From contig NZ_CP059735.1 of the NCBI RefSeq assembly GCF_000948975.2, positions 3,162,001-3,226,000 on the forward strand: 64,000 nucleotides of DNA. Direction: 5' to 3'. Of this stretch, positions 1-64,000 are shown piece after piece (position 1 is the stretch's first letter; each line of letters begins with the position of its first letter). The notes under the pieces are model-generated. The model saw nothing but the letters and a program-made list of their open reading frames with translations, searched no databases and was not told the DNA's origin. The DNA comes from Thalassomonas actiniarum (GTDB lineage Bacteria; Pseudomonadota; Gammaproteobacteria; Enterobacterales; Alteromonadaceae). Both the position numbers and the translations under genes were made by a program.

Positions 1-1785
<1,785 letters not shown>

Positions 1786-1800
1786 TCCCGGTTTGGCTAT

Positions 1801-1830
1801 AAAAGCCGCTTAAAATCTTGAGCGGCTTTT
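1801..1830 (+). terminator. Rho-independent terminator of the RND operon
   Basis: A perfect 10-bp inverted repeat (AAAAGCCGCT / AGCGGCTTTT) with a 10-nt loop ends in a T run. It starts 16 bp after the stop codon of the efflux pump. Confidence 0.85.
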
Positions 1831-2002
1831 CCCGGCAGAGTATATTTTCGCTTGGCTGAATCGAGTTTTTCATTTTGGCTTCTAAAGGGGAGCAAGGCAT
1901 GGTTTAATCCCATGCTGCCTTAGCGATATGAAGGTAGCAACTTGGGGAAAATGCCCGATGAGTGTAACAGCAAATAAAGATAGTACCGATTGAGAGCTTA
2001 AT

Positions 2003-2362
2003 ATGAACAACCCTAAACGCCCAGTGAATATCCACCAGGCTTATCATGCCCATGTCTATTTTGAGCAAGAGACCTTACATCAGGCAATTCGTTTATGTGA
2101 ACAGGCAAGTAAACGTTTTGCCCTGAAAATTGGCCGGGTGAACCAAAAACCTGTTGGTCCGCATCCCAAGTGGAGCTGTCAAATCAGTTTTAATGATAAA
2201 GACTTTGATGCGCTTATTCCCTGGTTGGATGCAAACCGCCAGCAGTTAACTGTACTGGTTCATGCCGTAACCGGTGACGATCTCAGGGATCATACGGAAT
2301 ATGTCTATTGGCTGGGGGAGAGTATAGCGCTGGATTTATCCTGTTTTCAAGATCCGGCTTGA
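2003..2362 (+). CDS. DOPA 4,5-dioxygenase family protein
   Basis: A 119-aa protein of the small DOPA 4,5-dioxygenase (aromatic ring-cleaving) family. The characteristic blocks are all present: YHAHVYF near residue 14, GPHPKWSCQ near 52, and HAVTGDDLRDHTEYVYWLG near 88, which supply the histidines expected at the metal site. Length is normal. The start ATG has a GAGAG Shine-Dalgarno-like sequence about 7 bp upstream. It stands alone between two terminated or oppositely oriented units, so the context does not reveal its substrate. Bacterial members are often annotated only by family, and real DOPA cleavage here is unproven. Confidence 0.85.
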   Translation: MNNPKRPVNIHQAYHAHVYFEQETLHQAIRLCEQASKRFALKIGRVNQKPVGPHPKWSCQISFNDKDFDALIPWLDANRQQLTVLVHAVTGDDLRDHTEYVYWLGESIALDLSCFQDPA

Positions 2363-2674
2363 AGCGGCTATCTGTTTTGGCTATTGATTGCCTGTTTTAG
2401 CATTCGGGTAGAACTAGCTTAGTTTAACCCATAAAACTTAGCGTTTAAGTGTTAGTGTGAAGAAGTTTTGTGGCCGTTTTATCTGTCGGCTATAGCAGCG
2501 CAGAGAATTTTCCCCTGCGCCATAAATGGTATTATCTTGCTGAATCACCTGGAAAACCGGCAGTGTGTAAAGGCAATGAACTGCTATGGCCAGTTTTTTT
2601 GCGGCGGCGCAGGGCCATTGGCTCTGATGCTTTCCTGATAGAGCTAATCCCCGGCCATCAAGGCTGTACGGCGA
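2363..2674. other. Intergenic region, no supported gene
   Basis: About 310 bp between the dioxygenase and the convergent PEP-CTERM gene. An open frame with a GTG start (2470-2694) exists, but it has no recognisable family and no Shine-Dalgarno, and it runs into the 3' end of the neighbouring gene. A 6-bp hairpin (GCGCAG/CTGCGC, 2498-2520) lies here without a T run. Confidence 0.5.
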
Positions 2675-3319
2675 TTATAGCTTTCTTCTGGTGAGCAGGC
2701 CTAAAGCGCCTAAACCAAATAAAAGTGCAGTGACAGGCTCAGGTACACTGGCATTTTTGGCAGCCGTAACGTTTTCAAAAACCAAGCTGTCTAAACCTTC
2801 GGTATCAATGGAAGGGGTAAAAGTAAAACCGTGAATGAGCGGTATATTGGTTGAAATCTGCACCGTTTCACCGGAAGCTGTACCGGTTTCGCTAAATAAG
2901 GTATCGCCATTGATATCAAATACGCGATAGCTCCATAAAGCAGTATTTTCACTGGCATAATCAACGACATCAAATTGAAGAAAGTTGGTAACGCCAAAGT
3001 TATCCAAATTGCCCTGGTCAAAAAAGGTCACGGTAATAGCGCTATTGCCGTGACCTGGCGTACCTGAGTAAATATAACTTAACCCGGATGTGGCGACATT
3101 TTCCCCGCCATGACCGGGAGACGGATCATCGTAGGCGTATAAATCAGCGTCGTTTGCTTCAAAGAGAATTTCTTTACTTGCCAGATATCTGTCACTTTGC
3201 CAGAGTACGTTATTACCGGTTATGTCATCAAAATCCAGAGAGATAAGTGCGGCACAGGCATGTGAAGAAATTAAGAGATTACATAGTGTTATTGTAAATA
3301 GGGTAAAATTTTTTTTCAT
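2675..3319 (-). CDS. PEP-CTERM sorting-domain exported protein
   Basis: A secreted protein of about 214 aa. The N-terminus (MKKNFTLFTITL...SSHACA) is a signal peptide. The C-terminus carries a canonical PEP-CTERM tripartite signal: VPEP, a hydrophobic helix (VTALLFGLGALGLL) and a basic RRKL end. This class is processed by exosortase/EpsH in exopolysaccharide-producing bacteria. The middle is a beta-rich, Asp/Gly-rich domain beginning ISLDFDDI, of unknown function. The start at 3319 is preferred over an in-frame GTG at 3382 because the signal peptide begins there. No exosortase gene lies in this window. It sits just downstream of, and on the same strand as, the recombinase, 75 bp apart. Confidence 0.85.
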   Translation of the reverse strand: MKKNFTLFTITLCNLLISSHACAALISLDFDDITGNNVLWQSDRYLASKEILFEANDADLYAYDDPSPGHGGENVATSGLSYIYSGTPGHGNSAITVTFFDQGNLDNFGVTNFLQFDVVDYASENTALWSYRVFDINGDTLFSETGTASGETVQISTNIPLIHGFTFTPSIDTEGLDSLVFENVTAAKNASVPEPVTALLFGLGALGLLTRRKL

Positions 3320-3394
3320 ATAATGTGTCCGGTTAGGGAGTTTAATATTAGGGAATGATATCACGAGCAAAATGTGAGCCACTTTAAATCAGCT

Positions 3395-4300
3395 TTAAAA
3401 CGGCAGCGCCTTGGCGGCTTTTTTTCTGGCTTTCTCGCTGCGCCGGTCGTAATTTTTGGTGGTTTCCACCGAGGAATGGCCCATCAGATCCTGCACCAGG
3501 AAAACATCTTCGCCGCCTTCGAGTAGTTTAGTGGCAAAGGTGCGGCGCAGATCATGCGGGGTTAAACGTTTTAATCCCGCCTCTTTATAGCGGCGTATTA
3601 TAATATCGTAAATGGTTTGCCCGGAAATAGGCTCATTAATCAGCCGGTTACCTTTCCTAGCCCTTAAAAACAACGGCCCCGGAGCTGTTAAACGCTCTTC
3701 CAGATAGACTTCCACTATTTCGAGAATACGGTTGTGCAGGGCATTGATGCGCTCTTTATTGCCTTTGCCCAGCACCTTGATGGTACCATCGTTTAGGTCG
3801 AGATCGCTAAGCATTAACCCTGCGGCTTCATGGCGGCGCAGGCCTGCACCGTAAACCAAGGCAATGACTGCGGCATCTCGCATAGCGAGCACGCCTTCTT
3901 GCCCCATGCAATAATCAATGAGTTCATTAAGCTCATCTAATTCCAGCGCCCGTCCTTTGCTGCTGCGGCTGCCCTTTATACGGTTGATCTCTTTGATGTG
4001 CTGGTAGCTTTCGACATCAATGAGTTTTTTGCGCCAGGCTTCTTTGGCGACACCTTTTACTGCCGACAGATAAACATTCATGGTAGCGGGAGACTTTCCC
4101 TGCTGGCTTAAATCAGACAATAAGCTTAGGATTTGTTCATAATTAACCAGGGACCAGCCCACCTGCCGGTGTGTTTTTTTCTGCTGTAGCTTATAGGCCA
4201 CGACATTTAATAACGAGCTCATGGTGACCCGGCTCTGGGTTGACTGTAATGATAATAGGTAAATTTCTGACGGGGATTTATGGGAAAAAGCGTGTGACAT
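3395..4300 (-). CDS. Tyrosine-type site-specific recombinase/integrase (XerC/D-like)
   Basis: A DNA-breaking and rejoining enzyme of about 301 aa. The N-terminal SAM-like core-binding domain covers about residues 20-110. The catalytic domain has the first Arg in GAGLRRHEA, the HDLRRTFATKLL box (His and Arg), the GHSSVETT block (second His) and the nucleophile in the final NYDRR. The start ATG at 4300 has TTAGGAAAG 5 bp upstream; longer in-frame starts have no such site. The length fits phage-type or Xer-type integrases without extra domains. No att-like repeats, tRNA or other mobile genes were found beside it, so it is an orphan. It may be a chromosomal recombinase or a relic of an element. 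Confidence 0.9.
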   Translation of the reverse strand: MSHAFSHKSPSEIYLLSLQSTQSRVTMSSLLNVVAYKLQQKKTHRQVGWSLVNYEQILSLLSDLSQQGKSPATMNVYLSAVKGVAKEAWRKKLIDVESYQHIKEINRIKGSRSSKGRALELDELNELIDYCMGQEGVLAMRDAAVIALVYGAGLRRHEAAGLMLSDLDLNDGTIKVLGKGNKERINALHNRILEIVEVYLEERLTAPGPLFLRARKGNRLINEPISGQTIYDIIIRRYKEAGLKRLTPHDLRRTFATKLLEGGEDVFLVQDLMGHSSVETTKNYDRRSEKARKKAAKALPF

Positions 4301-4445
4301 CAAGTCTTTCCTAACAGGGGAAGCGGTCATTTTAGTTATCGGGGTTAGGCGAGTATACCGGTGGGAAAGGTGTAAATTCAAATGGAAATAATGGTGAGGT
4401 ACAAGCGTGGGCTTGTTTGCTTAGGCTTTTGGCTGCAGGCTTAAA

Positions 4446-4470
4446 CCGGAGCAATGGTAAATAGCTCCGG
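4446..4470 (-). terminator. Putative terminator of the OmpR-type regulator gene
   Basis: A perfect 7-bp inverted repeat (CCGGAGC/GCTCCGG) with an 11-nt loop lies 21 bp beyond the stop codon of the minus-strand regulator. Read on that strand it ends in a short TTTAA tail, so the call is moderate. Confidence 0.5.
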
Positions 4471-4491
4471 CTTGATAGTTTGTCGCCGGGG

Positions 4492-5199
4492 TTAGTTTAA
4501 ATGGCGTGCGACTGAGCCGGTCAGAAAAATATAGCCGGCGCCGCGAACGGTTTTGATTTTCTCCTGGTCTGTGATCCCGGCAATTTTTTTGCGGATTTTG
4601 CTGATATGCATATCTATGCTGCGATCAAAAGAAGACAGCGGGCGCCTTAATACCTGATTGGCAATTTTATCCTTGTCTACCACTGTGCCGGCATGGGACA
4701 TCAGCAGGGCTAACATTTCAAATTCGAAGCCGGTTAAATTCAGCTCGCTGTCGTGGCAATAGACCTCACGGGTGGTGGTGGATAATACCAGGTCATTGCT
4801 TTTGATCGTGTTTTGCATTTCCATCGGTTTGAAATAAAGCATACGGCGGACAATGGATTTTATCCGTGCCACCAGCTCCCTGTGGTTGAAGGGTTTGCAC
4901 AGGTAGTCGTCTGCGCCTAATTCCAGGGCGTAGATGCGGTCAAATTGATCGTCTCGTTCTGTCAGCATCATTACCGGGGTTTGATTGGTGGACCTGAGCT
5001 TTTTCAAAAACTCGAAACCACTGAGCTTAGGCAGCATCAGATCCGATAATATTAAATGATATTGTCCCCGGTTGGCTTCAAGCAAGCCAGAGACGCCGTC
5101 ATTGCACACGGTCAGGTCAAAACCTTCGCTGGCAAGATAATGGCTTAGTTCGGCGGTTAATTCCCGGTCGTTATCTATCAGTAAAATGGAGTTTTGCAT
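4492..5199 (-). CDS. Orphan OmpR-family response regulator
   Basis: A DNA-binding two-component regulator of 235 aa. The receiver domain has acidic residues near 10-11 (LLIDNDRE), the phospho-acceptor Asp53 (LILSDLMLP) and the Lys of DDYLCKPF. A C-terminal winged helix follows (about 130-225; TGFEFEMLALLM, and RGAGYIF at the end). The start at 5199 has AAGGCGGCG just upstream and fits the usual beginning of the receiver; the open frame extends 10 codons further. It resembles CpxR/RstA-type regulators. No histidine kinase is adjacent. It is divergent from the DUF2141 gene, and the shared control region carries four regularly spaced GTAC sites, which suggests that it controls itself or its neighbour. 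Confidence 0.93.
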   Translation of the reverse strand: MQNSILLIDNDRELTAELSHYLASEGFDLTVCNDGVSGLLEANRGQYHLILSDLMLPKLSGFEFLKKLRSTNQTPVMMLTERDDQFDRIYALELGADDYLCKPFNHRELVARIKSIVRRMLYFKPMEMQNTIKSNDLVLSTTTREVYCHDSELNLTGFEFEMLALLMSHAGTVVDKDKIANQVLRRPLSSFDRSIDMHISKIRKKIAGITDQEKIKTVRGAGYIFLTGSVARHLN

Positions 5200-5318
5200 T
5201 TCGCCGCCTTTTTTATCTCTTAACTGCAAAGAGTCGCCGTGTTGGCAATACTCTTATCTACTTTTAATCTGGCAGCAAAAATAAGCTTTCTTATTTTAAG
5301 GGGCAATTTCTTATTCTG

Positions 5319-5395
5319 CCAGTGGTACGAATTGGCAGCTGAAAAGTACATTTTTACGGTTTATGTACCATTCAATCTGCCGGGTGTACCACTGG
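5319..5395. promoter_or_regulatory. Putative operator array: four GTAC sites at helical spacing
   Basis: GTAC occurs at 5325, 5346, 5365 and 5386, at intervals of 21, 19 and 21 bp, which is about two helical turns. The outer two lie in a perfect 10-bp inverted repeat, CCAGTGGTAC (5319-5328) and GTACCACTGG (5386-5395). The array lies between the divergent regulator and DUF2141 genes. Confidence 0.5.
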
Positions 5396-5497
5396 GGTAA
5401 TTGCCGCTGGCACTGACTAAGTGGGAAAAATACACTGGCTAAAGATGGCCCGCGGAGCAGGTCTGATGATTAACAAGGATCAAAAGAGAGCAGAAAA

Positions 5498-5974
5498 ATG
5501 TACAAGAGCTTATCGGGCTTATTATTGCCTTTGTTATTTACTCCCTGGTATGTCGGCGTCGGTGCTGTCGAGCCTGTTTTAGCATCAGGTACTGACCCTG
5601 TCGATACAGGTGCGGTCAGTAAACTGCATGTTGTGGTGACGGGGGCTGAAAATAGCCGGGGGAAAATCGTGCTGGCACTGTTTGATAATGAAGATGACTT
5701 TACCAAGAAGCCTTACCGGGAGCAGATCATTGATGCCGATAATGCCGGCAGCGGCGCTATTTTCAGTCGCCTGGCCGACGGTGATTATGCCGTGGTTATT
5801 TTTCATGATGAAAATGCCAATGAACTGCTTGATCGTAATTTTCTTGGGGTGCCGGAAGAAGGGGTGGCTTTTTCCAATAACTTACAGGTGAAATTCTCCC
5901 TGCCGGGGTTTGACGATGCCAAAGTCTCCGTGCGCGGCGACACGGCTATCAGCATTAAACTCCATTATTTGTAG
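5498..5974 (+). CDS. DUF2141 domain secreted protein
   Basis: A 158-aa exported protein with a hydrophobic N-terminal signal (about residues 1-30) and a DUF2141 beta-sandwich domain. The family pattern is visible: the GKIVLALFD block near residue 55, then FSRLADGDYAVVIFHDENANELLDRNFLGVPEEG, and a last strand near the C-terminus. Function of the family is unknown; members are periplasmic. AGAGAG lies 8 bp before the ATG. The gene is divergent from the orphan regulator and 120 bp upstream of the LytS-like kinase, so regulation by either system is possible. Confidence 0.85.
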   Translation: MYKSLSGLLLPLLFTPWYVGVGAVEPVLASGTDPVDTGAVSKLHVVVTGAENSRGKIVLALFDNEDDFTKKPYREQIIDADNAGSGAIFSRLADGDYAVVIFHDENANELLDRNFLGVPEEGVAFSNNLQVKFSLPGFDDAKVSVRGDTAISIKLHYL

Positions 5975-6097
5975 TCGCCATAGTGGCTCACCAGGCGATA
6001 ACACAGCTTAATTCCGGGTTAGACGCGGATGGGGCATTTAGGTAATATGCTGGCTGATGCCGTTTTATTTTTTCCTGTAATTTAGAGTCTTACCTTG

Positions 6098-7141
6098 ATG
6101 ATAGCCGATTACCGTCTCAGTCAATGGTATTCCAGGAGGATGATCCTCCTGATTTATGTGCCGTTGTTTAATTTTCTGTTTTTCTCCCTTGCTATGACCA
6201 ATCTCGGTTTTTACTCGCTGGAGCTGGCGGCCGGGTTAAGCCTGCATATGTGGAGCTCTGCACTGCTGTGCCTGTTGTTTGCTAAATTTCTGGAAACCTT
6301 TCCCCGGCTTAACAGCGACTCGACCAAAGGCTTTATCAGTAAATACTGTTTATGCGCGACGGTTGGCGGCACCACCAGTTTTATGGTGCTCAACAGCTTT
6401 TCTCTTCCCCTGGTGCCGGAGCCTTTTACCGCGAAAACGCCGATGGGACCTTTGATGTTCTCTTATATCGAAGTGTTGCTGTTTGCCTCGCTTAAATATA
6501 TTTTACAGCAACAGCAGCAACATATGGAGCTTAATGCCAACTACAAGGAAGCCCAGTTCCGGGCGTTGAAGGCCCAGTTAAATCCCCATATGTTGTTTAA
6601 CTCCCTTAACCTGATTTCCTCGGAAATCGAGCATAACCCGGATAATGCCAGCTTGCTGCTGGATGAGTTATCGGAATTACTGCGCGGGGTACTGCGCAGC
6701 TCAAATCAACTGCTGCTGCCTTTGTCCCAGGAAATTGAGCTGACCCAACACTATTTAGTGATCCAGAAAATGCGTTTTGAGCAGCGGCTGGAATATGAAT
6801 TAAATATTGCCCCGGATTGTCTGCAGATACAGGTGCCGGGGTTAATGTTGCAGCCTTTTATTGAAAACTGTATTGTCCATGGCTTTGCCACCAAAAAAGA
6901 TCCCGGTATTATTCAGGTGGATATACGTCAGAAAAACAATACCTTATATGTGACCGTCGAAGATAACGGCATAGGTTTTAACCCTGAGGGTAAGACTTAT
7001 GGCCACGGGGTCGGGATAGTGCGCGATACCCTGGAACTACTCTATGGCAGTGGACATGAACTTGTGATCGTATCACAACCGGGTCGGGGAACGAAAATAA
7101 CCATTGAATTGCCCGCTGATCAGCTAACGGATCAGGTTTAA
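6098..7141 (+). CDS. LytS/YehU-type sensor histidine kinase
   Basis: A membrane sensor kinase of 347 aa. Four hydrophobic segments fill residues 1-145. The His_kinase (PF06580) domain follows, with phospho-acceptor His164 in LNPHMLFNSLN, then a HATPase with FIENCIVHG (N box) and DNGIGF (G box). The open frame could begin at a TTG one codon earlier; the ATG at 6098 is taken. Downstream after 59 bp lies the matching LytTR regulator, so the two form a standard pair. The signal is unknown. No periplasmic sensor domain is visible, so the membrane helices themselves probably sense it. Confidence 0.92.
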   Translation: MIADYRLSQWYSRRMILLIYVPLFNFLFFSLAMTNLGFYSLELAAGLSLHMWSSALLCLLFAKFLETFPRLNSDSTKGFISKYCLCATVGGTTSFMVLNSFSLPLVPEPFTAKTPMGPLMFSYIEVLLFASLKYILQQQQQHMELNANYKEAQFRALKAQLNPHMLFNSLNLISSEIEHNPDNASLLLDELSELLRGVLRSSNQLLLPLSQEIELTQHYLVIQKMRFEQRLEYELNIAPDCLQIQVPGLMLQPFIENCIVHGFATKKDPGIIQVDIRQKNNTLYVTVEDNGIGFNPEGKTYGHGVGIVRDTLELLYGSGHELVIVSQPGRGTKITIELPADQLTDQV

Positions 7142-7200
7142 GGGTTAAGACTCTGGTTAATAAAACAGTGAATCACGATAAACGGATATAAGATAAGGCT

Positions 7201-7983
7201 ATGCTGACTGATTACCAAACCATATTGATCGTTGACGATGAACCGGCCGCTCGGCGTAAACTGGAAAGCATGCTGGCGAAAACCTGCCGCTTTGAACAAT
7301 TGATCCAGGCCTGCGACGGCGATGAAGCGGTGGAAAAAATCCGCCAATATCAGCCGGAGCTGGTGTTTATGGACATACAAATGCCGGGCATGAACGGTTT
7401 GCAGGTGGCGATGCATACCAGGGACGAGCATTATCAGTTGATCCTGGTGACCGCTTTTGATAATTATGCGATAGAAGCTTTTGATACCCATGCCGTAGAT
7501 TACCTGCTTAAACCGGTGACTCTGGCCAAACTTAACCAGAGCCTGGAAAAGGTGGCGGCCTTGCAGCAGCGTATCCCGGTGGCGCATCTGCAGCAGCTGG
7601 CGGATAAAATTTACGGGCAAAAAGACGAGCAGCAGCTGGCGGTCAGAAAAGGGGAGGCGACGGTGATCATTAACGCCTCGGAGATCTGTTATCTGGAAGC
7701 ATTAAGCGGCTACTGCCGTATTGTGTTAACCCTTAAGGGCCAAAAAAATCACAATACCGATTCTGTGCTCAGCGATGCCCCGCTGGAGTTTATGCACCAG
7801 CAGCTGGATCAGGAGCAGTTCTTACGGGTGCACAGGAAATATGTAGTCAACAGCGAGCAAATTTTTGCCTATTACAGTGTAATGCGGCGTATGTATCTAA
7901 AAGTCAGGGACTTTTCTGATGTGGCTATTCCAGTTTCCCGCCGTAATGCTCCTTTGATCAAAGGCCGTTGGCAAACGGTGTGA
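7201..7983 (+). CDS. LytTR-family response regulator
   Basis: The partner regulator of the LytS-like kinase, 260 aa. The receiver domain has the acidic pair VDDE (residues 11-14), phospho-acceptor Asp58 (ELVFMDIQMPG) and Lys in DYLLKPV. After a linker, the LytTR DNA-binding domain occupies about residues 145-255 (ICYLEALSGYCRIV, FLRVHRKYVVN). The ATG has AAGG 5 bp upstream. An inverted-repeat terminator follows. Targets are not evident; the DUF2141 gene upstream and the FadL porin downstream are the nearest candidates. Confidence 0.93.
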   Translation: MLTDYQTILIVDDEPAARRKLESMLAKTCRFEQLIQACDGDEAVEKIRQYQPELVFMDIQMPGMNGLQVAMHTRDEHYQLILVTAFDNYAIEAFDTHAVDYLLKPVTLAKLNQSLEKVAALQQRIPVAHLQQLADKIYGQKDEQQLAVRKGEATVIINASEICYLEALSGYCRIVLTLKGQKNHNTDSVLSDAPLEFMHQQLDQEQFLRVHRKYVVNSEQIFAYYSVMRRMYLKVRDFSDVAIPVSRRNAPLIKGRWQTV

Positions 7984-7991
7984 CCGGCTAC

Positions 7992-8031
7992 AAGCTGTGC
8001 TTTGCCGAATAAAAAGGGGGAAGCACAGCTT
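7992..8031 (+). terminator. Rho-independent terminator after the LytS/LytTR pair
   Basis: A perfect 11-bp inverted repeat (AAGCTGTGCTT / AAGCACAGCTT) with an 18-nt loop, starting 9 bp after the regulator stop and followed by TTATT. Confidence 0.7.
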
Positions 8032-8210
8032 TATTCCACTGCTGATAATTAGTTTATTCGATAATAAGCTCACTTTGATTGTGCTCGTGTTATTTCTTTA
8101 TTTTTACCGCTAAAGCTGGCAAATGTACCATTGAGCCGATCCCCCCTGGCTTGTTTTTCCCCCTGTGTTTACCTTGGCTGTGTTGTCCCTTGCCGTGAAA
8201 AGGAAAATAA

Positions 8211-9452
8211 ATGAATATGAAAAAAACAGCCCTGGCGCTGACCCTCAACCTGTTGGCTTTTGAAGCATATAGCGCCGCTTTCGCCCTCAACGAGCACAGC
8301 GCCTCCGGCCTTGGCCGGGCATTTTCCGGTGAAGGGGCGATTGGTGATAATGCTGCGGTACTGGCGAGAAACCCTGGTGCTATGACCATGTTTAGTCAAG
8401 CTGAATTTTCTGTGGTAGGCACTGCCATAGGACCGGACATTTCCCTTGAAGGCACTATTAATGACGAGCTGGATGAAGATAGTATCGCCCCCGATGCTTT
8501 GATCCCGGCGCTGTATTATATCCAGCCGCTTAATAAAAACCTTGTTGTCGGACTTGGCGCTTTTTCTAATTTTGGCTTAGCCACCGAATTACCCGACGAT
8601 TATCCGGCCGGGCAACTCGCCGGAGAAACCTCTCTGACCACAATAAATGTCAATGCCAGCGGTGCCTATCGCTTTAACCGGCACTTCAGCCTGGGGCTGG
8701 GAGTTAACCTGGTGTATGCCGACGCCACCTTGATCAGGCATTTTGGCGCTAACCCCTACGGGATAAGCCAGGAAACAGAAGCGGCCAATATGACCGGGGA
8801 CGATATTGCCTATGGCTATAATGTCGGAGTTTTGTATGAAATTAACAGCAATCACCGGATTTCACTGGCCTATCGCAGTGAGGTTGATTTGATCTTAAGC
8901 GGCGATTATTCCAATGATCTGCCGCTTTCATTTGGTGGCCTGGCAGGTGAAACCCTGGCGGGTGAGCTGGAAATTACCTTACCCGACATTGCAGAGTTAT
9001 CCGGCTTTCATCAGTTGAGCGATAATCTGGCCCTTCATTACAGTGTGCAGTGGACCGGTTGGAGCAGTTTTGAGCGACTGGAAGCTTATGCCGAAGGGAT
9101 AGAAAGCCCGGTATTTGAAAAAGATGAATATTTTGAAAACTCGGTGCGTTCGGCCGTCGGTATCAGCTATAACCTGCAGGATGTGCTGACCCTCAGGGCA
9201 GGGCTTGCCTATGATGAAACCCCGATAGAGCAGGCCTACCGTTCGATTTCCATTCCCGACAGTAATCGCATCTGGTACAGCACAGGCATGACTTATCACT
9301 TTAAAAATGCCTCGTCTTTTGATCTTGGCATGAGCTTTATTAAGGGGGAAGAAGTGGAGTTTACCGAAACTGATGATTTGGGCCAGGCCTGGCAATTTAC
9401 CTCAAACGGGGATGCAACCTTAATGTCGGCTCAGTATAACTATAGGTTTTAA
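8211..9452 (+). CDS. FadL-family outer-membrane transport protein
   Basis: A 413-aa outer-membrane beta-barrel of the OMPP1/FadL/TodX family, which admits long-chain fatty acids and other hydrophobic compounds. It has a signal peptide (MNMKKTALALTLNLLAFEAYSA). The family N-terminal hatch motif follows (NEHSASGLGRAFSGEGAIGD), as does NPGAMTMF. The rest alternates amphipathic strands and ends in an aromatic residue (NYRF), as outer-membrane barrels do. AAGGAAAA precedes the ATG. Monocistronic by context: a terminator lies upstream and a 250-bp gap downstream. Substrate cannot be told from sequence. Confidence 0.93.
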   Translation: MNMKKTALALTLNLLAFEAYSAAFALNEHSASGLGRAFSGEGAIGDNAAVLARNPGAMTMFSQAEFSVVGTAIGPDISLEGTINDELDEDSIAPDALIPALYYIQPLNKNLVVGLGAFSNFGLATELPDDYPAGQLAGETSLTTINVNASGAYRFNRHFSLGLGVNLVYADATLIRHFGANPYGISQETEAANMTGDDIAYGYNVGVLYEINSNHRISLAYRSEVDLILSGDYSNDLPLSFGGLAGETLAGELEITLPDIAELSGFHQLSDNLALHYSVQWTGWSSFERLEAYAEGIESPVFEKDEYFENSVRSAVGISYNLQDVLTLRAGLAYDETPIEQAYRSISIPDSNRIWYSTGMTYHFKNASSFDLGMSFIKGEEVEFTETDDLGQAWQFTSNGDATLMSAQYNYRF

Positions 9453-9501
9453 CCTGGGGTCTGCTGAATTGACAAATAAGGGATATTTCTAACAAGCAAT
9501 A

Positions 9502-9517
9502 CTTTTTGGCCAAAAAG
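9502..9517. repeat. Perfect 16-bp palindrome
   Basis: CTTTTTGGCCAAAAAG is fully self-complementary, with no loop, which is unlike a terminator. It lies 50 bp past the porin gene and about 190 bp before the TOMM kinase gene, so it could be a dimer-binding site. Confidence 0.35.
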
Positions 9518-9589
9518 ATAATTTTTGTACAAGAATTGAGGGGAAAATGAATGGTTAAAAAAGCCTAATAACATTAAATAGATATCTGA

Positions 9590-9618
9590 TTGAAAGTCAT
9601 GAAAACATAGTGATACAC
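9590..9618 (+). promoter_or_regulatory. Candidate sigma-70 promoter of the TOMM operon
   Basis: TTGAAA, a 17-bp spacer and ATACAC preceded by TG. The -35 is good and the -10 is weak. It lies about 90 bp before the kinase start codon. By-eye match only. Confidence 0.3.
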
Positions 9619-9704
9619 TCAAAGCCTGTTTAGTGAATGCAAGCGTGGCTAACCTTAATAAAATTATATAGGGCGCTTGCTGTTTGAAGCTTCAGGATAG
9701 TGGT

Positions 9705-12700
9705 ATGACAATAACAACAATAAATACACTAGAAGCAGACTTGGGCTTTGTTTCCGATGCCTATCGTCTGGTCCGGAAAATAGGCCAGGGAGGCTTTGGT
9801 CAGGTTTATCTGGCAAAACAACTCAATACCAACCAAGATGTTGCCATCAAGTTCTTATCGGTCAGCAGCGATTTCGATGACGCCAAGAAAAAGCGTTATA
9901 TTGAACGTTTTGATCGAGAAACCCTATTATGCAGCCGCCTGCAACACCCCAATATTGTTCGTTTGCTGGACAAAGGCTGTTGTCACGACAATCTGCTTTA
10001 TGCCGTGTTTGAATATGTCGACGGTAAAACCCTTAAAGAGACCCTTTCAGAGTCCGGTGCCTTATTGCCGGTAGATGCCGCCGCCGTGATGGGGCAGGTA
10101 CTTGATGCATTGGCCCATGCCCATGAACAGGGGGTGATTCACCGGGACATTAAACCGGCGAATATCATGCTGACCAAAGTTGGCGCGAAAATTCATGCCA
10201 AGGTATTGGACTTTGGTATCGGCACTCTAGTCAATGAAGTGCGCCAGCTCGATTACAAAAGCATTACCTTGACCCAGGAAACCCTGGGAACACCTTCCTA
10301 TAGTGCGCCTGAGCAGTTACGGGGAGAGCCGCCGACACCTAAAACCGATATTTATGTCTGGGGTCTGGTCTTTATCGAATGTTTAACCGGGAAGCCTGCC
10401 ATTTCCGGTACCAGCCTGGCATCTGTTTTCCATAAGCAGTTAAGTCAGTCGAATGTGCCCTTGCCACCTTCACTTGCCGGACACAGTGTCAGTGCATTAT
10501 TGCGCCGGGTACTCAATAAAAAAGCCGGGGAAAGGGCAAGTAATGCTGCCGAGTTATATCATGCATTTCACCAGTTGAATTTCTCTACTTTGGTAGGAGA
10601 TCTTACTCAAAACACCGACCATCATTTTTCAACGGACAATACCTTAGTGGTGCAGCCGGGGGACAATGAAACCCTGATCAATGATACACAGATCAATGAC
10701 AGCAGTGTTGTACAGGCCACATATGCCAGTTTAACCGAACGTAAGCAAATTACGGCATTAGCGGTTGTATTAAATGTCAAAGCTATCGGAGATAGCGAAC
10801 CCGACGGCGAGGTGGTGGATGCAATACACAGAGATCAAAAAGCCCAGTGCATTGATACCGCCGTACGTTACGGCGCTTTCCATGTGGGCAGTTTAGGCAA
10901 CACCCTCTTGTTTTATTTTGGTTATCCTGTGGTCAGTGATAATGACGGACGGTTATGTGCCCGAACTGCGCTGGAAATTAGCAGTAAACTCAGTCAGCGA
11001 AGTTCACTGTTAAGGCAAAACCAGGGGATTGAAGTTAGGGTTCATATGGGGATGCATACCGGGATTGTGACTACTTATGCCGATGCTACACCTGAAGGGG
11101 ATACCACTAATATTGTCCTGGATCTTGCCCGCCTGGCGGAGAAAAACCAGGTGCTGGCGACACAAAGCAGTAAAACTTTACTGGAGAGTTATTTGACCTT
11201 TCAGCCACAACAAGCAGTGTGTATGGGGGTTAAACCTGAGCCGGTTGCTCTTTATTCACTTGTTGGTGAGCGACAGGTAGAAGCCTTTGGCTTTTTGCGG
11301 GTCAATAAAAATAACCATGATTTTATTGGTCGTGAACAAGAGTTGTTCACTTTGGGACAGTTACTCAAAGCTCAAGCAAATGTTGATAATCGCATTGATA
11401 CCGAGCCTGCACTGTTGAACAGGTCTGTGCATGTTTATGGGGAAGCAGGGATCGGCAAATCCCGTTTAGTCTTTGAGTTGAGGAGTTTAGCTGCAAGTTA
11501 TCGTCATTTCGTGGCCCAGTGCTTGCCGGAGCATAAAAATAATGCCCTTTATCCGGTTTTAAACTTAGTCAAATATAAATATTCGCTTGATTCTTTGACC
11601 GCAGGCGCTGCGACAGCAAAGCTTCATCGTGAACTTAAGCATAGTGCAACGCAAGTAGGGCAAGAAATGGCGCAAGTACAGGATGCACTGGTGATTTTAT
11701 GCTCCTGGTTAGCTTTGCCTTTACCGGAAGGTGTTCAGGGTAAACCGCTGAGTCCCGATGTGCAAAAAGATATTTTATTTAAGGCCTTAATCACACTGCT
11801 GCTTAGCCGGGAAACGATCGGCAATAGAGATAAGATGCAACCGGTTTTATTTTTATTTGAAGATTTGCATTGGGCGGATCCTACAACAATAGCCTTTATT
11901 GCTGAGCTTAGCAGTGCAAGCCTGGGGGAAAATGAGGTCTTCATCAGCACTTCGCGTCAGCCTTTGCCACAAACGTTAAGTCACAGTGGCTTTGCATCTA
12001 TAGCCCTGACGAAGCTAAGTCAGGAAAAAACTGCTGAGTTTGTCTTTAATCTGTTTGATAAGCAGCAGGTATCGACAAAACTGCTTGATGTGGTTGTCAG
12101 CCGCACCGATGGTATTCCACTGTTTATTGAAGAACTGGTGAATATGCTAAAACAAAAGGGCTTGGTTCAGCATTTAAACGGTATAACCGACTTTATCAAG
12201 CCGGATAATATCAACGAGGTACCGGGCAGTTTACGTGACTCGTTACAGCAAAAACTTGATACCTTAATTTATGCCAAAGAAACCGCTCAGTTGGCGGCAA
12301 CCATTGGCCGTGAATTTGATTATGCACTGCTTGCGGCTGCTTCTAACCACAGTGCTGCCCAGCTACAAACTGATTTAAATGAGTTAATAGAAGCCGATTT
12401 AATTATTTTACAACGTAAGGTTGCAGGTAATAGTTATATCTTTAAGCATGCCCTGGTCCGGGATGCTGCATATGAAAGTATGCTAAATGATAAACGTATG
12501 GCCGCCCATAATAATGTGGCCGGGGCGTTTGTCGATAGTTTCCCTGATTTTAGCAAAAAGAATCCTTTCGTTATTGCCAGTCATTACGCTAAAGCCGGTA
12601 ATGATGAAACAGCTGTTACTTTCGGTATCGATGCGGTAGTACTGCAAATAGAGAAGTCTGCCAATGATGAAGCCTACTCTTATGCCAATCTTATCCTGCC

Positions 12701-13916
12701 CTGGGTGAAGAACATTTCTTGTGAAGTGAAACAGATCAAAATTGAGTTAAACCTGTTAGATATCATTTTGCCTGCGGTGATGAGCTTAAGTGGTTATGGC
12801 GGGGATGAGGTAAGCAAAATAAGTCACCGGATAGAAGCATTAATTGACCAGCTCGAACGAATGCCGGGAGCAAAGCTTGATGAGGGGTACACTGAACTTA
12901 CCAATAAGGTTGAATGGTCTTTGTTCTTAAATTCTCATTACTCTTCTCAAAGAGCACAAACCATTGAAGTGGGAAATCGCATTATTGCCAGGGCAAGAAA
13001 AGAAAGGAATCGGCAGCGTGAAATGGTGGTGCTTACCCATCTGGGACAGGCTCATTTAGTGGACGGTAATTTAAAAGCGTCTTTAGATATGCACAATGCT
13101 TCATTGCAAATGTATAGCGAAGCATTGGATAAGGGGATTTCTGCTGAATATGGAACAGACCCTAAGGCTCAAAATTTATCCATGCTAACCCTAACTTATA
13201 TCCACTTAGGCATGCCCGAGAAAGCACTGGAGAGCGTAAATAAAGCATTAGCCTACTCTGAGGTTATTGGCCACGATGTTTCGATTACTTTTGCTCATTT
13301 ATTTAAGGCGCTTTATGCGTATTTTATGAATGATCGCGAGAGCGTTATCACGACAGTACAAAGATATGAACTAAGTCATGGTGATAAAAAGGAGTTGGTT
13401 TGGATCAATACCTTTTTATACATGCTTTATGATTGGGCATTATATAAGACAGATTTTGCGGAACTAAGTATCAAGGACCAGCTGGAGTCGGGGCAATTGT
13501 TTGCCTTAGCCTGGTATGAACCTTCTTTAGCTGATACTTACCTGGAGTTGAAGCAATATGATAAAGCGATAAACTTGATGGAAAACTCTTTGCAGCGCAC
13601 TAAAGCAAATGGTGAATATGCAGCATTACCTTTTGTATTGAGTAGTTTGGCTAAATGTTATTATGTTGTAGACAAGACACTTTCTCCCAGAGTCGAACAA
13701 ATGTTGAATGAATCCCTTCGTTATGCCCGGGAGCAAAAGGCAATCTTTTTTGAACTTCATTCGCTTGTGTATTATTACCCGTTAATTCAGGATAAAACTA
13801 AGAAAATGCAAGTGCAGTCAGAGATTAACATGATTGTTAATGGCTCAGATGAAATGAAAGATACAGCGCCATACAGAAAAGCCATGGAATATCAGGCAGA
13901 GTCTTTATGCACCTAA
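9705..13916 (+). CDS. TOMM-system Ser/Thr kinase - cyclase-homology - AAA ATPase - TPR fusion
   Basis: A 1403-aa cytoplasmic signalling protein. Residues about 20-290 are a Hanks-type kinase: GQGGFGQVYLAK loop, Lys49, HRDIKPAN with catalytic Asp148, and metal-binding Asp169 in DFG. Residues about 345-525 look like a class III nucleotidyl-cyclase homology domain (GSLGNTLLFYFG, VHMGMHTGIV). An ATPase module follows with Walker A GEAGIGKS (579-586) and Walker B ending at Asp720 (LFLFEDLHWAD). The C-terminal 400 residues are helical TPR-like repeats. The order and length match the TOMM kinase/cyclase fusion family known beside TOMM precursors. The ATG at 9705 has AGGA upstream; an earlier in-frame TTG is weaker. 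It overlaps the dioxygenase gene by 10 bp. It probably regulates the cluster, since no biosynthetic domain is visible. Confidence 0.92.
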   Translation: MTITTINTLEADLGFVSDAYRLVRKIGQGGFGQVYLAKQLNTNQDVAIKFLSVSSDFDDAKKKRYIERFDRETLLCSRLQHPNIVRLLDKGCCHDNLLYAVFEYVDGKTLKETLSESGALLPVDAAAVMGQVLDALAHAHEQGVIHRDIKPANIMLTKVGAKIHAKVLDFGIGTLVNEVRQLDYKSITLTQETLGTPSYSAPEQLRGEPPTPKTDIYVWGLVFIECLTGKPAISGTSLASVFHKQLSQSNVPLPPSLAGHSVSALLRRVLNKKAGERASNAAELYHAFHQLNFSTLVGDLTQNTDHHFSTDNTLVVQPGDNETLINDTQINDSSVVQATYASLTERKQITALAVVLNVKAIGDSEPDGEVVDAIHRDQKAQCIDTAVRYGAFHVGSLGNTLLFYFGYPVVSDNDGRLCARTALEISSKLSQRSSLLRQNQGIEVRVHMGMHTGIVTTYADATPEGDTTNIVLDLARLAEKNQVLATQSSKTLLESYLTFQPQQAVCMGVKPEPVALYSLVGERQVEAFGFLRVNKNNHDFIGREQELFTLGQLLKAQANVDNRIDTEPALLNRSVHVYGEAGIGKSRLVFELRSLAASYRHFVAQCLPEHKNNALYPVLNLVKYKYSLDSLTAGAATAKLHRELKHSATQVGQEMAQVQDALVILCSWLALPLPEGVQGKPLSPDVQKDILFKALITLLLSRETIGNRDKMQPVLFLFEDLHWADPTTIAFIAELSSASLGENEVFISTSRQPLPQTLSHSGFASIALTKLSQEKTAEFVFNLFDKQQVSTKLLDVVVSRTDGIPLFIEELVNMLKQKGLVQHLNGITDFIKPDNINEVPGSLRDSLQQKLDTLIYAKETAQLAATIGREFDYALLAAASNHSAAQLQTDLNELIEADLIILQRKVAGNSYIFKHALVRDAAYESMLNDKRMAAHNNVAGAFVDSFPDFSKKNPFVIASHYAKAGNDETAVTFGIDAVVLQIEKSANDEAYSYANLILPWVKNISCEVKQIKIELNLLDIILPAVMSLSGYGGDEVSKISHRIEALIDQLERMPGAKLDEGYTELTNKVEWSLFLNSHYSSQRAQTIEVGNRIIARARKERNRQREMVVLTHLGQAHLVDGNLKASLDMHNASLQMYSEALDKGISAEYGTDPKAQNLSMLTLTYIHLGMPEKALESVNKALAYSEVIGHDVSITFAHLFKALYAYFMNDRESVITTVQRYELSHGDKKELVWINTFLYMLYDWALYKTDFAELSIKDQLESGQLFALAWYEPSLADTYLELKQYDKAINLMENSLQRTKANGEYAALPFVLSSLAKCYYVVDKTLSPRVEQMLNESLRYAREQKAIFFELHSLVYYYPLIQDKTKKMQVQSEINMIVNGSDEMKDTAPYRKAMEYQAESLCT

Positions 13917-14704
13917 AGAATCTGCAAGAAAGTCTTTCAGACAATAAAAAAGCTCAATATGAAAGCAATGGTTTTCATATTGAGTCTGAAAAAATTATAC
14001 CTGAAGCTGTGTTATCTTCAGCCATGGCAGGAATAAAACGAGTTGCTAGCGGAGAATATAATACCGGTCTTGCTCCCTGGGGGAAAATCGGTAACAGTGA
14101 GCAGCTGCAAAGAACCGCTCAGATACATTTGGCCGATCAGGACATTTTTAATTTAGTTACTCAACCGGCTATCGGTAAAGTAGCAGCACAGATAACCGGT
14201 GCCAATGAAATCAAAGTTTGGGGAACTCAGCTTTATAGTAAACCGCCACAATTAGACACTCAGGCAAATGTCGGTTGGCATACCGACTATCAGCATATGC
14301 CTTTTTTTCGTGACGGTGTTATCACTGCCTGGTTGCCATTAATTGATGTCAATGAGAACTCGGGAGCGATCACTTATATAAGAGGATCGCATCAATGGCA
14401 AAATGCCGCTCCATACCTCAATGCTGCGATACAGGATCTGGGGAGTGTAAAAAGTCATTTTATCAGGGCTAACAAGGCTTATTCCTGGTGTGAAGTTACG
14501 GCAACGATGGCTGCAGGTGGTATTTGTTTTCATCATAAGGACATGATCCATGGCAGTAGTGCGAACCAAACGCCTGTTTACCGTCATGCCATCGCCATAG
14601 GCTTGCTGACCGGGCAGGCTGAAATTGATACCAAGGCAAATGATTATGGCTACCGTGCTGTCCTGGACAATCGGGATTTTTGTCCGGTAATTTATAGTCA
14701 ATAA
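13907..14704 (+). CDS. Phytanoyl-CoA dioxygenase-family Fe(II)/2-oxoglutarate oxygenase (TOMM cluster)
   Basis: A 265-aa non-haem iron oxygenase. The facial triad is visible: His125 and Asp127 in GWHTDYQHM and distal His215 in DMIHGSSAN, with the oxoglutarate-binding Arg likely in YRHAIAIG. It starts inside the last codons of the kinase gene (ATG at 13907, 10-bp overlap), so translation is probably coupled. The precursor gene begins 32 bp after its stop. The position suggests hydroxylation or another oxidative tailoring of the peptide, or of a pathway small molecule. Such oxygenases are not part of the minimal TOMM set, so this role is inference. A second family member lies at 62.6 kb. Confidence 0.88.
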   Translation: MHLKNLQESLSDNKKAQYESNGFHIESEKIIPEAVLSSAMAGIKRVASGEYNTGLAPWGKIGNSEQLQRTAQIHLADQDIFNLVTQPAIGKVAAQITGANEIKVWGTQLYSKPPQLDTQANVGWHTDYQHMPFFRDGVITAWLPLIDVNENSGAITYIRGSHQWQNAAPYLNAAIQDLGSVKSHFIRANKAYSWCEVTATMAAGGICFHHKDMIHGSSANQTPVYRHAIAIGLLTGQAEIDTKANDYGYRAVLDNRDFCPVIYSQ

Positions 14705-14736
14705 CCTTTTCTAAGAAGAAAAAATAGGAGAAAAAC

Positions 14737-15234
14737 GTGAGTAATGAAGATATTCGTTCGTCAGTTGGTGCTGAGCAGGGTGACCCTAGTACACTAAGCA
14801 ATATGGAAGCCATTCAAGATTGGCAGTTAGCCTGGTCAAGGCTAGTTTCATATGCTTGGGAAAACTGGAACGATGCAGAAGTGATGAAAAGCCTTCTTGC
14901 TGATCCGCATCATTATTTGAAACAGTTTGGTTATCAAGGCCAATTCGATACCACAAAAATTAAAGTGGTATTGGAAGGTAACGGTGCACCGGTAAACCTG
15001 GAACTTAATGAGTGGGATAGTGAGCAAAGAGCCGGTTATCAATCACCTGACGTCAAACCGGCGGGTGAAGAAAGTGTCGAGCCTCTGACCAATGGTTGGA
15101 ACAGCGCACATGAGAATAACCAGCTTGCCGGTGCCCTTGTTGTGGTATTGCCTAAACCACCGGAGAAGGATCAAACATTGGCGTTGGCAGATTATATGGC
15201 GATTAGTAACTATCAGCCATTTACCTGTACTTAA
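14737..15234 (+). CDS. Putative TOMM precursor peptide with nitrile-hydratase-like leader
   Basis: A 165-aa peptide preceded by AATAGGAGAAAAACG. Residues 32-80 have the nitrile-hydratase-alpha-like leader pattern: a W-rich helix (AWSRLVSYAWENW), then LLADPHHYLKQFGY (53-66) and a short beta segment (KIKVVLE). A polar linker (about 90-128) leads to a hydrophobic stretch ending LPKPP and then the tail TLALADYMAISNYQPFTCT. Cys164 is the only cysteine in the whole protein and is the penultimate residue, flanked by Thr163 and Thr165. These are the likely heterocyclisation sites. The layout agrees with the BMA_0021-type TOMM precursor family, which accompanies kinase-cyclase fusions and YcaO proteins. 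There is no obvious Gly-Gly cleavage site. The modification itself is inferred from the neighbouring genes. Confidence 0.8.
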   Translation: MSNEDIRSSVGAEQGDPSTLSNMEAIQDWQLAWSRLVSYAWENWNDAEVMKSLLADPHHYLKQFGYQGQFDTTKIKVVLEGNGAPVNLELNEWDSEQRAGYQSPDVKPAGEESVEPLTNGWNSAHENNQLAGALVVVLPKPPEKDQTLALADYMAISNYQPFTCT

Positions 15235-15339
15235 TATAAATTAACCGCCTTAGGGTGTTCGAGATCAAGTTCACCCTAATTATTTCCTGCGAAACTAGAC
15301 ACATATCACACTCCTAACCGAACCGGCTAATAATAAATA

Positions 15340-16494
15340 ATGAAGTTTAAAATAATTGATTGTGACCGTCATGTCATTGAACCCAGCTTTTTATGGCAAG
15401 AATACGCCCCAAGTGAAGTTTTTAAAAACACCCCGGTATATTTAAAACAAGATACGCCAGAGTCCCGTAGTGAAAGAGTTGCACGGCTAGGGGAAGAAGC
15501 GGATATAGCATTACCGCCACAACTTATGATCGGCTCTGTGCCGGTGTTGAATAACTGGCATGAGAGCAATCAGATAGCTTCTGCACATATTAATCAAAAC
15601 AGCCAGAAACAAAGGTTTGATGCAACACTCCCCCATACCCAGATAGAGACAATGGACACTGCCGGGATCGGTCGGGCACTAATGTTTCCGACTTTTGCCA
15701 TGCTGGTAGTCAACCACTCACAAATTAGCCCGGAGACATCCTATGCTTACGCCAGGGCCTACAACCACTGGTTGAAAGATTATATCAATTATGATCCTAA
15801 AAGGCTTATCGGCGTCGGTTTGGTCAGTCGCCATGACCCTGATAATATGTGCCGGCAAATAGAAGAAATTGCTTCTTTTGGCTGGCATTGTATTACTTTA
15901 AGGCCTGAGGTTATCGCCGGCAGGGAACTGGGGCATGAAGACTATGAAGCGTTCTGGCAATTATGTGAAAAGAAAAATATCACCGTAGCTTTTCATGGTG
16001 GCACACATCTTCACGGGCCAACAGTTGGCTCAGAGCGGTTCAGTTCGAGGTTTGCCTTGCATGCCTGCTCGCATCCGATGGAAATTCAGATGGCTTTTCT
16101 CTCCCTGTTAGAATCAGGAGTGCTGGAAAGATACCCCAAGTTAAAGTTTGCTTTTCTTGAGGCCGGTTGCTCCTGGATCCCTCACTGGCTATGGCGATTA
16201 GATAATATCTGTTACCCGGAATTCCCGGCTTTAATCAAGAAGAATATCCGTATGCTGCCATCTGAGTATTTTAAAAGGCACTGCTGGACTACCTTAGAAA
16301 TTGGTGAACCTTGTCTTAAAGCTGTAGTTGATATGATAGGTCATGAAAATATTCTCTTTGGCAGCGACTTTCCTCATCCGGATCACCTGCATTTTGATGT
16401 GGGAGAAATAGCCAAGGAATGCGATGAATTAACCGCAGAACAATTACAAGATATTTTAGAGGTCAATCCTCAAAATTGTTTCAGCCTGGATTAA
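15340..16494 (+). CDS. Amidohydrolase-family (amidohydrolase 2) metal-dependent hydrolase
   Basis: A 384-aa TIM-barrel hydrolase of the amidohydrolase-2/ACMSD-like superfamily. Signature metal ligands are visible: the DxH near the N-terminus (DCDRHVIEP, residues 7-14), His in VAFHGGTH, and the late GSDFPHPDH block with the catalytic Asp. Length is typical. The gene lies between the precursor and the YcaO gene with gaps of 105 and 43 bp, all on one strand, so co-expression is likely. In this setting it could trim or hydrolyse the modified peptide, or act as a C-C or amide hydrolase on a tailoring product. No specific substrate can be assigned. The ATG at 15340 lacks a strong Shine-Dalgarno. 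Confidence 0.88.
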   Translation: MKFKIIDCDRHVIEPSFLWQEYAPSEVFKNTPVYLKQDTPESRSERVARLGEEADIALPPQLMIGSVPVLNNWHESNQIASAHINQNSQKQRFDATLPHTQIETMDTAGIGRALMFPTFAMLVVNHSQISPETSYAYARAYNHWLKDYINYDPKRLIGVGLVSRHDPDNMCRQIEEIASFGWHCITLRPEVIAGRELGHEDYEAFWQLCEKKNITVAFHGGTHLHGPTVGSERFSSRFALHACSHPMEIQMAFLSLLESGVLERYPKLKFAFLEAGCSWIPHWLWRLDNICYPEFPALIKKNIRMLPSEYFKRHCWTTLEIGEPCLKAVVDMIGHENILFGSDFPHPDHLHFDVGEIAKECDELTAEQLQDILEVNPQNCFSLD

Positions 16495-16537
16495 TGGCGC
16501 TGGCGAACTTTTTTAGAATAATAAATTTGGCAATAAA

Positions 16538-18670
16538 GTGAAGACTTTAGATAAAAATATATTGGCCTGGCATCCGAGGTTTCAGGTTTCTTTCTGGCAA
16601 GAGCTGGGGGTTGTTTTAATCAGTGAAAATGAATACCTTTTTCTGCCTGATAACAAATTCCCCTATATGCAGGCCATAAATGGTAAACGAACGGCTGATG
16701 AAATAGTGCTGGGGCAGGGGGAGCCGGGTAAAAGTGCGATCTTCTTTTATCAAATCAGTCAATTACGCCAGCAAGGCTACTTGGTTGATGCTGACGATGA
16801 AATTCACCGTCGTTACCAAAGGCATAGCGTCGACAATTTTCAGCAGTTGGGCTTAAATTCAGCAGTAGAAATGATCAATTTATCTGCGCTAGACAGAGTA
16901 ATGTGCAAGCTCTGGGCTGATATGATAGAAACAGCATTAACAGACCTTGGCTATCCGCTGACTGTTATATTGGTGGATGACTTTTTAGAACCGCGTTTAA
17001 TAGAGGTGGTAGCAAGTCTACCGGCTTATTGCATTATTAAAGTCACAGGAGAAAAAATCTGGATCAGTCCAGTTTCAACACCAGATAAAGTGCTTAATTG
17101 GCCAAAATTACAGCAGCAATTGTGGCTAAACCAACCGGTACGTAATCTGGTGGCAAGATTATATCCGCAGCAAGCGCATCAATTACCTTTTCTTCTTGAT
17201 AGGCCCCTGAGCCGCGAAAATATCCGGCAACTAAATATTTTACTTACCGGACAATGTGTTGCTAAAAATGAAGAACTTATTGTGCTGACATTATCCAGCA
17301 ATGAGTTTGAGTATCATCCGGTCAATCCATATTATGACAGCGAGCATGATTTTTCTGCCCAAATAGCAAGTCCTGTAGAACTAAAGACCTGCCCGGTATT
17401 GTTTGATCAAGATGGCGGTTGCCGCAACATTAGTCCAGCACAAACTCTGAAAAAGCTCACCCCGTTGATTAGTCCGGTAACCGGGGTGATCACGCATATC
17501 GAAGAGCTTAAGTCTGAAGAAAATCAGCCGGTAAAAACATATCGAACGGCTTTTTTCAAAACCCCGGCACTCTCTCAACAGGGGGCTGTAAATGAAAGTT
17601 TTGTGCAGGTCTGTATGGGGAAAGGGGTCTCGACAACGCAGTCTAAAGTCAGTGCCTTATGCGAGACCATAGAGCGCTATGCCGCCTTATATCAGGGGGA
17701 TGAACCACTTCTGCTGTCCAGGCAGTCACAACTTAGCCAACGAAGTTATGGCCCGGGACAGTTAGTCCCTTATAGCGAGTTGCAATACCGCTACTTTGCA
17801 GATGAAAGCCATCCGGACTTTAGTCTTAAACAGGCGGCAACTCCTTATCTTGACTCAGAAATTCACTGGTTACCCGCCTGGTCACTATCCCAAAGAGAAC
17901 AGGTTTATCTTCCCTTAACGGCCTGTTTTGCCAACCTTCCCTTTGACGATGAGCAATTCGGACGCTGGCATTCCAATGGTTGTGCTGCGGGTAACACCTT
18001 GGAAGAGGCGGTTTTACAAGGGCTATTTGAATTGATTGAGCGGGATGCTAGCGCTATTTGGTGGTATAACCAGACCAAGGGCGCTCAATTTGATTTGGAT
18101 AAAATTCCTGCAAGTAATTTACAAAAATTGCAGGATACCTTATCGGTCAGCCATAAATTTTGGGTTCTGGATATTACCACAGATATTGGTGTACCTGTTA
18201 TGGTTGCCATAGGCCAAGACCTGAAGACTAAGGGGTATAGTTTAGGTCTAGGTTGCCACTTACAGCCTGAGCTGGCAGCTCAAAGGGCTTTAACCGAACT
18301 TTGCCAGCTTATTCCTATTCGTGACCAAAACGGGGCGCCGTTTGATTTTGATGCCATTGCTGAAGGTGAATATCTGCATCCGGATATAAACAGAGCAGCA
18401 ATACCGGCTTTTATACAGCCTTGTGGCGATATCAAAGAGGATATTGAGAATATGGTGGCTCGTTTACACGCTCTGGGTTATGAAACTTTAGTTGTGGATT
18501 ATAGTCGCCCCCATTTACCAATTAAAACCGCCAAGGTTTTTGTTCCGGGTTTATGCCATATTTGGCCGCAATTGGCTAATGTTCGTTTATATCAGCTGCC
18601 TGTTCAGTTAGGTTGGTTGCAGCAAGTAAAAACTGAAACAACAATAAACCCGCAAGCTTTGTATATTTAG
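16538..18670 (+). CDS. TOMM cyclodehydratase: leader-binding/E1-like domain fused to YcaO
   Basis: A 710-aa fusion expected to install azoline rings by ATP-dependent backbone cyclodehydration of Cys/Ser/Thr. The first ~90 residues look like a leader-recognition (RRE-like) docking segment, residues ~90-290 like the degenerate E1-like partner, and ~320-700 are YcaO. YcaO nucleotide/Mg-binding motifs are present: Ser372-x3-Glu376-x2-Glu379-Arg380 (SALCETIER) and Glu498-x2-Glu501-Arg502 (ELIERD), and a further acidic helix near RALTELCQL. The C-terminus ends QALYI without the proline-rich tail of classical McbD-type enzymes. The start codon is GTG. No flavin dehydrogenase is adjacent, so products may stay azolines. 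Confident as a YcaO fusion; the substrate is inferred to be the 14.7-kb precursor. Confidence 0.92.
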   Translation: MKTLDKNILAWHPRFQVSFWQELGVVLISENEYLFLPDNKFPYMQAINGKRTADEIVLGQGEPGKSAIFFYQISQLRQQGYLVDADDEIHRRYQRHSVDNFQQLGLNSAVEMINLSALDRVMCKLWADMIETALTDLGYPLTVILVDDFLEPRLIEVVASLPAYCIIKVTGEKIWISPVSTPDKVLNWPKLQQQLWLNQPVRNLVARLYPQQAHQLPFLLDRPLSRENIRQLNILLTGQCVAKNEELIVLTLSSNEFEYHPVNPYYDSEHDFSAQIASPVELKTCPVLFDQDGGCRNISPAQTLKKLTPLISPVTGVITHIEELKSEENQPVKTYRTAFFKTPALSQQGAVNESFVQVCMGKGVSTTQSKVSALCETIERYAALYQGDEPLLLSRQSQLSQRSYGPGQLVPYSELQYRYFADESHPDFSLKQAATPYLDSEIHWLPAWSLSQREQVYLPLTACFANLPFDDEQFGRWHSNGCAAGNTLEEAVLQGLFELIERDASAIWWYNQTKGAQFDLDKIPASNLQKLQDTLSVSHKFWVLDITTDIGVPVMVAIGQDLKTKGYSLGLGCHLQPELAAQRALTELCQLIPIRDQNGAPFDFDAIAEGEYLHPDINRAAIPAFIQPCGDIKEDIENMVARLHALGYETLVVDYSRPHLPIKTAKVFVPGLCHIWPQLANVRLYQLPVQLGWLQQVKTETTINPQALYI

Positions 18671-18884
18671 GGAATATTTTTGCTTGCAGGCTCTTTACCG
18701 GAACAGGCATAGGCTAATGAAAGCTGAAGCTATGATGTTAAGTTTGGGAAGGCTGTATAAGACCAAGTTAAAATAAAAGTGCTGGCTCTTTTGTTAAAAT
18801 TTGTCGTCAATACCGTCAAAAGTCAGTAAACTTTTATCGAACTAATTTAAATAACAGTCTGTGTAAGGATTCAAAGGAACTCAG

Positions 18885-19826
18885 ATGGCGATATTACTCA
18901 ATCTTAACACCCAAGATGAAGTGAATCTGTTAGTACAGCATGTTTTCGGCCGCCATCGGGGCGCAACCAATACGGAATTAACCAATCTGGACGCTTCACG
19001 TTTGCACGCCACTATTCTATGGGACGGCGAACACTGGTTATTGCAAGATAGCAGCACCAACGGTACTTTCGTTAACGGTAAGCTTGCCCCTAAAGGCACA
19101 AAAATGCCTTTGTCATTGGATGATAAACTCAATTTTGGCAGTCTGCAGGCCGAAACCTGGCAACTGCTTAATCTTGATGCCCCCAAAAGTATGCTGGTGC
19201 CGCAAACACCGGGACTGAAGCAGCTTATGCTTGAAGATATTATGGTACTGCCCAGTGAAGAGTCTCCCGAAATTACCTTGTATCAAAATACCTGTGGCAA
19301 CTGGGTTTGTGAAAGTGCGGCCGGTATTTCTGAGTTAAAAAACGGCGATTTGGTGGGGGCGCATGAGCATATCTGGCGTTTTGTTGAAACCAAACCCAGT
19401 GAGGCGACCCGGGTGGTTAGCGGTAATTACCAGCAGTTGACCCGGTTGGGCATGACTTTTGATGTCAGCCAGGATGAAGAGCATGTTGCCTTGACGGTGC
19501 AGATGGGAGAACACCTGATAAATCTGGAGCAGCGTAATCACCATTATTTATTGCTGCTGTTGGCCCGTCAGCGCCTGACCGATAAAGAGGCAGGTCTGAT
19601 CAAAGCCGATCAGGGCTGGCTTGATAAAGAAGTCCTGGGCAAGATGCTTAAACTCAATGAAAATCATATCAATATCCAGATCTACCGTTTCAGAAAACAG
19701 CTGATCAGTGCTGCGCCTCAGTGCCTGGCATTGCCGCAGGCCATTGAGCGGCGCTCGGGAGAAATTCGCCTTGCCTGCGACAGCATAGAAATTAACGGCG
19801 GTATGCAGTTATCGGCATTTAATTGA
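18885..19826 (+). CDS. FHA-domain protein with C-terminal winged-helix-like region
   Basis: A 313-aa cytoplasmic protein. Residues about 20-90 form a forkhead-associated domain that binds phosphothreonine: Ser38-Arg39-x-His41 and Ser57-Thr58-Asn59-Gly60 (QDSSTNGTFVNG) are intact. The last ~90 residues (WLDKEVLGKMLKLNENHINIQIYRFRKQL) resemble an OmpR/SARP-type winged helix, so it may bind DNA. A good Shine-Dalgarno (AAAGGAA) precedes the ATG. It lies 214 bp after the YcaO gene on the same strand and downstream of the Hanks-type kinase cluster, so it is a natural phospho-dependent reader or regulator for that kinase. This link is inference. A stem-loop follows the gene. Confidence 0.85.
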   Translation: MAILLNLNTQDEVNLLVQHVFGRHRGATNTELTNLDASRLHATILWDGEHWLLQDSSTNGTFVNGKLAPKGTKMPLSLDDKLNFGSLQAETWQLLNLDAPKSMLVPQTPGLKQLMLEDIMVLPSEESPEITLYQNTCGNWVCESAAGISELKNGDLVGAHEHIWRFVETKPSEATRVVSGNYQQLTRLGMTFDVSQDEEHVALTVQMGEHLINLEQRNHHYLLLLLARQRLTDKEAGLIKADQGWLDKEVLGKMLKLNENHINIQIYRFRKQLISAAPQCLALPQAIERRSGEIRLACDSIEINGGMQLSAFN

Positions 19827-19864
19827 AGGCGATAACAATTAAGGTTACCTTGCTGCTAAGCGAC

Positions 19865-19895
19865 AGCCTATGCCGGTTAAATACCGGCACAGGCT
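19865..19895. terminator. Stem-loop between convergent genes, possible bidirectional terminator
   Basis: AGCCTATGCCGGT pairs with ACCGGCACAGGCT over 13 bp with one mismatch and a 5-nt loop. It sits between the FHA gene and the convergent pseudogene. Neither side has a long T run. Confidence 0.5.
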
Positions 19896-19898
19896 TGC

Positions 19899-20574
19899 TC
19901 ACTCATAGACGATTTCAATCTGTTCAAGGGTTGGGGTGTAATAATGTGGCAATCCAGCTGCTTGCTCAGATGAGATGGAAAAAGTGAAATTACTCGGCTC
20001 AGCACGACGCTGGCTGAAATACGGGAAACCGGACATGGCAAAACTGATATGCCAGTCACTGGCACTTTGAAAATTGATGTTGATGGCATCGCCTAAAAGC
20101 CCTTCATCCCGGGGGATATCCCAATAAATGATGGTGCGTTTATTTGCGTGAGCAACTTTGAATTCCAGGTAATCGGAAAAGTGTTTTTGCCCATTGTTCA
20201 GGTAAATATTGGTGGCCTCATCCATGCTGCCGGGAATGTTTACCGGGTCGAGATCGCTGGGATAAATATAGGTGATCTCATGAGGTATAATCATTTGGCC
20301 TTTAAACGGCAATTTTACCGCCAGGGTTTGCTGCGGGGTCAGTTCATCGCTGATATAATCGCAATCGCTGCGCCCCGGGGTTAAGCATAAACGTACGCTG
20401 CCGTCACCGTTATGATCATCCCGGATGGAAGATAACAAAAGTCGTGCCGTCGGGGGTTACGTTGATCGCTTGTAGGTTATTCTCTGATAAGATGTGTGCT
20501 TCTTGAGCCCACAGCTGTCCCGGGGCCGTTAAAGCATATCCGAGCAGCCAGGTAGCAAGTTTTACCGGTTTCAT
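19899..20574 (-). pseudogene. Frameshifted secreted protein of unknown function
   Basis: Two frames together make one protein of about 225 aa. From the ATG at 20574 a signal peptide is read (MKPVKLATWLLGYALTAPGQ...WAQEA), followed by the start of a TolB-like strand (VTPDGTT), and this frame stops near 20421. The sensible continuation ARLLLSSIRDDHNGDGS is in the next frame and runs on to 19899. The switch lies near 20448-20455 (reading GACGGCACGACTT) and is explained by loss of two bases, or gain of one. The C-terminal part is beta-rich, without a family I recognise. It is either a true recent pseudogene or a sequencing error. It is isolated between the FHA gene and the PilZ gene. Confidence 0.65.
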
Positions 20575-20610
20575 CTAATCTTCCTTGAATAAGTTGAATG
20601 TCTTGCTGTC

Positions 20611-20653
20611 AAACTGTTGATACCGATAATTACCTTACCGGTATCAACAGTTT
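20611..20653 (-). terminator. Rho-independent terminator downstream of the PilZ-protein gene
   Basis: A perfect 15-bp inverted repeat, AAACTGTTGATACCG / CGGTATCAACAGTTT, with a 13-nt loop. It lies 50 bp past the stop of the minus-strand PilZ gene. The stem is very stable and the T tail is short. Confidence 0.7.
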
Positions 20654-20702
20654 AACGAATCTTCTACTTAAAGGAACAGTATGAACTCAGCCAAACTTGC
20701 CC

Positions 20703-23177
20703 TTAACTCGGGTTTCTTGCCGCTGTTTTTGGTTGTGCTTTTAAAGCCATGCGCTGCAAGGTTTCAGCGGTAATATCGACAATATTGAGTACGCCTTCCA
20801 CTTTAGCCAACTCGTCTTTGATACCGTCGATGCGATAGCGGGAATAGGTCTTTAATCCGGCAATGCGGTCGTCGATAAACTGGCAATCAACTTCCGGCGT
20901 TTTCAATAGCTCAAGCTGCAGTACGTAAACTTCACCGCGGTTACGGGCATTACTTAAAAAGATCTCTCTGAGCTTAGGGGAGGTCAGCTCCGATGAAAAT
21001 TTGCTGATGATCTTGATTTCATCCTTGTTTTTGTTATCGACAAAAATAAATAACCTGGATGTCAGCGGCTGGTGCTTATGGCTGAGGCATTTAAACTGGG
21101 TCGATTGCATGATGTCATTGAGCGGCGAATTTAAAATCGGATAAAGGTTAAAATCGGTATTGCCCTGGCCGGGCAGCGCCTCGTTAGTCCGCTTTTTCAC
21201 CGGCTCTGCTGCTTTATTGGCCTGTGCTTTGTTTTTGGCTATGCTTTTCGCCGAACATACCGACAATAACTGGTTTAATGCCGATTTATTCCTGTGCGTG
21301 GCTAAACGCGAGGCCTGGTAACGGCTTTTTTGCTTCGATAAAAACACCAGGTTAAGTTGGCCGTGTTTGGTGTACAAGCGGCATAAACCTTCCGAAAGAC
21401 CTTTGTTTTTGGTCGGCGTTTTATCCACCTGTTGGTCGACATAATCTTTAAGCAAGTGAAAGAAGTTCTGGTTATCGATATTGTGTTCAAGCGAAGCGGA
21501 CTTTAAATGTAAAATGGTTTTCGATTCATTGATGGCCACTATCGCAAACGGACGGGAGCTGCCATCTTCCGGTGTTTTCCCCGGCAACTCTATGGTCAGC
21601 AAATCTCCCGATTTGGCGGTAATGGCGGACTCTAATTCCACCTGCAGTCCGCGCACCGAGACATTTTTGCTGTAGCCGATATAGCGGCTGTCATTTTTAA
21701 TGACCCTTAGCTGCATTTTATAGTCGTAACGGGCTTCTTTGCGCTTGGAAATAAACTTCACCGGAATAATATCCGTCGCTCCCGACTGGCCCGCCACCAT
21801 AAAGCGGCGCAATTGCTGCAAATCCTTCGAGCTGGCGGAAAAAGCTTTTGCCTGATAATCTGCCAGCATCTCCTCGTGGGTGATATCTGTGATGGCGCCG
21901 CAAAAACGCAGCTTTTGCAGCCTTTCTTTGGCTATCGGCGCCAGGCCGTCGGCTTCAAGGCCCAACTGATCAAAGCGGCTGCTGATAATGGCCAGCTGCA
22001 GTTTAAATACGCGCAAACTTTGATACTTCAATCCCAGGGCGATAAAGGCGGGTAACAGCCCGGTTTGCTCAAGCTCTTGCTCGGTGGCGACAAAATAAAG
22101 GCGGCTGTTTTGTTTTACCAGGGTAAAACCGTACAAAGCCGTGGTAATGCCCGATTTATTTTGTTGCAGCAGCAGTTTAATGCGCTTGGGGGTTAAAGCG
22201 AAGGGTAAAATGTTTTGTTTGTTCTGGTTATGCCAGTAGTCCAATGCTTCCTGGTTCCGTTCGGAAGAAAGGATATAATTGAGCTGTCCCTGGCCATTGA
22301 AAAACAGCGGCAGGGCGCTGCTTTTTGGCATATAAAGTTTTTCATAACCCTTGTTTAGCAATACCGGCTCAAGATCAGAGGCGTCTACCCGGTTAAACAC
22401 TTTTTGAGACTTGATAAAAGTGGTTAAAAACTCATCCAGCTTGGCATTAGAGCTGGTACGCAATGCCCGTATCCAGGTTTTTTCGTCATTGCTGTCAACA
22501 GACACAACTTTATAATTGACAAACTTTTCCAGTATTTCGCCGACATAATTTTTGGCAATTTCGGCAAACCGTATTTTAAATTCCTGACCTTTGGCGAGCT
22601 TGGCCTCTTCCGGCAATAAAAAACGGATACCGACGGTGGAAATATCTGCCGTAAAAGTGGTCAGCTCCTGCTCTTCTATGGCCAGCAGGATTTCAGAGCG
22701 GAAGTGGATACGATCTTCGTTGCGGGTACGGTAGTCGCCAAAATATAAATGCTCAACATCAAAACGTTCGAAGTTTTGCGAAGCCTGCTCCAACTCCTGC
22801 AAGACATTGGCACTGGAAGGATCTGTTGCCGCGGCAAGCACGGCTTCATAGACGCCAACCGTGTATTCGCCGCCATATTGTTTGATCAGATATTCAAAAA
22901 TATTGACGGATTTTTGATCCAGGTAATGGGTGATGTCGGCAAAAACATAATCTTCGCATGCTTCTTTGGTTTTACGGCGCAAGTCTATGGCGCGGACACA
23001 GGCGGTTTTTAACCGTGCCAGCTCCATTTTGATCAAAAAGCGGGTGCTTTTATTTTCTTTCGGCGTCAAACTGATCAAGGTGGACTCAAGCTTGTTCTTG
23101 CAGGTAATGGGAATTAACGCATTGATCAGTTTTGTATCGTATTTCTTGTTATTAGTTTGCAACATATTGGTATCCAT
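20703..23177 (-). CDS. Large protein with two PilZ (c-di-GMP-binding) domains
   Basis: An 824-aa cytoplasmic protein. A first PilZ domain near residues 165-260 shows RIHFR (RxxxR) and DISTVG (D/NxSxxG). A second near 480-580 shows RKEARYDYK and NVSVRG. Both retain residues needed for c-di-GMP binding. The N-terminal ~150 residues are helical, and the last ~240 include beta-rich regions without a named family. Large multi-PilZ proteins of this type are common in marine gammaproteobacteria and their role is largely unknown, perhaps surface attachment or motility control. It stands alone, divergent from the VWA gene over 440 bp. The start codon at 23177 has only a weak Shine-Dalgarno; an ATG four codons later is possible. 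Confidence 0.85.
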   Translation of the reverse strand: MDTNMLQTNNKKYDTKLINALIPITCKNKLESTLISLTPKENKSTRFLIKMELARLKTACVRAIDLRRKTKEACEDYVFADITHYLDQKSVNIFEYLIKQYGGEYTVGVYEAVLAAATDPSSANVLQELEQASQNFERFDVEHLYFGDYRTRNEDRIHFRSEILLAIEEQELTTFTADISTVGIRFLLPEEAKLAKGQEFKIRFAEIAKNYVGEILEKFVNYKVVSVDSNDEKTWIRALRTSSNAKLDEFLTTFIKSQKVFNRVDASDLEPVLLNKGYEKLYMPKSSALPLFFNGQGQLNYILSSERNQEALDYWHNQNKQNILPFALTPKRIKLLLQQNKSGITTALYGFTLVKQNSRLYFVATEQELEQTGLLPAFIALGLKYQSLRVFKLQLAIISSRFDQLGLEADGLAPIAKERLQKLRFCGAITDITHEEMLADYQAKAFSASSKDLQQLRRFMVAGQSGATDIIPVKFISKRKEARYDYKMQLRVIKNDSRYIGYSKNVSVRGLQVELESAITAKSGDLLTIELPGKTPEDGSSRPFAIVAINESKTILHLKSASLEHNIDNQNFFHLLKDYVDQQVDKTPTKNKGLSEGLCRLYTKHGQLNLVFLSKQKSRYQASRLATHRNKSALNQLLSVCSAKSIAKNKAQANKAAEPVKKRTNEALPGQGNTDFNLYPILNSPLNDIMQSTQFKCLSHKHQPLTSRLFIFVDNKNKDEIKIISKFSSELTSPKLREIFLSNARNRGEVYVLQLELLKTPEVDCQFIDDRIAGLKTYSRYRIDGIKDELAKVEGVLNIVDITAETLQRMALKAQPKTAARNPS

Positions 23178-23619
23178 ACAAATGTTTTACAGCTTTTGCC
23201 CTAAAACAGTCTGTTTAAGCCCTCCGAAAAGTACGTGTTTACCTGGATAACGGATGAATAGGATATTCCTCTGGTGCCTGCAGCCAAGCTGTTGTTATTT
23301 TCGGGTCCAGGCACTTCAGGTTCCGGCGCTTATCAGTCACTTCTTCGAGTGAACAGCTAACAATTTGTTTAAGCCAGAACAACAAAGTATCTACAAAAGT
23401 ATGTTACCTCGTGCTCGCCATTAAATAAACCCAAACCCTTTGTTATTTGATCCAATCGGGTAATCATTTTGATTGTTAATAACTTAGGCTGCCATTATTG
23501 ATAAATAAGCGACAAAAAAAGGAGAAAAATAAAAAATAAGCTTTTTAACAAAATTTTTAACCCCTTTAGCTTTCTGTACCGTTTATAGGGGTATCAGTCA
23601 TCAATAAGAAGCAAAAATT
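23178..23619. other. Divergent intergenic region, no gene seen
   Basis: About 440 bp between the start codons of the PilZ and VWA genes. It becomes strongly A/T-rich in the last 150 bp before the VWA gene, as promoter regions do. A small hairpin TCACT-TCTTCG-AGTGA lies near 23337. I see no coding sequence and no RNA gene. Confidence 0.4.
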
Positions 23620-25449
23620 ATGAAAGTATTATCTTTAGATAAGGGCTCAGATAAAGCATTTGGCATCTGTATTCCCGCGATCATTTTGGGCGCTTTGCTG
23701 GCAACGGGCTGCTCCTATCAGGAGCCGACGGCCAAAAATGAGCAACAGGAAACAACCCGGAAGCAGCCTGGCGGACAAGCAGCGAAAACAGAGCAGGGCA
23801 AGACACAACCTCCCGTTGAGATAACACCCGAGGCACAGGTTGCTGAAATAGCGGTCGTTGACGCCGTTAGAGGGGATGCGGATAAAAAAATTAAACACAG
23901 CCAGGCCCGGCGTTTGGTAACCACCATGGAATATCGCGGCCCCGCCAGTATGCCAAGGCCACCATTACCCGGTCCGGGTTTTCCTGGCGATGTTGACAGG
24001 GAAAATTATGCCAAGGTGGATGAAAACGGCGTTTTCAGGGTAGACGAAACCCCGGTTTCAACTTTTTCTATTGATGTTGATACCGGCAGCTACAGCAATA
24101 TGCGCCGTATGATCAATCAGGGGCGGTTGCCGCCAGGAGATGCTATCCGGGTAGAAGAGTTGATCAATTATTTTTCTTATTTATACCCGGTGCCGGGTAC
24201 AAACACACAGCCTTTTAGCGTGACCACTGAAATGGCGCCTGCCCCCTGGAATGAAAAACGTCAGCTGCTGCGCATCGGCCTTAAAGGTTATGAGCTGGAT
24301 AAAGCCCAGATCAAGGCGGCCAATCTGGTATTTTTACTTGATGTTTCCGGTTCGATGAACCAGGTAAACAAATTACCCTTACTGGTCAAATCCCTGAAAA
24401 TGCTTACCCGGCAGCTCAATGAAAACGACAGGATTTCCATTGTTGTCTATGCCGGCGCCAGCGGCGTGGTGCTGGAAAATGCCAAAGGCAATGAAACGGC
24501 CAAAATTGCCATGGCCCTGGATAAGTTACAGGCCGGGGGCTCAACCCATGGCTCGGCTGGCATAGAGCAGGCCTACCAGCTGGCACAGCAATATTTTATT
24601 GACGGAGGTGTCAACCGGGTGATCTTGGCCACAGACGGCGACTTTAATGTCGGTACCGTTAATATTGAAACCTTAAAAGATTTGATCGCCCGCAAACGTG
24701 AGGCGGGGATCGGCTTAACCACCTTAGGTTTTGGCGCAGGTAATTACAACGATATGTTAATGGAGCAACTGGCGGATGTCGGCAACGGCAATTATGCCTA
24801 TATCGATACCTTAAATGAAGCGCGCAAAGTGCTGGTAGATGAAATCAGCTCGACCTTACAAACCATTGCCAAAGATGTCAAAATCCAGCTGGAATTTAAT
24901 CCTGAGTTTGTTGCTGAATACCGTTTGATCGGTTACGAGAACCGGTTGTTAAAACGTGAAGATTTTAATAATGACAAAATAGATGCCGGTGAAATCGGCG
25001 CCGGCCATACGGTAACCGCCCTGTATGAACTGACCATGGTTGGCAGTGAAGCCCTGCGTATCGATGACTTGCGTTACCGCAAAATTAAAGCCGCCGATGC
25101 CAAGGCATCAGTACCCGGCAGCGGGGATGAAGTTGCCTACCTGAGGCTGCGTTATAAAGCACCGCAAGGTGGCTCAAGTAAATTGCTCGAACATGCTATT
25201 ACCTTTAAAAGCGCAGCAAAAGACTTGTCCCAGGCCAGTGATGATTTTCGTTTTGCCGGTGCGGTTGCGGCTTTTGGACAATTACTAAAAGGCGGGCATT
25301 TTACTGAAAATTATGGATATAATGAAGTCATTAGCCTGGTTAACGGCGCTAAAGGCCCGGATAACTTTGGTTATCGCGGTGAGTTTTTACAACTGGTGCG
25401 CACGACGCAGGCATTGACGGATAAGGGCATCAGCCGCAGGAATAAATGA
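23620..25449 (+). CDS. VWA-domain lipoprotein (YfbK-like)
   Basis: A 609-aa envelope protein. A lipoprotein signal with lipobox LATGC ends at about residue 31, followed by a Gln/Lys-rich linker. Next comes a VWA-associated N-terminal segment (STFSIDVDTGSYSNMRRM), then the VWA domain proper with an intact MIDAS start, DVSGSM (near residue 240). The C-terminal DUF3520-type region holds YLRLRYK and the FAGAVAAFGQLL block. Family members (E. coli YfbK type) have unknown function but are often next to ECF sigma genes. The stop overlaps the start of the following sigma-factor gene by 4 bp, so the three genes from 23.6 to 27.1 kb form an operon. Confidence 0.9.
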   Translation: MKVLSLDKGSDKAFGICIPAIILGALLATGCSYQEPTAKNEQQETTRKQPGGQAAKTEQGKTQPPVEITPEAQVAEIAVVDAVRGDADKKIKHSQARRLVTTMEYRGPASMPRPPLPGPGFPGDVDRENYAKVDENGVFRVDETPVSTFSIDVDTGSYSNMRRMINQGRLPPGDAIRVEELINYFSYLYPVPGTNTQPFSVTTEMAPAPWNEKRQLLRIGLKGYELDKAQIKAANLVFLLDVSGSMNQVNKLPLLVKSLKMLTRQLNENDRISIVVYAGASGVVLENAKGNETAKIAMALDKLQAGGSTHGSAGIEQAYQLAQQYFIDGGVNRVILATDGDFNVGTVNIETLKDLIARKREAGIGLTTLGFGAGNYNDMLMEQLADVGNGNYAYIDTLNEARKVLVDEISSTLQTIAKDVKIQLEFNPEFVAEYRLIGYENRLLKREDFNNDKIDAGEIGAGHTVTALYELTMVGSEALRIDDLRYRKIKAADAKASVPGSGDEVAYLRLRYKAPQGGSSKLLEHAITFKSAAKDLSQASDDFRFAGAVAAFGQLLKGGHFTENYGYNEVISLVNGAKGPDNFGYRGEFLQLVRTTQALTDKGISRRNK

Positions 25450-26126
25450 TGATGCAGGCTTTGCAGGGTATCCAAACATTTCAAGCAGGCCTGAGAAGGC
25501 AAGGTAGGGCAAAAAACTTGATGCAAAATGAGGTTACAGAACACCAGCTGGAGTCACTCGACGACGAGGAGCTTATGGCATGTTATCAGCAGGGGCAGCC
25601 AGCTGCCTTTGATATGCTCTATCACCGGCATAAGGGACCCTTATACCGTTACTTTCTGCGTCAGTGCCGTGAAAAAAGCCTGGCGGAGGATTTATATCAG
25701 GATGTCTGGAGCCGGGTAATAAAAGCAAGCGAAGGCTATCAGCCCAGTGCAAAGTTTACTACCTGGTTATACCGTATTGCCTATAACCGCATGGTAGATC
25801 ATAGCCGCACCTTAAAAACCGCAAATAAGTTTAACAGTCCGGCGCAAGAGGATATGGTGGAGACGGTTATCGCCGAAGGACAAGATCCCCAACAGCAAAG
25901 CGAACAGGCACAGCAACTCGGTTATTTAAAACTGTGCCTGTCGTTATTACCGCCCAAGCAGCTGGATGTTTTTATGTTAAAAGAAGAAGGGGGCTTTAGC
26001 GCAGCGATGATCGCTGAAATTGTTGAAGTATCGCAAGAGGCCATTAAAAGCCGGTTAAGGTATAGCTATCAAAAGTTGCGTGAATGTATTGCCGGTAAAA
26101 TGCAGGAGGCCGCCGATGAAAGATAA
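25446..26126 (+). CDS. ECF-type RNA polymerase sigma factor (VWA operon)
   Basis: A sigma-70 family ECF factor of up to 226 aa. Region 2 is seen in YHRHKGPLYRYFLRQ and DLYQDVWSRVIKA with TTWLYRIAYNRMVDH; region 4 in LPPKQLDVFMLKEE and the helix-turn-helix SAAMIAEIVEVSQEAIKSRL. The open frame starts with an ATG overlapping the VWA stop. An internal ATG at 25521 (LMQNEVTEHQ) would give a more normal N-terminus of about 201 aa, and either is possible. The next gene, a membrane-anchored protein, overlaps its 3' end and is the likely anti-sigma factor. Target promoters are unknown. Confidence 0.9.
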   Translation: MMMQALQGIQTFQAGLRRQGRAKNLMQNEVTEHQLESLDDEELMACYQQGQPAAFDMLYHRHKGPLYRYFLRQCREKSLAEDLYQDVWSRVIKASEGYQPSAKFTTWLYRIAYNRMVDHSRTLKTANKFNSPAQEDMVETVIAEGQDPQQQSEQAQQLGYLKLCLSLLPPKQLDVFMLKEEGGFSAAMIAEIVEVSQEAIKSRLRYSYQKLRECIAGKMQEAADER

Positions 26127-27105
26127 CCATGAAACCGATAACAGAGAAGGCGCTGAGCAGGAAATCAGCAACTTGTACCGGCAAATGGCGAAAGAACAGC
26201 CGCCGGGGGAGCTGGATAATACCATTTTACATCTGGCAAGAAATAAAGAGTTGTTAACAGCTGAAGCTGAGGTTAAACCGGTCAGTTTCATTGAGCGAAT
26301 TAAGGCCCGCAGCGGCCCGCTGGCCATGGCGGCTTCAGTGGTGCTGGTGGGCAGTGTGGTGTTACTGCAAGACTGGCGTCAGGAGCTGGTGCCGAAAAGA
26401 TACGGCCCCCAGTCAGGGGACTATGATCATGTCACACCGCAAGCTGAACAAACATTGCAACCAGCACCTATACCCCCTGCGACACAAGCCCAAAAAGAGA
26501 CCGGAGCCCTTGAGCAACTTGAGCGCTATCAAGCTGCTGAGCAGGTCGAAAACAGCATAGTTCAGCAACAAGAAGGTGTTGTCCTGGATGAAAAACCGCT
26601 AACAAAACAAACGGACGCCCGGGTGCAAAGTCGCTTTCGCTCACAGCCCGAGGTTGAGCAGTTATTCCCCGCGGCTGATACGCAATTGGATAACGTCCGG
26701 CTAAAGACCGAATTTGGCGGGGCAGGCCAGGAGGCTGCGGCAAAAGTGCCTGAGGTACAGGCTTTTACAGCCCCAGCTCAAAGAACCGGGGCCACGAAGA
26801 TTTATGATCGCCCTGCAAAAACGCAAAGCAAGGATAAAGCAAAGCAGGATGAGGACAGTCAGCAACTGGGGGTTAAGGCAACTTCAATGAGCTTTTCACA
26901 AAAAACTGCACAAAGTCATGATGTGCTGCAGCAAAAGCGCATTACCGCCTGGTTAAGCGAAATAGATCAACTGCTCGCAGCCGGTGAACAGGCAAAGGCT
27001 ATCGAGCAGTTAACGGCTTTTGTCGCCGCTAATCCGGATTATCCCTTAGCTGAAAAGTATCAAAAGTTATTACCTCAGCTTGAACCGCAACTTGAAAATA
27101 ACTAG
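26116..27105 (+). CDS. Probable membrane-anchored anti-sigma/regulatory protein of the VWA operon
   Basis: A 329-aa protein beginning at an ATG preceded by a perfect AGGAGG, within the end of the sigma gene. The first ~55 residues are acidic and helical (ISNLYRQMAKEQPPGELDNTIL), and one transmembrane helix follows at about 70-85 (LAMAASVVLVGSVVLL). The remaining ~240 residues are a Gln/Ala-rich, low-complexity periplasmic tail ending in a helical repeat-like region (ITAWLSEIDQLLAAGEQAKAIEQL). A short cytoplasmic domain plus one helix directly after an ECF gene is the usual anti-sigma layout. No conserved anti-sigma motif or zinc site is recognisable, so the function is inferred from position. 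Confidence 0.7.
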   Translation: MKDNHETDNREGAEQEISNLYRQMAKEQPPGELDNTILHLARNKELLTAEAEVKPVSFIERIKARSGPLAMAASVVLVGSVVLLQDWRQELVPKRYGPQSGDYDHVTPQAEQTLQPAPIPPATQAQKETGALEQLERYQAAEQVENSIVQQQEGVVLDEKPLTKQTDARVQSRFRSQPEVEQLFPAADTQLDNVRLKTEFGGAGQEAAAKVPEVQAFTAPAQRTGATKIYDRPAKTQSKDKAKQDEDSQQLGVKATSMSFSQKTAQSHDVLQQKRITAWLSEIDQLLAAGEQAKAIEQLTAFVAANPDYPLAEKYQKLLPQLEPQLENN

Positions 27106-27294
27106 TGCTTGACTGAGCTTGCTTAAAAAACATGTCGCTCCCGGTATTTTTTGGGGCGGCAGCGAATCATCACTCCTGTTTTTCCTCAAAGTCTCCTTTA
27201 AAGCCGAAATTTTACAAATAACCAAGCTGGCCTCAAAAACATGGCTATAATTTGCTAGATTAGTCGAGGCAAATCTTGAATACCCGGGAGCCAA

Positions 27295-27849
27295 ATGGAT
27301 CCACAAGAGTATTTTTCCCTGCTCAGCGCCACTTCACAGGGAGATAAAAAGGCATTCTCAGCCCTTTATCAGGCCACGGCAGGTAAATTATTTGCCCTTT
27401 GTTTGAAGATCCTCGGCAATAAGGCTGCTGCCGAAGAAGCGCTGCAGGATGCCTTTGTTAAAATCTGGCATAACGCCGGCGAATACCAGGCGGCGAAGGG
27501 GGCGGTAATGACCTGGATGACCAGTATTGTACGTTACCGCTGCCTGGATATGCTACGCCAGAAAAACGTCAGAAAAGAGCTGGCGCTGGATGAGGAAGGG
27601 GTGAGTAATAAGCTTGGCAGCCAGCATGGCGTGCATAACTTTGAGGATGAGTTTTGTTATGAAGAGAACAGCAAACTTGCCGATTGTATGCAGGCCCTGG
27701 AACAACAGCAAAAACAGGCGATTCACCTGGCTTATTTTAAAGGTTTGAGTCACCATGAAGTCGTGCAGTACATTCATTCTCCCCTGGGGACGGTTAAAAG
27801 CTGGATCCGCCGTGGCCTGCTACAACTGCAGAGGTGTTTATCCCTATGA
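27295..27849 (+). CDS. ECF-type RNA polymerase sigma factor (DUF4331 module)
   Basis: A 184-aa ECF sigma factor of the SigK-like type. Region 2 is seen in FSALYQATAGKLFALC and EEALQDAFVKIWHNAGEY, with MTWMTSIVRYRCLDMLR. Region 4 is seen in ALEQQQKQAIHLAYFKGLSHHEV and GTVKSWIRRGLLQL. The ATG has GGGAG close upstream. The stop overlaps the anti-sigma start (ATGA). It is distinct in sequence from the sigma factor 1.2 kb upstream. The likely regulon includes the DUF4331 gene downstream, which has an ECF-like promoter. Confidence 0.93.
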   Translation: MDPQEYFSLLSATSQGDKKAFSALYQATAGKLFALCLKILGNKAAAEEALQDAFVKIWHNAGEYQAAKGAVMTWMTSIVRYRCLDMLRQKNVRKELALDEEGVSNKLGSQHGVHNFEDEFCYEENSKLADCMQALEQQQKQAIHLAYFKGLSHHEVVQYIHSPLGTVKSWIRRGLLQLQRCLSL

Positions 27850-28550
27850 ATTATGAGGATCCCGAGCTGATTAACAGGCTCAGTGCCGAGTATGTATTGG
27901 GGACCTTACGCGGGCGTGCCCGGCAAAGGTTCCAGCGCCTGATGCTGTCTTCCCCCCGGGTGCGGCAGGCAACCTGGCAGTGGGAGCACCAGCTGAATCA
28001 GATGGGCAATAGCATCACTGCCGTGCCTCCCGACCCTAAGGTGTGGCAGAGCATTTCACAACGTATTGATCCGCTTCAAGCCGGGGCAAGCGAAGCGGTT
28101 AAAGCCGAGCCTGTTAAGCTATTTCCGGCGCTTGCACGTTTGTGGCAAGGGGTTGCAATGACTGCCGTGGCGGCAAGCCTGGTGTTGCTTGTCTTCCTGT
28201 TGCAGCCAAGTGTGCCGGTCGAAAGCGAACAAGTGGCCTTAGTGCAAAATGAGCAACAACAAGTGCTCTGGCTTATTGATGTCAAGGAAGCGCAACTCAA
28301 TATCAAGGCAAGCTCCGTGCTGACGGTTTATAGCGATAAAGATTATGAGCTGTGGATGGTATTAAAGGGGCAGGATAACCCCGTCTCATTAGGTTTATTG
28401 CCTAAAACCGGCAGCCGTATACTAGTGAAAAAACCACAATTTAGCGCCGATGATATTCGTTTACTGGCGGTAAGCCTGGAACCGCTTGGCGGCTCACCAA
28501 CGGGAGCGCCGAGCCAGGTATTGTATACCACCCCACTGATCTCCCTGTAA
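27846..28550 (+). CDS. RskA-type anti-sigma factor
   Basis: A 234-aa membrane protein. The N-terminal ~85 residues are the cytoplasmic anti-sigma domain (LINRLSAEYVLGTLRGRARQRF). One transmembrane helix lies at about 97-120 (GVAMTAVAASLVLLVFLLQP), and the periplasmic RskA domain (about 130-234) shows the family pattern YELWMVLKGQDNPVSLGLLP. The ATG at 27846 overlaps the sigma stop as ATGA and has GAGGTG upstream; an earlier in-frame start is ignored. It sequesters the preceding sigma factor and releases it on an envelope signal, by family knowledge. Confidence 0.92.
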   Translation: MNYEDPELINRLSAEYVLGTLRGRARQRFQRLMLSSPRVRQATWQWEHQLNQMGNSITAVPPDPKVWQSISQRIDPLQAGASEAVKAEPVKLFPALARLWQGVAMTAVAASLVLLVFLLQPSVPVESEQVALVQNEQQQVLWLIDVKEAQLNIKASSVLTVYSDKDYELWMVLKGQDNPVSLGLLPKTGSRILVKKPQFSADDIRLLAVSLEPLGGSPTGAPSQVLYTTPLISL

Positions 28551-28558
28551 AACTGCTT

Positions 28559-28606
28559 TGCTCCCGGCCTGAAACAGGGCCGGAGCTGCTTTTTCTGTCA
28601 ACCCTT
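28559..28606 (+). terminator. Rho-independent terminator after the sigma/anti-sigma pair
   Basis: A GC-rich hairpin (GCTCCCGGCCTG / CAGGGCCGGAGC, with a bulge) within flanking TGCTTT/GCTTTTT, ending in TTTTTCTG, just past the anti-sigma stop codon. Confidence 0.65.
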
Positions 28607-28635
28607 CATTATCTTTTAAAAATATCGTTTTTTGT

Positions 28636-28663
28636 GCATCCGCTTTTCTTTTTGCCGCGTAAC
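28636..28663 (+). promoter_or_regulatory. Candidate ECF promoter of the DUF4331 gene
   Basis: GCATCC and CGTAAC separated by 16 bp, about 35 bp before the start codon and after the upstream terminator. The layout (C-rich -35, CGT-type -10) resembles ECF promoters. No second copy was found in front of the sigma gene itself. Confidence 0.3.
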
Positions 28664-28697
28664 TCGTTATGACGCCATCAGCTAAAAGGAAACCGTC

Positions 28698-30338
28698 ATG
28701 AAAACTTTTTATTCAAGCTTGTCTCGGGGAATTGCCTTCGGGGCCTTTGCCGGCGCTGTTGTTGCCGGTGCTCTTATCAGCAACGGCTTTATTGTCGGGC
28801 AAGTGCAGGCTTCCAGTCACCGCGAAGCTCCTAATATCAGCCGTTTCCCGACCCTGGATTCAACGGACTTTTTTGCCTTTAACAGTTATGAAACCGGCCG
28901 GGAAGATTATGTGACCCTGATCGCAAACTATATCCCCCTGCAGGATGCCTACGGCGGCCCTAATTATTTCGCCATGGACAAAGATGCGGTTTATAACATA
29001 CATATTGATAACGACGGCGATGCCATTGAAGATATCACTTTTGCCTTTCGGTTTAACAATGCCTTACCTTCGGCGCCTTCATCAAACGGGCAGGGGCTGG
29101 CATTAACCATAGGTGATGAAGATAACCCGAAAACGGTGGCGGTGCCGTTAAAAAATATCGGTGCGATCAGTTTTGCCGATCAAAGTGCGGCAAATTTTAT
29201 CGAGTCCTATCAATTAAGCATACGTTACGGCGAAAAGGGCAAGTCTACTCCCTTGACTAATCCGGAAAATAGCCAGGATTTCTTTTATAAGCCGCTGGAT
29301 TATATCGGCTTTAAAACCTTTGGCGCCGCCGGGGGCTATCAGGCTTATGCCGAGCAATTTATTTACCCGCTGGATATTCCCGGCTGCGACGGTGCGGCGA
29401 AGGTCTTTGTCGGGCAAAGGAAAGATCCCTTTGTTGTGAATTTGGGAAAAATCTTTGACTTGGTGAATTTCGTGCCGGTGGAAGGGGACAGCGCGCCCGG
29501 TACCGGTGATGGCGGCGGCTTCCCCGGTGGCATCACCCAGTCTGCGGATAACGATGATTTAATCGATAAAAATGTTACCTCCCTTGCCATTGAAGTGCCC
29601 AAGTCTTGCCTTACCGGTGAGGGCAACGGCAGTATCGGCGCCTGGACCAGTGCCGGGATGCCTCAGGTACGTATTTTAAATCCCAGGGCGACCTTTGCCC
29701 GGCCCGATATCAGCGGCGGGGCAAAAACGCAGGTTTCCCGCCTGGGGGCGCCGTTGGTGAATGAGTTAGTGATCGGCTTAAAAGATAAAGATCGTTTCTC
29801 CAGCGCCAAGCCGAAAAACGATGGCCAGTTTGTCGATTATGTCACCCATCCCAGCCTGGCGGAATTGTTAAATATCTTGTTCAAAGATGCCGTAAACCAG
29901 ACTTTAGGCACGGACATCGCGACCCTGGCGCCGACAAACTTTCCCCGTAATGACTTAGTCACTGCGTTTTTAACCGGTTTTTTCGGGGTTAACCAGCTCG
30001 CTGAGATCACCCCGTCGGAAATGTTAAGGCTCAATACCCAAATCCCTTCGATAGCGGCAAGCGAACAATCCCCGCTGGGGGTTATCGACGGCGATCTGTC
30101 GGGTTTTCCAAATGGCCGCCGCCCGGGAGATGACGTGGTAGATATCGCTTTACGCGTGATCATGGGGCGTTTGTGTTATCCGATTGATGTTAACGGCACT
30201 GCAGTTGAGCTGGGCTTGTGTACCCCCTCTGATGCCAGTGTCGGTCTGGTGCCTTTTACCGATGGCGCTCCCGGTCATGCCGGTATGATGAAAACACGTT
30301 TTCCCTATTTAGCCGAGCCCGTCCCGGGCTCAAAGTAA
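28698..30338 (+). CDS. DUF4331 secreted protein
   Basis: A 546-aa exported protein with a long signal peptide (residues 1-40, cleavage after VQA) directly followed by the family hallmark SSHREAPNISRFPTLDSTDFFAF. The pattern continues with VTLIANYIPLQDAYGGPNYF and a terminal AFPY-like segment (TRFPYLAEP). The DUF4331 family is of unknown biochemical function; it is found in secreted proteins often linked to ECF sigma factors. AAAAGGAAA precedes the ATG. It is followed after 10 bp by a cadherin-like lipoprotein and then a TPR protein, so the three form an operon likely driven by the ECF sigma factor upstream. Confidence 0.9.
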   Translation: MKTFYSSLSRGIAFGAFAGAVVAGALISNGFIVGQVQASSHREAPNISRFPTLDSTDFFAFNSYETGREDYVTLIANYIPLQDAYGGPNYFAMDKDAVYNIHIDNDGDAIEDITFAFRFNNALPSAPSSNGQGLALTIGDEDNPKTVAVPLKNIGAISFADQSAANFIESYQLSIRYGEKGKSTPLTNPENSQDFFYKPLDYIGFKTFGAAGGYQAYAEQFIYPLDIPGCDGAAKVFVGQRKDPFVVNLGKIFDLVNFVPVEGDSAPGTGDGGGFPGGITQSADNDDLIDKNVTSLAIEVPKSCLTGEGNGSIGAWTSAGMPQVRILNPRATFARPDISGGAKTQVSRLGAPLVNELVIGLKDKDRFSSAKPKNDGQFVDYVTHPSLAELLNILFKDAVNQTLGTDIATLAPTNFPRNDLVTAFLTGFFGVNQLAEITPSEMLRLNTQIPSIAASEQSPLGVIDGDLSGFPNGRRPGDDVVDIALRVIMGRLCYPIDVNGTAVELGLCTPSDASVGLVPFTDGAPGHAGMMKTRFPYLAEPVPGSK

Positions 30339-30348
30339 GGAGCAGATC

Positions 30349-30876
30349 ATGATTTATCTTAAAAGTCTAATCAGCATTAAGTTATGCCGGGCGCTGGCAT
30401 TATTTCTTGTCCTGGGGCTGTTATCTGGGTGTAGTAAAAATCAAAAAGATGCCCCGGATGAGCCGGTAAACCTGGCTCCCGAGGTGATGGCGCAAGCCTT
30501 TAGTACGCAAACCGAGGAGGAGATCAGGGATAAGCTGGCGGCTCAAGATCCCGAGCATCAGACGTTACGTTTTACCCTGGTGCAACCCCCTGTTTTAGGG
30601 CAGGTGACCCTGGCAAAAGACGGCAGTTTTAGCTACAGCCCCAATGAGGAAACGACAGGCAATGACAGCTTTATTTTTAGTGTCAGTGACGGGGTAAACC
30701 CTGAGGTGACGGCCAAGGCAAGCATCACCATCACAGCGCTCATGGTTGATTTTTCCCGTTTTAGCCGCGATGCCTTTGCGCAGCAGGCAAACGATGTGCC
30801 TGTAAAGCTCAACGGCCGGATATTTACCGATGATATCGATTCGAGCGATTTTTATGCGGACCTGTTTGTTTTTTAG
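30349..30876 (+). CDS. Lipoprotein with one cadherin-like/VCBS repeat
   Basis: A 175-aa lipoprotein: signal helix then lipobox LLSGC (Cys near residue 27). The middle holds a single cadherin-like or VCBS-type beta-sandwich repeat (TLAKDGSFSYSPNEETTGNDSFIFSVSDG), usually involved in adhesion or matrix proteins. The C-terminal ~45 residues end in SSDFYADLFVF and have no known family. AAGGAG lies 8 bp before the ATG and only 10 bp after the DUF4331 stop, so the two are clearly co-transcribed and possibly interact at the cell surface. Confidence 0.82.
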   Translation: MIYLKSLISIKLCRALALFLVLGLLSGCSKNQKDAPDEPVNLAPEVMAQAFSTQTEEEIRDKLAAQDPEHQTLRFTLVQPPVLGQVTLAKDGSFSYSPNEETTGNDSFIFSVSDGVNPEVTAKASITITALMVDFSRFSRDAFAQQANDVPVKLNGRIFTDDIDSSDFYADLFVF

Positions 30877-30939
30877 TACTTGATATTTGGCTCTTAATTT
30901 CAACCGGCCAGGGATGGCCAAATGCACAGGGGAATTGAT

Positions 30940-32004
30940 ATGAAAAAGTTATGTCTTATCTTAAGCGGATATGTCTTGATAGGCATTATATGTTACAGCC
31001 GGTTAATCCAGGCCCACGGCTATATTCCTGCCGCCGGGGCCGCTACAAGCAGCTCCTGGGAAATGCTGCCGCTGGCAGAGCTGGCTGTGTTGCTTGAACG
31101 GGGACAGCTGCTTGGTCAGTCTGAGGTGATGGCTGTTAAGATCAAACGCCAGATACACAGCTATTACCATCAAGAGCCGGGTATAAAAAGTGCTTATTTA
31201 TATGCCAAGGTATTGCAGCGCGAGCATCAATTTTCTCAAGCACTCAATGTCTTGACTTCCTTACTGGAAAAGGCGCCCCGGCAGGCCAATGCCCGTTTGC
31301 TTCAGGCCAATATATTGATGGTACAGGGGTTTTACCGTAAGGCCAAACAAAGCTGTCTGGCCTTAACCGGGCATATTGCACTCACTGCTGTCGCCATCTG
31401 TGCCCTGGATGCTGACAGCCAAGCTCTGGGGCAAAAGGCAGGGCAACAAGCTCAGCTTAGGCAAAATTATCAAAGCTTGATAAATTTACTGGCAAAAGAC
31501 AAACAGCCGGAGCAAGCGATACTGCTGTGGGCAAATCAGGTGTTGGCGGAGATGGCGCTGAGGTTAAACCGGCCCCTGGCAGCGCAGCAACACCTGAAAG
31601 GGGTAGCCCTTTCCCGGGCACCGGTTAGTTTGATCGCCTTGTGGGCAGATATTGAGTTGGCGCTGGGCCATCATGACTTAGTGTTAACAAAGCTTCCTGC
31701 TTTTGCTATTCAGGCACAAACTCAGCGTCTGCCTGATGCCATATTGCTGCGCCTGGCGATTGCCGAGAAAAACAGCAAGGCACAAACAGCAAACAACTAT
31801 CAATGGCAAGTGCTGATGGCCGAGCGGGTGAAGTTAAGGGAAAGCCGCCGCGAAAACGATCATGGCGCGCAGCTTGCCCGCTATTACCTGGATGTTAAGC
31901 CCGATAATAAAAAGGCAAAACACTGGGCTGTTATCAATTATCAGCAGGCAAAAATGGCCAGTGATCGGGCATTATTGGACCGGGCGCTGTCTCAAGGAGG
32001 ATGA
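30940..32004 (+). CDS. Exported TPR-repeat protein
   Basis: A 354-aa protein with a signal peptide (MKKLCLILSGYVLIGIICY). TPR-like helical pairs follow from about residue 60 (AYLYAKVLQREHQFSQALNV, LLEKAPRQANARLLQANILM), with further degenerate repeats to the C-terminus. TPR proteins act as scaffolds, and no catalytic motif is seen. The ATG at 30940 has GGGGA upstream; an in-frame ATG six codons earlier is less likely. It is the last gene of the DUF4331 operon and converges on the histidine kinase gene with 48 bp between them. Confidence 0.82.
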   Translation: MKKLCLILSGYVLIGIICYSRLIQAHGYIPAAGAATSSSWEMLPLAELAVLLERGQLLGQSEVMAVKIKRQIHSYYHQEPGIKSAYLYAKVLQREHQFSQALNVLTSLLEKAPRQANARLLQANILMVQGFYRKAKQSCLALTGHIALTAVAICALDADSQALGQKAGQQAQLRQNYQSLINLLAKDKQPEQAILLWANQVLAEMALRLNRPLAAQQHLKGVALSRAPVSLIALWADIELALGHHDLVLTKLPAFAIQAQTQRLPDAILLRLAIAEKNSKAQTANNYQWQVLMAERVKLRESRRENDHGAQLARYYLDVKPDNKKAKHWAVINYQQAKMASDRALLDRALSQGG

Positions 32005-32052
32005 TAGGGCTACCGACCGGTCTTGCTTGAATTTATACTTTAGAAAACTGAG

Positions 32053-33870
32053 TTAATACCGGGCATTGAAGTCAATGGCAAAAGCTACCCCGATTTCTTT
32101 GGGTACCAGGGTAATGCGGGCCTCCTGCGCTAAAACCAGTTGTTTGACTAACGCCAGGCCGATACCGGTGCCCGGTGTCGTGCGGGTAAGTTCATTGCCG
32201 CAGCGGTAAAAGAGTTCGAAGATTTTATCTTGCTGGCCGGGGGAAATGCCGGGACCAAAATCGCGGATTTCCAGCTGGATTTTATCCGGTTTGCTGCGGG
32301 TAAAATTCAGCGCTATGCAGCGGCGTTGTTTATCGTCAATCTTGGCGGTATTAAAGAACTTTACCGTATTGTCCACCAGGTTGATCATCACCTGGGTAAA
32401 GGCATCACTGTCGACACTCAGGCGTGCATTGCCGGTTAACCCTTTATCCAGGGAGACAGTTAATTGAAAATGATGCTTTCTCAGCAGTGAGTCCAGCTTG
32501 GATTTGATCATATCCACCAGGGTATCGATTTTAATATATTCCAGCTCTACCCGGGCCGGTTGGCGACTGATATGGGATAATTGCAAGATATTGTTGATCA
32601 ACCGGGCGAGGCGCTCACTTTCGTCAAAAATAAAATGATGATAGACACTTTGTCTGTCTTTGTCGGTCACCATCTCAGATTTGAGCATCTCCGAGTACAT
32701 CAAAATCGAGGTTAACGGCGTTTTCAGTTCATGGCTGACGGAAGAGACAAAATTCATGCGTTGCTCTGCCAGGGCTATTTGCTTTAAGCCTAAATGATAA
32801 AAGCCAAGGCAGCCTATGATAATGATCAAAAATAACAGGGCGATAAAAAAGCACACATAAACAGAGGCGGGCCCAAGCGGCAGGGTATCTGTGCTAAAGG
32901 TCAGCTCTATATCCTGGAATAATCCCGCTAAAGCTCCCTGGTAAAGCCTGGTATTTTTTAGTTCATCGATAATCGCCGAATCGCTTGCTGTTAAAGCCCG
33001 GATCCCTGACTGACCGGCTTCGTCGATTTGATAGGCAAAATATTGCTTGTTGGCGCGTTCCCCGCTCCTGGTGGTGACGGTCAGCAGTACGGTATTTTCA
33101 TAACGGGCCATTTTAAAGTAATCAAGCAGCAGGCGTTGTAAAAATTGACTTTTATTAACAACAAAACCCTGAATAAGCCTTTGCTGGCTTAACCAGATGT
33201 TACGGTAGAAAACCAGGTGTTCACCATCCAGGCTTGTTAACTGAAAAGCTTCCTGGTTTGTTATTATCTCTTGCCCGGATGAGAGCTGGTTTTCTTCCAC
33301 GTGATCTTCATCTTCAGGCCACAGCTGCCCGGTGCCCGGGGACTTTCTTGCCCGTAACAGGCCGCTTGTCTGTACCAGTTGTTTTATTCTGCCCTGGCTG
33401 GCCAGACGGTGCTCTATTTCATCCCATTGCAATTGGGTATTTTCTGCCGCGATTTCTCCACGGCTGGAATAAGGCAGCAATGGGGTTGTTAAAGTGCCGG
33501 TTGCATCGATTTGAAAATAACCGATAAAGCCGATATCTTTGGGGTAGTTTTCCGGGTTGGCCAGGGGAGATAAGGTCTTGCGCCAGGACAGGTCAACCGG
33601 GCTCTCCAGCCACTGATAGAAGTTGTAACTTTCCTGTGTCAGCTGCTCCTGTGCCTTGATTCTTTGTTTGAGTATTTTGTTGACTTGTGCCTGGGCGTTG
33701 GAAGATTTCCAGCGATACTGAAAATACATTTCACTTTCAAATTGTTGATAGCCGTATGAAATAATAATGGCTAAAGGGATCACCAGCCCCAGGAAAAACA
33801 GTGCTACCACCAGGCGTAAATGGTTGATGTTTTGTTGAAAGATGGCGATATGTTTTTTGGCAAATATCAA
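32053..33870 (-). CDS. Membrane sensor histidine kinase
   Basis: A 605-aa two-component sensor. A first transmembrane helix lies at about 18-40, then a ~290-residue periplasmic sensor of unknown family, a second helix at about 338-362, and the catalytic part. HisKA carries His380 in SHELKTPLTS. The ATPase has NLVDNTVKF (N box), DFGPGISPG (G1) and GTGIGLALV (G2). The start codon is TTG at 33870, with GGAG upstream; no ATG is available near. It lies 21 bp after its partner regulator on the same strand. The large periplasmic domain suggests that an envelope ligand is sensed. Confidence 0.92.
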   Translation of the reverse strand: MIFAKKHIAIFQQNINHLRLVVALFFLGLVIPLAIIISYGYQQFESEMYFQYRWKSSNAQAQVNKILKQRIKAQEQLTQESYNFYQWLESPVDLSWRKTLSPLANPENYPKDIGFIGYFQIDATGTLTTPLLPYSSRGEIAAENTQLQWDEIEHRLASQGRIKQLVQTSGLLRARKSPGTGQLWPEDEDHVEENQLSSGQEIITNQEAFQLTSLDGEHLVFYRNIWLSQQRLIQGFVVNKSQFLQRLLLDYFKMARYENTVLLTVTTRSGERANKQYFAYQIDEAGQSGIRALTASDSAIIDELKNTRLYQGALAGLFQDIELTFSTDTLPLGPASVYVCFFIALLFLIIIIGCLGFYHLGLKQIALAEQRMNFVSSVSHELKTPLTSILMYSEMLKSEMVTDKDRQSVYHHFIFDESERLARLINNILQLSHISRQPARVELEYIKIDTLVDMIKSKLDSLLRKHHFQLTVSLDKGLTGNARLSVDSDAFTQVMINLVDNTVKFFNTAKIDDKQRRCIALNFTRSKPDKIQLEIRDFGPGISPGQQDKIFELFYRCGNELTRTTPGTGIGLALVKQLVLAQEARITLVPKEIGVAFAIDFNARY

Positions 33871-33891
33871 GACCTGTCTCCACCGGGCAGC

Positions 33892-34584
33892 CTAAAGCAC
33901 GAGTTTGTAGCCTTCGCCGCGAAAGGTTACCAGGATTTTTGGCTGCCTGGCATTTAATTCGATTTTTTTACGCAGTTTGGCAATATGGATATCGACGGTA
34001 CGGGTATCCGGCTCGGCGGTTTTGCTGTAGCCCCATACCGCTGTTAATAATTCGCTACGCGGTACAGGGCGCTTACGACGATACAATAAACTGAGAATAT
34101 CCACTTCACGCCGGGTAAATACCTGCTGTTTTCCATAGACAGTGCCGGATAAATTGCAGACATCTATGAGAATGTGCTCCCCGAGTTCAAGCGTGTCGTC
34201 TTCTTCGTGCCAGCCGCTGCGCCGTAAAATGGTTTTAATTCTCAAGACCAGCTCCTGCACGGAAAAAGGCTTGGCAATATAGTCGTCGGCCCCTAAGGTT
34301 AAGCCGTTGATGATATCTTCTTCCGAGCTTTTTGCCGTGAGCATCACCACGGGCTGTTCCCTGGAGGCTTTCCTGATGGCATTGCAGATACTAAAACCAT
34401 CCAGGCCCGGCAGCATGACATCAAGAATAATGCAGTCAAACCCTCCCGTCAGTGCCTGTGCCAATCCGCTGTTGCCATCCTGCTCGGTTGCCACATCAAA
34501 GCCATGATAAACAAACAAGTCGGTTAAACCGTGCAGTATGCTGATTTCATCTTCGACTATCAATAACCGGGGTTTTTTATTCAA
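33892..34584 (-). CDS. OmpR-family response regulator, partner of the adjacent kinase
   Basis: A ~231-aa regulator. The receiver has VEDE near residue 10, the phospho-acceptor Asp in DCIILDVMLPG (near 53) and Lys in DDYIAKPFSV. The C-terminal winged helix has FTRREVDILSLLYRR and ends RGEGYKLVL. There is no ATG start. TTG at 34584 is five bases after a GGAG, whereas the upstream GTG at 34590 overlaps that GGAG, so TTG is preferred. The kinase follows after 21 bp. A CpxR-like direct repeat lies about 65 bp upstream and is likely the site of autoregulation. Confidence 0.92.
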   Translation of the reverse strand: MNKKPRLLIVEDEISILHGLTDLFVYHGFDVATEQDGNSGLAQALTGGFDCIILDVMLPGLDGFSICNAIRKASREQPVVMLTAKSSEEDIINGLTLGADDYIAKPFSVQELVLRIKTILRRSGWHEEDDTLELGEHILIDVCNLSGTVYGKQQVFTRREVDILSLLYRRKRPVPRSELLTAVWGYSKTAEPDTRTVDIHIAKLRKKIELNARQPKILVTFRGEGYKLVL

Positions 34585-34649
34585 GGGCACTCCACTTCGC
34601 TGACTCTTTTTGCTTGCGCCACTATAACAAAATTTTGTCTGCGGGCTTT

Positions 34650-34665
34650 GTAAAACTTATGTAAA
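34650..34665. promoter_or_regulatory. CpxR-like GTAAA direct repeat
   Basis: GTAAA at 34650 and again at 34661, period 11 bp, continuing into GTTTG. It lies between the divergent regulator and the concanavalin-like gene. The form matches the tandem half-sites of OmpR/CpxR-type regulators. Confidence 0.45.
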
Positions 34666-34763
34666 AGTTTGTCGTCTTTTTTTACTTAATTGGCCTGTTT
34701 TGTCCTGCTACCGGCTTTTAATATCTGCTTATCCATTTTTTAGTCTTTATTAGTGAGGAAAAT

Positions 34764-35870
34764 ATGAAATCTTTTTTAATGTTAGTTTTTGCCAATTTGC
34801 TGCTTTTCTCCGGCAAATTATTCGCCGGAGTGATCCCCCTGGATAACCAGCATTGGCAGTTTTCAAAGGACCAAGCCCGGTTTGTCGATTACCAGGGACG
34901 AGCCAGCATCAAAGTCCTGGACAGAGCCAAGGTAAAACTCATCGGAGAAAACTTCCATAACGGTGTGATTGAATTTGATATCCGCATACGTAATAAAAGG
35001 GGGTTTCCCGGGATACATTTTCGCGAATCCGGGAATGGCAATAGTGAAGTTTTTTATCTCAGGCCCAATGCTTCGGGTACAAGCTCGGCAAACCAATATA
35101 CCCCTTCATTTAACGACATTTTTGCCTGGCAGCTGTATACCGGTGCCCGTTATGGCGCAGCGGTAAGTTATCACTATGATAACTGGAACCGGGTCAAGCT
35201 GGTGGTTAGCGGGGAAAAAATGGATGTTTATATCAATAGTGAAAAGCCGGTGCTGCATATTGAAAAGCTGGCCCATGGCGATATTGCCGGAGGTATTTCC
35301 TTCCAGGGATCGCTGGACGATTATTACTTATCCAATATCCGTATCAGCCATCAAAAGCAGGTAAAAACAAGCGGCACTGCTGTCGCGCTTAAACCGCTAC
35401 CTGAAAACCTGGTGTCTGCTTTTTCCGTTGCTACCTTGCCGGTAGCAAGTGATGAAGTCGAAGCAAAAGCTATCTTGGAGCCTTCCCTGATAAACAGGCA
35501 AAACTGGATACAGGTACAAGTGAATGAGCTGGGCATGGCAAATCTGGCCAGGGTAGCAGGGCGGACGAAAACTAAAAATACCTTGCTCGTGAAACTAACG
35601 CTTGCTTCAGATCAGGCACGTTTGCTCAGGTTAAAGTATGGCTTTAGCGACAGGTTGACCCTTTTTGTTAATGGTAAAGCCCTGAGTCACAGCGATCGTA
35701 CTTTTAAAAGTCAGGACGACAGATTTTACGGTACGGTAGGCTTATTTGACAGTGTGTTCCTGCCGTTAAAGTCCGGGCAAAACGATATTGTTTTTGCGGT
35801 AACCGAAGGTTTTGGCGGATGGGGCTTGATGGCGGCACTGGAACAAGTCACGGGAGTGAATATTATTTAA
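34764..35870 (+). CDS. Secreted concanavalin-like (DUF1080/LamG-type) protein
   Basis: A 368-aa exported protein with signal peptide (MKSFLMLVFANLLLFSGKLFA). Residues about 30-195 form a concanavalin-type jelly roll like 3-keto-disaccharide hydrolase/DUF1080 and LamG domains (GVIEFDIRIRNKRGFPGIHF, YDNWNRVKLVVSGEKMDVYI, GGISFQGSLDDYYLSNIRI). The second half is a separate beta domain with LFVNGKALSHSD and a GWGLMAALE end. It may bind or cleave a sugar polymer. GAGGAAAA precedes the ATG. It is divergent from the two-component operon and shares its control region, so it is a likely target. Confidence 0.82.
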   Translation: MKSFLMLVFANLLLFSGKLFAGVIPLDNQHWQFSKDQARFVDYQGRASIKVLDRAKVKLIGENFHNGVIEFDIRIRNKRGFPGIHFRESGNGNSEVFYLRPNASGTSSANQYTPSFNDIFAWQLYTGARYGAAVSYHYDNWNRVKLVVSGEKMDVYINSEKPVLHIEKLAHGDIAGGISFQGSLDDYYLSNIRISHQKQVKTSGTAVALKPLPENLVSAFSVATLPVASDEVEAKAILEPSLINRQNWIQVQVNELGMANLARVAGRTKTKNTLLVKLTLASDQARLLRLKYGFSDRLTLFVNGKALSHSDRTFKSQDDRFYGTVGLFDSVFLPLKSGQNDIVFAVTEGFGGWGLMAALEQVTGVNII

Positions 35871-35900
35871 GCTGGTGTTGCACCGTAAAATAAAACCAGC

Positions 35901-35939
35901 GCTTTCACCTGTGATGGTTTGTCTCACTTTGGTGAAAGC
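35901..35939 (+). terminator. Hairpin downstream of the concanavalin-like gene
   Basis: A perfect 9-bp inverted repeat GCTTTCACC / GGTGAAAGC with a 21-nt loop, just after a smaller GCTGGT/ACCAGC repeat. There is no clear T run, so it is a possible terminator only. Confidence 0.4.
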
Positions 35940-36056
35940 CCTGGTGACAATCAGGGAGATAAACCCAGAGGCCATTTCAGGTTAGAGTGCCTTATTGACA
36001 TCTTGTAAACCTTGTTGATTACTTGTGCTAATAAAAAATCTCATCTACATTTCATC

Positions 36057-36100
36057 ATAATCCATTGGTGATCATTGCGTGTGATCAACTGACGGATTAT
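36057..36100. promoter_or_regulatory. Nested repeats upstream of the 36-42 kb operon
   Basis: ATAATCC (36057-36063) and GGATTAT (36094-36100) form an inverted repeat that encloses two GTGATCA copies (36068-36074, 36081-36087; 13-bp period). It lies about 60-105 bp before the first gene of the operon. This is a likely operator, regulator unknown. Confidence 0.45.
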
Positions 36101-36161
36101 TTACCTGACTTAAAAATTCGATCTTATTTTATGGTCGATAAACAGCTAATAAGGGAAGTAG

Positions 36162-37778
36162 ATGTCAACAAGGACGATTATCGCTGAAACCTCTGTATCG
36201 TATTTTTTAGCGGATGAAAAATCCCGCCAACTGGCCTTATCCCACTGTGATATTGTTCATTTTACCGATGGCCTTGCCAGCGAAGAAGATATTCGCCGGT
36301 TAAGTGATTTAGTTAAAGGCACACATGGGCAGGCAGAAGTGAAACTTTCCATGTCTATCCGGGCAAGAGAAGATCTTACCTGTGCCCATGACCAGCTGTC
36401 CTTATTCGCGCTGCAGAGCCATATTATTAAAGTTATGGACAGAGTGGACTTTTTTGAACTTGATGCCGAATTTGATCTGGTGACTCCGCTGCTGAATTTG
36501 ATCCCGGCCGAGAAGCGCATCATTACCCGCAGAATATCGACGCTTGCCGAACATCCGGATACCGGTATACCGGCACGGCAGACCCAAGGTTATAGAACCC
36601 TCGCCCGGCAATATCGTAGCGACAGTGACTTTGATGCTTTTCTCTATCGTCTTATCTGCCCCGAAGGTTTAACGGCGCTGGAGTTTTTGCATTATAACGA
36701 TAACGATAAGGTCACGGCATATGATGAAGCCGAACAGGAAGGCTGGAGCCGCATTTGTGCCTTTTATAAAGGTGCCAGGGTTATTTTTGCCAACTTGCAG
36801 CAAAGCTCGTTGTTATCGCTCAAAGCGATGGATAAAAATTATTGTCTCAGTGCCTTGCCCGAGGATATCAACGGTGTTTACGGCATTATAGGTGATGCCA
36901 TTAAGCAGTCTCTTTCTCCTTTGACCCACAATGCCGGTTTGAGGGCATTGGAATATCCGGCAATTTATTTGCATTTTAACATTAGCAACCAGCAGACTTT
37001 AGATAATTATATTTCGCGATTGGCCGCCATTAACTTACCCCTGCGGGGTTTAACGGTAACGGCGCCCCTTAAAGGCAGTATCAGCCAAAATTACCCCGCC
37101 AGCAGGGGGCTGGTCAAACGTACCTGCTCAGCCAATGTCTTGAAAGTCGATAATGACCAAATTCAGGTGGATACTACAGATGATGTCGGCCTGACATTGC
37201 TGCTGGAGCAGCACAACGTTGATATACCGGGTAAGCGGGTGGCCGTGCTGGGGTGCGGCTGCTCGGGACGAATTGCAGCACAAACCTTATATGAGCAAGG
37301 GGCGGAGGTGACGTTATTTAATCGCGGGGTGCAAAGGGCGGCCCTGGCGCATAAATTACTTCATTTACCTTGCTTATCCCTTACCGATTTGCAACTTGAT
37401 GCCTTTGATGTGCTGGTCAATACCATACCGTTCGAGCAAGACTCAGATATGACTTTTAATCTGGACTGTCTGCACAAGGAAATGATTTATATTGATTTTG
37501 TTTACAATCAATTTCCAAATGGCTTATTGCACCGGGCAAGTGATAAGGGGTTAAAGGTTATTGACGGCCTGATGATGCTCAGAAGCCAGTTATTGTCACA
37601 ATTTTATCGTTTAACCGGCCAGTTATTGCCCCCTGAGGCCTGCCAGGTACTCGACCTGGTGATTGCGGATAAAAAATCCCGGGGTATAACGACGCAGGAG
37701 CGGGACGTTTCGTTTAACAAGTCAAGGGATAACCACCAGCTGACCGGATCACCGAAAACCTACCGGGAAATCTGCTGA
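36162..37778 (+). CDS. Degenerate 3-dehydroquinase / shikimate-dehydrogenase-like fusion
   Basis: A 538-aa two-domain protein. Residues 1-~230 follow the type I dehydroquinate dehydratase fold (VDFFELDAEFD, RIITRRIS), but the expected active-site His of the SYHDF-type motif is Arg and no Schiff-base Lys is evident, so this half is probably inactive. Residues ~240-515 are shikimate-dehydrogenase-like: substrate Ser pair in SLSPLTHNAGL, catalytic Lys304 (TAPLKGS), Asp340 (TTDDVG), Rossmann GCGCSGRIAA and the terminal DGLMMLRSQLL. The dehydrogenase core therefore looks functional. Known fusions serve the shikimate pathway, but this divergent copy heads an accessory operon and more likely reduces or oxidises a pathway-specific cyclic substrate. 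AGGGAAG precedes the ATG. Confidence 0.82.
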   Translation: MSTRTIIAETSVSYFLADEKSRQLALSHCDIVHFTDGLASEEDIRRLSDLVKGTHGQAEVKLSMSIRAREDLTCAHDQLSLFALQSHIIKVMDRVDFFELDAEFDLVTPLLNLIPAEKRIITRRISTLAEHPDTGIPARQTQGYRTLARQYRSDSDFDAFLYRLICPEGLTALEFLHYNDNDKVTAYDEAEQEGWSRICAFYKGARVIFANLQQSSLLSLKAMDKNYCLSALPEDINGVYGIIGDAIKQSLSPLTHNAGLRALEYPAIYLHFNISNQQTLDNYISRLAAINLPLRGLTVTAPLKGSISQNYPASRGLVKRTCSANVLKVDNDQIQVDTTDDVGLTLLLEQHNVDIPGKRVAVLGCGCSGRIAAQTLYEQGAEVTLFNRGVQRAALAHKLLHLPCLSLTDLQLDAFDVLVNTIPFEQDSDMTFNLDCLHKEMIYIDFVYNQFPNGLLHRASDKGLKVIDGLMMLRSQLLSQFYRLTGQLLPPEACQVLDLVIADKKSRGITTQERDVSFNKSRDNHQLTGSPKTYREIC

Positions 37779-37809
37779 AATAAAGGATAAAAGCCAGGGA
37801 GAGCGGGTT

Positions 37810-38685
37810 ATGGAGCACAGTGAAAGCGTTCAATGTCAAAGCAGGCTTAAGCTCGGTAATTTGCTCGGCACCTGGGTGAATGTTAATGCCCGGGCGGATT
37901 TTATTACTCGCTTTGCCCTCAACTTAGATGGCGAAGCATTGAAGCTAACCATTTTATCGACATCCGGGGGATGTGAGCAAACACAGCTTCACCTGGATGT
38001 TTATCCCGTGGCCAATCCCGGCAGTGAGCTGGCCACGGGTTTTTATCACTATCAACAGCCGTCGGGGCTCATTGTTGCCGCCAATGAAAAAAATGGTGTT
38101 CTGGTGCTGCAAAGTTACCGAGAAACGGATAACCCTTTAAACGCTCATCAGCAGAAAGAGACTAGCCATAGCCGCCAAACTGAGAAGCTATTAAGCCGGG
38201 AGTTTTATTACCGGCAAACAAGTTTATCAGCCGATGAACAACCTATCTTAACCGGGTTTTCCCCGGCAAATGAAAATAATGCCGGGGAGAGCACAACAGG
38301 GGCAAATATCCAGGCACAGGAAGATTTTCAGGCTTTGCCTGGCTGTTGGCATAATACCCATCGCCACAGCAGCTGGATGAAGGCCTTTTCTATTGAAAAG
38401 ATATCTTCGGATTGGGTCCTGGAAGTTTTTGGCGACTGTAACGGGGTGACCTGGCCCAGGATGCCATTAACCCCCTATAGCTTTGATCAACAGGAAATGG
38501 GCTTTATTGCCTATTGCGACTTAGACAGTGTCAGCGGTTTATTTTGTGCATATTCGAATAAGGGTTTAATGGTGGTTACGGTATTTTTTGCTGTTAATAA
38601 CACCGGGTCTGAACAATTGACAGATAAAACCTTTTGCCGTGAATTTTATGTTCATCAGGCCCGTGCTGATGCAGCGCACAGCTAA
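37810..38685 (+). CDS. Unknown protein with two tandem copies of an LLGxW-type domain
   Basis: A 291-aa cytoplasmic protein with no signal peptide. Two copies of one ~110-residue beta-rich domain are visible: the first starts LLGTWVNVNARADFITRFAL (near residue 14), the second LPGCWHNTHRHSSWMKAFSI (near 180). Each continues with a central aromatic segment, then NEKNGVLVLQSY or SNKGLMVVTVFF, and ends in REFYYR / REFYVH. The gene starting at 63.6 kb encodes another member. I recall similar domains only as uncharacterised proteins near biosynthetic genes. AGGGAGAG precedes the ATG, 31 bp after the upstream stop. A lipocalin-like binding role is possible but unproven. Confidence 0.75.
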   Translation: MEHSESVQCQSRLKLGNLLGTWVNVNARADFITRFALNLDGEALKLTILSTSGGCEQTQLHLDVYPVANPGSELATGFYHYQQPSGLIVAANEKNGVLVLQSYRETDNPLNAHQQKETSHSRQTEKLLSREFYYRQTSLSADEQPILTGFSPANENNAGESTTGANIQAQEDFQALPGCWHNTHRHSSWMKAFSIEKISSDWVLEVFGDCNGVTWPRMPLTPYSFDQQEMGFIAYCDLDSVSGLFCAYSNKGLMVVTVFFAVNNTGSEQLTDKTFCREFYVHQARADAAHS

Positions 38686-38754
38686 AATGTTTTTATTTCA
38701 GGCATTGCACACAGCAACAGGAATATCCAATTCAGGACTTTTACAGGGATGGTT

Positions 38755-39969
38755 ATGAAAAGCCAACTAAGAACAGCAGTTAACGCAGCGGACCCCGGTG
38801 CGATGATCACCGCACTTGAGTCCCTGTCACAGGAAGTGTTCAGCCAAAGGGCCCGGGACTACGATCTTCAGGCCAGGTTTCCGGCAGAGAATTTTACCGA
38901 TCTTTTTCATATCAATGCCTTGGCGGCCCCGGTTGCCCCGGGTTTTGGCGGCCTCGGATTTGCGCCTGAATATGGCAATGTTAATGCCCTGTGGCAAATG
39001 ACCCGGGCCATCGCCAAAGCCGATTTATCCTTTGCCCGTTGCTGGGAAGGCCATAATAATGCCCTGATGCTGATAGATAAACTGGCCAAGACAGAGCAAA
39101 AGCAACGCTGGTTTAGCGAGGTGATGCAAAAGGGCCATCGCTGGGCCGCCTGGAGCGGAGAGCCGCAAACTAAGTTGCCCCACCAGCAATACAGCATAGG
39201 CACCCGGATAGAAAAACAGGACTCGGGTTATGTGATCAACGGCAACAAGGTTTTTGCCACCAGTGCCGTAGGGGCTAACCGGGCGATTTTGCTGGTGAGC
39301 CTGGCGGGGCCGGGAGGTGCCAGGGAGATAAGCGACGGAGAGAATAATTTGCTGATGCTGGCCTGTGATTTATCCGATCCCAGTATCAGCTTTGACGGCG
39401 ACTGGTGGGATCCCATCGGCATGCGCTCTACCGTGTCCTACAAGGTTAACTTTGATAATACCTTTATCCCGGCAAAAGATTGTATCGGTGAAATAGGCGA
39501 ATTTCTGACCCAGGATATGCAAAGCCGTTTTACTCCCCATTACGGCGTCAGTTTTCTCGGGGCATTGGATGCGGCCTATGAATATGCCCTGAATATAGTC
39601 AACTCACAGCAAAGGCAGCAAGACCCTTATGTGCAGCAGCATATTGCCCGGGTGAAGCTCAATATCGATACCTTAAGCTTGTGGATGAATCAGGTGGCAT
39701 CGAGCCTGGATCACCAGCAATTTGATAGCGCCCGTGAACAGGGCGCTCAATTTCGCTACCTGGCAGAGCAACTGGCGCAAGAAGGCGTGGCCTTATGCAT
39801 TAAAATTTGCGGTGCCCGGGCGCTGAATAAACCCAGTGTGCTGGAGCGTATCTACCGGGATCTGAGTATTTATGTACAGCATGATAATGCCGATCATATC
39901 CTGGCCACCATTGGCAGGCGGGCGTTGGGAGTAAAGGTCGACAATGCCTTTTTTAAATTAAAAGCCTGA
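38755..39969 (+). CDS. Acyl-CoA-dehydrogenase-fold flavoenzyme
   Basis: A 404-aa FAD enzyme of the acyl-CoA dehydrogenase superfamily. The N-terminal helical part is followed by the flavin/substrate loop (WAAWSGEP), the middle beta domain (YVINGNKVFATSAVGANRAILL, WWDPIGMRSTVSYKVNFDN) and a C-terminal helical bundle ending in IYRDLSIYVQHDNADHILATIGR. No clear catalytic Glu of true acyl-CoA dehydrogenases is seen, and the form resembles group-D flavin monooxygenases (DszC/SfnC-like) often paired with SsuD-like enzymes, one of which lies downstream. The start at 38755 has AGGG 6 bp upstream. Substrate unknown. Confidence 0.85.
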   Translation: MKSQLRTAVNAADPGAMITALESLSQEVFSQRARDYDLQARFPAENFTDLFHINALAAPVAPGFGGLGFAPEYGNVNALWQMTRAIAKADLSFARCWEGHNNALMLIDKLAKTEQKQRWFSEVMQKGHRWAAWSGEPQTKLPHQQYSIGTRIEKQDSGYVINGNKVFATSAVGANRAILLVSLAGPGGAREISDGENNLLMLACDLSDPSISFDGDWWDPIGMRSTVSYKVNFDNTFIPAKDCIGEIGEFLTQDMQSRFTPHYGVSFLGALDAAYEYALNIVNSQQRQQDPYVQQHIARVKLNIDTLSLWMNQVASSLDHQQFDSAREQGAQFRYLAEQLAQEGVALCIKICGARALNKPSVLERIYRDLSIYVQHDNADHILATIGRRALGVKVDNAFFKLKA

Positions 39970-40047
39970 CAGGCAAAGCCAGGAGTCTTGTTCACAACCG
40001 TTCAGGGTGCAAGCAGGAAGAATAAAAGCAAATCAGGAGTGTTGCCA

Positions 40048-41622
40048 ATGAAAAATCAAGCGCAGTATTATCCCGTTGCTGCCAGCATCTGGCTGCTGGC
40101 TTTGGGGTATTTTGCTTTTTATATTCCCTACAGTGCCTTGATTAAAGCCCTTTCTTCCGGCTTATTGGCAAACCTTGGGGTGAGCAGCCATGCTCTGGTC
40201 CTCAGTCCGTCGGCATTTTTACCCTGGGTGCTGCTTGGCACGGTATTGACTATGCCCTTGATCATTTATGTCTTGGGCTGGTATCGCTTTCTTAAAGGCG
40301 AAGATCGCAGTTTTAGCCAAAAGCTCTCAGGCATTAACCGCTGGGCCATTGGCTCCGGACTGGCCTTTTCGGTGATTATTGTCACCACTACACTGGCCTA
40401 CAGCTTTGTCGGGGTCTCCATTGTCTTTGCCTTATTGCTGATGCGCGGCGGTGTCCTGGTGATGTCGCCGATAGTAGATCATTTTTCCGGGCGGCAAGTT
40501 CACTGGTATTCCTGGAGCGGACTTATGCTAAGTTTATTTGCCGTCGCCCTGGCCCTGGCACAGGCGGCAGAATATCAGCTGGCTCCGTTGGTGCTCCTTA
40601 ACCTGGCGGCTTACCTGGGTGGTTATATATTCAGGCTCAGATTAATGTCCCATTATGCCAAAGATGCGCAGGAGTCGGTGAACCGGCAGTTTTTTGTCCA
40701 GGAAAATACTGTGGCGATGACGGCTTTGCTTGCCATTGCCGTGTTCACTGTGGTGTTCCACCTCAATCGCGGACAAATCTCCTTTGCCGATTATCTCTCG
40801 GTCATGGCCAGTTCCAAGGTGATTTACCCGGCCATGATGATCGGAGCTTTCTATGGCATTTTAGCCGTTTTTGGCAGTTTGATTTATCTGAACCGGCGGG
40901 AGAATACCTTTGCTATTCCGGTGAACCGCTGTGCCAGCTTATTATCCGGGGTGTGCGCCTCGTTCATTTTATACTTCTTCTTTGCCGGGCAGGAGCTCAG
41001 TATTGTTCAGCTCAGCAGTGCTTTTGCCATCTGCCTTGCTTTGACCTTAATGTCCTTTTTCGACAGCAAGCAGATCTCCGGACATCCCCATTCGCTGGAA
41101 AATCCGATGCAACGTATCTGGCTGTTTATTTGCGACGGTAACCGTATGCGTTCGCCCATGGCGGCGGCCATTTGCAATAAAGTGCTGGAGAAACATTTTC
41201 AACAGACAAGCCCGGAGGAAAATACCCGGGACATCTACGCCGAAAGCGCCGCCTTACAATTGGGGCAACAGCGAACAATGCCCGATGCAGCCAGAGCGGC
41301 TTTGACGGACTTTGATATTGAGCTGGATGAACACCGGGCACAACAGGTGACCGAGGAGCATATTCACCGGGCAGAGAAAATTTATTGCATGAATGAGAGC
41401 CAGTGCCGGGAACTTATTGCCCTTTATCCCTGGATAGCAGCGAAAGTGATCAACCTTGGCGGCGAAGCAGAGATAGCGAAGCCCGAAGGACTGCACAAGC
41501 AGCATTTTATTGCCCTGGGCAATATTCTCTATCAGCATATCCAGGGGCTGTTAACGTCTGTGGCCCTGGATGAGGAAGAGCAGCCGGTACTCGAAAGCGG
41601 ACTGGAGCGTAAAAATGTCTGA
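40048..41622 (+). CDS. Membrane-transporter-like protein fused to a low-Mr tyrosine-phosphatase-like domain
   Basis: A 524-aa fusion. Residues 1-~340 contain about ten hydrophobic helices (WLLALGYFAFYIPYSALI, FALLLMRGGVLVMSPIVDHF), similar in layout to drug/metabolite (EamA-type) transporters. Residues ~355-500 are a low-molecular-weight phosphotyrosine phosphatase/arsenate-reductase-like domain with P-loop Cys362-DGNRM-Arg368-SP. The acid loop has no clear DPY motif (AEIAKPEG), so activity may be altered. I know of no standard family with this fusion. CAGGAGTG precedes the ATG at 40048, and the stop overlaps the next gene by 8 bp, so both come from one operon. It could export the product of this cluster under phospho-control. 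Confidence 0.82.
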   Translation: MKNQAQYYPVAASIWLLALGYFAFYIPYSALIKALSSGLLANLGVSSHALVLSPSAFLPWVLLGTVLTMPLIIYVLGWYRFLKGEDRSFSQKLSGINRWAIGSGLAFSVIIVTTTLAYSFVGVSIVFALLLMRGGVLVMSPIVDHFSGRQVHWYSWSGLMLSLFAVALALAQAAEYQLAPLVLLNLAAYLGGYIFRLRLMSHYAKDAQESVNRQFFVQENTVAMTALLAIAVFTVVFHLNRGQISFADYLSVMASSKVIYPAMMIGAFYGILAVFGSLIYLNRRENTFAIPVNRCASLLSGVCASFILYFFFAGQELSIVQLSSAFAICLALTLMSFFDSKQISGHPHSLENPMQRIWLFICDGNRMRSPMAAAICNKVLEKHFQQTSPEENTRDIYAESAALQLGQQRTMPDAARAALTDFDIELDEHRAQQVTEEHIHRAEKIYCMNESQCRELIALYPWIAAKVINLGGEAEIAKPEGLHKQHFIALGNILYQHIQGLLTSVALDEEEQPVLESGLERKNV

Positions 41623-42769
41623 ACAAGTGACCAAAAGAGCCGGCAGGGCCCCGTTAAAAATCCACTGGCGTCTTTGCCAGGGAGGGGAACAACAGGGGCA
41701 GTCTTATAAAGCTTACGGTTGTGGCTTGCAGCGAACCCGGCACACTATGGGACAATCCCCCGAAAGCGGTCAGGTGGATTTAGCGCAGCAACTGGCTTTT
41801 ACCCGGGAAGCCGAAGAGCTGGGATTTGATTCCCTGCTGGTTGACTTTAATTTACAAAAGCCCGATCCCATCCTGTTAGCCCTGGCACTGGGTCTGCAAA
41901 CGCAAACGATAAAGTTTATTATCGCCTGCCGCTCCGGGTTGATGCCGCCAAGTTATTTTGTTCAAAAGCTTAATACCTTGTCCCAATTGATCCCCGGGCG
42001 TTTTTCCCTGAATGTGGTGGCGGGCCACTCCCCGAAAGAGCAACATGCCTACGGGGACTTTCTTGAGCATGACCAGCGCTTTAAGCGTACCGAAGAATTG
42101 CTGGCCATTTGTCGGCAACTGTGGGCCAACAGCGGGGAGGTTGATTTTTCCGGTGAACATTATCAGCTTTTTAATGCCAGGGTCGGCACGTCTTTTTTAT
42201 CCCCCGGTTTGAATGCTCCCGAATGTTTTATCGCCGGCAGTTCGCCGCAGGCATTATCACTTGCCACCGGGCAGGGGAATACCTGGATCAGCCTGGCAAG
42301 ACTGCCTGAGGATATGGCGCCATTAGCGGATCAAATGCTCAGTGCCGGCAAAGAGGTGGCAATCCGTTTGTCGGTGATCTGCAGGCCAACCCGGGCACAG
42401 GCCTGGGCTGCTGCCGAGCATTTAGTGGCCTCAGGCGAGGAAAGTGAAGCCGCTGTCGGGGCGGTCAAAGCGGCAGAGAAAAATTTTGTCCAGCAAAGCG
42501 ACTCCTATGGCATCAAGCAATGCCATCAGGAAGCAAACTCAGACAGGTCTCCCTGGCTCAGTGAAATATTATGGAATGGTGCGGTCAAGACCCATGGTGC
42601 TACCGCCATTGCCCTGGTGGGCTCACCGCAAGAGATCGCACAGGCCATTAAAGCGTACCAGGCAATTGGGGTGAGCCAGTTTATTTTTTCAGGCTGGCCC
42701 CAGCTAGACGAAATGCGGATTTTTGCTCAGCGGGTATTACCTTTACTGATGTCGCAACACGCGGTGTGA
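41615..42769 (+). CDS. SsuD-like LLM-class flavin-dependent monooxygenase
   Basis: A 384-aa luciferase-like (bacterial luciferase / alkanesulfonate monooxygenase) TIM-barrel enzyme using FMNH2 and oxygen. Family blocks are present: IHWRLCQGGE at the N-terminus, EELGFDSLLVDF, FIIACRSGLMPPSYFVQKL, GRFSLNVVAGHSPKEQ, QRFKRTEELL and SQFIFSGWPQLDEM near the end. The ATG at 41615 has GGAGCG upstream and overlaps the transporter gene. No flavin reductase lies beside it; a housekeeping reductase would have to supply FMNH2. Together with the acyl-CoA-dehydrogenase-like flavoenzyme it suggests oxidation of a sulfonate, sulfone or amine. Confidence 0.9.
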   Translation: MSEQVTKRAGRAPLKIHWRLCQGGEQQGQSYKAYGCGLQRTRHTMGQSPESGQVDLAQQLAFTREAEELGFDSLLVDFNLQKPDPILLALALGLQTQTIKFIIACRSGLMPPSYFVQKLNTLSQLIPGRFSLNVVAGHSPKEQHAYGDFLEHDQRFKRTEELLAICRQLWANSGEVDFSGEHYQLFNARVGTSFLSPGLNAPECFIAGSSPQALSLATGQGNTWISLARLPEDMAPLADQMLSAGKEVAIRLSVICRPTRAQAWAAAEHLVASGEESEAAVGAVKAAEKNFVQQSDSYGIKQCHQEANSDRSPWLSEILWNGAVKTHGATAIALVGSPQEIAQAIKAYQAIGVSQFIFSGWPQLDEMRIFAQRVLPLLMSQHAV

Positions 42770-42893
42770 ATTAACGAAAAAAGCGATGCAGCCGGGGAGT
42801 TTAACCAGGCTGGCATTAAACGGCCTTAGCTGTCTCGGTCGGAAAACATCATGAATAAGATGATTTTTTGGTGTTATAACCAGGAGAAAGACA

Positions 42894-45800
42894 ATGGGCA
42901 GTGGTGATGGTTTTTTTGGCTTGATAAAAGCCTTGCTAATGCGCCCCATGCGCGTGATAAAGCAGGCAGTAATGCTTGGCCTGTTATCTGTATTGGTGGG
43001 CAGTTGCGCCCAGGGCCCTTATTTACCACAGGCCACATATCCGTCGGCGGCAGATAACCGCTGTCAAATCGGCGGCAAGGTTGAGCGGATAGTCAAAGTC
43101 AATATGGTGGCGTTGAACCAGCCTTTTTGGTACAACCGCCTGGGTGCCTCGCAGCTTAACGGTATGATCTTTGCGCTTTCCTCCGATTTGATCTATACCG
43201 GCAGCGACCGCGATAAAGGCAATGCCTTATTGGCGGATTTGCAGGCCGGTAAGACCGGGAATTACTGGGATTTGATCGACAATGTCAGCCTGCGTCATGA
43301 CAAAAGACCCAGACCCATAGTACTGCGTGCCAATGTCCATGATTGCCTGGACATACATTTTACCAATTTGCTGGCACCGGCGCCGCAAGAGCTCACCAGC
43401 TTTGCCGGTGTGCATATTGAGGGCACAGAGGTCTTTTCAACCAGGCTTAATAACCCGCAGGCGATCAAAAATGACGGCGCCTATATCGGGAAGAACGCCA
43501 ATAACCTGGCTTCTCCGGGATTTAGCAAGGACTACTCATTGTTTATCCCCGCCGAAGGCACCTTTGTGCTCTACAGCGCCGGTGATAATTTCAGTAATTT
43601 TTTTCAGGGACAATTAACCTTTGGCTTGTTTGGCTCGTTAAATGTTCAGCCCAAGGGGGCCGAGTATTACCGCAGCCAGGTAAGCGAGCAGGCCATGCTC
43701 GCGGCAACGAAAAAAGACGCCGCAGGCAATCCCGTTAAAACCGGCAGCGGACAACCGCAAATCGACTACCAGGCGCGTTATGCTGGCAGTGATAAGCCGG
43801 TACTTAACATGTTAAGCCCATTTGATGGTCAGGTGAATACTTATGCGCTGGTTTATTCCGATCCCACCGCCATCATTACCGGGCCCGATGCCGGGCGTTT
43901 TCAACCGGGTACCCGGCCGTTTGGCGACGGTCCGCAATATCCTCAGCCGTTGGAGCCGTACCGGGAATTCAATATTATGTATCATGAGCCGGTCAGGGCA
44001 GAGCAGGCCTTTGCTGCGTTTGCCGGTGGCGCCTCCAATACCAACGGCAATACCTTTGCTGCCGGGGGGGACTTTTTTGCCATCAATTACGGCATGGCGG
44101 GCATAGGGCCGGAAATTTATTCCAACCGCATCAATGTCGGCCCCATGTACGACTGTGCCACCTGTGCCTATGAGGAATTCTTTTTAAGCTCCTGGACCGT
44201 GGGGGATCCTGCCATGGTGGTGGATATCCCCGCCAACTTCTGCTCGGAAAATCATCCCATCAGCCAGCCTACGGATGTGCGCGATCCCAATCCCCCCAAT
44301 TGTCAGCCGAGGCTGGGGAAAAAAGCGACTAGGGCTTTTTATCCCGACGATCCTGCCAATGTCTATCACAGCTATATGAACGATCATGTGAAAATGCGTA
44401 TTCACCACGGCGCCGGCACTTTACATCACCTGCACCACTTACATGCCCACCAGTGGCTGCATTCCCCCAATAGCGATAACAGCCATTATCTCGACAGCCA
44501 GCTGATAGGTCCCGGATCTTCTTTTACTTTGGATATGGTGTATAACAGCAGCGGCAACCGTAACCAGACGGTGGGGGACTCTATTTTCCATTGCCATTTC
44601 TATCCGCATTTTGCCGAAGGCATGTGGGGCTTGTGGCGGGTGCACGATGTCTTTGAGCAAGGCACTGTGCTGGGTAATAACGGCAGACCGGCAGCAGGCA
44701 GCCGCGCCTTACCCGACGGCGAGATTGCTGCCGGTACCCCGATCCCTGGCATAGTGCCTTTGCCTACCATCGCCATGGCGCCGGTGCCGGGCGAGGTGCA
44801 TATTGAAAACGGCCAGATAGTATTGCCGCAGATCAGTGTTGCCACCAATAGCGACGGCCGCTATGTCGGTAAACTTCAAGACGGCACGGTTTATCAAAAT
44901 CCCGGCTATCCGTTTTTTATTCCCGGTATTGCCGGGGAAAGGGCGCCGCACCCGCCGCTGGATTTTGCCCAAACAGCCAGCGACGGCGAGCTCAACGGCG
45001 GCTTGCCCCGCCATGTGGTTTATAAACCGGGCACCTTTTTCGCCGATCCCAAAGATCCCGGTACCATAGCCTTTGATAACTACGATCCTGAAATTATTGA
45101 ATATCATAATAAATTTGATTTCAGTAAATTTACCCATGTCTTGCAGGGCACCAGGTTGCCGGAAGATGGCACCAACATAGAGAAAGTGGCTATGGGGGCG
45201 CATGCCACCCGCAGCCATCATTCCAGCACGCCGCAAGGTTTGGCGGATCAATTTGTCTTAAACGGCTTATTGCAGCAAAAAGGGGCGCCTTATGCCGATC
45301 CCTGTGCAACCAACTCCAGCAGTCAGTTTTTAGCGACACCGACACCGACGCCCCCGGATAAATTACGCCAGTATCGCGGCGTAGATATGCAAATGGATGT
45401 GGTGCTCAATAAAAAAGGCTGGCATTACTCCCAGCAGCGCTTTGGCGTGTTATGGCAGGATCTGCTGCCGACCCTGAACAAGCAAAGGCCGCCGGAGCCG
45501 TTGTTTTTCAGGGCCAATTCCGGGGATTGCGTCAACTACTGGTTTGCCAATGTCGTGCCGGAATATTACGAGCTGGATGATTTTCAGGTGCGTACCCCGA
45601 CCGATATCCTCGGCCAGCACATTCACCTGGTGAAATTTGATGTCACCTCGTCCGACGGCGGTGCCAACGGCTGGAATTATGAAGACGGCACTTTCAGTCC
45701 GCAAACCGTGGTGGAGCGCATAGCAGCCTTTAATAAAGGCAAACTGGACAACCATAGCGGCACCCTGGCGGCAAAAGCGCCTACCTGGCTGTGTAATGAG

Positions 45801-48800
45801 CTGACCGGCAGCAATAAAAACGATTGTCTTGACCGGGCCGCCAATGAATGGCGCGGCGCGCAAACCACGGTGCAGCGCTGGTATGCGGATCCCCAGCTGA
45901 ACGATTTGGGAGAAGACCGCACTATGCGTACCGTTTTTACCCATGATCACTTCAGTCCTTCCACCCACCAGCAGGCGGGTTTGTATATGGGGCTGTTGAT
46001 TGAACCGGAAGGTTCTGTATGGAAACATTCGGAAACCGGCGTACCGCTTAATACCCGGCTGGACGGCGGTCCCACCAGCTGGCAGGCCATTATCGAAACC
46101 AAAGAGCCATCGGACAGTTACCGGGAATTTATGCTTGAGTTCCAGGACTTTCAGCTGGCGTATACCAAAGACGGCTTAAGGCCTGAACCTTGTATTACCG
46201 GGGAAGACGGCAGCTTGCCGGCAAGCTGTTATCCTAAAATCAACAGTACGCTTTCCTACGGCTCCAGCGACAGCTTTAACCAGGCGCTGGACAGCATCTG
46301 CCTGGTAACTACCACCAATACCTTGTGCCAAAACAAGGATGCCAGCGGCAATGATGCCGATTATGTTGCTGCGATCCAGAGCTTTACCCGCGGATATTCC
46401 GGCTACCTGGCGCCGGACTTTGCCATTAACCCGCCGCAAAAACAGGCGGGTGAAGTACAAACTCCGACCCTGATCAGCACCACGCCGCCTTTTGCCTTAG
46501 GCACTTATTCGGTGAATTACCGTAATGAACCTTTGCCGTTTAGAGTCTGGGATCCGACCCCGATAGACAGCAACGGCAAACAGGCACAAACTTCGGGACC
46601 TAAAGGGAATCTGGCTTATGTCTATAACTCCATTCAACGTGCCGATCCCGAGCTCAGCGGCCAGACACCGCTTGGAGCAAGCACCACAGCGCTCAGCGCC
46701 GGGGTGTATCCGGACGATCCCTATACGCCGCTGATGAGAATGTACCAGGGGGATAAGGTACAAGTACGCACCCTGGTGGGGGCACATATCAATATGCATA
46801 ATTTCAGTATGCAGGGCTTTCGCTGGCTGTTTGAACCTGCCAATAAAAACTCCGGCTACCGCAGTAACCAGCCCATGGGCATATCCGAGCATTTTGAAAT
46901 GATCTTTGATGTACCCGTCTCCAGCGTGAATTCAGGGCAAAGCCTGGCAGATGCCGGGGATCCCACCCAGATAGCCGGATGTAATTACCGGGCAAGGGAG
47001 CGGGTGCAGTTTGCCGATTACCTTTATAATCCGAGCTCGGAAGAAAATGGCCTGCTTAACGGCAATTGGGGGCTGATGCGCGCCTACCAGCAAGGGCGGC
47101 AGGATCTCTGCCTTGAGCCTTTGCCGGGTAAGCAGGTGAAAACCGTGAACAGACAAACACCACCGGCTTGTCCTGTTGATGTCAACAAACGTACTTATAA
47201 TGTGGTGACAGTAACCGCAGCCCAGCTCCCCGACGGCAAACTGATTTACAGCGACAGGGAGCGGTTGAGCGATCCCAATGCTTTGCTGTACTTTGGCTGC
47301 GATGTCAGCGTCGAAGGCAGCGAATGCACCCATGATAAACTGCTGGCAAACCTGCCAAGCCAGAGCGCCGCCCGGCATATTGAACCCTTTGTGCTCAGGG
47401 CCGCCGCCGGGGAATGTATCACGGTTAACCTGGCCAATAAATTTAAAACTTCAGGGGATGCTTTTCCCGTTGCCGAAACCATTAATGCCCCCAACGGGCA
47501 AAATGCCTTGTTACAGTTCCGTTATACCTCAGATCAGGCGACCGGGGATAATTGCAAAAAGCTTTATTATGATAAATGGCAATGTGATATGAAGTTGCAG
47601 GCATCGAAACAGGTGGCTTTAGCGCCGCAATTGGTTTCCTATGATATCAACAAGGATAACGGCGTTAACCTGGGCTTTAACGAGAACCAGAGTGTACCTT
47701 TAGGCGATATGCGCACTTATACCTGGTATGCGGGGATAACCAGGGATAACAGTGACGGCAGCCGCAGCTTTATCCCGGCGGAATTTGGCAGCGCCAACCT
47801 GCTCACCGCTGATCCCATCAAGCAGACACGCTACGGCATGCTCGCGGGTATGGTGATAGAGCCTGCCGGTTCCTGCTGGAGCTCGCAAGATGGTAGTAAA
47901 ACCACTTGTCCACCCTCTATGGGGTTGGGGGTCGCTCAGGTTGCATCCGCCAGTGATTCTTTAACCGGTATTAATGCTACCGTGCATTTGCCGCCGGGCA
48001 GTGAGCAGGGCGGGAAAAACTTCTTTAGGGAATATGTGATCATGCTGCAGGAGCAGCTGGCGTTTTCCAGGTTCACCAATACCATCAACTACGGTGTTGA
48101 GCGCATGGCCGGTAAAGATTCGGGTCAAAATGCCGGGGAAACCGTGATTGACGGCGTGGTGCAGGGACGGGGCCGCTACCGGGATACCGTGGCCAGCGGC
48201 ACTAATGTCGGTCAGGTAGATAAATACCAGCTGGATATGGCCTGTGCCTTTGCCAATGATCTTGGTAAGCCTTACCCCAATGATCCCGACGGCACCCCTT
48301 TAGGTGAGCCGGAAACTTCGATATTCCATGCTAATCCCGGGGATCCGGTGCGTTTTCGGGTGATGGAGCCCCACGGCGCCGATCAGCATGTTTTCGAATT
48401 GTTTGGCCATGTCTGGCAGGAAGAACCTTACGGCATGGACTCAACCGTGATCACCAATAATCCGGACTCGCAGTGGCAGGGCTCCCGCATGGGGGTCAGC
48501 GCCGCCGATCGCTTTGATATCGTGCTGCCAAGTGCCGGCGGTACTTTTGCCAGCCCGGGAGACTATTTGTATCGCTCATACCCGGGAGGAGATCAAAATT
48601 ATGGCATGTGGGGTATCTTCAGGGTCGGTGAACCGGGCAAGGATTATATGGCCGCTAACATCCGGCCGTTAGTGTGCATACCGCAAAGAAATGCCAATGA
48701 TCCTGATGATCTTCAATATATCTATGCGGACAAACTGTTTGATAACTACCGGTTACCCAGTGGCTGCACCTTAGTTACCCCGGCGACTGTGCCGCAAACC

Positions 48801-48815
48801 GTGACTTGTAGCTAG
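42894..48815 (+). CDS. Giant multicopper oxidase lipoprotein (MnxG/MofA-like)
   Basis: A 1973-aa envelope protein. A lipoprotein signal ends in lipobox VLVGSC (Cys near residue 39). Several cupredoxin domains follow. Copper motifs include a His-rich block at 511-523 (HHLHHLHAHQWLH), a classical HCHFYPH...M site (His566, His568, His572, Met577), THDHFSPSTHQQAG near 1020, HINMHNFSMQGF near 1300 and DQHVFELFGH near 1825. A full T1/T2/T3 centre is therefore present, with duplicated relics. Size and architecture are like large Mn(II)-oxidising oxidases of Pseudomonas (MnxG) and Leptothrix (MofA); real Mn oxidation is unproven. AGGAGA precedes the ATG. It follows the flavoenzyme operon by 124 bp and precedes the propeller gene. 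Confidence 0.9.
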   Translation: MGSGDGFFGLIKALLMRPMRVIKQAVMLGLLSVLVGSCAQGPYLPQATYPSAADNRCQIGGKVERIVKVNMVALNQPFWYNRLGASQLNGMIFALSSDLIYTGSDRDKGNALLADLQAGKTGNYWDLIDNVSLRHDKRPRPIVLRANVHDCLDIHFTNLLAPAPQELTSFAGVHIEGTEVFSTRLNNPQAIKNDGAYIGKNANNLASPGFSKDYSLFIPAEGTFVLYSAGDNFSNFFQGQLTFGLFGSLNVQPKGAEYYRSQVSEQAMLAATKKDAAGNPVKTGSGQPQIDYQARYAGSDKPVLNMLSPFDGQVNTYALVYSDPTAIITGPDAGRFQPGTRPFGDGPQYPQPLEPYREFNIMYHEPVRAEQAFAAFAGGASNTNGNTFAAGGDFFAINYGMAGIGPEIYSNRINVGPMYDCATCAYEEFFLSSWTVGDPAMVVDIPANFCSENHPISQPTDVRDPNPPNCQPRLGKKATRAFYPDDPANVYHSYMNDHVKMRIHHGAGTLHHLHHLHAHQWLHSPNSDNSHYLDSQLIGPGSSFTLDMVYNSSGNRNQTVGDSIFHCHFYPHFAEGMWGLWRVHDVFEQGTVLGNNGRPAAGSRALPDGEIAAGTPIPGIVPLPTIAMAPVPGEVHIENGQIVLPQISVATNSDGRYVGKLQDGTVYQNPGYPFFIPGIAGERAPHPPLDFAQTASDGELNGGLPRHVVYKPGTFFADPKDPGTIAFDNYDPEIIEYHNKFDFSKFTHVLQGTRLPEDGTNIEKVAMGAHATRSHHSSTPQGLADQFVLNGLLQQKGAPYADPCATNSSSQFLATPTPTPPDKLRQYRGVDMQMDVVLNKKGWHYSQQRFGVLWQDLLPTLNKQRPPEPLFFRANSGDCVNYWFANVVPEYYELDDFQVRTPTDILGQHIHLVKFDVTSSDGGANGWNYEDGTFSPQTVVERIAAFNKGKLDNHSGTLAAKAPTWLCNELTGSNKNDCLDRAANEWRGAQTTVQRWYADPQLNDLGEDRTMRTVFTHDHFSPSTHQQAGLYMGLLIEPEGSVWKHSETGVPLNTRLDGGPTSWQAIIETKEPSDSYREFMLEFQDFQLAYTKDGLRPEPCITGEDGSLPASCYPKINSTLSYGSSDSFNQALDSICLVTTTNTLCQNKDASGNDADYVAAIQSFTRGYSGYLAPDFAINPPQKQAGEVQTPTLISTTPPFALGTYSVNYRNEPLPFRVWDPTPIDSNGKQAQTSGPKGNLAYVYNSIQRADPELSGQTPLGASTTALSAGVYPDDPYTPLMRMYQGDKVQVRTLVGAHINMHNFSMQGFRWLFEPANKNSGYRSNQPMGISEHFEMIFDVPVSSVNSGQSLADAGDPTQIAGCNYRARERVQFADYLYNPSSEENGLLNGNWGLMRAYQQGRQDLCLEPLPGKQVKTVNRQTPPACPVDVNKRTYNVVTVTAAQLPDGKLIYSDRERLSDPNALLYFGCDVSVEGSECTHDKLLANLPSQSAARHIEPFVLRAAAGECITVNLANKFKTSGDAFPVAETINAPNGQNALLQFRYTSDQATGDNCKKLYYDKWQCDMKLQASKQVALAPQLVSYDINKDNGVNLGFNENQSVPLGDMRTYTWYAGITRDNSDGSRSFIPAEFGSANLLTADPIKQTRYGMLAGMVIEPAGSCWSSQDGSKTTCPPSMGLGVAQVASASDSLTGINATVHLPPGSEQGGKNFFREYVIMLQEQLAFSRFTNTINYGVERMAGKDSGQNAGETVIDGVVQGRGRYRDTVASGTNVGQVDKYQLDMACAFANDLGKPYPNDPDGTPLGEPETSIFHANPGDPVRFRVMEPHGADQHVFELFGHVWQEEPYGMDSTVITNNPDSQWQGSRMGVSAADRFDIVLPSAGGTFASPGDYLYRSYPGGDQNYGMWGIFRVGEPGKDYMAANIRPLVCIPQRNANDPDDLQYIYADKLFDNYRLPSGCTLVTPATVPQTVTCS

Positions 48816-48917
48816 CGTAAGTGAGCCTGGTTATTTTTGAGAAACTGTCCGGGCTTTTAGCCGGTATTAGTGCCGGAAAAAGAGTGGTTAACGGCAAAAA
48901 GTGGAGAGAAAAGACCT

Positions 48918-50879
48918 ATGGATAAGCTGTTAATGCTGAGTTTAGTTAAGCCCTTAAATAAACTGCTGAAAAAAGCGCTGGTGACTATGTTTGCCATGTT
49001 TTTTGCCCTGGTGCTGGCGGATGTTGCTAATGCTTCAGCGATTGTCCAAAACGGTATCAAGGTGGATTTTAGCTTATCTGCGCTGCAACAACAGACGAGT
49101 CAGGGCAAAGAAAAAATACCCGAAGTGGTCTTTGCCGACACCGATGCCGTGTTCAATTTCACCATTACAGACGGCAGCGGCGCGCCGGTTTCCGGTGTCT
49201 ATCCGGCGGGCTGGATGCAGCGCCGCGCCGAAAGCATTCCCAACACGCCCGCCAGCTGTAAAAATATGGTGAAAAGCTTTATCGGCGGTTCTCTTCTGGC
49301 CCAGCCCACGGTAAACCTCAATACTTATTATGTGCTGGTACTGAACCAGGATGCCAGCATCTCGGTGGTCGATCCCCTGTTTCATTTTGGCGGCAGCAAC
49401 CTGCTGACTATGGTGGCGTTATCCAGCCCGGGGTTTGACTGGCAGCTGGCCGGGTTGCGGCAAAGGTTATTTGTTTCACTACCGAAAAGCCGGCGTCTGG
49501 CGGTGATCGACAGCCAAAGCTTTCAGGTCACAACCGAAATGAAAATACCGGGTATACCCAAAGCAATGGCCTTGCAGCAGGATCAGCACTATCTTTGGCT
49601 TGCTTATGAGGGCAGGCAGGAAATGCAAGCCGGGCAAGCGACGGGTCAGGGAGTGCTGGTGATCGATACCCGCACCCTGGAGCTGGTCGCCGATTTTCCC
49701 CTGGGAGTTGGTCCGCACCATTTTGCCTTTTCCGGTGATGATCAATATGCCTTTATTGCCGCAGAGGGGGCAGATCAGCTCACGGTCATTGATGTTGGCG
49801 GCCTGAGGCTGGTGAAAACCTTGCCTAGTGGTGATAATCCGGTCAGTCTGGCGTATTCCCGGGCAGCAGATGCCGTTTATATCAGTCATCGCGGTGATGG
49901 CACGGTGATCAGTGTTAATGCCAGCAGTTTGGCGGTAAATCAAGTGATCTCCCTGGAGCCGGGTATTAGCGATCTTGCTTTTGCGCCGAATGGCCGTCAT
50001 GGTGTTGTTGTGAACCCGGTCAATGATCATGTTTATATCCTGGACAGTTTAAACGACAAAATCACCAAACAAGGTAAGGTAGAGCAGGGGCCGGATCAGG
50101 TCAACTTCAGCGATACCCTGGCCTATATTCGCCACCGCGGCAGCGAAACGGTCCTAATGATACCTATGGATGCCATTGTGGATGAAGAGGTTTCCCTGCA
50201 GGTGGTAGACTTTCCCGGCGGAGAGCAAGGTTTCGGTCTGGCTACCACACCTGCACCGGGTATTATCCAGGCGCCGGGGGAAAACGCTGTGCTTATTGCC
50301 CATCCCAGAGATAAACAGATTTATTATTACAAGGAAGGTATGGCGGCCCCTATGGGCAGTTTTAAAAATTTCAGCCGCAGTGCCCGTGCCGTGATTGCCG
50401 TTGACCGCAGTTTGCAGGAAATTAGCGCCGGCGAGTATCAGACGGTCGGCCGTCTGGCCGAAGCCGGCACCTATGATGTTGCCTTTTTCCTGGAATCCCC
50501 CCGCGTGGTGCATTGTTTTGAAGTCAGGGTGAAACCTGAAGCCGAACAGGAAGAAAACCGTTTGCTGCAGGTGGCGGCAAGCTTAGTGCAAAAGCAGCAG
50601 GCCCAGCCATTAAAGGCGCAGCAAAGCACGGCACTGACCTTTAAACTGGTGGATGCAAGCAGCAAAGCGCCGATTGAAGGTTTGAAAGAGCTGAGCAGTT
50701 TAACTGTCCTGGTGCCCGGGGTATGGAAAAGCCGCAGTAAGGTCACCGAGCTGGGGCAAGGTTTGTACCGCATAAACTGGCAGGCGCCGCAAAGCGGTGC
50801 TTATTATATTCAGCTGCTTGCCGACTGGCAGGCGATGAAAATGCAGGCACCCAGGCAAATGATGCTTGAGGTGATGTGA
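48918..50879 (+). CDS. Exported YncE-like beta-propeller protein
   Basis: A 653-aa protein with an N-terminal hydrophobic segment (LVTMFAMFFALVLADVANASA) that is a signal peptide. Residues ~100-480 form a beta-propeller of YVTN/YncE or cytochrome-d1-like type, with repeated VIDxxxxxV...P strands (LAVIDSQSFQVTTEMKIPG, VLVIDTRTLELVADFPLG, LTVIDVGGLRLVKTLPSG). C-terminal ~150 residues form Ig-like beta domains (STALTFKLVDASSKAPIEG). The start at 48918 has GAGAG upstream. It follows the giant oxidase after 102 bp and overlaps the next glycosyltransferase gene (TGA within GTGA), so it is probably a partner of the oxidase in the envelope. Confidence 0.87.
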   Translation: MDKLLMLSLVKPLNKLLKKALVTMFAMFFALVLADVANASAIVQNGIKVDFSLSALQQQTSQGKEKIPEVVFADTDAVFNFTITDGSGAPVSGVYPAGWMQRRAESIPNTPASCKNMVKSFIGGSLLAQPTVNLNTYYVLVLNQDASISVVDPLFHFGGSNLLTMVALSSPGFDWQLAGLRQRLFVSLPKSRRLAVIDSQSFQVTTEMKIPGIPKAMALQQDQHYLWLAYEGRQEMQAGQATGQGVLVIDTRTLELVADFPLGVGPHHFAFSGDDQYAFIAAEGADQLTVIDVGGLRLVKTLPSGDNPVSLAYSRAADAVYISHRGDGTVISVNASSLAVNQVISLEPGISDLAFAPNGRHGVVVNPVNDHVYILDSLNDKITKQGKVEQGPDQVNFSDTLAYIRHRGSETVLMIPMDAIVDEEVSLQVVDFPGGEQGFGLATTPAPGIIQAPGENAVLIAHPRDKQIYYYKEGMAAPMGSFKNFSRSARAVIAVDRSLQEISAGEYQTVGRLAEAGTYDVAFFLESPRVVHCFEVRVKPEAEQEENRLLQVAASLVQKQQAQPLKAQQSTALTFKLVDASSKAPIEGLKELSSLTVLVPGVWKSRSKVTELGQGLYRINWQAPQSGAYYIQLLADWQAMKMQAPRQMMLEVM

Positions 50880-51781
50880 GTGTTATGAAGGACAACTGTA
50901 TTTGCAAGGCGGAGCACATTGATTACATCATCAGTTACCGGGAGTCATCTGCCGACAGGAGAAAGGCGTTATTTTATGTGGTCTCCCGTCTTCATCAAAC
51001 CTTCGACAGGCTCAATATCATTATTGTCGAGCAAGACAGCTCGCCTAAGTTAACAGCTGATGACCTGCCTTATTGCCAGCTGATTTTTGTCTTTAATGCC
51101 GGTTTGTTTAACCGCGGCTGGTCAAACAATATTGGCGTCAATGCCAGCATGCGGCCTTTTCTTGCTTTTGCCGACTGCGATATTTTTTTGACAAAGCAAA
51201 GTTATCACAGCTGTTTTGAGGCGCTGCAGGTATTTGATGCCGTGGATCCGAAGAAGTCTTATATCACCAACGTCGATTTAGCTACGTCCGCTACCGAACA
51301 GGTAAAGGGTAAAAAAAGCGCTCAAGGGGACATGAGTCAGCTTTCGACAACTTACACCATTAAAAACAGGCGTTATGGCAATACTTTTGCCGGAGGCATT
51401 TTCTTTATCCGCAGGCAAAGCTTGCTGGCATTGGGTTTTTGGGATGAAAACTTTGAAGGCTGGGGCGGTGAAGACAATGCCATGGAGCATGTTATTCGTT
51501 TGTTTTTACGCCAATGCCGGCTGCAGCTGGAAGTCTTTCATATCGACCACAGCCGTACCCGGTTTGATACCCGCGCGCAACCGGGCTATCAAAGTAACAG
51601 CCAAAGGTGCCGCGCCATCTGCGCTATTCATGGTCAGGCATTGCTGGAATATCTTAAGGAGAAAAAACAGTGTATTCCCGGGGCGATAGATAAATATCAG
51701 GCAAACAAGCTTGAGCAAAATGTTCAGGCCAAAAGTAAGCATAGAGAAGAAGATGCGTATATTTGTTCAAGCCAGGCATAA
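50876..51781 (+). CDS. Glycosyltransferase with galactosyltransferase-type C-terminal motif
   Basis: A ~301-aa GT-A enzyme. A nucleotide-binding N-terminus (DYIISYRESSADRR, LNIIIVEQD) is followed by a DxD-type metal site (FADCDIF near residue 103) and the GWGGEDNAMEH block (near 200) characteristic of beta-1,4-galactosyltransferase-like/GT7 C-terminal domains, which contact the acceptor sugar. It starts with GTG overlapping the propeller stop; an ATG at 50885 is also possible. The following GT4 gene overlaps its end by 29 bp. It likely transfers Gal or GalNAc to a saccharide made by this block. Confidence 0.85.
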   Translation: MSVMKDNCICKAEHIDYIISYRESSADRRKALFYVVSRLHQTFDRLNIIIVEQDSSPKLTADDLPYCQLIFVFNAGLFNRGWSNNIGVNASMRPFLAFADCDIFLTKQSYHSCFEALQVFDAVDPKKSYITNVDLATSATEQVKGKKSAQGDMSQLSTTYTIKNRRYGNTFAGGIFFIRRQSLLALGFWDENFEGWGGEDNAMEHVIRLFLRQCRLQLEVFHIDHSRTRFDTRAQPGYQSNSQRCRAICAIHGQALLEYLKEKKQCIPGAIDKYQANKLEQNVQAKSKHREEDAYICSSQA

Positions 51782-52757
51782 GTATCCGGCAGCCGTTGGC
51801 GGACCCGGGGGAGGCAGGGTTTTTGACGCTTTGGTAAAAGGTCTGGCACAGCTTGGCCACCAGGTGGTTTATTATCTAGAAAATAGTCCGCAAGAAAACC
51901 TGGAACAGGAAAAAGCGTGGCAACAAGCAACCCCGCCAGCCAATCAATTACCTGCTAATGTCACTTTCGTGGACGAACCTGTTTTTGACGCCGATATTTA
52001 TCATATCAGAAGTGATTCCGGCTTAGGAGCAGAGCTTGAACGCCGGGGATTACCCTGGGTGGCCACCTGTCATACCGATTTGGCTGTGCATGGATTAGCG
52101 CGAAGCCGCTGTCGGGAAAACTGGATTTATGTCTCTCCTTCGCTGGCACGTACCTATGGCAGCAAACGTTTTATTTATAACGGCATAGATCCCAGTGAAT
52201 TTATTTTTCGTGAACAAAAAAGTGATTATCTGCTGTTTGTCTCTGCCTTGCCGCTGGCGCGTCGCAAAGGGCTGGATATCGCCATCGATTGTGCCCGTGA
52301 AGCGAGGGTAAAACTTGTGGTGGCGGGTTCCAGCAGCGATAAAAACCTGATCCGGGAAATAACCAGGATCTGTCATGTGCCGGGGGTTGAATATGTCGGT
52401 GAAATCTTTGGCGAACATAAAGCCGAGTTATTTGCCGGTGCCAGGGCGTTATTGTTTCCCACGCAAATTAATGAGGCCTTTGGCCTGGTACTGGCAGAAG
52501 CCATGATCTCCGGCACCCCGGTGATCACCAGTGACAAGGGGGCCTGCATGGATATTGTTAACAGCAAAGTCGGCTTTGTCTGTCATCATTTCAGCCAATA
52601 CCTGGAGGCTGTCAAAGCCGTCGATAGCCTGTCGGCGCACACTTGCCGGCAATATGCCCTGGATTTGTATCATTATCGGCATATGGCCCGGGCATATGTG
52701 CAGCAATACCGGTTGGAAATCAACAAGAGTCGTTCAGTGCAGATGTGTTTTAGCTAA
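51753..52757 (+). CDS. GT4-family glycosyltransferase
   Basis: A 334-aa GT-B enzyme. The N-terminal glycine-rich loop (AAVGGPGGGRVFDALVKGL) binds the acceptor or phosphate, and the C-terminal half has the donor-binding block (FLFPTQINEAFGLVLAEAMISGTPVI near 235-260), where the EAFGLVLAEA motif carries the conserved Glu. The start at 51753 has AGAGAAGAAG upstream and fits the family's usual beginning; earlier in-frame starts exist. It overlaps the upstream gene and ends 167 bp before the next, where an A/T-rich stretch could hold an internal promoter. Donor and acceptor unknown. Confidence 0.9.
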   Translation: MRIFVQARHKYPAAVGGPGGGRVFDALVKGLAQLGHQVVYYLENSPQENLEQEKAWQQATPPANQLPANVTFVDEPVFDADIYHIRSDSGLGAELERRGLPWVATCHTDLAVHGLARSRCRENWIYVSPSLARTYGSKRFIYNGIDPSEFIFREQKSDYLLFVSALPLARRKGLDIAIDCAREARVKLVVAGSSSDKNLIREITRICHVPGVEYVGEIFGEHKAELFAGARALLFPTQINEAFGLVLAEAMISGTPVITSDKGACMDIVNSKVGFVCHHFSQYLEAVKAVDSLSAHTCRQYALDLYHYRHMARAYVQQYRLEINKSRSVQMCFS

Positions 52758-52924
52758 CTTGCTTTAGGTCTAAAATAAAACTGAAGCGTAAAAACGAATA
52801 AGGAGTTGAATAACAAAAATAAAAAACGGTAAAAGCTGTGGTTATAACTAAAGTTAAAGACGTAATTAACCTTGTAGTGATGATGTAAGGGGATTGGAGC
52901 AGAAAAAAATAAGAGGCGTATATA

Positions 52925-53890
52925 ATGGAAACGATAAATTTTATTGATCGCTCAAGTGAAGCTAGTGTCCAGCAAGGGTTAACCTTTTTATGTGAGCAAC
53001 TTGAAACCCTGGGTATCCGGGCCAGGTGGTATCCAAGAGTAGAAGAGGCGGATGCCGGGGCAATATTATTGCTGCATGACCCGGTAGATGAAGACAAAAT
53101 TCCCCCCGGCTGTCAGGTGCTGGGGCAACGTTGCCTTAACCGGCGACAGCGTCTGGTACTGGCTGAGCGCTGCGGCTTACCTGTGGTCAGCTGGACTTCG
53201 GTGGCCGATATCAATGACATCCCCAAGCTGTTTGACCGTTGGGGGACGGATGCTTTTCTATTCAAAGCCGATTGGTCCTATTCCCGGGGCGGCATAAAGT
53301 GCCTGACCCGACGAGATTGGCAGCCTTTTAATCCCCGGCGTTTTAATCCGGATGCCGATGTTTTTATGCGCATCCTCAACGGCAGTCCGGATACCCACAA
53401 GGTGGATCTTTTTTATGATCAGGCTTTTGCCTGCCGCCATATGCATACCCGCTCTGTTTTTGACCGCAAATTCTACAAGGGCTTTTATCAAAGAAGCGAG
53501 CTGGGTTTTATTCCTCCCCTTGAACCTGCCCTGGCAAAATTAGGTAAGGCCCTGACCCAATATGGCCAGGGATTTAGCGGCGTTGACTTTATGTATGATG
53601 CCCAGGGGCAGCCCTGGGTGATTGAGCTCAATACTTCTTCCCTTGGCCGTGAAGGCACCTGGAGCCGCTGGGGAGATGTCTATTTAAAAGGTTACCTGGC
53701 AGGGCTGACAAGCTGGATTAAAGCCGGCTGCCCGGCGAAATTTTGTCATGGCATCCCGGAAGATGCAGCGCAATTAAGCGAAACGAGCGGCGGTATTTTC
53801 CCGCTGTCGCAGCCAGACGGTGCCATGACTGCCGATCTGGGGACAACCCGGGTGACTAAAACCGAAAAATTACTCGACGGGATCCGCTGA
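52925..53890 (+). CDS. ATP-grasp (RimK-like) ligase
   Basis: A 321-aa enzyme of the ATP-grasp superfamily, which joins a carboxylate (via acyl phosphate) to an amine or similar. The ATP-binding strands are visible: FLFKADWSYSRGGIK (near 110) and the metal/ATP block VDFMYDAQGQPWVIELNTSS (near 225-245) with Glu and Asn that bind Mg-ATP. It has no N-terminal extra domain. It overlaps the next gene as TGATG. A second, distinct ATP-grasp gene lies 0.8 kb downstream, so two amide or ester bonds may be formed. Which amino acid or peptide is used cannot be told. Confidence 0.85.
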   Translation: METINFIDRSSEASVQQGLTFLCEQLETLGIRARWYPRVEEADAGAILLLHDPVDEDKIPPGCQVLGQRCLNRRQRLVLAERCGLPVVSWTSVADINDIPKLFDRWGTDAFLFKADWSYSRGGIKCLTRRDWQPFNPRRFNPDADVFMRILNGSPDTHKVDLFYDQAFACRHMHTRSVFDRKFYKGFYQRSELGFIPPLEPALAKLGKALTQYGQGFSGVDFMYDAQGQPWVIELNTSSLGREGTWSRWGDVYLKGYLAGLTSWIKAGCPAKFCHGIPEDAAQLSETSGGIFPLSQPDGAMTADLGTTRVTKTEKLLDGIR

Positions 53891-54738
53891 TGACAGGGGA
53901 AGGCGGTCACAAGCTAAACAGTGATGGTATTAGTGCCCTTGTGGCCCTGACCACCTGTGCCCGTCCCGCCCTGGTTGCGAAAAACTTACCCGGTCTGCAG
54001 ACTTTGTTGCAGGGCTTACCCGGGTTTGACCTGGTGCTGGTGATTGACGGTTTATCGCTTGTGCCTAACAGGGAAACTTTGGCGCTGGCACAGCAGATAG
54101 GAGTTAATTGCATTATCGCCGATTTTCCGGAAGGGGTTGGCGTGGCGAAAAACCGGGTGATGAGCTTATTCGGGCATTATGATTTTTATTTTTTCATTGA
54201 AGATGATGTTGAAGTGCTTAAGCCTGAGCTCTTTACCGCGCATCTTAACGCCTATGAAAAAACCGGCATCCATCACTTTTCCCTGCATGAGCCATCCAGG
54301 CTGCTCGAAGAAGGGCAACCAAGCTTCTTGCCCCGGGACAAAGCGGCAGATGGCGCACAAAAAATCCGCCATGCCCGTTTCGGCAGCGCCCAGGTGAATT
54401 TTTTTACTCAGCAGGCACTCGCTACGGTAGGCGGCTGGCACCGCCAGTTTGCTCTGCTTAGAAGGGGCGGGCATACCGAGCACAGTTACCGCATTTTTAA
54501 TGCCGGACTGACCCCGGCGCCTTTTAATTATATCGATGAGCTGAGCAGCAGCTGTTGCTGGCATAACCCGCCTTCGATAGTCTCGTGCGCGGGTCATGCG
54601 GTGGCCGCCAACCGCTTATTTGATATTGAGAATAACCTCATCCGTCAGCAACTGGGGCCCCAAGCCTGGTATGCCAAATATCCAGGACGTTTATGCCTGT
54701 TTGGGCAAGGAGAGCAAGATGCATATCGTTATTTATAA
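53890..54738 (+). CDS. Glycosyltransferase family 2-like enzyme
   Basis: A 282-aa GT-A-fold enzyme. The beta strand VALTTCARP begins the nucleotide-binding domain. LVLVIDG and the run GVGVAKNRVMSL follow, and the metal-binding DxD is in FFIEDDVEVL (near 95). A later RGGHTEHSYRIFNAG could hold the catalytic base. The start overlaps the ATP-grasp stop and its 3' end overlaps the second ATP-grasp start by 20 bp, so it is firmly in the operon. It probably transfers a sugar to the ligase product or works on the same saccharide as its neighbours. Confidence 0.82.
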   Translation: MTGEGGHKLNSDGISALVALTTCARPALVAKNLPGLQTLLQGLPGFDLVLVIDGLSLVPNRETLALAQQIGVNCIIADFPEGVGVAKNRVMSLFGHYDFYFFIEDDVEVLKPELFTAHLNAYEKTGIHHFSLHEPSRLLEEGQPSFLPRDKAADGAQKIRHARFGSAQVNFFTQQALATVGGWHRQFALLRRGGHTEHSYRIFNAGLTPAPFNYIDELSSSCCWHNPPSIVSCAGHAVAANRLFDIENNLIRQQLGPQAWYAKYPGRLCLFGQGEQDAYRYL

Positions 54739-55615
54739 ATGGCGTACCCGGGAAGATTTCTTGTTACCCCGGTTATTTCCTGAGGCTGAGATCATCGAGG
54801 CAGAGCCCAGGGTGGATGATTGTCGGATCATCGCCAAAGCCAGGGAGATAGCCAGCGCTCATCCGCAGCAAAACCTGTATTGGTTTTTTCAGATCAATTT
54901 ATCCTACTGGCGGCTGTGGCTAACTCACCACAAAGAAACCGTTGAGAGCTTAACCGAGCTGGGGTTTACGGTGATCAACAGTGAAGTCACCGATATCCGC
55001 AAACGCACCATCCAGAGCCTGAACCGGCAATTAGGCCTGGTGGATGTTGAAATTGATCATCTTGAGCCGGATCAGGGCAAGATGCCGGTGATGGTGAAGA
55101 GCAATTATAATTATGGCGGTGAATTTGAGGCGAGCCTGCCTTCTGATCTTATGGTGGCATTGGGGGTTGAAGACATCAATGACTGTCAGATAAAGGGATT
55201 CGACAGCTATTTTAAAACCCGTTTGGCAGACGTGGAACAAGCCCTGTGGCAGGATGAAGGGGTGATGATAGAAAGGTATATTGAAAATAAGGAGCGCAAG
55301 TTTTTCCGCTTTTACCGCTGCGGCAACCACAGTGTATTATCCATGATCATCAACGGCAACCTCATCAAGAAGATGCTGCCGGGTTTGCCGCGCAAAAACT
55401 GGTTCTTAAAATTTCAGCACAGTAAAAACCACGCCTATCAAAACCTGATCGATAACGCCAGCCTAATGCTGGAAGCCATGGGTATGGGTTTTGGCGCCGT
55501 TGATATGGTGATGGATAATGATCACAAGGCGTATATTATCGATGTCAATCCCACCCCGGGCTGGGGGGCAGAAAAGCAGGATGAGGTGATTGCTTTTTTA
55601 CGTCAGGGCCTTTAA
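54719..55615 (+). CDS. Second ATP-grasp ligase
   Basis: A 298-aa ATP-grasp protein, distinct in sequence from the one upstream. The ATP-binding block PVMVKSNYNYGGEFEA (near 120) and the metal site FGAVDMVMDNDHKAYIIDVN (near 260-280), ending NPTPGWG, are typical. The start ATG at 54719 has AAGGAGA upstream, inside the end of the glycosyltransferase gene; a longer frame begins at 54596 without such a site. The N-terminal ~100 residues contain YWFFQINLSYWRLW, unlike standard peptide ligases, and may recognise the acceptor. It is followed by the sulfotransferase after 17 bp. Confidence 0.82.
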   Translation: MHIVIYKWRTREDFLLPRLFPEAEIIEAEPRVDDCRIIAKAREIASAHPQQNLYWFFQINLSYWRLWLTHHKETVESLTELGFTVINSEVTDIRKRTIQSLNRQLGLVDVEIDHLEPDQGKMPVMVKSNYNYGGEFEASLPSDLMVALGVEDINDCQIKGFDSYFKTRLADVEQALWQDEGVMIERYIENKERKFFRFYRCGNHSVLSMIINGNLIKKMLPGLPRKNWFLKFQHSKNHAYQNLIDNASLMLEAMGMGFGAVDMVMDNDHKAYIIDVNPTPGWGAEKQDEVIAFLRQGL

Positions 55616-55632
55616 TTAAGCCGGGATAGGGG

Positions 55633-56382
55633 ATGCCTCATTTTTATCATGCCAAGCAAAATCTGCTGATCTCCACCAGTTATAAGGTTATGTATAGCCG
55701 TTTGGTTGCTGAGAAATCCTTAGACCTGGTCACGGCTTCATTTTTGCCTTTGGCCCTGGATAATGGCGCAGACTATTATGTCATCGTTCGCAGCCCCTGT
55801 AGCCGTCTGCTCTCTTTCTTTAACGATAAATTTCGCCGTAATATCCGCAATAAACAGCCGGGAAAACGTTGTTGGCAGGACTGCCAGCGGTTATTTTTTC
55901 AGGTACTGGCGCTCGATTTGGAAACGAATGATCACAGCAAGCGGCAGAGATTTTTGCAAACATCTTACCGGGAGTTTATTGACTTTTTGCCCGAGGTTTA
56001 TCAGCGTGATGTTCATTTACAGCCCCAGTGTTATTTGCTTGATGAAATAGCTTCAGCATTGAAATCACAGAGCATAACTGCAAAGCTTTTAAATCCCGGC
56101 GAACAGGTACAATCAACCAGGTTGAGTTTGTCCGAAGTTATGCCTTATCAGCTGGTGCACCTTGAATCGGGAAGTGAAACAGCAGTATTTGCAAGGCGCA
56201 GCGGTATCAATCTTGACCGTAAGGTTAATGCCACACAAACCTTGCCTTTAGATGAAGCAGATATCAACAAATCTGTTGACAGCGGTTTATGGCAAAAGAT
56301 TTATCAGCTCTACCGTACAGATTTTAACCTGCTGGGTTATGCACAGTCCTTAGGCAAGGGGGATATCGGCTGTTCTCGATAA
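55633..56382 (+). CDS. Sulfotransferase-family (carbohydrate-type) protein
   Basis: A 249-aa cytoplasmic protein of the sulfotransferase family 2 type. The 3'-phosphate-binding block is visible in YYVIVRSPCSRLLSFFNDKF (residues ~48-67), matching the R-x-P-x-x-R-L-x-S-x-F...K pattern of carbohydrate sulfotransferases. The usual 5'-phosphosulfate loop near the N-terminus (KVAGTS-type) is only weakly recognisable as ISTSYKVMYSRL, so activity is plausible but not certain. It closes the 50.9-56.4 kb operon, 17 bp after the second ATP-grasp gene. It may sulfate the saccharide built by the glycosyltransferases, using PAPS. Confidence 0.8.
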   Translation: MPHFYHAKQNLLISTSYKVMYSRLVAEKSLDLVTASFLPLALDNGADYYVIVRSPCSRLLSFFNDKFRRNIRNKQPGKRCWQDCQRLFFQVLALDLETNDHSKRQRFLQTSYREFIDFLPEVYQRDVHLQPQCYLLDEIASALKSQSITAKLLNPGEQVQSTRLSLSEVMPYQLVHLESGSETAVFARRSGINLDRKVNATQTLPLDEADINKSVDSGLWQKIYQLYRTDFNLLGYAQSLGKGDIGCSR

Positions 56383-56384
56383 TC

Positions 56385-56434
56385 CCCGGGATGAATGCGG
56401 GGAGCAATCGGTATATCGGCTATTTTATCCCGGG
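56385..56434 (+). terminator. Inverted repeat after the sulfotransferase gene, possible terminator
   Basis: CCCGGGAT (56385-56392) pairs with ATCCCGGG (56427-56434), and flanking bases extend the match with a bulge. The loop is long (34 nt) and no T run follows, so this is a weak terminator candidate. Confidence 0.4.
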
Positions 56435-56473
56435 TTATACTTATTTTAGCTTTGCTTTTAACCGGGAGCTTTA

Positions 56474-56965
56474 ATGAAATATTTTGCCTATGGCTCAAAC
56501 ATGTCTTTACGGCGTTTGCAGCAAAGAACCCCCAGTGCTGTCCCGATAGGGCTTTTTGTCTTAGCCGGTCATGATTTAAGGTTTCATAAAACCGGGCAAG
56601 ACGGCTCGGCCAAATGTGATGCCTTTTATACCGGTTCGGTTAGTGATCGTGTTTACGGGGTATTATTCGAGATAGCTGAGCAGGAAAAGTACATTTTGGA
56701 TCACGCAGAGGGCTTGGGCGCAGGCTATGAAGAAAAGCTGGTGAGTGTCGCTAATGACGCCGACTTTGCCGTAAATGCAGCAATTTATTACGCCACCGAT
56801 ATAGATACCCGGCTAAAGCCTTTTTCCTGGTATAAAAATCATGTGCTTATCGGGGCCCGGGAATGCAAACTTGCCCCCGACTATATTCAAAAGATCATCC
56901 GGACAGCGAGTATAGAGGATCCGGACAGATATCGCAGTGCTCAGCAAAGGGCGATATATAAGTAA
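56474..56965 (+). CDS. Gamma-glutamylcyclotransferase-like (GGCT/AIG2-type) protein
   Basis: A 163-aa protein with the gamma-glutamylcyclotransferase fold. It begins with the signature YFAYGSNMSLRRLQQR (nucleotide-like binding loop) and has the catalytic Glu in LDHAEGLGAGYEE (near 80), the expected position for AIG2/GGCT enzymes that cyclise gamma-glutamyl peptides to 5-oxoproline. GGGAG precedes the ATG. Length is normal. It is separate from the sulfotransferase operon by a 91-bp gap with an inverted repeat, and may be unrelated. Confidence 0.88.
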   Translation: MKYFAYGSNMSLRRLQQRTPSAVPIGLFVLAGHDLRFHKTGQDGSAKCDAFYTGSVSDRVYGVLFEIAEQEKYILDHAEGLGAGYEEKLVSVANDADFAVNAAIYYATDIDTRLKPFSWYKNHVLIGARECKLAPDYIQKIIRTASIEDPDRYRSAQQRAIYK

Positions 56966-57082
56966 TCGTCTATCGTCAAAGCAATTGTTAAAGTCAAAAA
57001 TCCGATCCTGTCTGTGGTTTTGTTGCCTTCGCCTATCTGTTACTATGCTGGCATAGCCCAGTCATCGGAATTTCTGTTTTTT

Positions 57083-57589
57083 ATGGCTTTGTTTTCAAAA
57101 CTTTGCTTTGCTGTTTTCTCTGTTTTTTTACTTGGTGGCTGTGCCGGCAGATCACATCCGACAGTCGCCGATATTGCTAAAGATTATTTTCATGTCTATG
57201 CACAGCGCAGTGACTTTGATGTTTTTATGTCTTTTTACGGTGAAAATGCCCAGTTTAATGACATTATTTATGGTCACCACGCAAAAAATAAAACGGAAAT
57301 AGCGAATTTTATGAACTGGGATAATGGCGAGTTCTAATTAAACCGGGGCAATAAAATCCTGACGGTGACCGAGCAAATAACCGAAAAGAATACCGTGTTC
57401 ACCCGGGGCTATTTTCATCCGTTTAACTATAACGGCAAAGCCATGGGGCCCTGGCTCTTTGTGATTGTTTTACAGTTTGACGGCGATAATAAAATCATCA
57501 GACAGAGCGATTGGATCAACTATACCCCCAGAAAAGATTTTTTGGGCGGGCCGAATATGAATCAGCAGTTGTTAGAACAAGGGCAATAA
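57083..57589 (+). pseudogene. NTF2/SnoaL-like lipoprotein gene broken by an in-frame stop
   Basis: A lipoprotein signal with lipobox LLGGC opens the gene (start ATG at 57083). A SnoaL/NTF2-like fold follows (IAKDYFHVYAQRSDFDVFMSF, EIANFMNWDNGEF). A TAA at 57335-57337 then stops the frame, but the same frame continues without shift: LNRGNKILTVTEQITEK through HPFNYNGKAMGPWLFVIVLQFDGDNKIIRQSDWINYTP to the natural stop at 57589. One base change (for example AAA to TAA) explains it. Either the gene is dead, the stop is read through, or there is a sequencing error. The two parts together match one domain of normal length. Confidence 0.7.
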
Positions 57590-57612
57590 TTAACTGCCCG
57601 GAGATAAAAAGA

Positions 57613-57930
57613 ATGGATAATATATTTGAGCATATACCCGCAGATTTAAGCGAAGAAGTCTTTCAGCAACTGGCAGGTAATGACAAGGTACAGATAGAGC
57701 GTATTGTCTCTAAGGGACAGAGTTCGCCTGAATCAGGATGGTATGATCAGGCGCATAACGAATGGGTTATGGTATTAAAAGGCCGGGCAAAACTCTGTTT
57801 CGAAGATTTAAGCGAGATCACCCTGGGCCCGGGTGATCATCTTGATATCAAGGCGCACCAAAAACATAAGGTCAGCTGGACCGATCCCGATGTTGAGACC
57901 ATTTGGCTGGCGGTGCACTACCAGGACTAA
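57613..57930 (+). CDS. Small cupin-domain protein
   Basis: A 105-aa single-domain cupin. The first cupin motif is near GWYDQAHNEWVMVLKGRAKLCFED (residues ~42-65) and the second in GPGDHLDIKAHQKHKVSW (~70-90), so two His and a Glu are placed for a metal. The ATG at 57613 has CGGAGAT upstream; a longer frame starting inside the preceding gene is ignored. Small cupins act as sugar isomerases, oxygenases or binding proteins, and no substrate is indicated here. Confidence 0.85.
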   Translation: MDNIFEHIPADLSEEVFQQLAGNDKVQIERIVSKGQSSPESGWYDQAHNEWVMVLKGRAKLCFEDLSEITLGPGDHLDIKAHQKHKVSWTDPDVETIWLAVHYQD

Positions 57931-57969
57931 GCCGTTTTTATAAAGGACTTAACGCTGATATGACAACGG

Positions 57970-58476
57970 CTAAAGCTTGAGGTGGTAAAACAAGGTCTTG
58001 TTGTCGTGGTTCTTTACCTGGCAGAAACCGCATTTTTCCAGCAGCGAGATTGAAGCCCTGTTGTCTGCGGCAACACCGGCATTTAAACAGGAGATGTTTT
58101 TGCTGTGTTTATAATATCGGATCAGGGACGTTAGCATTTCCGTTGCATAACCTTTGCCCCAATATTGCTCAGCCAACAAATAGCCGATATTGATTGCTGC
58201 TCTGCCTTCTGCCGCGCTGTGGAGCAGGATAACCGCGATGATTTGCCGCGCTGGTTTTAACTGCACGACAAGTAACTCACTTTCTGCCAAAGTTTGCTGC
58301 AGCCAGAGCAGCGCTTTAGGACGGTTATTTATCCCGTGAAACCTTATCGGCAAGGGTTCTGCCACTTTCGGGGTCAGCAGTGTTGTCATCGCATCCGCCA
58401 GAATAAGCTTGTCCTGTGCAAACAGCTCTCGGCCCCGGCAGAAAGTCAGGCGCTCGCTGCTAAATAAATCAGTCAT
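57970..58476 (-). CDS. GNAT-family N-acetyltransferase (RimJ/RimL-like)
   Basis: A 168-aa acetyl-CoA-dependent acetyltransferase. Strand-turn pattern INIGYLLAEQYWGKGYATEML (near 95-115) contains the acetyl-CoA-binding Q-x-x-G-x-G/A loop as YWGKGYA, and the C-terminal VAADNRASISLLEKCGF is typical of the RimJ/RimL group, which acetylates protein N-termini or antibiotics and polyamines. AAAGAG precedes the ATG. It is on the opposite strand to its neighbours and converges on the cupin gene; substrate unknown. Confidence 0.9.
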   Translation of the reverse strand: MTDLFSSERLTFCRGRELFAQDKLILADAMTTLLTPKVAEPLPIRFHGINNRPKALLWLQQTLAESELLVVQLKPARQIIAVILLHSAAEGRAAINIGYLLAEQYWGKGYATEMLTSLIRYYKHSKNISCLNAGVAADNRASISLLEKCGFCQVKNHDNKTLFYHLKL

Positions 58477-59198
58477 GCTCTTTAACCAACATACTTTGAA
58501 GAAATGTTGTTTTCATTTGATATCCTTTAATAGCCGGCGCTGCAATGGCGTACAGACTGAGATGACCAAACATGATCAGGGTTGCGGTGGCCAGGGCGCC
58601 TATATCGGTTTAATGTTTAATGTTTGATTTTGGTATTATGCTCCCTTAATTAGACCTTTTATATGGCGGTAATTGTGCAATAATCGGCTTATTGTTTGAA
58701 AGCGTTATTTGACTTTGCTGCTTCGTGAAATGAATAACGCGTATTCCTGTCAGCACATGAGCCCGTCTCCCTTAAGGGGGGCCGAAGCGGTACATGGCTG
58801 TGCATCGCATTTAGCTACTCTGGTAAAAAAGAGAGGGGATATTCCATTGGTCTGTGGATCAACTGAAACCGTTTAACCCGGGTCTGTTTAAGGGGGGTGG
58901 ACTCTAAATTGTCCATCAGCTAAATCGTAGAAGAACAGGGCTGGGGCGATACCAGATATTTTATCTGACAGTTTAAAAAAGCCTGTGGCAATACGCCCGC
59001 GGCATGGCGACAGCACTGGCGGTACAAACTGCAGATAATAAAGACGTTAAATCCTTACTTTCATATGGCCTGTTATCGCCAATATTGTTACTCAGCATGC
59101 CATTAACAGCGGGCTTTCCTATCCCCCTATATTATGTCTTTGCCGGATATATCACTATCATCAGCCAAACCGCACAAGACAGCGAGCGTTTTGGGCAA
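58477..59198. other. 722-bp intergenic region with a decayed AraC fragment
   Basis: Between the GNAT gene and the GT2 gene. The only recognisable coding trace is the AraC helix-turn-helix remnant at 58903-59034. The rest has many stops in all frames. A 48-codon open frame (58730 onward) and a hydrophobic frame (59004-59273) have no family support. Confidence 0.6.
58903..59034 (+). pseudogene. Remnant of an AraC-family transcriptional regulator
   Basis: Frame from 58903 reads SKLSIS, stop, IVEEQGWGDTRYFI, stop, QFKKACGNTPAAWRQHW. This is the second helix-turn-helix of AraC regulators, in which GFGDTRYFSRQFKKACGxTPAAWR is the norm. The two in-frame stops (TAA at 58921, TGA at 58966) are single transitions from the expected CAA (Gln) and CGA (Arg). 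The N-terminal part is missing. The remnant is too short and too damaged to be functional, but the level of match makes its origin clear. Confidence 0.65.
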
Positions 59199-60017
59199 CT
59201 AACACACCATTTCCGGTTTTTCACTCAGGTGTGCGACTTCTTCCCGGGAGCGTTGGCATACCTTGGAATATAATGCCAGGTGAGCCGGTGTCAGCTCTCC
59301 GGTAGCTTTGAGGTAGTTGATGATCCGGGTTCTCAGCTCAATAAAACGCCAGCTGTTGTCCAGTAAATTCGTTTGGGAAATACTGCCGGGATTGGCCGTT
59401 ATCAAGGCACCTGTCTGGTTATCAAAGGCCAGTTTATGGTTATTCTTTAACAACCGGTACATCAGCTCATATTCCTGACTGCTTTTTTGTCTCACTGACC
59501 AGCCCCCCAGGGCAACCAGCGCGCTTTTGCGAAATAGGTTGGCGCTTGTTCTGCCAAGCTTTGAAGCGATTAAGCCATGCCAGTGATCATTATCCGGGTA
59601 ATGCATTGAGCAATCCCCGCCCAGGTTTTGATATTGGTAGGCCCCCGCGATAAAATCAGCATTGTTTTGGGTCAAAATACCGCCCTGGCGGCAGAGTTTG
59701 TTTTCAAGTAAAAGATCATCGGCATCAAGAAACTGGATATATTCCCCCCGGGCAATTTCCAGTCCCTGGTTTCTGGCATTGGCGGCGCCTTGCCCTTGTT
59801 CGACGTCAAGGTATTCTATCTCTCCCTGAGATGCCAGCGAGGATAATATTTGCGGCGTGGTGTCGGTTGAATGGTCATTGACACAGATAATTTGCAGGTC
59901 AACATTTTGCTGCCGTGTGGCAGAGGCAACGGCATCTGAGATGCTTGCCTGGGCATTGAAACAAGGAATGATCACTGAAACACACAAGCTTTGCCTTTTA
60001 GTCATATTAACATCCAT
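59199..60017 (-). CDS. GT2-family glycosyltransferase
   Basis: A ~272-aa GT-A enzyme of family 2. It begins with the standard VSVIIPCFNAQASISDAV, continues with VNDHSTDTTPQIL, GAANARNQGLEIARGEYIQFLDADD (DxD metal site) and the C-terminal SQEYELMYRLLKN. The start at 60017 is chosen over 60056 because the frame upstream lacks a Shine-Dalgarno; 60005 is also possible. It is divergent from the GT25 gene, with a regulated-looking intergenic region between. It may add a sugar to the same glycan as the other transferases here. Confidence 0.88.
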   Translation of the reverse strand: MDVNMTKRQSLCVSVIIPCFNAQASISDAVASATRQQNVDLQIICVNDHSTDTTPQILSSLASQGEIEYLDVEQGQGAANARNQGLEIARGEYIQFLDADDLLLENKLCRQGGILTQNNADFIAGAYQYQNLGGDCSMHYPDNDHWHGLIASKLGRTSANLFRKSALVALGGWSVRQKSSQEYELMYRLLKNNHKLAFDNQTGALITANPGSISQTNLLDNSWRFIELRTRIINYLKATGELTPAHLALYSKVCQRSREEVAHLSEKPEMVC

Positions 60018-60073
60018 ATCATTAAGCTTAAGTAAAGGAGAAGAGAAATACCTCATCTATAAAAATAGATGAC

Positions 60074-60115
60074 TTTTTCAGTTATTGTTATCTATTTGTT
60101 ATCTATACTGAAAAA
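60074..60115. promoter_or_regulatory. Tandem 11-bp repeats inside an inverted repeat, between divergent glycosyltransferase genes
   Basis: TTGTTATCTAT occurs twice in direct tandem (60085-60095, 60096-60106), one helical turn each. This pair is enclosed by TTTTTCAGT (60074-60082) and ACTGAAAAA (60107-60115), which are perfect inverted repeats. A regulator binding site is likely. Confidence 0.5.
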
Positions 60116-60245
60116 ATAGCTTAAGCCGGGGCAGTGAGTGATTAACCAGTTAAGAACAAGCTAAGAATACATTAAAATATAATATTGTTCCCGGCAGGAC
60201 AAGTCAGTAAATGCTTCAACAATCCATCAGGGAAGGGGAGTTAAT

Positions 60246-61640
60246 ATGCTTTCGCATGATCAGCTTGATCTTAGGGTTACGGCTTCGGAGCATGAGCCTA
60301 ACCGTCAAAGCCCGGGTGTCAAGGGGCGCAAGATCAATGATATTTTCCCGTTGATCGTTTGCCTGAACCTGAAAAGACGCAGCGATCGCCGGCAACAGAT
60401 GCAAGCACGTTTTGCCGCCAATCAGATAGAAGAGGTCGTATGTTTTGATGCCATCGACGGCACCCGGCTATCTATTCCTGATCGCTGGCCGTCAACTCCC
60501 GGGGCATACGGCTGCCTGCAAAGCCATGTCGCTATCGTTGAATATGCCCGTCAGCTGGGGGTCAGCAGTGTGCTTATTTTTGAAGATGATGTTGAATTTG
60601 CTGAAGACTTTCAAAATAAACTTTTTGCCTTACTGGAGCATTTGCCCGCCAACTGGCAGATGTTTTTTTTCGGTGCGATCGAGCTTGAAGATCCCCTGCC
60701 GGTTTCTCCGGGGATCACACGTATCACCAAGGCATATTCCACTTTTGCCTATGCCATACACCAGAGCCTGTTTGAGCCCTTTATTCAATTAAACAAAGGC
60801 TCACAGCAGTTGCTCGATATCAACAGTTTTATACTTCAGCAAAATCATCCCTGTTATTGTGCCCATCCTTACCTGGCCTGGGTGGACAGCGGCTATTCTG
60901 ATGCCCAGGAAAAAATCGAAAATCATTGGTATTTACGCGAATCCCTGGTTTTGTTCGGACAAAGTGCCAATCGTCTGCTGGAAAAAACCTGTGTTCTTAT
61001 CCATTTAGCCAGTAATGCCAACCAGCTTGCGCTGGAGAATTTATATTTCTTACTCGATTATTACTGTGAATATTTTCAGGGCTATTTGTCGGTTTGCATT
61101 CTTGAACAGGGCAGGCACTCCAGGCTGGACTTTACTCGAGTGCCAAAAAACTCCCGCCATATGTTATTTAGCGGCAATAGTACCAGGGAGCAAAATTTTG
61201 CCCGGGCGGCAGGCAAGCTGGCAAAAGCGTTTGACTATCTGGTGCTTTCAACCAACGGCATATATTTACAGCCGATGGACTTTCGCGGCAATTTGCAAAT
61301 GTGCCGACGTTATCAGCTCGCATCCGGCTTTTCCCGTCAGATAAAGTTAACGGGAAAAGACAGTCAGCTCTTGATGGAAAACCCCGATGGCAAGGGACTG
61401 GATTTAACTTGCTATCAAAGCGGTGATAAAACCAACAGTGAATTTTATTGGCGGCAAGTATTCGTTGACAAACAGTTTAAGGCAGATGACTGTTATTTCT
61501 TTATTGAAACCAAGCTCTACCTGAGCCTTTGTCAACATTCGCTTGTAAAAGGCAAGCAGGCTGTTATTGAGCTTTGTCGCCAGGAACAGGAACGGCCTTA
61601 TTATCAGGCGGTCAATAACGCCTTGTTGTTATCTTCCTAG
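60246..61640 (+). CDS. GT25-type glycosyltransferase with a second, C-terminal domain
   Basis: A 464-aa protein. Residues ~35-200 are a glycosyltransferase family 25 (LPS biosynthesis/collagen-type) domain: IVCLNLKRRSDRRQQM, FDAIDGTRLS, GAYGCLQSHVAIVEYA and the DxD in FEDDVEFAEDF. Residues ~255-450 form another domain with a GT-A-like opening (CVLIHLASNANQLALENLYF, then DYYCEYFQGYLSVCILEQG), perhaps a second transferase or a lectin-like part. GGGGAG precedes the ATG. Its stop codon shares the CTAG with the convergent GT2 gene at 61.6 kb. It probably adds Gal or Glc in surface polysaccharide. Confidence 0.83.
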   Translation: MLSHDQLDLRVTASEHEPNRQSPGVKGRKINDIFPLIVCLNLKRRSDRRQQMQARFAANQIEEVVCFDAIDGTRLSIPDRWPSTPGAYGCLQSHVAIVEYARQLGVSSVLIFEDDVEFAEDFQNKLFALLEHLPANWQMFFFGAIELEDPLPVSPGITRITKAYSTFAYAIHQSLFEPFIQLNKGSQQLLDINSFILQQNHPCYCAHPYLAWVDSGYSDAQEKIENHWYLRESLVLFGQSANRLLEKTCVLIHLASNANQLALENLYFLLDYYCEYFQGYLSVCILEQGRHSRLDFTRVPKNSRHMLFSGNSTREQNFARAAGKLAKAFDYLVLSTNGIYLQPMDFRGNLQMCRRYQLASGFSRQIKLTGKDSQLLMENPDGKGLDLTCYQSGDKTNSEFYWRQVFVDKQFKADDCYFFIETKLYLSLCQHSLVKGKQAVIELCRQEQERPYYQAVNNALLLSS

Positions 61641-62536
61641 TTATCAATGCTTGGCAATTGATTATCGCTAGAGAGTAATTGGGCCAGTTGCTGCTCGGTG
61701 AGTTTGCGCATACGATTAAATTCTTTGTGCAAGTATTGCGGCAGCTCGGGTAATAGCCGGGTGCGCTCCATGACCGTGCGGCGGTTCTGCAGCAGGCTTA
61801 AAGTTTGCTTTAAGCTTCTGGTTTTGCTGGCAGCGGCGCGCTCTACCCGGCTGGCATCGTCGAAGCTGCGTACATGGGCAAAGAGTGCCGGAGTTACCCT
61901 GACCCGACAAAACTGGTACAGTTTAAGCTCTAACTCCCAATCTTCGCAGGAGATCAAATCATCGGCGAAAAGCGGCAACCCCAGGTCCGGCAGTAAGTCA
62001 CGGCGTAAAGTAATAGAGCAGGTTGCCACCGAGTTTTCACAATTAGTCCATAACCAGTCGCACTCTTTAAGCCAGCATTCGCGTTTGTTACAGCTTGCTT
62101 GCAGGCCGTTAAATTCAAAACGGCTTTGCTTGTTTGCTTCACCTTCGGCAAAACTTAAACTGTCAGAGATGACAACTTGGGTTTGTGGAAAGCGGGCAAA
62201 GATGTCAAGTTCAGCTTTGAATTTACCCTCGAGCCAGAGATCGTCCGAGTCCAGAAAGGCCAGAAAGGTGCCACTTGCCAGGGCAACCCCCTGATTGCGG
62301 GCATAACCGCTGCCTTTTCTTTGTCTGAGCCTGCGATAGACAAGGGTACCGGCCTTTATCGGCCTGGCATAACGTTGTAGCAATAGTGTCCGGGTATCGT
62401 CGCTGGAGGCATCATCTATGACGATCACTTCTATGCTGCCATCAGGGCCTTGGCGCAGTGCGCTGTCAATGGCATCACATACCCAGTTGGCGCGGTTCCA
62501 GCTAGGTATGATCACGCTAAGCAAAGGAGCTGTCAT
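61637..62536 (-). CDS. GT2-family glycosyltransferase
   Basis: A 299-aa GT-A enzyme of family 2: LSVIIPSWNRANWVCDAIDSAL at the N-terminus, EVIVIDDASSDDTRTLL, GYARNQGVALASGTFLAFLDSDD (DxD) and a C-terminal helical end. The ATG at 62536 is taken over a GTG one codon earlier. It lies 16 bp after the dioxygenase gene on the same strand and probably shares its transcript. Its stop codon overlaps that of the convergent GT25 gene. Confidence 0.88.
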   Translation of the reverse strand: MTAPLLSVIIPSWNRANWVCDAIDSALRQGPDGSIEVIVIDDASSDDTRTLLLQRYARPIKAGTLVYRRLRQRKGSGYARNQGVALASGTFLAFLDSDDLWLEGKFKAELDIFARFPQTQVVISDSLSFAEGEANKQSRFEFNGLQASCNKRECWLKECDWLWTNCENSVATCSITLRRDLLPDLGLPLFADDLISCEDWELELKLYQFCRVRVTPALFAHVRSFDDASRVERAAASKTRSLKQTLSLLQNRRTVMERTRLLPELPQYLHKEFNRMRKLTEQQLAQLLSSDNQLPSIDN

Positions 62537-62552
62537 CACTATGGGCCTGCGG

Positions 62553-63419
62553 TTAAACCGGGGAAGTATCTTCGGCTTCTTTTAACCGGCGAATGCTGTG
62601 GCCAAGGACAAGTTGGTAATTGGCGATCGCTTTTCGGGTTGAGCAGGCCTTAGGTTCATAAATAAAATTAAGGGCCGGGCTTAACCTGGCATTGCCTGCT
62701 ATACGGGCTACCGGACTTATGCTTTTTTGCAGCGCAGGTGTGGCATAGCTGGCGGAAAAACCTATGCGTGGTGATGAACTCAAGTTAGCTTGTGAGCCGT
62801 GAACCATTAGCGGATGATGCACACTCATAGAGCCGGCAGGCATTTCGATATCGATGGCATTTTCAATCACCGTTTGCGCGGTAGTACCGCCATAGGTGAG
62901 GTTATTGGCGTGGGGAATTTTAGGGTGAGGCAACAGGCCCTTTATATGTGAGCCGGGAATGAATTGCAGGCAACCATTTTGTGCATAACTGGGGGTCAGG
63001 CCAAGCCAGATAGTAGGAACGTCAGGACTTTCTTCCTGCTCGGTAAAGCCGTCCTGGTGCCAGCCGACAAAACTATCGCTGTTTGGATGTTTATAAAAAA
63101 AGCGTGTTGATTTGAGCAGGACATCTTCCCCAATCAGCTGTCGGATGATATGAATGATTGCCGGATGGGTGCTGAGCTGCCAGACCCAGGGAAAGATCTC
63201 ATGGGCGCCGTCAAAGCGGCTGATATTTCCCCCCAACTGATTACAGGTGAGCATAAGATGATGGCGGAAGTAGCTCAGCTCGGCTTTAGATAAAATCTCA
63301 ATGCCGCTGATATAACCTGACTGGTGATAATTTTGCAACTGACACTGACTGAGTGTCTTAGCAGGACGGGGTTGGCGAGTGAACTTAGCATTATTGGCTT
63401 GCTGGTTAGTATTTTCCAT
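62553..63419 (-). CDS. Phytanoyl-CoA dioxygenase-family oxygenase
   Basis: A 288-aa Fe(II)/2-oxoglutarate oxygenase. Motifs are WHQDGF (His-x-Asp of the iron site, near residue 135), the GCLQFIPGSH strand and the distal His in MSVHHPLMVHGSQANLS (near 215-220); the Arg in SSPRIGFSASYA likely binds oxoglutarate. It is in the same family as the TOMM-cluster dioxygenase at 13.9 kb but clearly different in sequence. The start at 63419 is chosen over a TTG start (63455) with no support. It is upstream of a GT2 gene, suggesting hydroxylation of a lipid, sugar or amino-acid unit of the glycan. Confidence 0.88.
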   Translation of the reverse strand: MENTNQQANNAKFTRQPRPAKTLSQCQLQNYHQSGYISGIEILSKAELSYFRHHLMLTCNQLGGNISRFDGAHEIFPWVWQLSTHPAIIHIIRQLIGEDVLLKSTRFFYKHPNSDSFVGWHQDGFTEQEESPDVPTIWLGLTPSYAQNGCLQFIPGSHIKGLLPHPKIPHANNLTYGGTTAQTVIENAIDIEMPAGSMSVHHPLMVHGSQANLSSSPRIGFSASYATPALQKSISPVARIAGNARLSPALNFIYEPKACSTRKAIANYQLVLGHSIRRLKEAEDTSPV

Positions 63420-63534
63420 AATATTTTCTTCAATTATTATTGGTTGGTAGCTCAATAAGCAGAAAGATAAACCTTGTTTAAAAACACACCTTTATTTATC
63501 TGTACATTTTTTGTGCTGGCCGGGGCCGTCGATT

Positions 63535-63553
63535 TGATTATAGTTTATAATCA
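63535..63553. promoter_or_regulatory. Inverted repeat upstream of the LLGxW gene
   Basis: TGATTATA and TATAATCA, a perfect 8-bp inverted repeat with a 3-bp gap, about 90 bp before the start codon of the LLGxW gene. The core resembles the ATAATC half-site at 36057. Confidence 0.35.
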
Positions 63554-63641
63554 GGAATGCGACATTAATGACAGCCAGTCGTTAACCGGAAGTGAAAGCT
63601 GCTGTCAAATGGAATATTTAGGGATAAAACCAGGAGGGATC

Positions 63642-64000
63642 ATGAATTATTCATTATATCTATCATCCGAAGAGCAAGCTGCTCCCACTGAAAATGCTCC
63701 GGCCACTAGTGAAAAGATAAGCAAACCCCAAGGTTTTGCCTTGCTAGGTTCCTGGGCTAACACCAATAAAACCAGCCAGGAAATTAGAAGGTTTGAGATC
63801 CGGGAAAAAGTCCCCGGTGACAAGGATAATGTGTTGTTGCTCAGGGTGTATTCGGCAGCAGATGAAGGAGAGAAAAGCTGGGGCGAAACCGAGATCACTA
63901 CCTTATTTGAAGATGATATCAACAAGGCCGGTTTTGATGCTTTTGTTGCTGATTATCGTTTTGAACATGAACTGGTACGTTTGCAGGCCAATATGAACCT
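63642..64000 (+). CDS. LLGxW-domain protein, relative of the 37.8-kb protein (partial)
   Basis: The first 119 residues of a protein that runs off the window. AGGAGG precedes the ATG. After a short Ser/Glu-rich leader, the domain begins LLGSWANTNKTSQEIRRFEI, continues with an acidic mid-part holding WGETEITTLFED, then AFVADYRFEHELVRLQANMN. This matches each of the two repeats of the 37.8-kb protein in order and spacing of the aromatic residues. Function unknown, and the rest of the gene lies outside. Confidence 0.75.
   Translation, partial: MNYSLYLSSEEQAAPTENAPATSEKISKPQGFALLGSWANTNKTSQEIRRFEIREKVPGDKDNVLLLRVYSAADEGEKSWGETEITTLFEDDINKAGFDAFVADYRFEHELVRLQANMN

Follow-up and report, generated by a model that had tools for sequence, protein, structure and literature searches.

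The agr locus of staphylococci is of the same polymorphic enzyme-precursor-receptor type as ComQXPA of Bacillus, and both systems rely on a membrane histidine kinase. In Mycobacterium tuberculosis, the Ser/Thr kinase PknH feeds EmbR, an FHA-containing regulator. In ComQXPA (PMC4408185), a modifying enzyme, a precursor and a receptor are highly polymorphic and mutually matched at one locus. In NHLP-Burk clusters, a large Ser/Thr kinase lies beside the precursors, and one precursor of a pair ends in Cys or Cys-Cys (Haft 2010, PMC2887384).

The locus described here, from Thalassomonas actiniarum, can be set against these systems. It resembles an NHLP-Burk TOMM cluster (PMC2887384) in its nitrile-hydratase-like precursor with a Cys at or near the C-terminus, its E1-like/YcaO fusion and its adjoining large Ser/Thr kinase. 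It differs in that the kinase is a mosaic with a cyclase domain lacking the first metal Asp, PhyH and amidohydrolase enzymes are present, and kinases of the same family are found with cassettes that lack YcaO too. Unlike ComQXPA and agr, which use a secreted peptide, the locus has a Ser/Thr kinase with a STAND ATPase and a TPR tail, no exporter was recognised in the window, and the chemistry itself changes between alleles. As in CDI/Rhs toxin loci (PMC3150448), a constant N-terminal part is joined to an exchangeable C-terminal part inherited with its partner; what is swapped here is a TPR tail with biosynthetic genes, not a toxin tip with an immunity gene.

The six-gene cluster in the window (the whole 64,000-nt stretch that was analysed) is real. 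A first-pass annotation had listed a precursor, an E1-like/YcaO protein, an amidohydrolase, an oxygenase, a 1403-aa fusion and an FHA protein, and it placed all six correctly. The genes run in the order kinase fusion, PhyH oxygenase, precursor, amidohydrolase, LynD-like YcaO and FHA protein (Table 1). The kinase fusion has 1403 aa when read from the ATG at 9705, and its longer ORF begins at a TTG at 9684. The FadL-type porin to the left is 83-96% identical across three congeners; the PilZ-domain right flank is present in two of the three, and the stretch from the third stops short of it. Promoter-like sites were about as frequent as in shuffled sequence (21 vs 20.6), and terminator-like sites only slightly more so (14 vs 10.5, sd 3.2). 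A mobile plasmid origin was set aside, as positions 9684-19826 have no near match in PLSDB. About 97 kb away the genome encodes a second YcaO, a separate protein of 741 aa, and the 19 kb around it contain no relative of the window kinase, precursor or FHA protein. No exporter was found among the window genes (Pfam) or the scanned cassette representatives; its absence sits badly with a secreted signal.

Table 1. Features of the kinase-cassette locus and its flanks, in window coordinates.
Feature	Position	Strand	Evidence
FadL-type porin, constant left flank	8211..9452	+	PF03349 E 6.7e-124
Kinase - degenerate cyclase-like - STAND ATPase - TPR fusion, Ser/Thr kinase, 1403 aa	9705..13916	+	TIGR03903; Pkinase, AAA_16, TPR_12 (Pfam)
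Kinase domain	9762..10562	+	PF00069 E 4.1e-50; catalytic residues intact
Class III cyclase-like domain, probably inactive	10731..11303 (limits approximate)	+	profile match CyaB 3r5g
STAND-type ATPase (AAA_16), ends at FKHALV motif	11322..12473 (limits approximate)	+	PF13191
Left breakpoint of exchanged segment	12472..12499		end of DNA homology vs G001, G002
Exchangeable TPR half	12474..13913	+	TPR_12
PhyH-like Fe/2-oxoglutarate oxygenase	13907..14704	+	PF05721 E 4.2e-19
Precursor, 165 aa, C-terminus PFTCT	14737..15234	+	TIGR03795 25.4 bits, below cutoff
Amidohydro_2 family enzyme	15340..16494	+	PF04909 E 3.7e-23
E1-like/YcaO fusion, LynD-like cyclodehydratase, aligned CxxC pair lost	16538..18670	+	PF02624 E 2.7e-79
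Right breakpoint of exchanged segment	18870..18872		return of DNA homology, G001, G002
FHA protein, predicted winged-helix-like C-terminal domain, constant part	18885..19826	+	PF00498 E 4.3e-12
PilZ-domain protein, constant right flank	20703..23177	-	PF07238 E 1.3e-17

The fusion protein passes the TOMM_kin_cyc model TIGR03903, scoring 926.9 bits where 705.75 is the cutoff, and in the window this kinase does adjoin a YcaO (TOMM) system. Its first ~930 residues, which span the kinase, cyclase-like and STAND ATPase domains, are 77-86% identical among four congeners. The kinase Lys, HRD, Asn and DFG residues, and the Walker A of the STAND ATPase, are kept in 44/44 family members (these counts exclude locus L055, a repeat of G002a). 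A Pfam scan of the fusion returned Pkinase, AAA_16 and TPR_12 with no cyclase hit, and a profile of the cyclase-like and ATPase part matches CyaB (3r5g, E 5.7e-6). An active nucleotide cyclase was rejected as a candidate because the first metal-binding Asp is missing from all 44 proteins; the second is Asp in 38 of them and Asn in the window protein. The domain is probably inactive across the family, as judged from these residues. The earlier label "kinase-cyclase fusion" misleads, because the cyclase domain looks inactive. An acidic-Thr motif, a pattern picked only after the linkers had been viewed, occurs in the linker of 27/44 kinases, compared with 4.5% in shuffles.

At the level of aligned DNA, the kinase gene is a mosaic: its 5' part is constant, and the TPR tail, together with the cassette behind it, is swapped between sharp breakpoints. 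Homology stops inside the kinase gene at 12472 against congener G001 and at 12499 against G002, and it returns at 18870 and 18872, respectively, 13-15 bp ahead of the FHA start. In 15/15 different-cassette pairs compared, homology ends 14-44 nt beyond the codons for F[KR]H[AS]L (13 pairs with breaks at 14-25 nt and two window pairs at 17 and 44 nt); for L061/L062 and L079/L083, "different cassette" means a different precursor and TPR half, because their amidohydrolase and YcaO genes are related. Homology was unbroken in both same-cassette controls, and likewise between the window and G003. A further control, one paralogous kinase-TPR pair, has no such break (75% identity vs 65% in the TPR part). 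The right breakpoint is variable: homology returns within the YcaO gene in L061/L062 and L061/L078, and for L063/L067, L063/L073 and L064/L066 the stretches compared showed no right arm. Site groups were set by eye from flanking ORFs, with a DNA check for the pairs whose breaks were compared; the left flanks of site D agree only partly. Five loci carry leftovers of other cassettes downstream, as CDI/Rhs loci, which include orphan modules, keep remnants of displaced modules downstream. The first pass, which had a single sequence to work from, had no means of detecting the exchange, and we found no earlier report of it in the open-access literature searched. That precursors of this kind have a large Ser/Thr kinase as neighbour was already noted in 2010; what is new is the architecture, a mosaic kinase with swapped cassettes.

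We compared relatives drawn from the best 80 of 239 loci, of which 41 were used (L055-L095, 40-74% identity); L058 and L092 have no split kinase, and L095 has broken kinase ORFs only. The TPR half is co-inherited with the cassette as one block, as identities across these loci indicate. The window's TPR half shares 85% identity with that of the same-cassette congener, and 17% and 25% with those of the other-cassette congeners. Among 45 locus pairs with kinase halves at least 80% identical, which are not independent, the nine with a cassette score of at least 0.6 had TPR halves 80-100% identical, the 34 with a score of 0.38 or less had TPR halves 17-26% identical, and the two of intermediate score gave 23% and 40%. 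In a partial Mantel test of 41 loci (dropping L055, L056, L056b and L084, and adding W, G001, G002a, G002b, G003 and G020), TPR identity tracked cassette similarity given kinase identity, a modest effect (partial r 0.24) that 0/2000 permutations reached; kinase identity did not track cassette similarity (1129/2000 permutations). The TPR halves agree with cassette type even across different sites and genera: across sites, L064/L090 share 51%, L065/L076 48% and L061/L068 49%. The pair G020/L061 runs counter to the Mantel trend, with a cassette score of 0.58 yet a TPR identity of 23% (just 163 residues of the L061 half were compared, because that gene is interrupted).

Nine of the ten variable halves scanned had TPR hits. 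Those from different cassettes are ~0.2 alike, against a shuffled mean of 0.057, and therefore look like remote TPR relatives, not unrelated proteins. Mere fast evolution of the TPR half was ruled out by the 85% identity within a cassette against 17% and 25% between cassettes, and by the paralogous pair, whose TPR part keeps 65%.

Co-inheritance may reflect only physical linkage, because the TPR half sits between the recombination arm and the cassette, and a swap must carry it. On such an account the kinase half would be the left arm for homologous recombination and the TPR half would hitchhike with no cassette-specific role; linkage alone predicts the co-inheritance that we see. We regard this as highly improbable, since the halves fit cassette type across sites and genera, none of the 24 pairs whose TPR identity is 0.35 or higher has a cassette score below 0.32, and recombination would be expected to separate a neutral tail from its cassette as well. 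The pattern met in the sequences, in which variable half, precursor and modifying enzyme are matched beside a constant output, is of the pherotype type, and in such a pattern the variable TPR half would be the sensor.

The cassettes are of several kinds: azoline-type YcaO; YcaO-TfuA; PhyH-like without YcaO; and a CxxCH protein of no named family, accompanied by a small protein whose last residue is Trp. In 20 of the 41 related loci the cassette is not YcaO-based, and the kinases of such cassettes still score above the TIGR03903 cutoff (4/4 scanned). "TOMM cluster", as the first-pass annotation had it, is too narrow for the kinase family, because 20/41 loci carry non-YcaO cassettes. For these relatives "TOMM system kinase/cyclase" seems to be a misleading name, as they often have no TOMM and probably no cyclase. 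Such a small Trp-ended protein is encoded in 17/17 loci with a CxxCH cassette; its five families were defined once the ends had been seen, and the per-locus count was made later. The CxxCH protein itself (AlphaFold pLDDT 74) gave no Foldseek match (best E 0.4), and its weak sequence leads point to cytochrome P460 (E 0.046 and E 0.72). Pfam and NCBIfam scans of cassette genes were run on representatives, except for one scan that covered 16/18 CxxCH proteins.

These cassette counts bear on whether the locus is, as its family names would have it, an ordinary TOMM bacteriocin cluster of the NHLP-Burk type, in which an accessory kinase is fixed and has a housekeeping role and cassette exchange is neutral turnover of natural-product genes. 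A TIGR03903 score above cutoff, a TIGR03795 score below it, a LynD-like YcaO and the large Ser/Thr kinase that Haft 2010 (PMC2887384) describes next to precursors of this kind are consistent with that account. We nevertheless find it unlikely, given the 20/41 loci with non-YcaO cassettes and the 4/4 such kinases that pass TIGR03903; a fixed kinase would also leave the break at one place in its own gene unexplained.

The window has a single precursor, not a pair, ending in PFTCT with Cys second from the end. It matched the NHLP-Burk model TIGR03795 at 25.4 bits (E 1.4e-5), below the cutoff of 41 bits, and is therefore an NHLP-Burk relative and not a member by the curated rule; the first pass had asked for a match to a TOMM leader family, and this hit, though under threshold, does not clearly speak against its reading. 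PF[TS] falls within the last eight residues of 17/20 collected precursors, the window's included, and Cys lies among the last five in 17/20. YcaO-type precursors are similar at the C-terminus, which may leave the finished peptides with less diversity than the TPR halves have. Over its catalytic part, the window YcaO has as its closest solved relatives the cyanobactin cyclodehydratases LynD, MusD and TruD (E 1.5e-86 to 1.8e-79). It aligns with LynD through GKGxxxxQSKxSxLCExxERY and SNGxAAGNTLEEAxLQGxxELxERD, motifs that we take to hold the ATP contacts, so that the ATP-binding residues sought in the first pass do align. Unlike LynD, it has lost the CxxC: the zinc-binding CWDC of the LynD E1-like domain aligns with NWPK. 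By its ATP motifs, the protein would be a cyclodehydratase of the azoline-forming type. From the families involved, the window cassette would be expected to convert the C-terminal Thr/Cys of ...YQPFTCT into an azoline, and the product would be further processed by the PhyH and amidohydrolase enzymes.

In class III/IV lanthipeptide synthetases, kinase-like domains act on the synthetase's own peptide. By analogy, the window kinase could belong to the biosynthesis, phosphorylating the precursor or an enzyme with the TPR half as a substrate docking site. The TPR half changes along with precursor and enzymes, the kinase residues are intact, and the kinase domain also scores on the LanL and LanKC synthetase models, far under their cutoffs. 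This role seems to us quite unlikely: one kinase half is common to cassettes of different chemistry with unrelated precursors, the window genes include no lyase or LanC-like partner (Pfam), and the FHA association is left unexplained.

The FHA protein is 86-96% identical in three congeners. Phosphothreonine-binding FHA domains share a G-R, S-x-x-H, N-G signature, and its residues here (G22, R23, S38, H41, N59 and G60) are unchanged in 20/20 proteins. An FHA homologue was present in 28/28 kinase-bearing genomes searched, and, within Pseudoalteromonas, in 50/50 kinase-bearing vs 24/58 kinase-free genomes. There the gene is mostly unlinked (in 3/50 genomes an FHA hit and the kinase are no more than 6 kb apart), and FHA lies on the locus stretch examined in only 12/41 loci. 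A separate FHA and kinase-TPR gene pair occurs at another place in the genus. The FHA domain matches the profile of EmbR (2fez, E 7.4e-8), and Foldseek returned, in the 50 rows shown, FHA proteins, judged by their titles. By analogy with PknH-EmbR, a Ser/Thr kinase would here be paired with an FHA-containing candidate regulator. EmbR differs from it in domain order and family, and, unlike in EmbR, the DNA-binding domain of the window protein is a fold prediction: the AlphaFold model (pLDDT 86) has a C-terminal strand and helix order that fits a winged helix, and searches of Pfam and the PDB with the sequence gave no confident DNA-binding relative. Of the "FHA-winged-helix protein" first described, the FHA domain is well supported (PF00498, E 4.3e-12), and the DNA-binding part is predicted to be winged-helix-like from topology. 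The accompanying suggestion of phosphorylation control is plausible in light of the intact kinase residues (44/44), the FHA signature (20/20), the FHA homologues (28/28 genomes) and the separate FHA and kinase-TPR gene pair.

A STAND ATPase with a variable repeat sensor, and cassette leftovers downstream in five loci that recall polymorphic toxin loci, would also suit a defence or abortive-infection switch, in which the TPR half senses phage or a rival and the cassette peptide harms the cell or a competitor. We judge such a switch very unlikely. A known anti-phage defence system is unsupported by PADLOC: the 25 rows listed, of 35, for the fusion protein come from kinase-domain models, with best stretches inside residues 12-464, and the FHA protein, the YcaO and three cassette proteins have no rows. 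In such a switch one would expect reassortment of sensor and effector, yet here they travel together, and no immunity gene was recognised among the Pfam hits of the window cassette.

On balance, we lean towards reading the locus as one allele of a swappable system for peptide maturation, in which a constant kinase, gated by a TPR sensor particular to the cassette, passes a signal to an FHA regulator. The constant part would comprise the kinase, degenerate cyclase and STAND ATPase half of the fusion, with the FHA protein; the exchangeable part would be the TPR half of the same fusion, the precursor and the modifying enzymes, moving as a single block. The TPR half may recognise something specific to its cassette, whether precursor, enzyme complex or product, and binding there would switch the STAND ATPase. 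The kinase could then phosphorylate either another target or itself, in the latter case plausibly at the acidic-Thr motif of the linker, and the FHA protein would bind phosphothreonine and adjust transcription, probably including that of the kinase-cassette operon. A bolder extension, which we offer as possible though doubtful, is a new peptide-pherotype system with Ser/Thr kinase receptors: each TPR half would be private to its own modified peptide, with the chemistry swapped as an allele and the kinase-FHA output constant across marine gammaproteobacteria. Swapped in this way would be azoline, thioamide or oxygenase chemistry, or that of a CxxCH protein with a C-terminal Trp as its target.

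We found no function for the large kinase beside these peptide clusters in the open-access literature searched, and the exchange pattern makes that function testable, by asking whether each TPR half answers only to its own cassette. That cassettes are swapped along with one kinase half, the other half being constant, suggests a plug-in arrangement, each peptide pathway coming with a sensor of its own. If this is true, one conserved kinase would be the socket for many peptide chemistries and a guide to new RiPP classes, one of them with substrate proteins that may end in Trp, and the family would provide a Ser/Thr-kinase counterpart of polymorphic peptide-signalling loci.

The locus in Thalassomonas actiniarum (genome size 7.5 Mb) reads, in order, response regulator, FadL-type porin, kinase fusion, PhyH oxygenase, precursor, amidohydrolase, E1-like/YcaO fusion and FHA protein, with a PilZ protein encoded beyond the FHA gene on the opposite strand; the end of the kinase gene overlaps the beginning of the PhyH gene. 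Family tests placed the kinase fusion clearly in TIGR03903, and showed the precursor to be a relative of the NHLP-Burk family scoring below its cutoff. A large Ser/Thr kinase alongside such precursors was already described by Haft and colleagues (part of PMC2887384); the word 'kinase' is absent from the main text, as far as it was available, of a more recent survey of this class (PMC4603692).

Comparison with three congeneric genomes (G001, G002 and G003) showed the locus to be a mosaic. DNA homology with G003, which has the same cassette, is unbroken, and with G001 and G002, which have other cassettes, it stops within the kinase gene and restarts near the FHA gene (see table). At the protein level, the front part of the fusion is 78% (G001), 82% (G002) and 86% (G003) identical to that of the window, and the TPR half 17%, 25% and 85%, respectively. 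At the level of sequence, the system consists of a constant kinase/ATPase half plus FHA, and an exchangeable TPR-plus-cassette block. The G003 kinase gene is split into two overlapping frames of 386 and 1050 aa, the remaining cluster genes being intact. A tyrosine recombinase gene lies ~5 kb upstream of the window's kinase gene, outside the exchanged segment.

Coordinates of the homology limits and features discussed
Feature	Stretch	Position	Detail
DNA homology with G003	window	5501-19824	both cassettes PhyH-precursor-amidohydrolase-YcaO
DNA homology with G001	window	ends 12472, restarts 18870	G001 cassette precursor-like protein-YcaO-TfuA-NmrA
DNA homology with G002	window	ends 12499, restarts 18872	YcaO pieces match in between; G002 cassette precursor-YcaO-YcaO-asparagine synthetase
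Tyrosine recombinase	window	3395-4381	PF00589 E 3e-37
Split kinase gene	L036 (G003)	4956-9237	
Tandem cassettes, TPR fragment	L075	14373-18717	
Paralogous FHA-kinase pair	L052	6308-10499	
Paralogous FHA-kinase pair	L053	7087-11191	
ORFs behind FHA gene	L059 (Moritella)	17618-20795	
C1 cassette	L063	12851-14847	
C1 cassette	L067	12854-15641	
C1 cassette	L090	12858-15524	
TfuA-type cassette	L033	12067-16539	TfuA PF07812 E 3e-47
Cassette with subtilase-family protease	L087 (Marinomonas)	14751-15848	PF00082 E 5e-10

The generality of this exchange was assessed by querying named genomes with the cyclase-ATPase part; among the best 80 of 239 loci, 41 (L055-L095, 40-74% identity) were taken as true relatives. 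They come from Thalassomonas, Psychromonas, Algicola, Moritella, Pseudoalteromonas, Shewanella, Marinomonas, Veronia and one uncultured gammaproteobacterium. At the Thalassomonas site and five Pseudoalteromonas sites, cassettes differ and the kinase halves are alike. The sharpest pairs are L061/L062 (kinase half 99%, TPR 25% over 163 residues) and L090/L093 (98% and 23%). When 15 pairs were compared at the DNA level, the 13 with different cassettes broke 14-25 nt past the codons for F[KR]H[AS]L, the motif that ends the constant half, and the two with the same cassette showed no break; measured in the same way, the two Thalassomonas pairs broke at 17 and 44 nt. The right end of the exchanged segment is less fixed than the left. 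Fragments of foreign cassettes lie downstream in L057, L067, L075, L078 and L089, as displacement would predict. L075 has two tandem cassettes and, behind them, a short piece of TPR sequence that looks like the remainder of a displaced module. L056, from Psychromonas ossibalaenae, carries two kinase fusion genes on one stretch with a short precursor-like ORF in between.

The TPR half also tracks the cassette between sites. In partial Mantel tests on a set of 41 loci that included the window, TPR given kinase gave r 0.24 (reached in 0/2000 permutations), and kinase given TPR r -0.02 (1129/2000). The Pseudoalteromonas genome G020 is an exception when paired with L061, with a cassette score of 0.58 and much content in common, and a TPR half only 23% identical; because G020 has two gene sets in tandem, this TPR half may belong to the other set. 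Such tracking may reflect linkage alone, the TPR half being carried along with its cassette.

Within the constant half, all 44 relatives retain the catalytic residues of the kinase and the Walker A motif. A profile of the cyclase-like region found P. aeruginosa CyaB (E 5.7e-6), yet the Asp of the CyaB FFSDI motif is missing in 44/44, 26 of which have Arg there; at the position of the second metal Asp, 38 have D, five (including the window) have N and one has G. An acidic-Thr motif in the linker joining the kinase to the cyclase-like domain, a pattern picked after inspecting the linkers, occurs in 27/44 and is a candidate docking site.

The FHA gene lies within up to 10 kb either side of the kinase gene at 12 of 41 loci, upstream or downstream depending on genus. 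In the more distantly related class member G100 it precedes the kinase gene by 75 nt, in the same orientation. Every kinase-bearing genome searched (28/28, one contributing two loci) has an FHA homologue. In 108 Pseudoalteromonas genomes (kinase E <= 1e-100, FHA E <= 1e-25), FHA homologues occurred in 50/50 kinase-bearing versus 24/58 kinase-free genomes (Fisher p 1e-12, uncorrected for kinship), with a match <=6 kb from the kinase in 3/50. The AlphaFold model (pLDDT 86) has an FHA domain, confirmed by Foldseek, then a middle part rich in strands and, at the C-terminus, a strand-helix-strand unit resembling a winged helix; this last unit had no confident sequence match. All four Thalassomonas genomes carry a second, paralogous FHA gene with a nearby kinase. 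The two genes overlap in both stretches inspected (L052, L053), which have no YcaO or precursor relative beside the pair, and the one such kinase scanned has TPR repeats; the pair is a possible simpler ancestor. By eye, an ABC-transporter-like ATPase lies directly behind the FHA gene in Moritella L059 and L060, with a large membrane-protein-like ORF also present in L059.

Cassettes are YcaO-based at 20 of the 41 loci (L056 and L084 cut by contig ends, L092 in broken pieces), PhyH-like without YcaO at three, and of a type marked by an unnamed CxxCH protein, C1, at 17, one of which (L078) has a truncated YcaO behind; the L091 stretch stops before TfuA-type enzymes. The window YcaO aligns with LynD, TruD and MusD across the catalytic part and retains the main motifs; the aligned CxxC is missing from its E1-like part. 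Among 20 precursors from YcaO cassettes (165 to 415 aa, including the window's and excluding TfuA-type ones), 17 have PF[TS] within the final eight residues and 17 a Cys within the final five; leaders are thus long and very different, yet the short C-terminal end is conserved. TfuA-type cassettes with the same kinase family (L033, L087, L089, L091, L092) encode a precursor-like protein of 267-287 aa, and membership of this family would predict a thioamide. The subtilase-family protease in Marinomonas L087 and L091 is a candidate leader peptidase.

C1 proteins (442-567 aa) have a single CxxCH in 18/18 copies, in most a signal-like N-terminus as judged by eye, and weak sequence resemblance to cytochrome P460; 16 copies had no confident Pfam match, and two no NCBIfam match. 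All 17 C1 loci encode a small Trp-ended protein in the cassette (18 proteins, five families). These account for 10 of the 11 Trp-ended ORFs among 540 ORFs >150 aa on C1 loci, leaving 1/530 otherwise. C1 cassettes may represent a new class of peptides that carry a modification at the C-terminal Trp. The TIGR03903 cutoff was passed by all six kinases scanned, four without YcaO (L063, L067, L069, L090) and two with it (L062, L089).

Judging from its domains, the TPR half would sense its own cassette, the ATPase would then release the kinase, and the FHA protein would read the outcome. As described in parts of the respective papers, ComQXPA (PMC4408185) is alike in the joint variation of precursor, modifier and receptor, and CDI loci (PMC3150448) in a constant front with an exchangeable tail; the window system belongs to neither. 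The kinase-fusion protein is present in 50 of 108 Pseudoalteromonas genomes. The arrangement of the locus is a variant new to TOMM biology.
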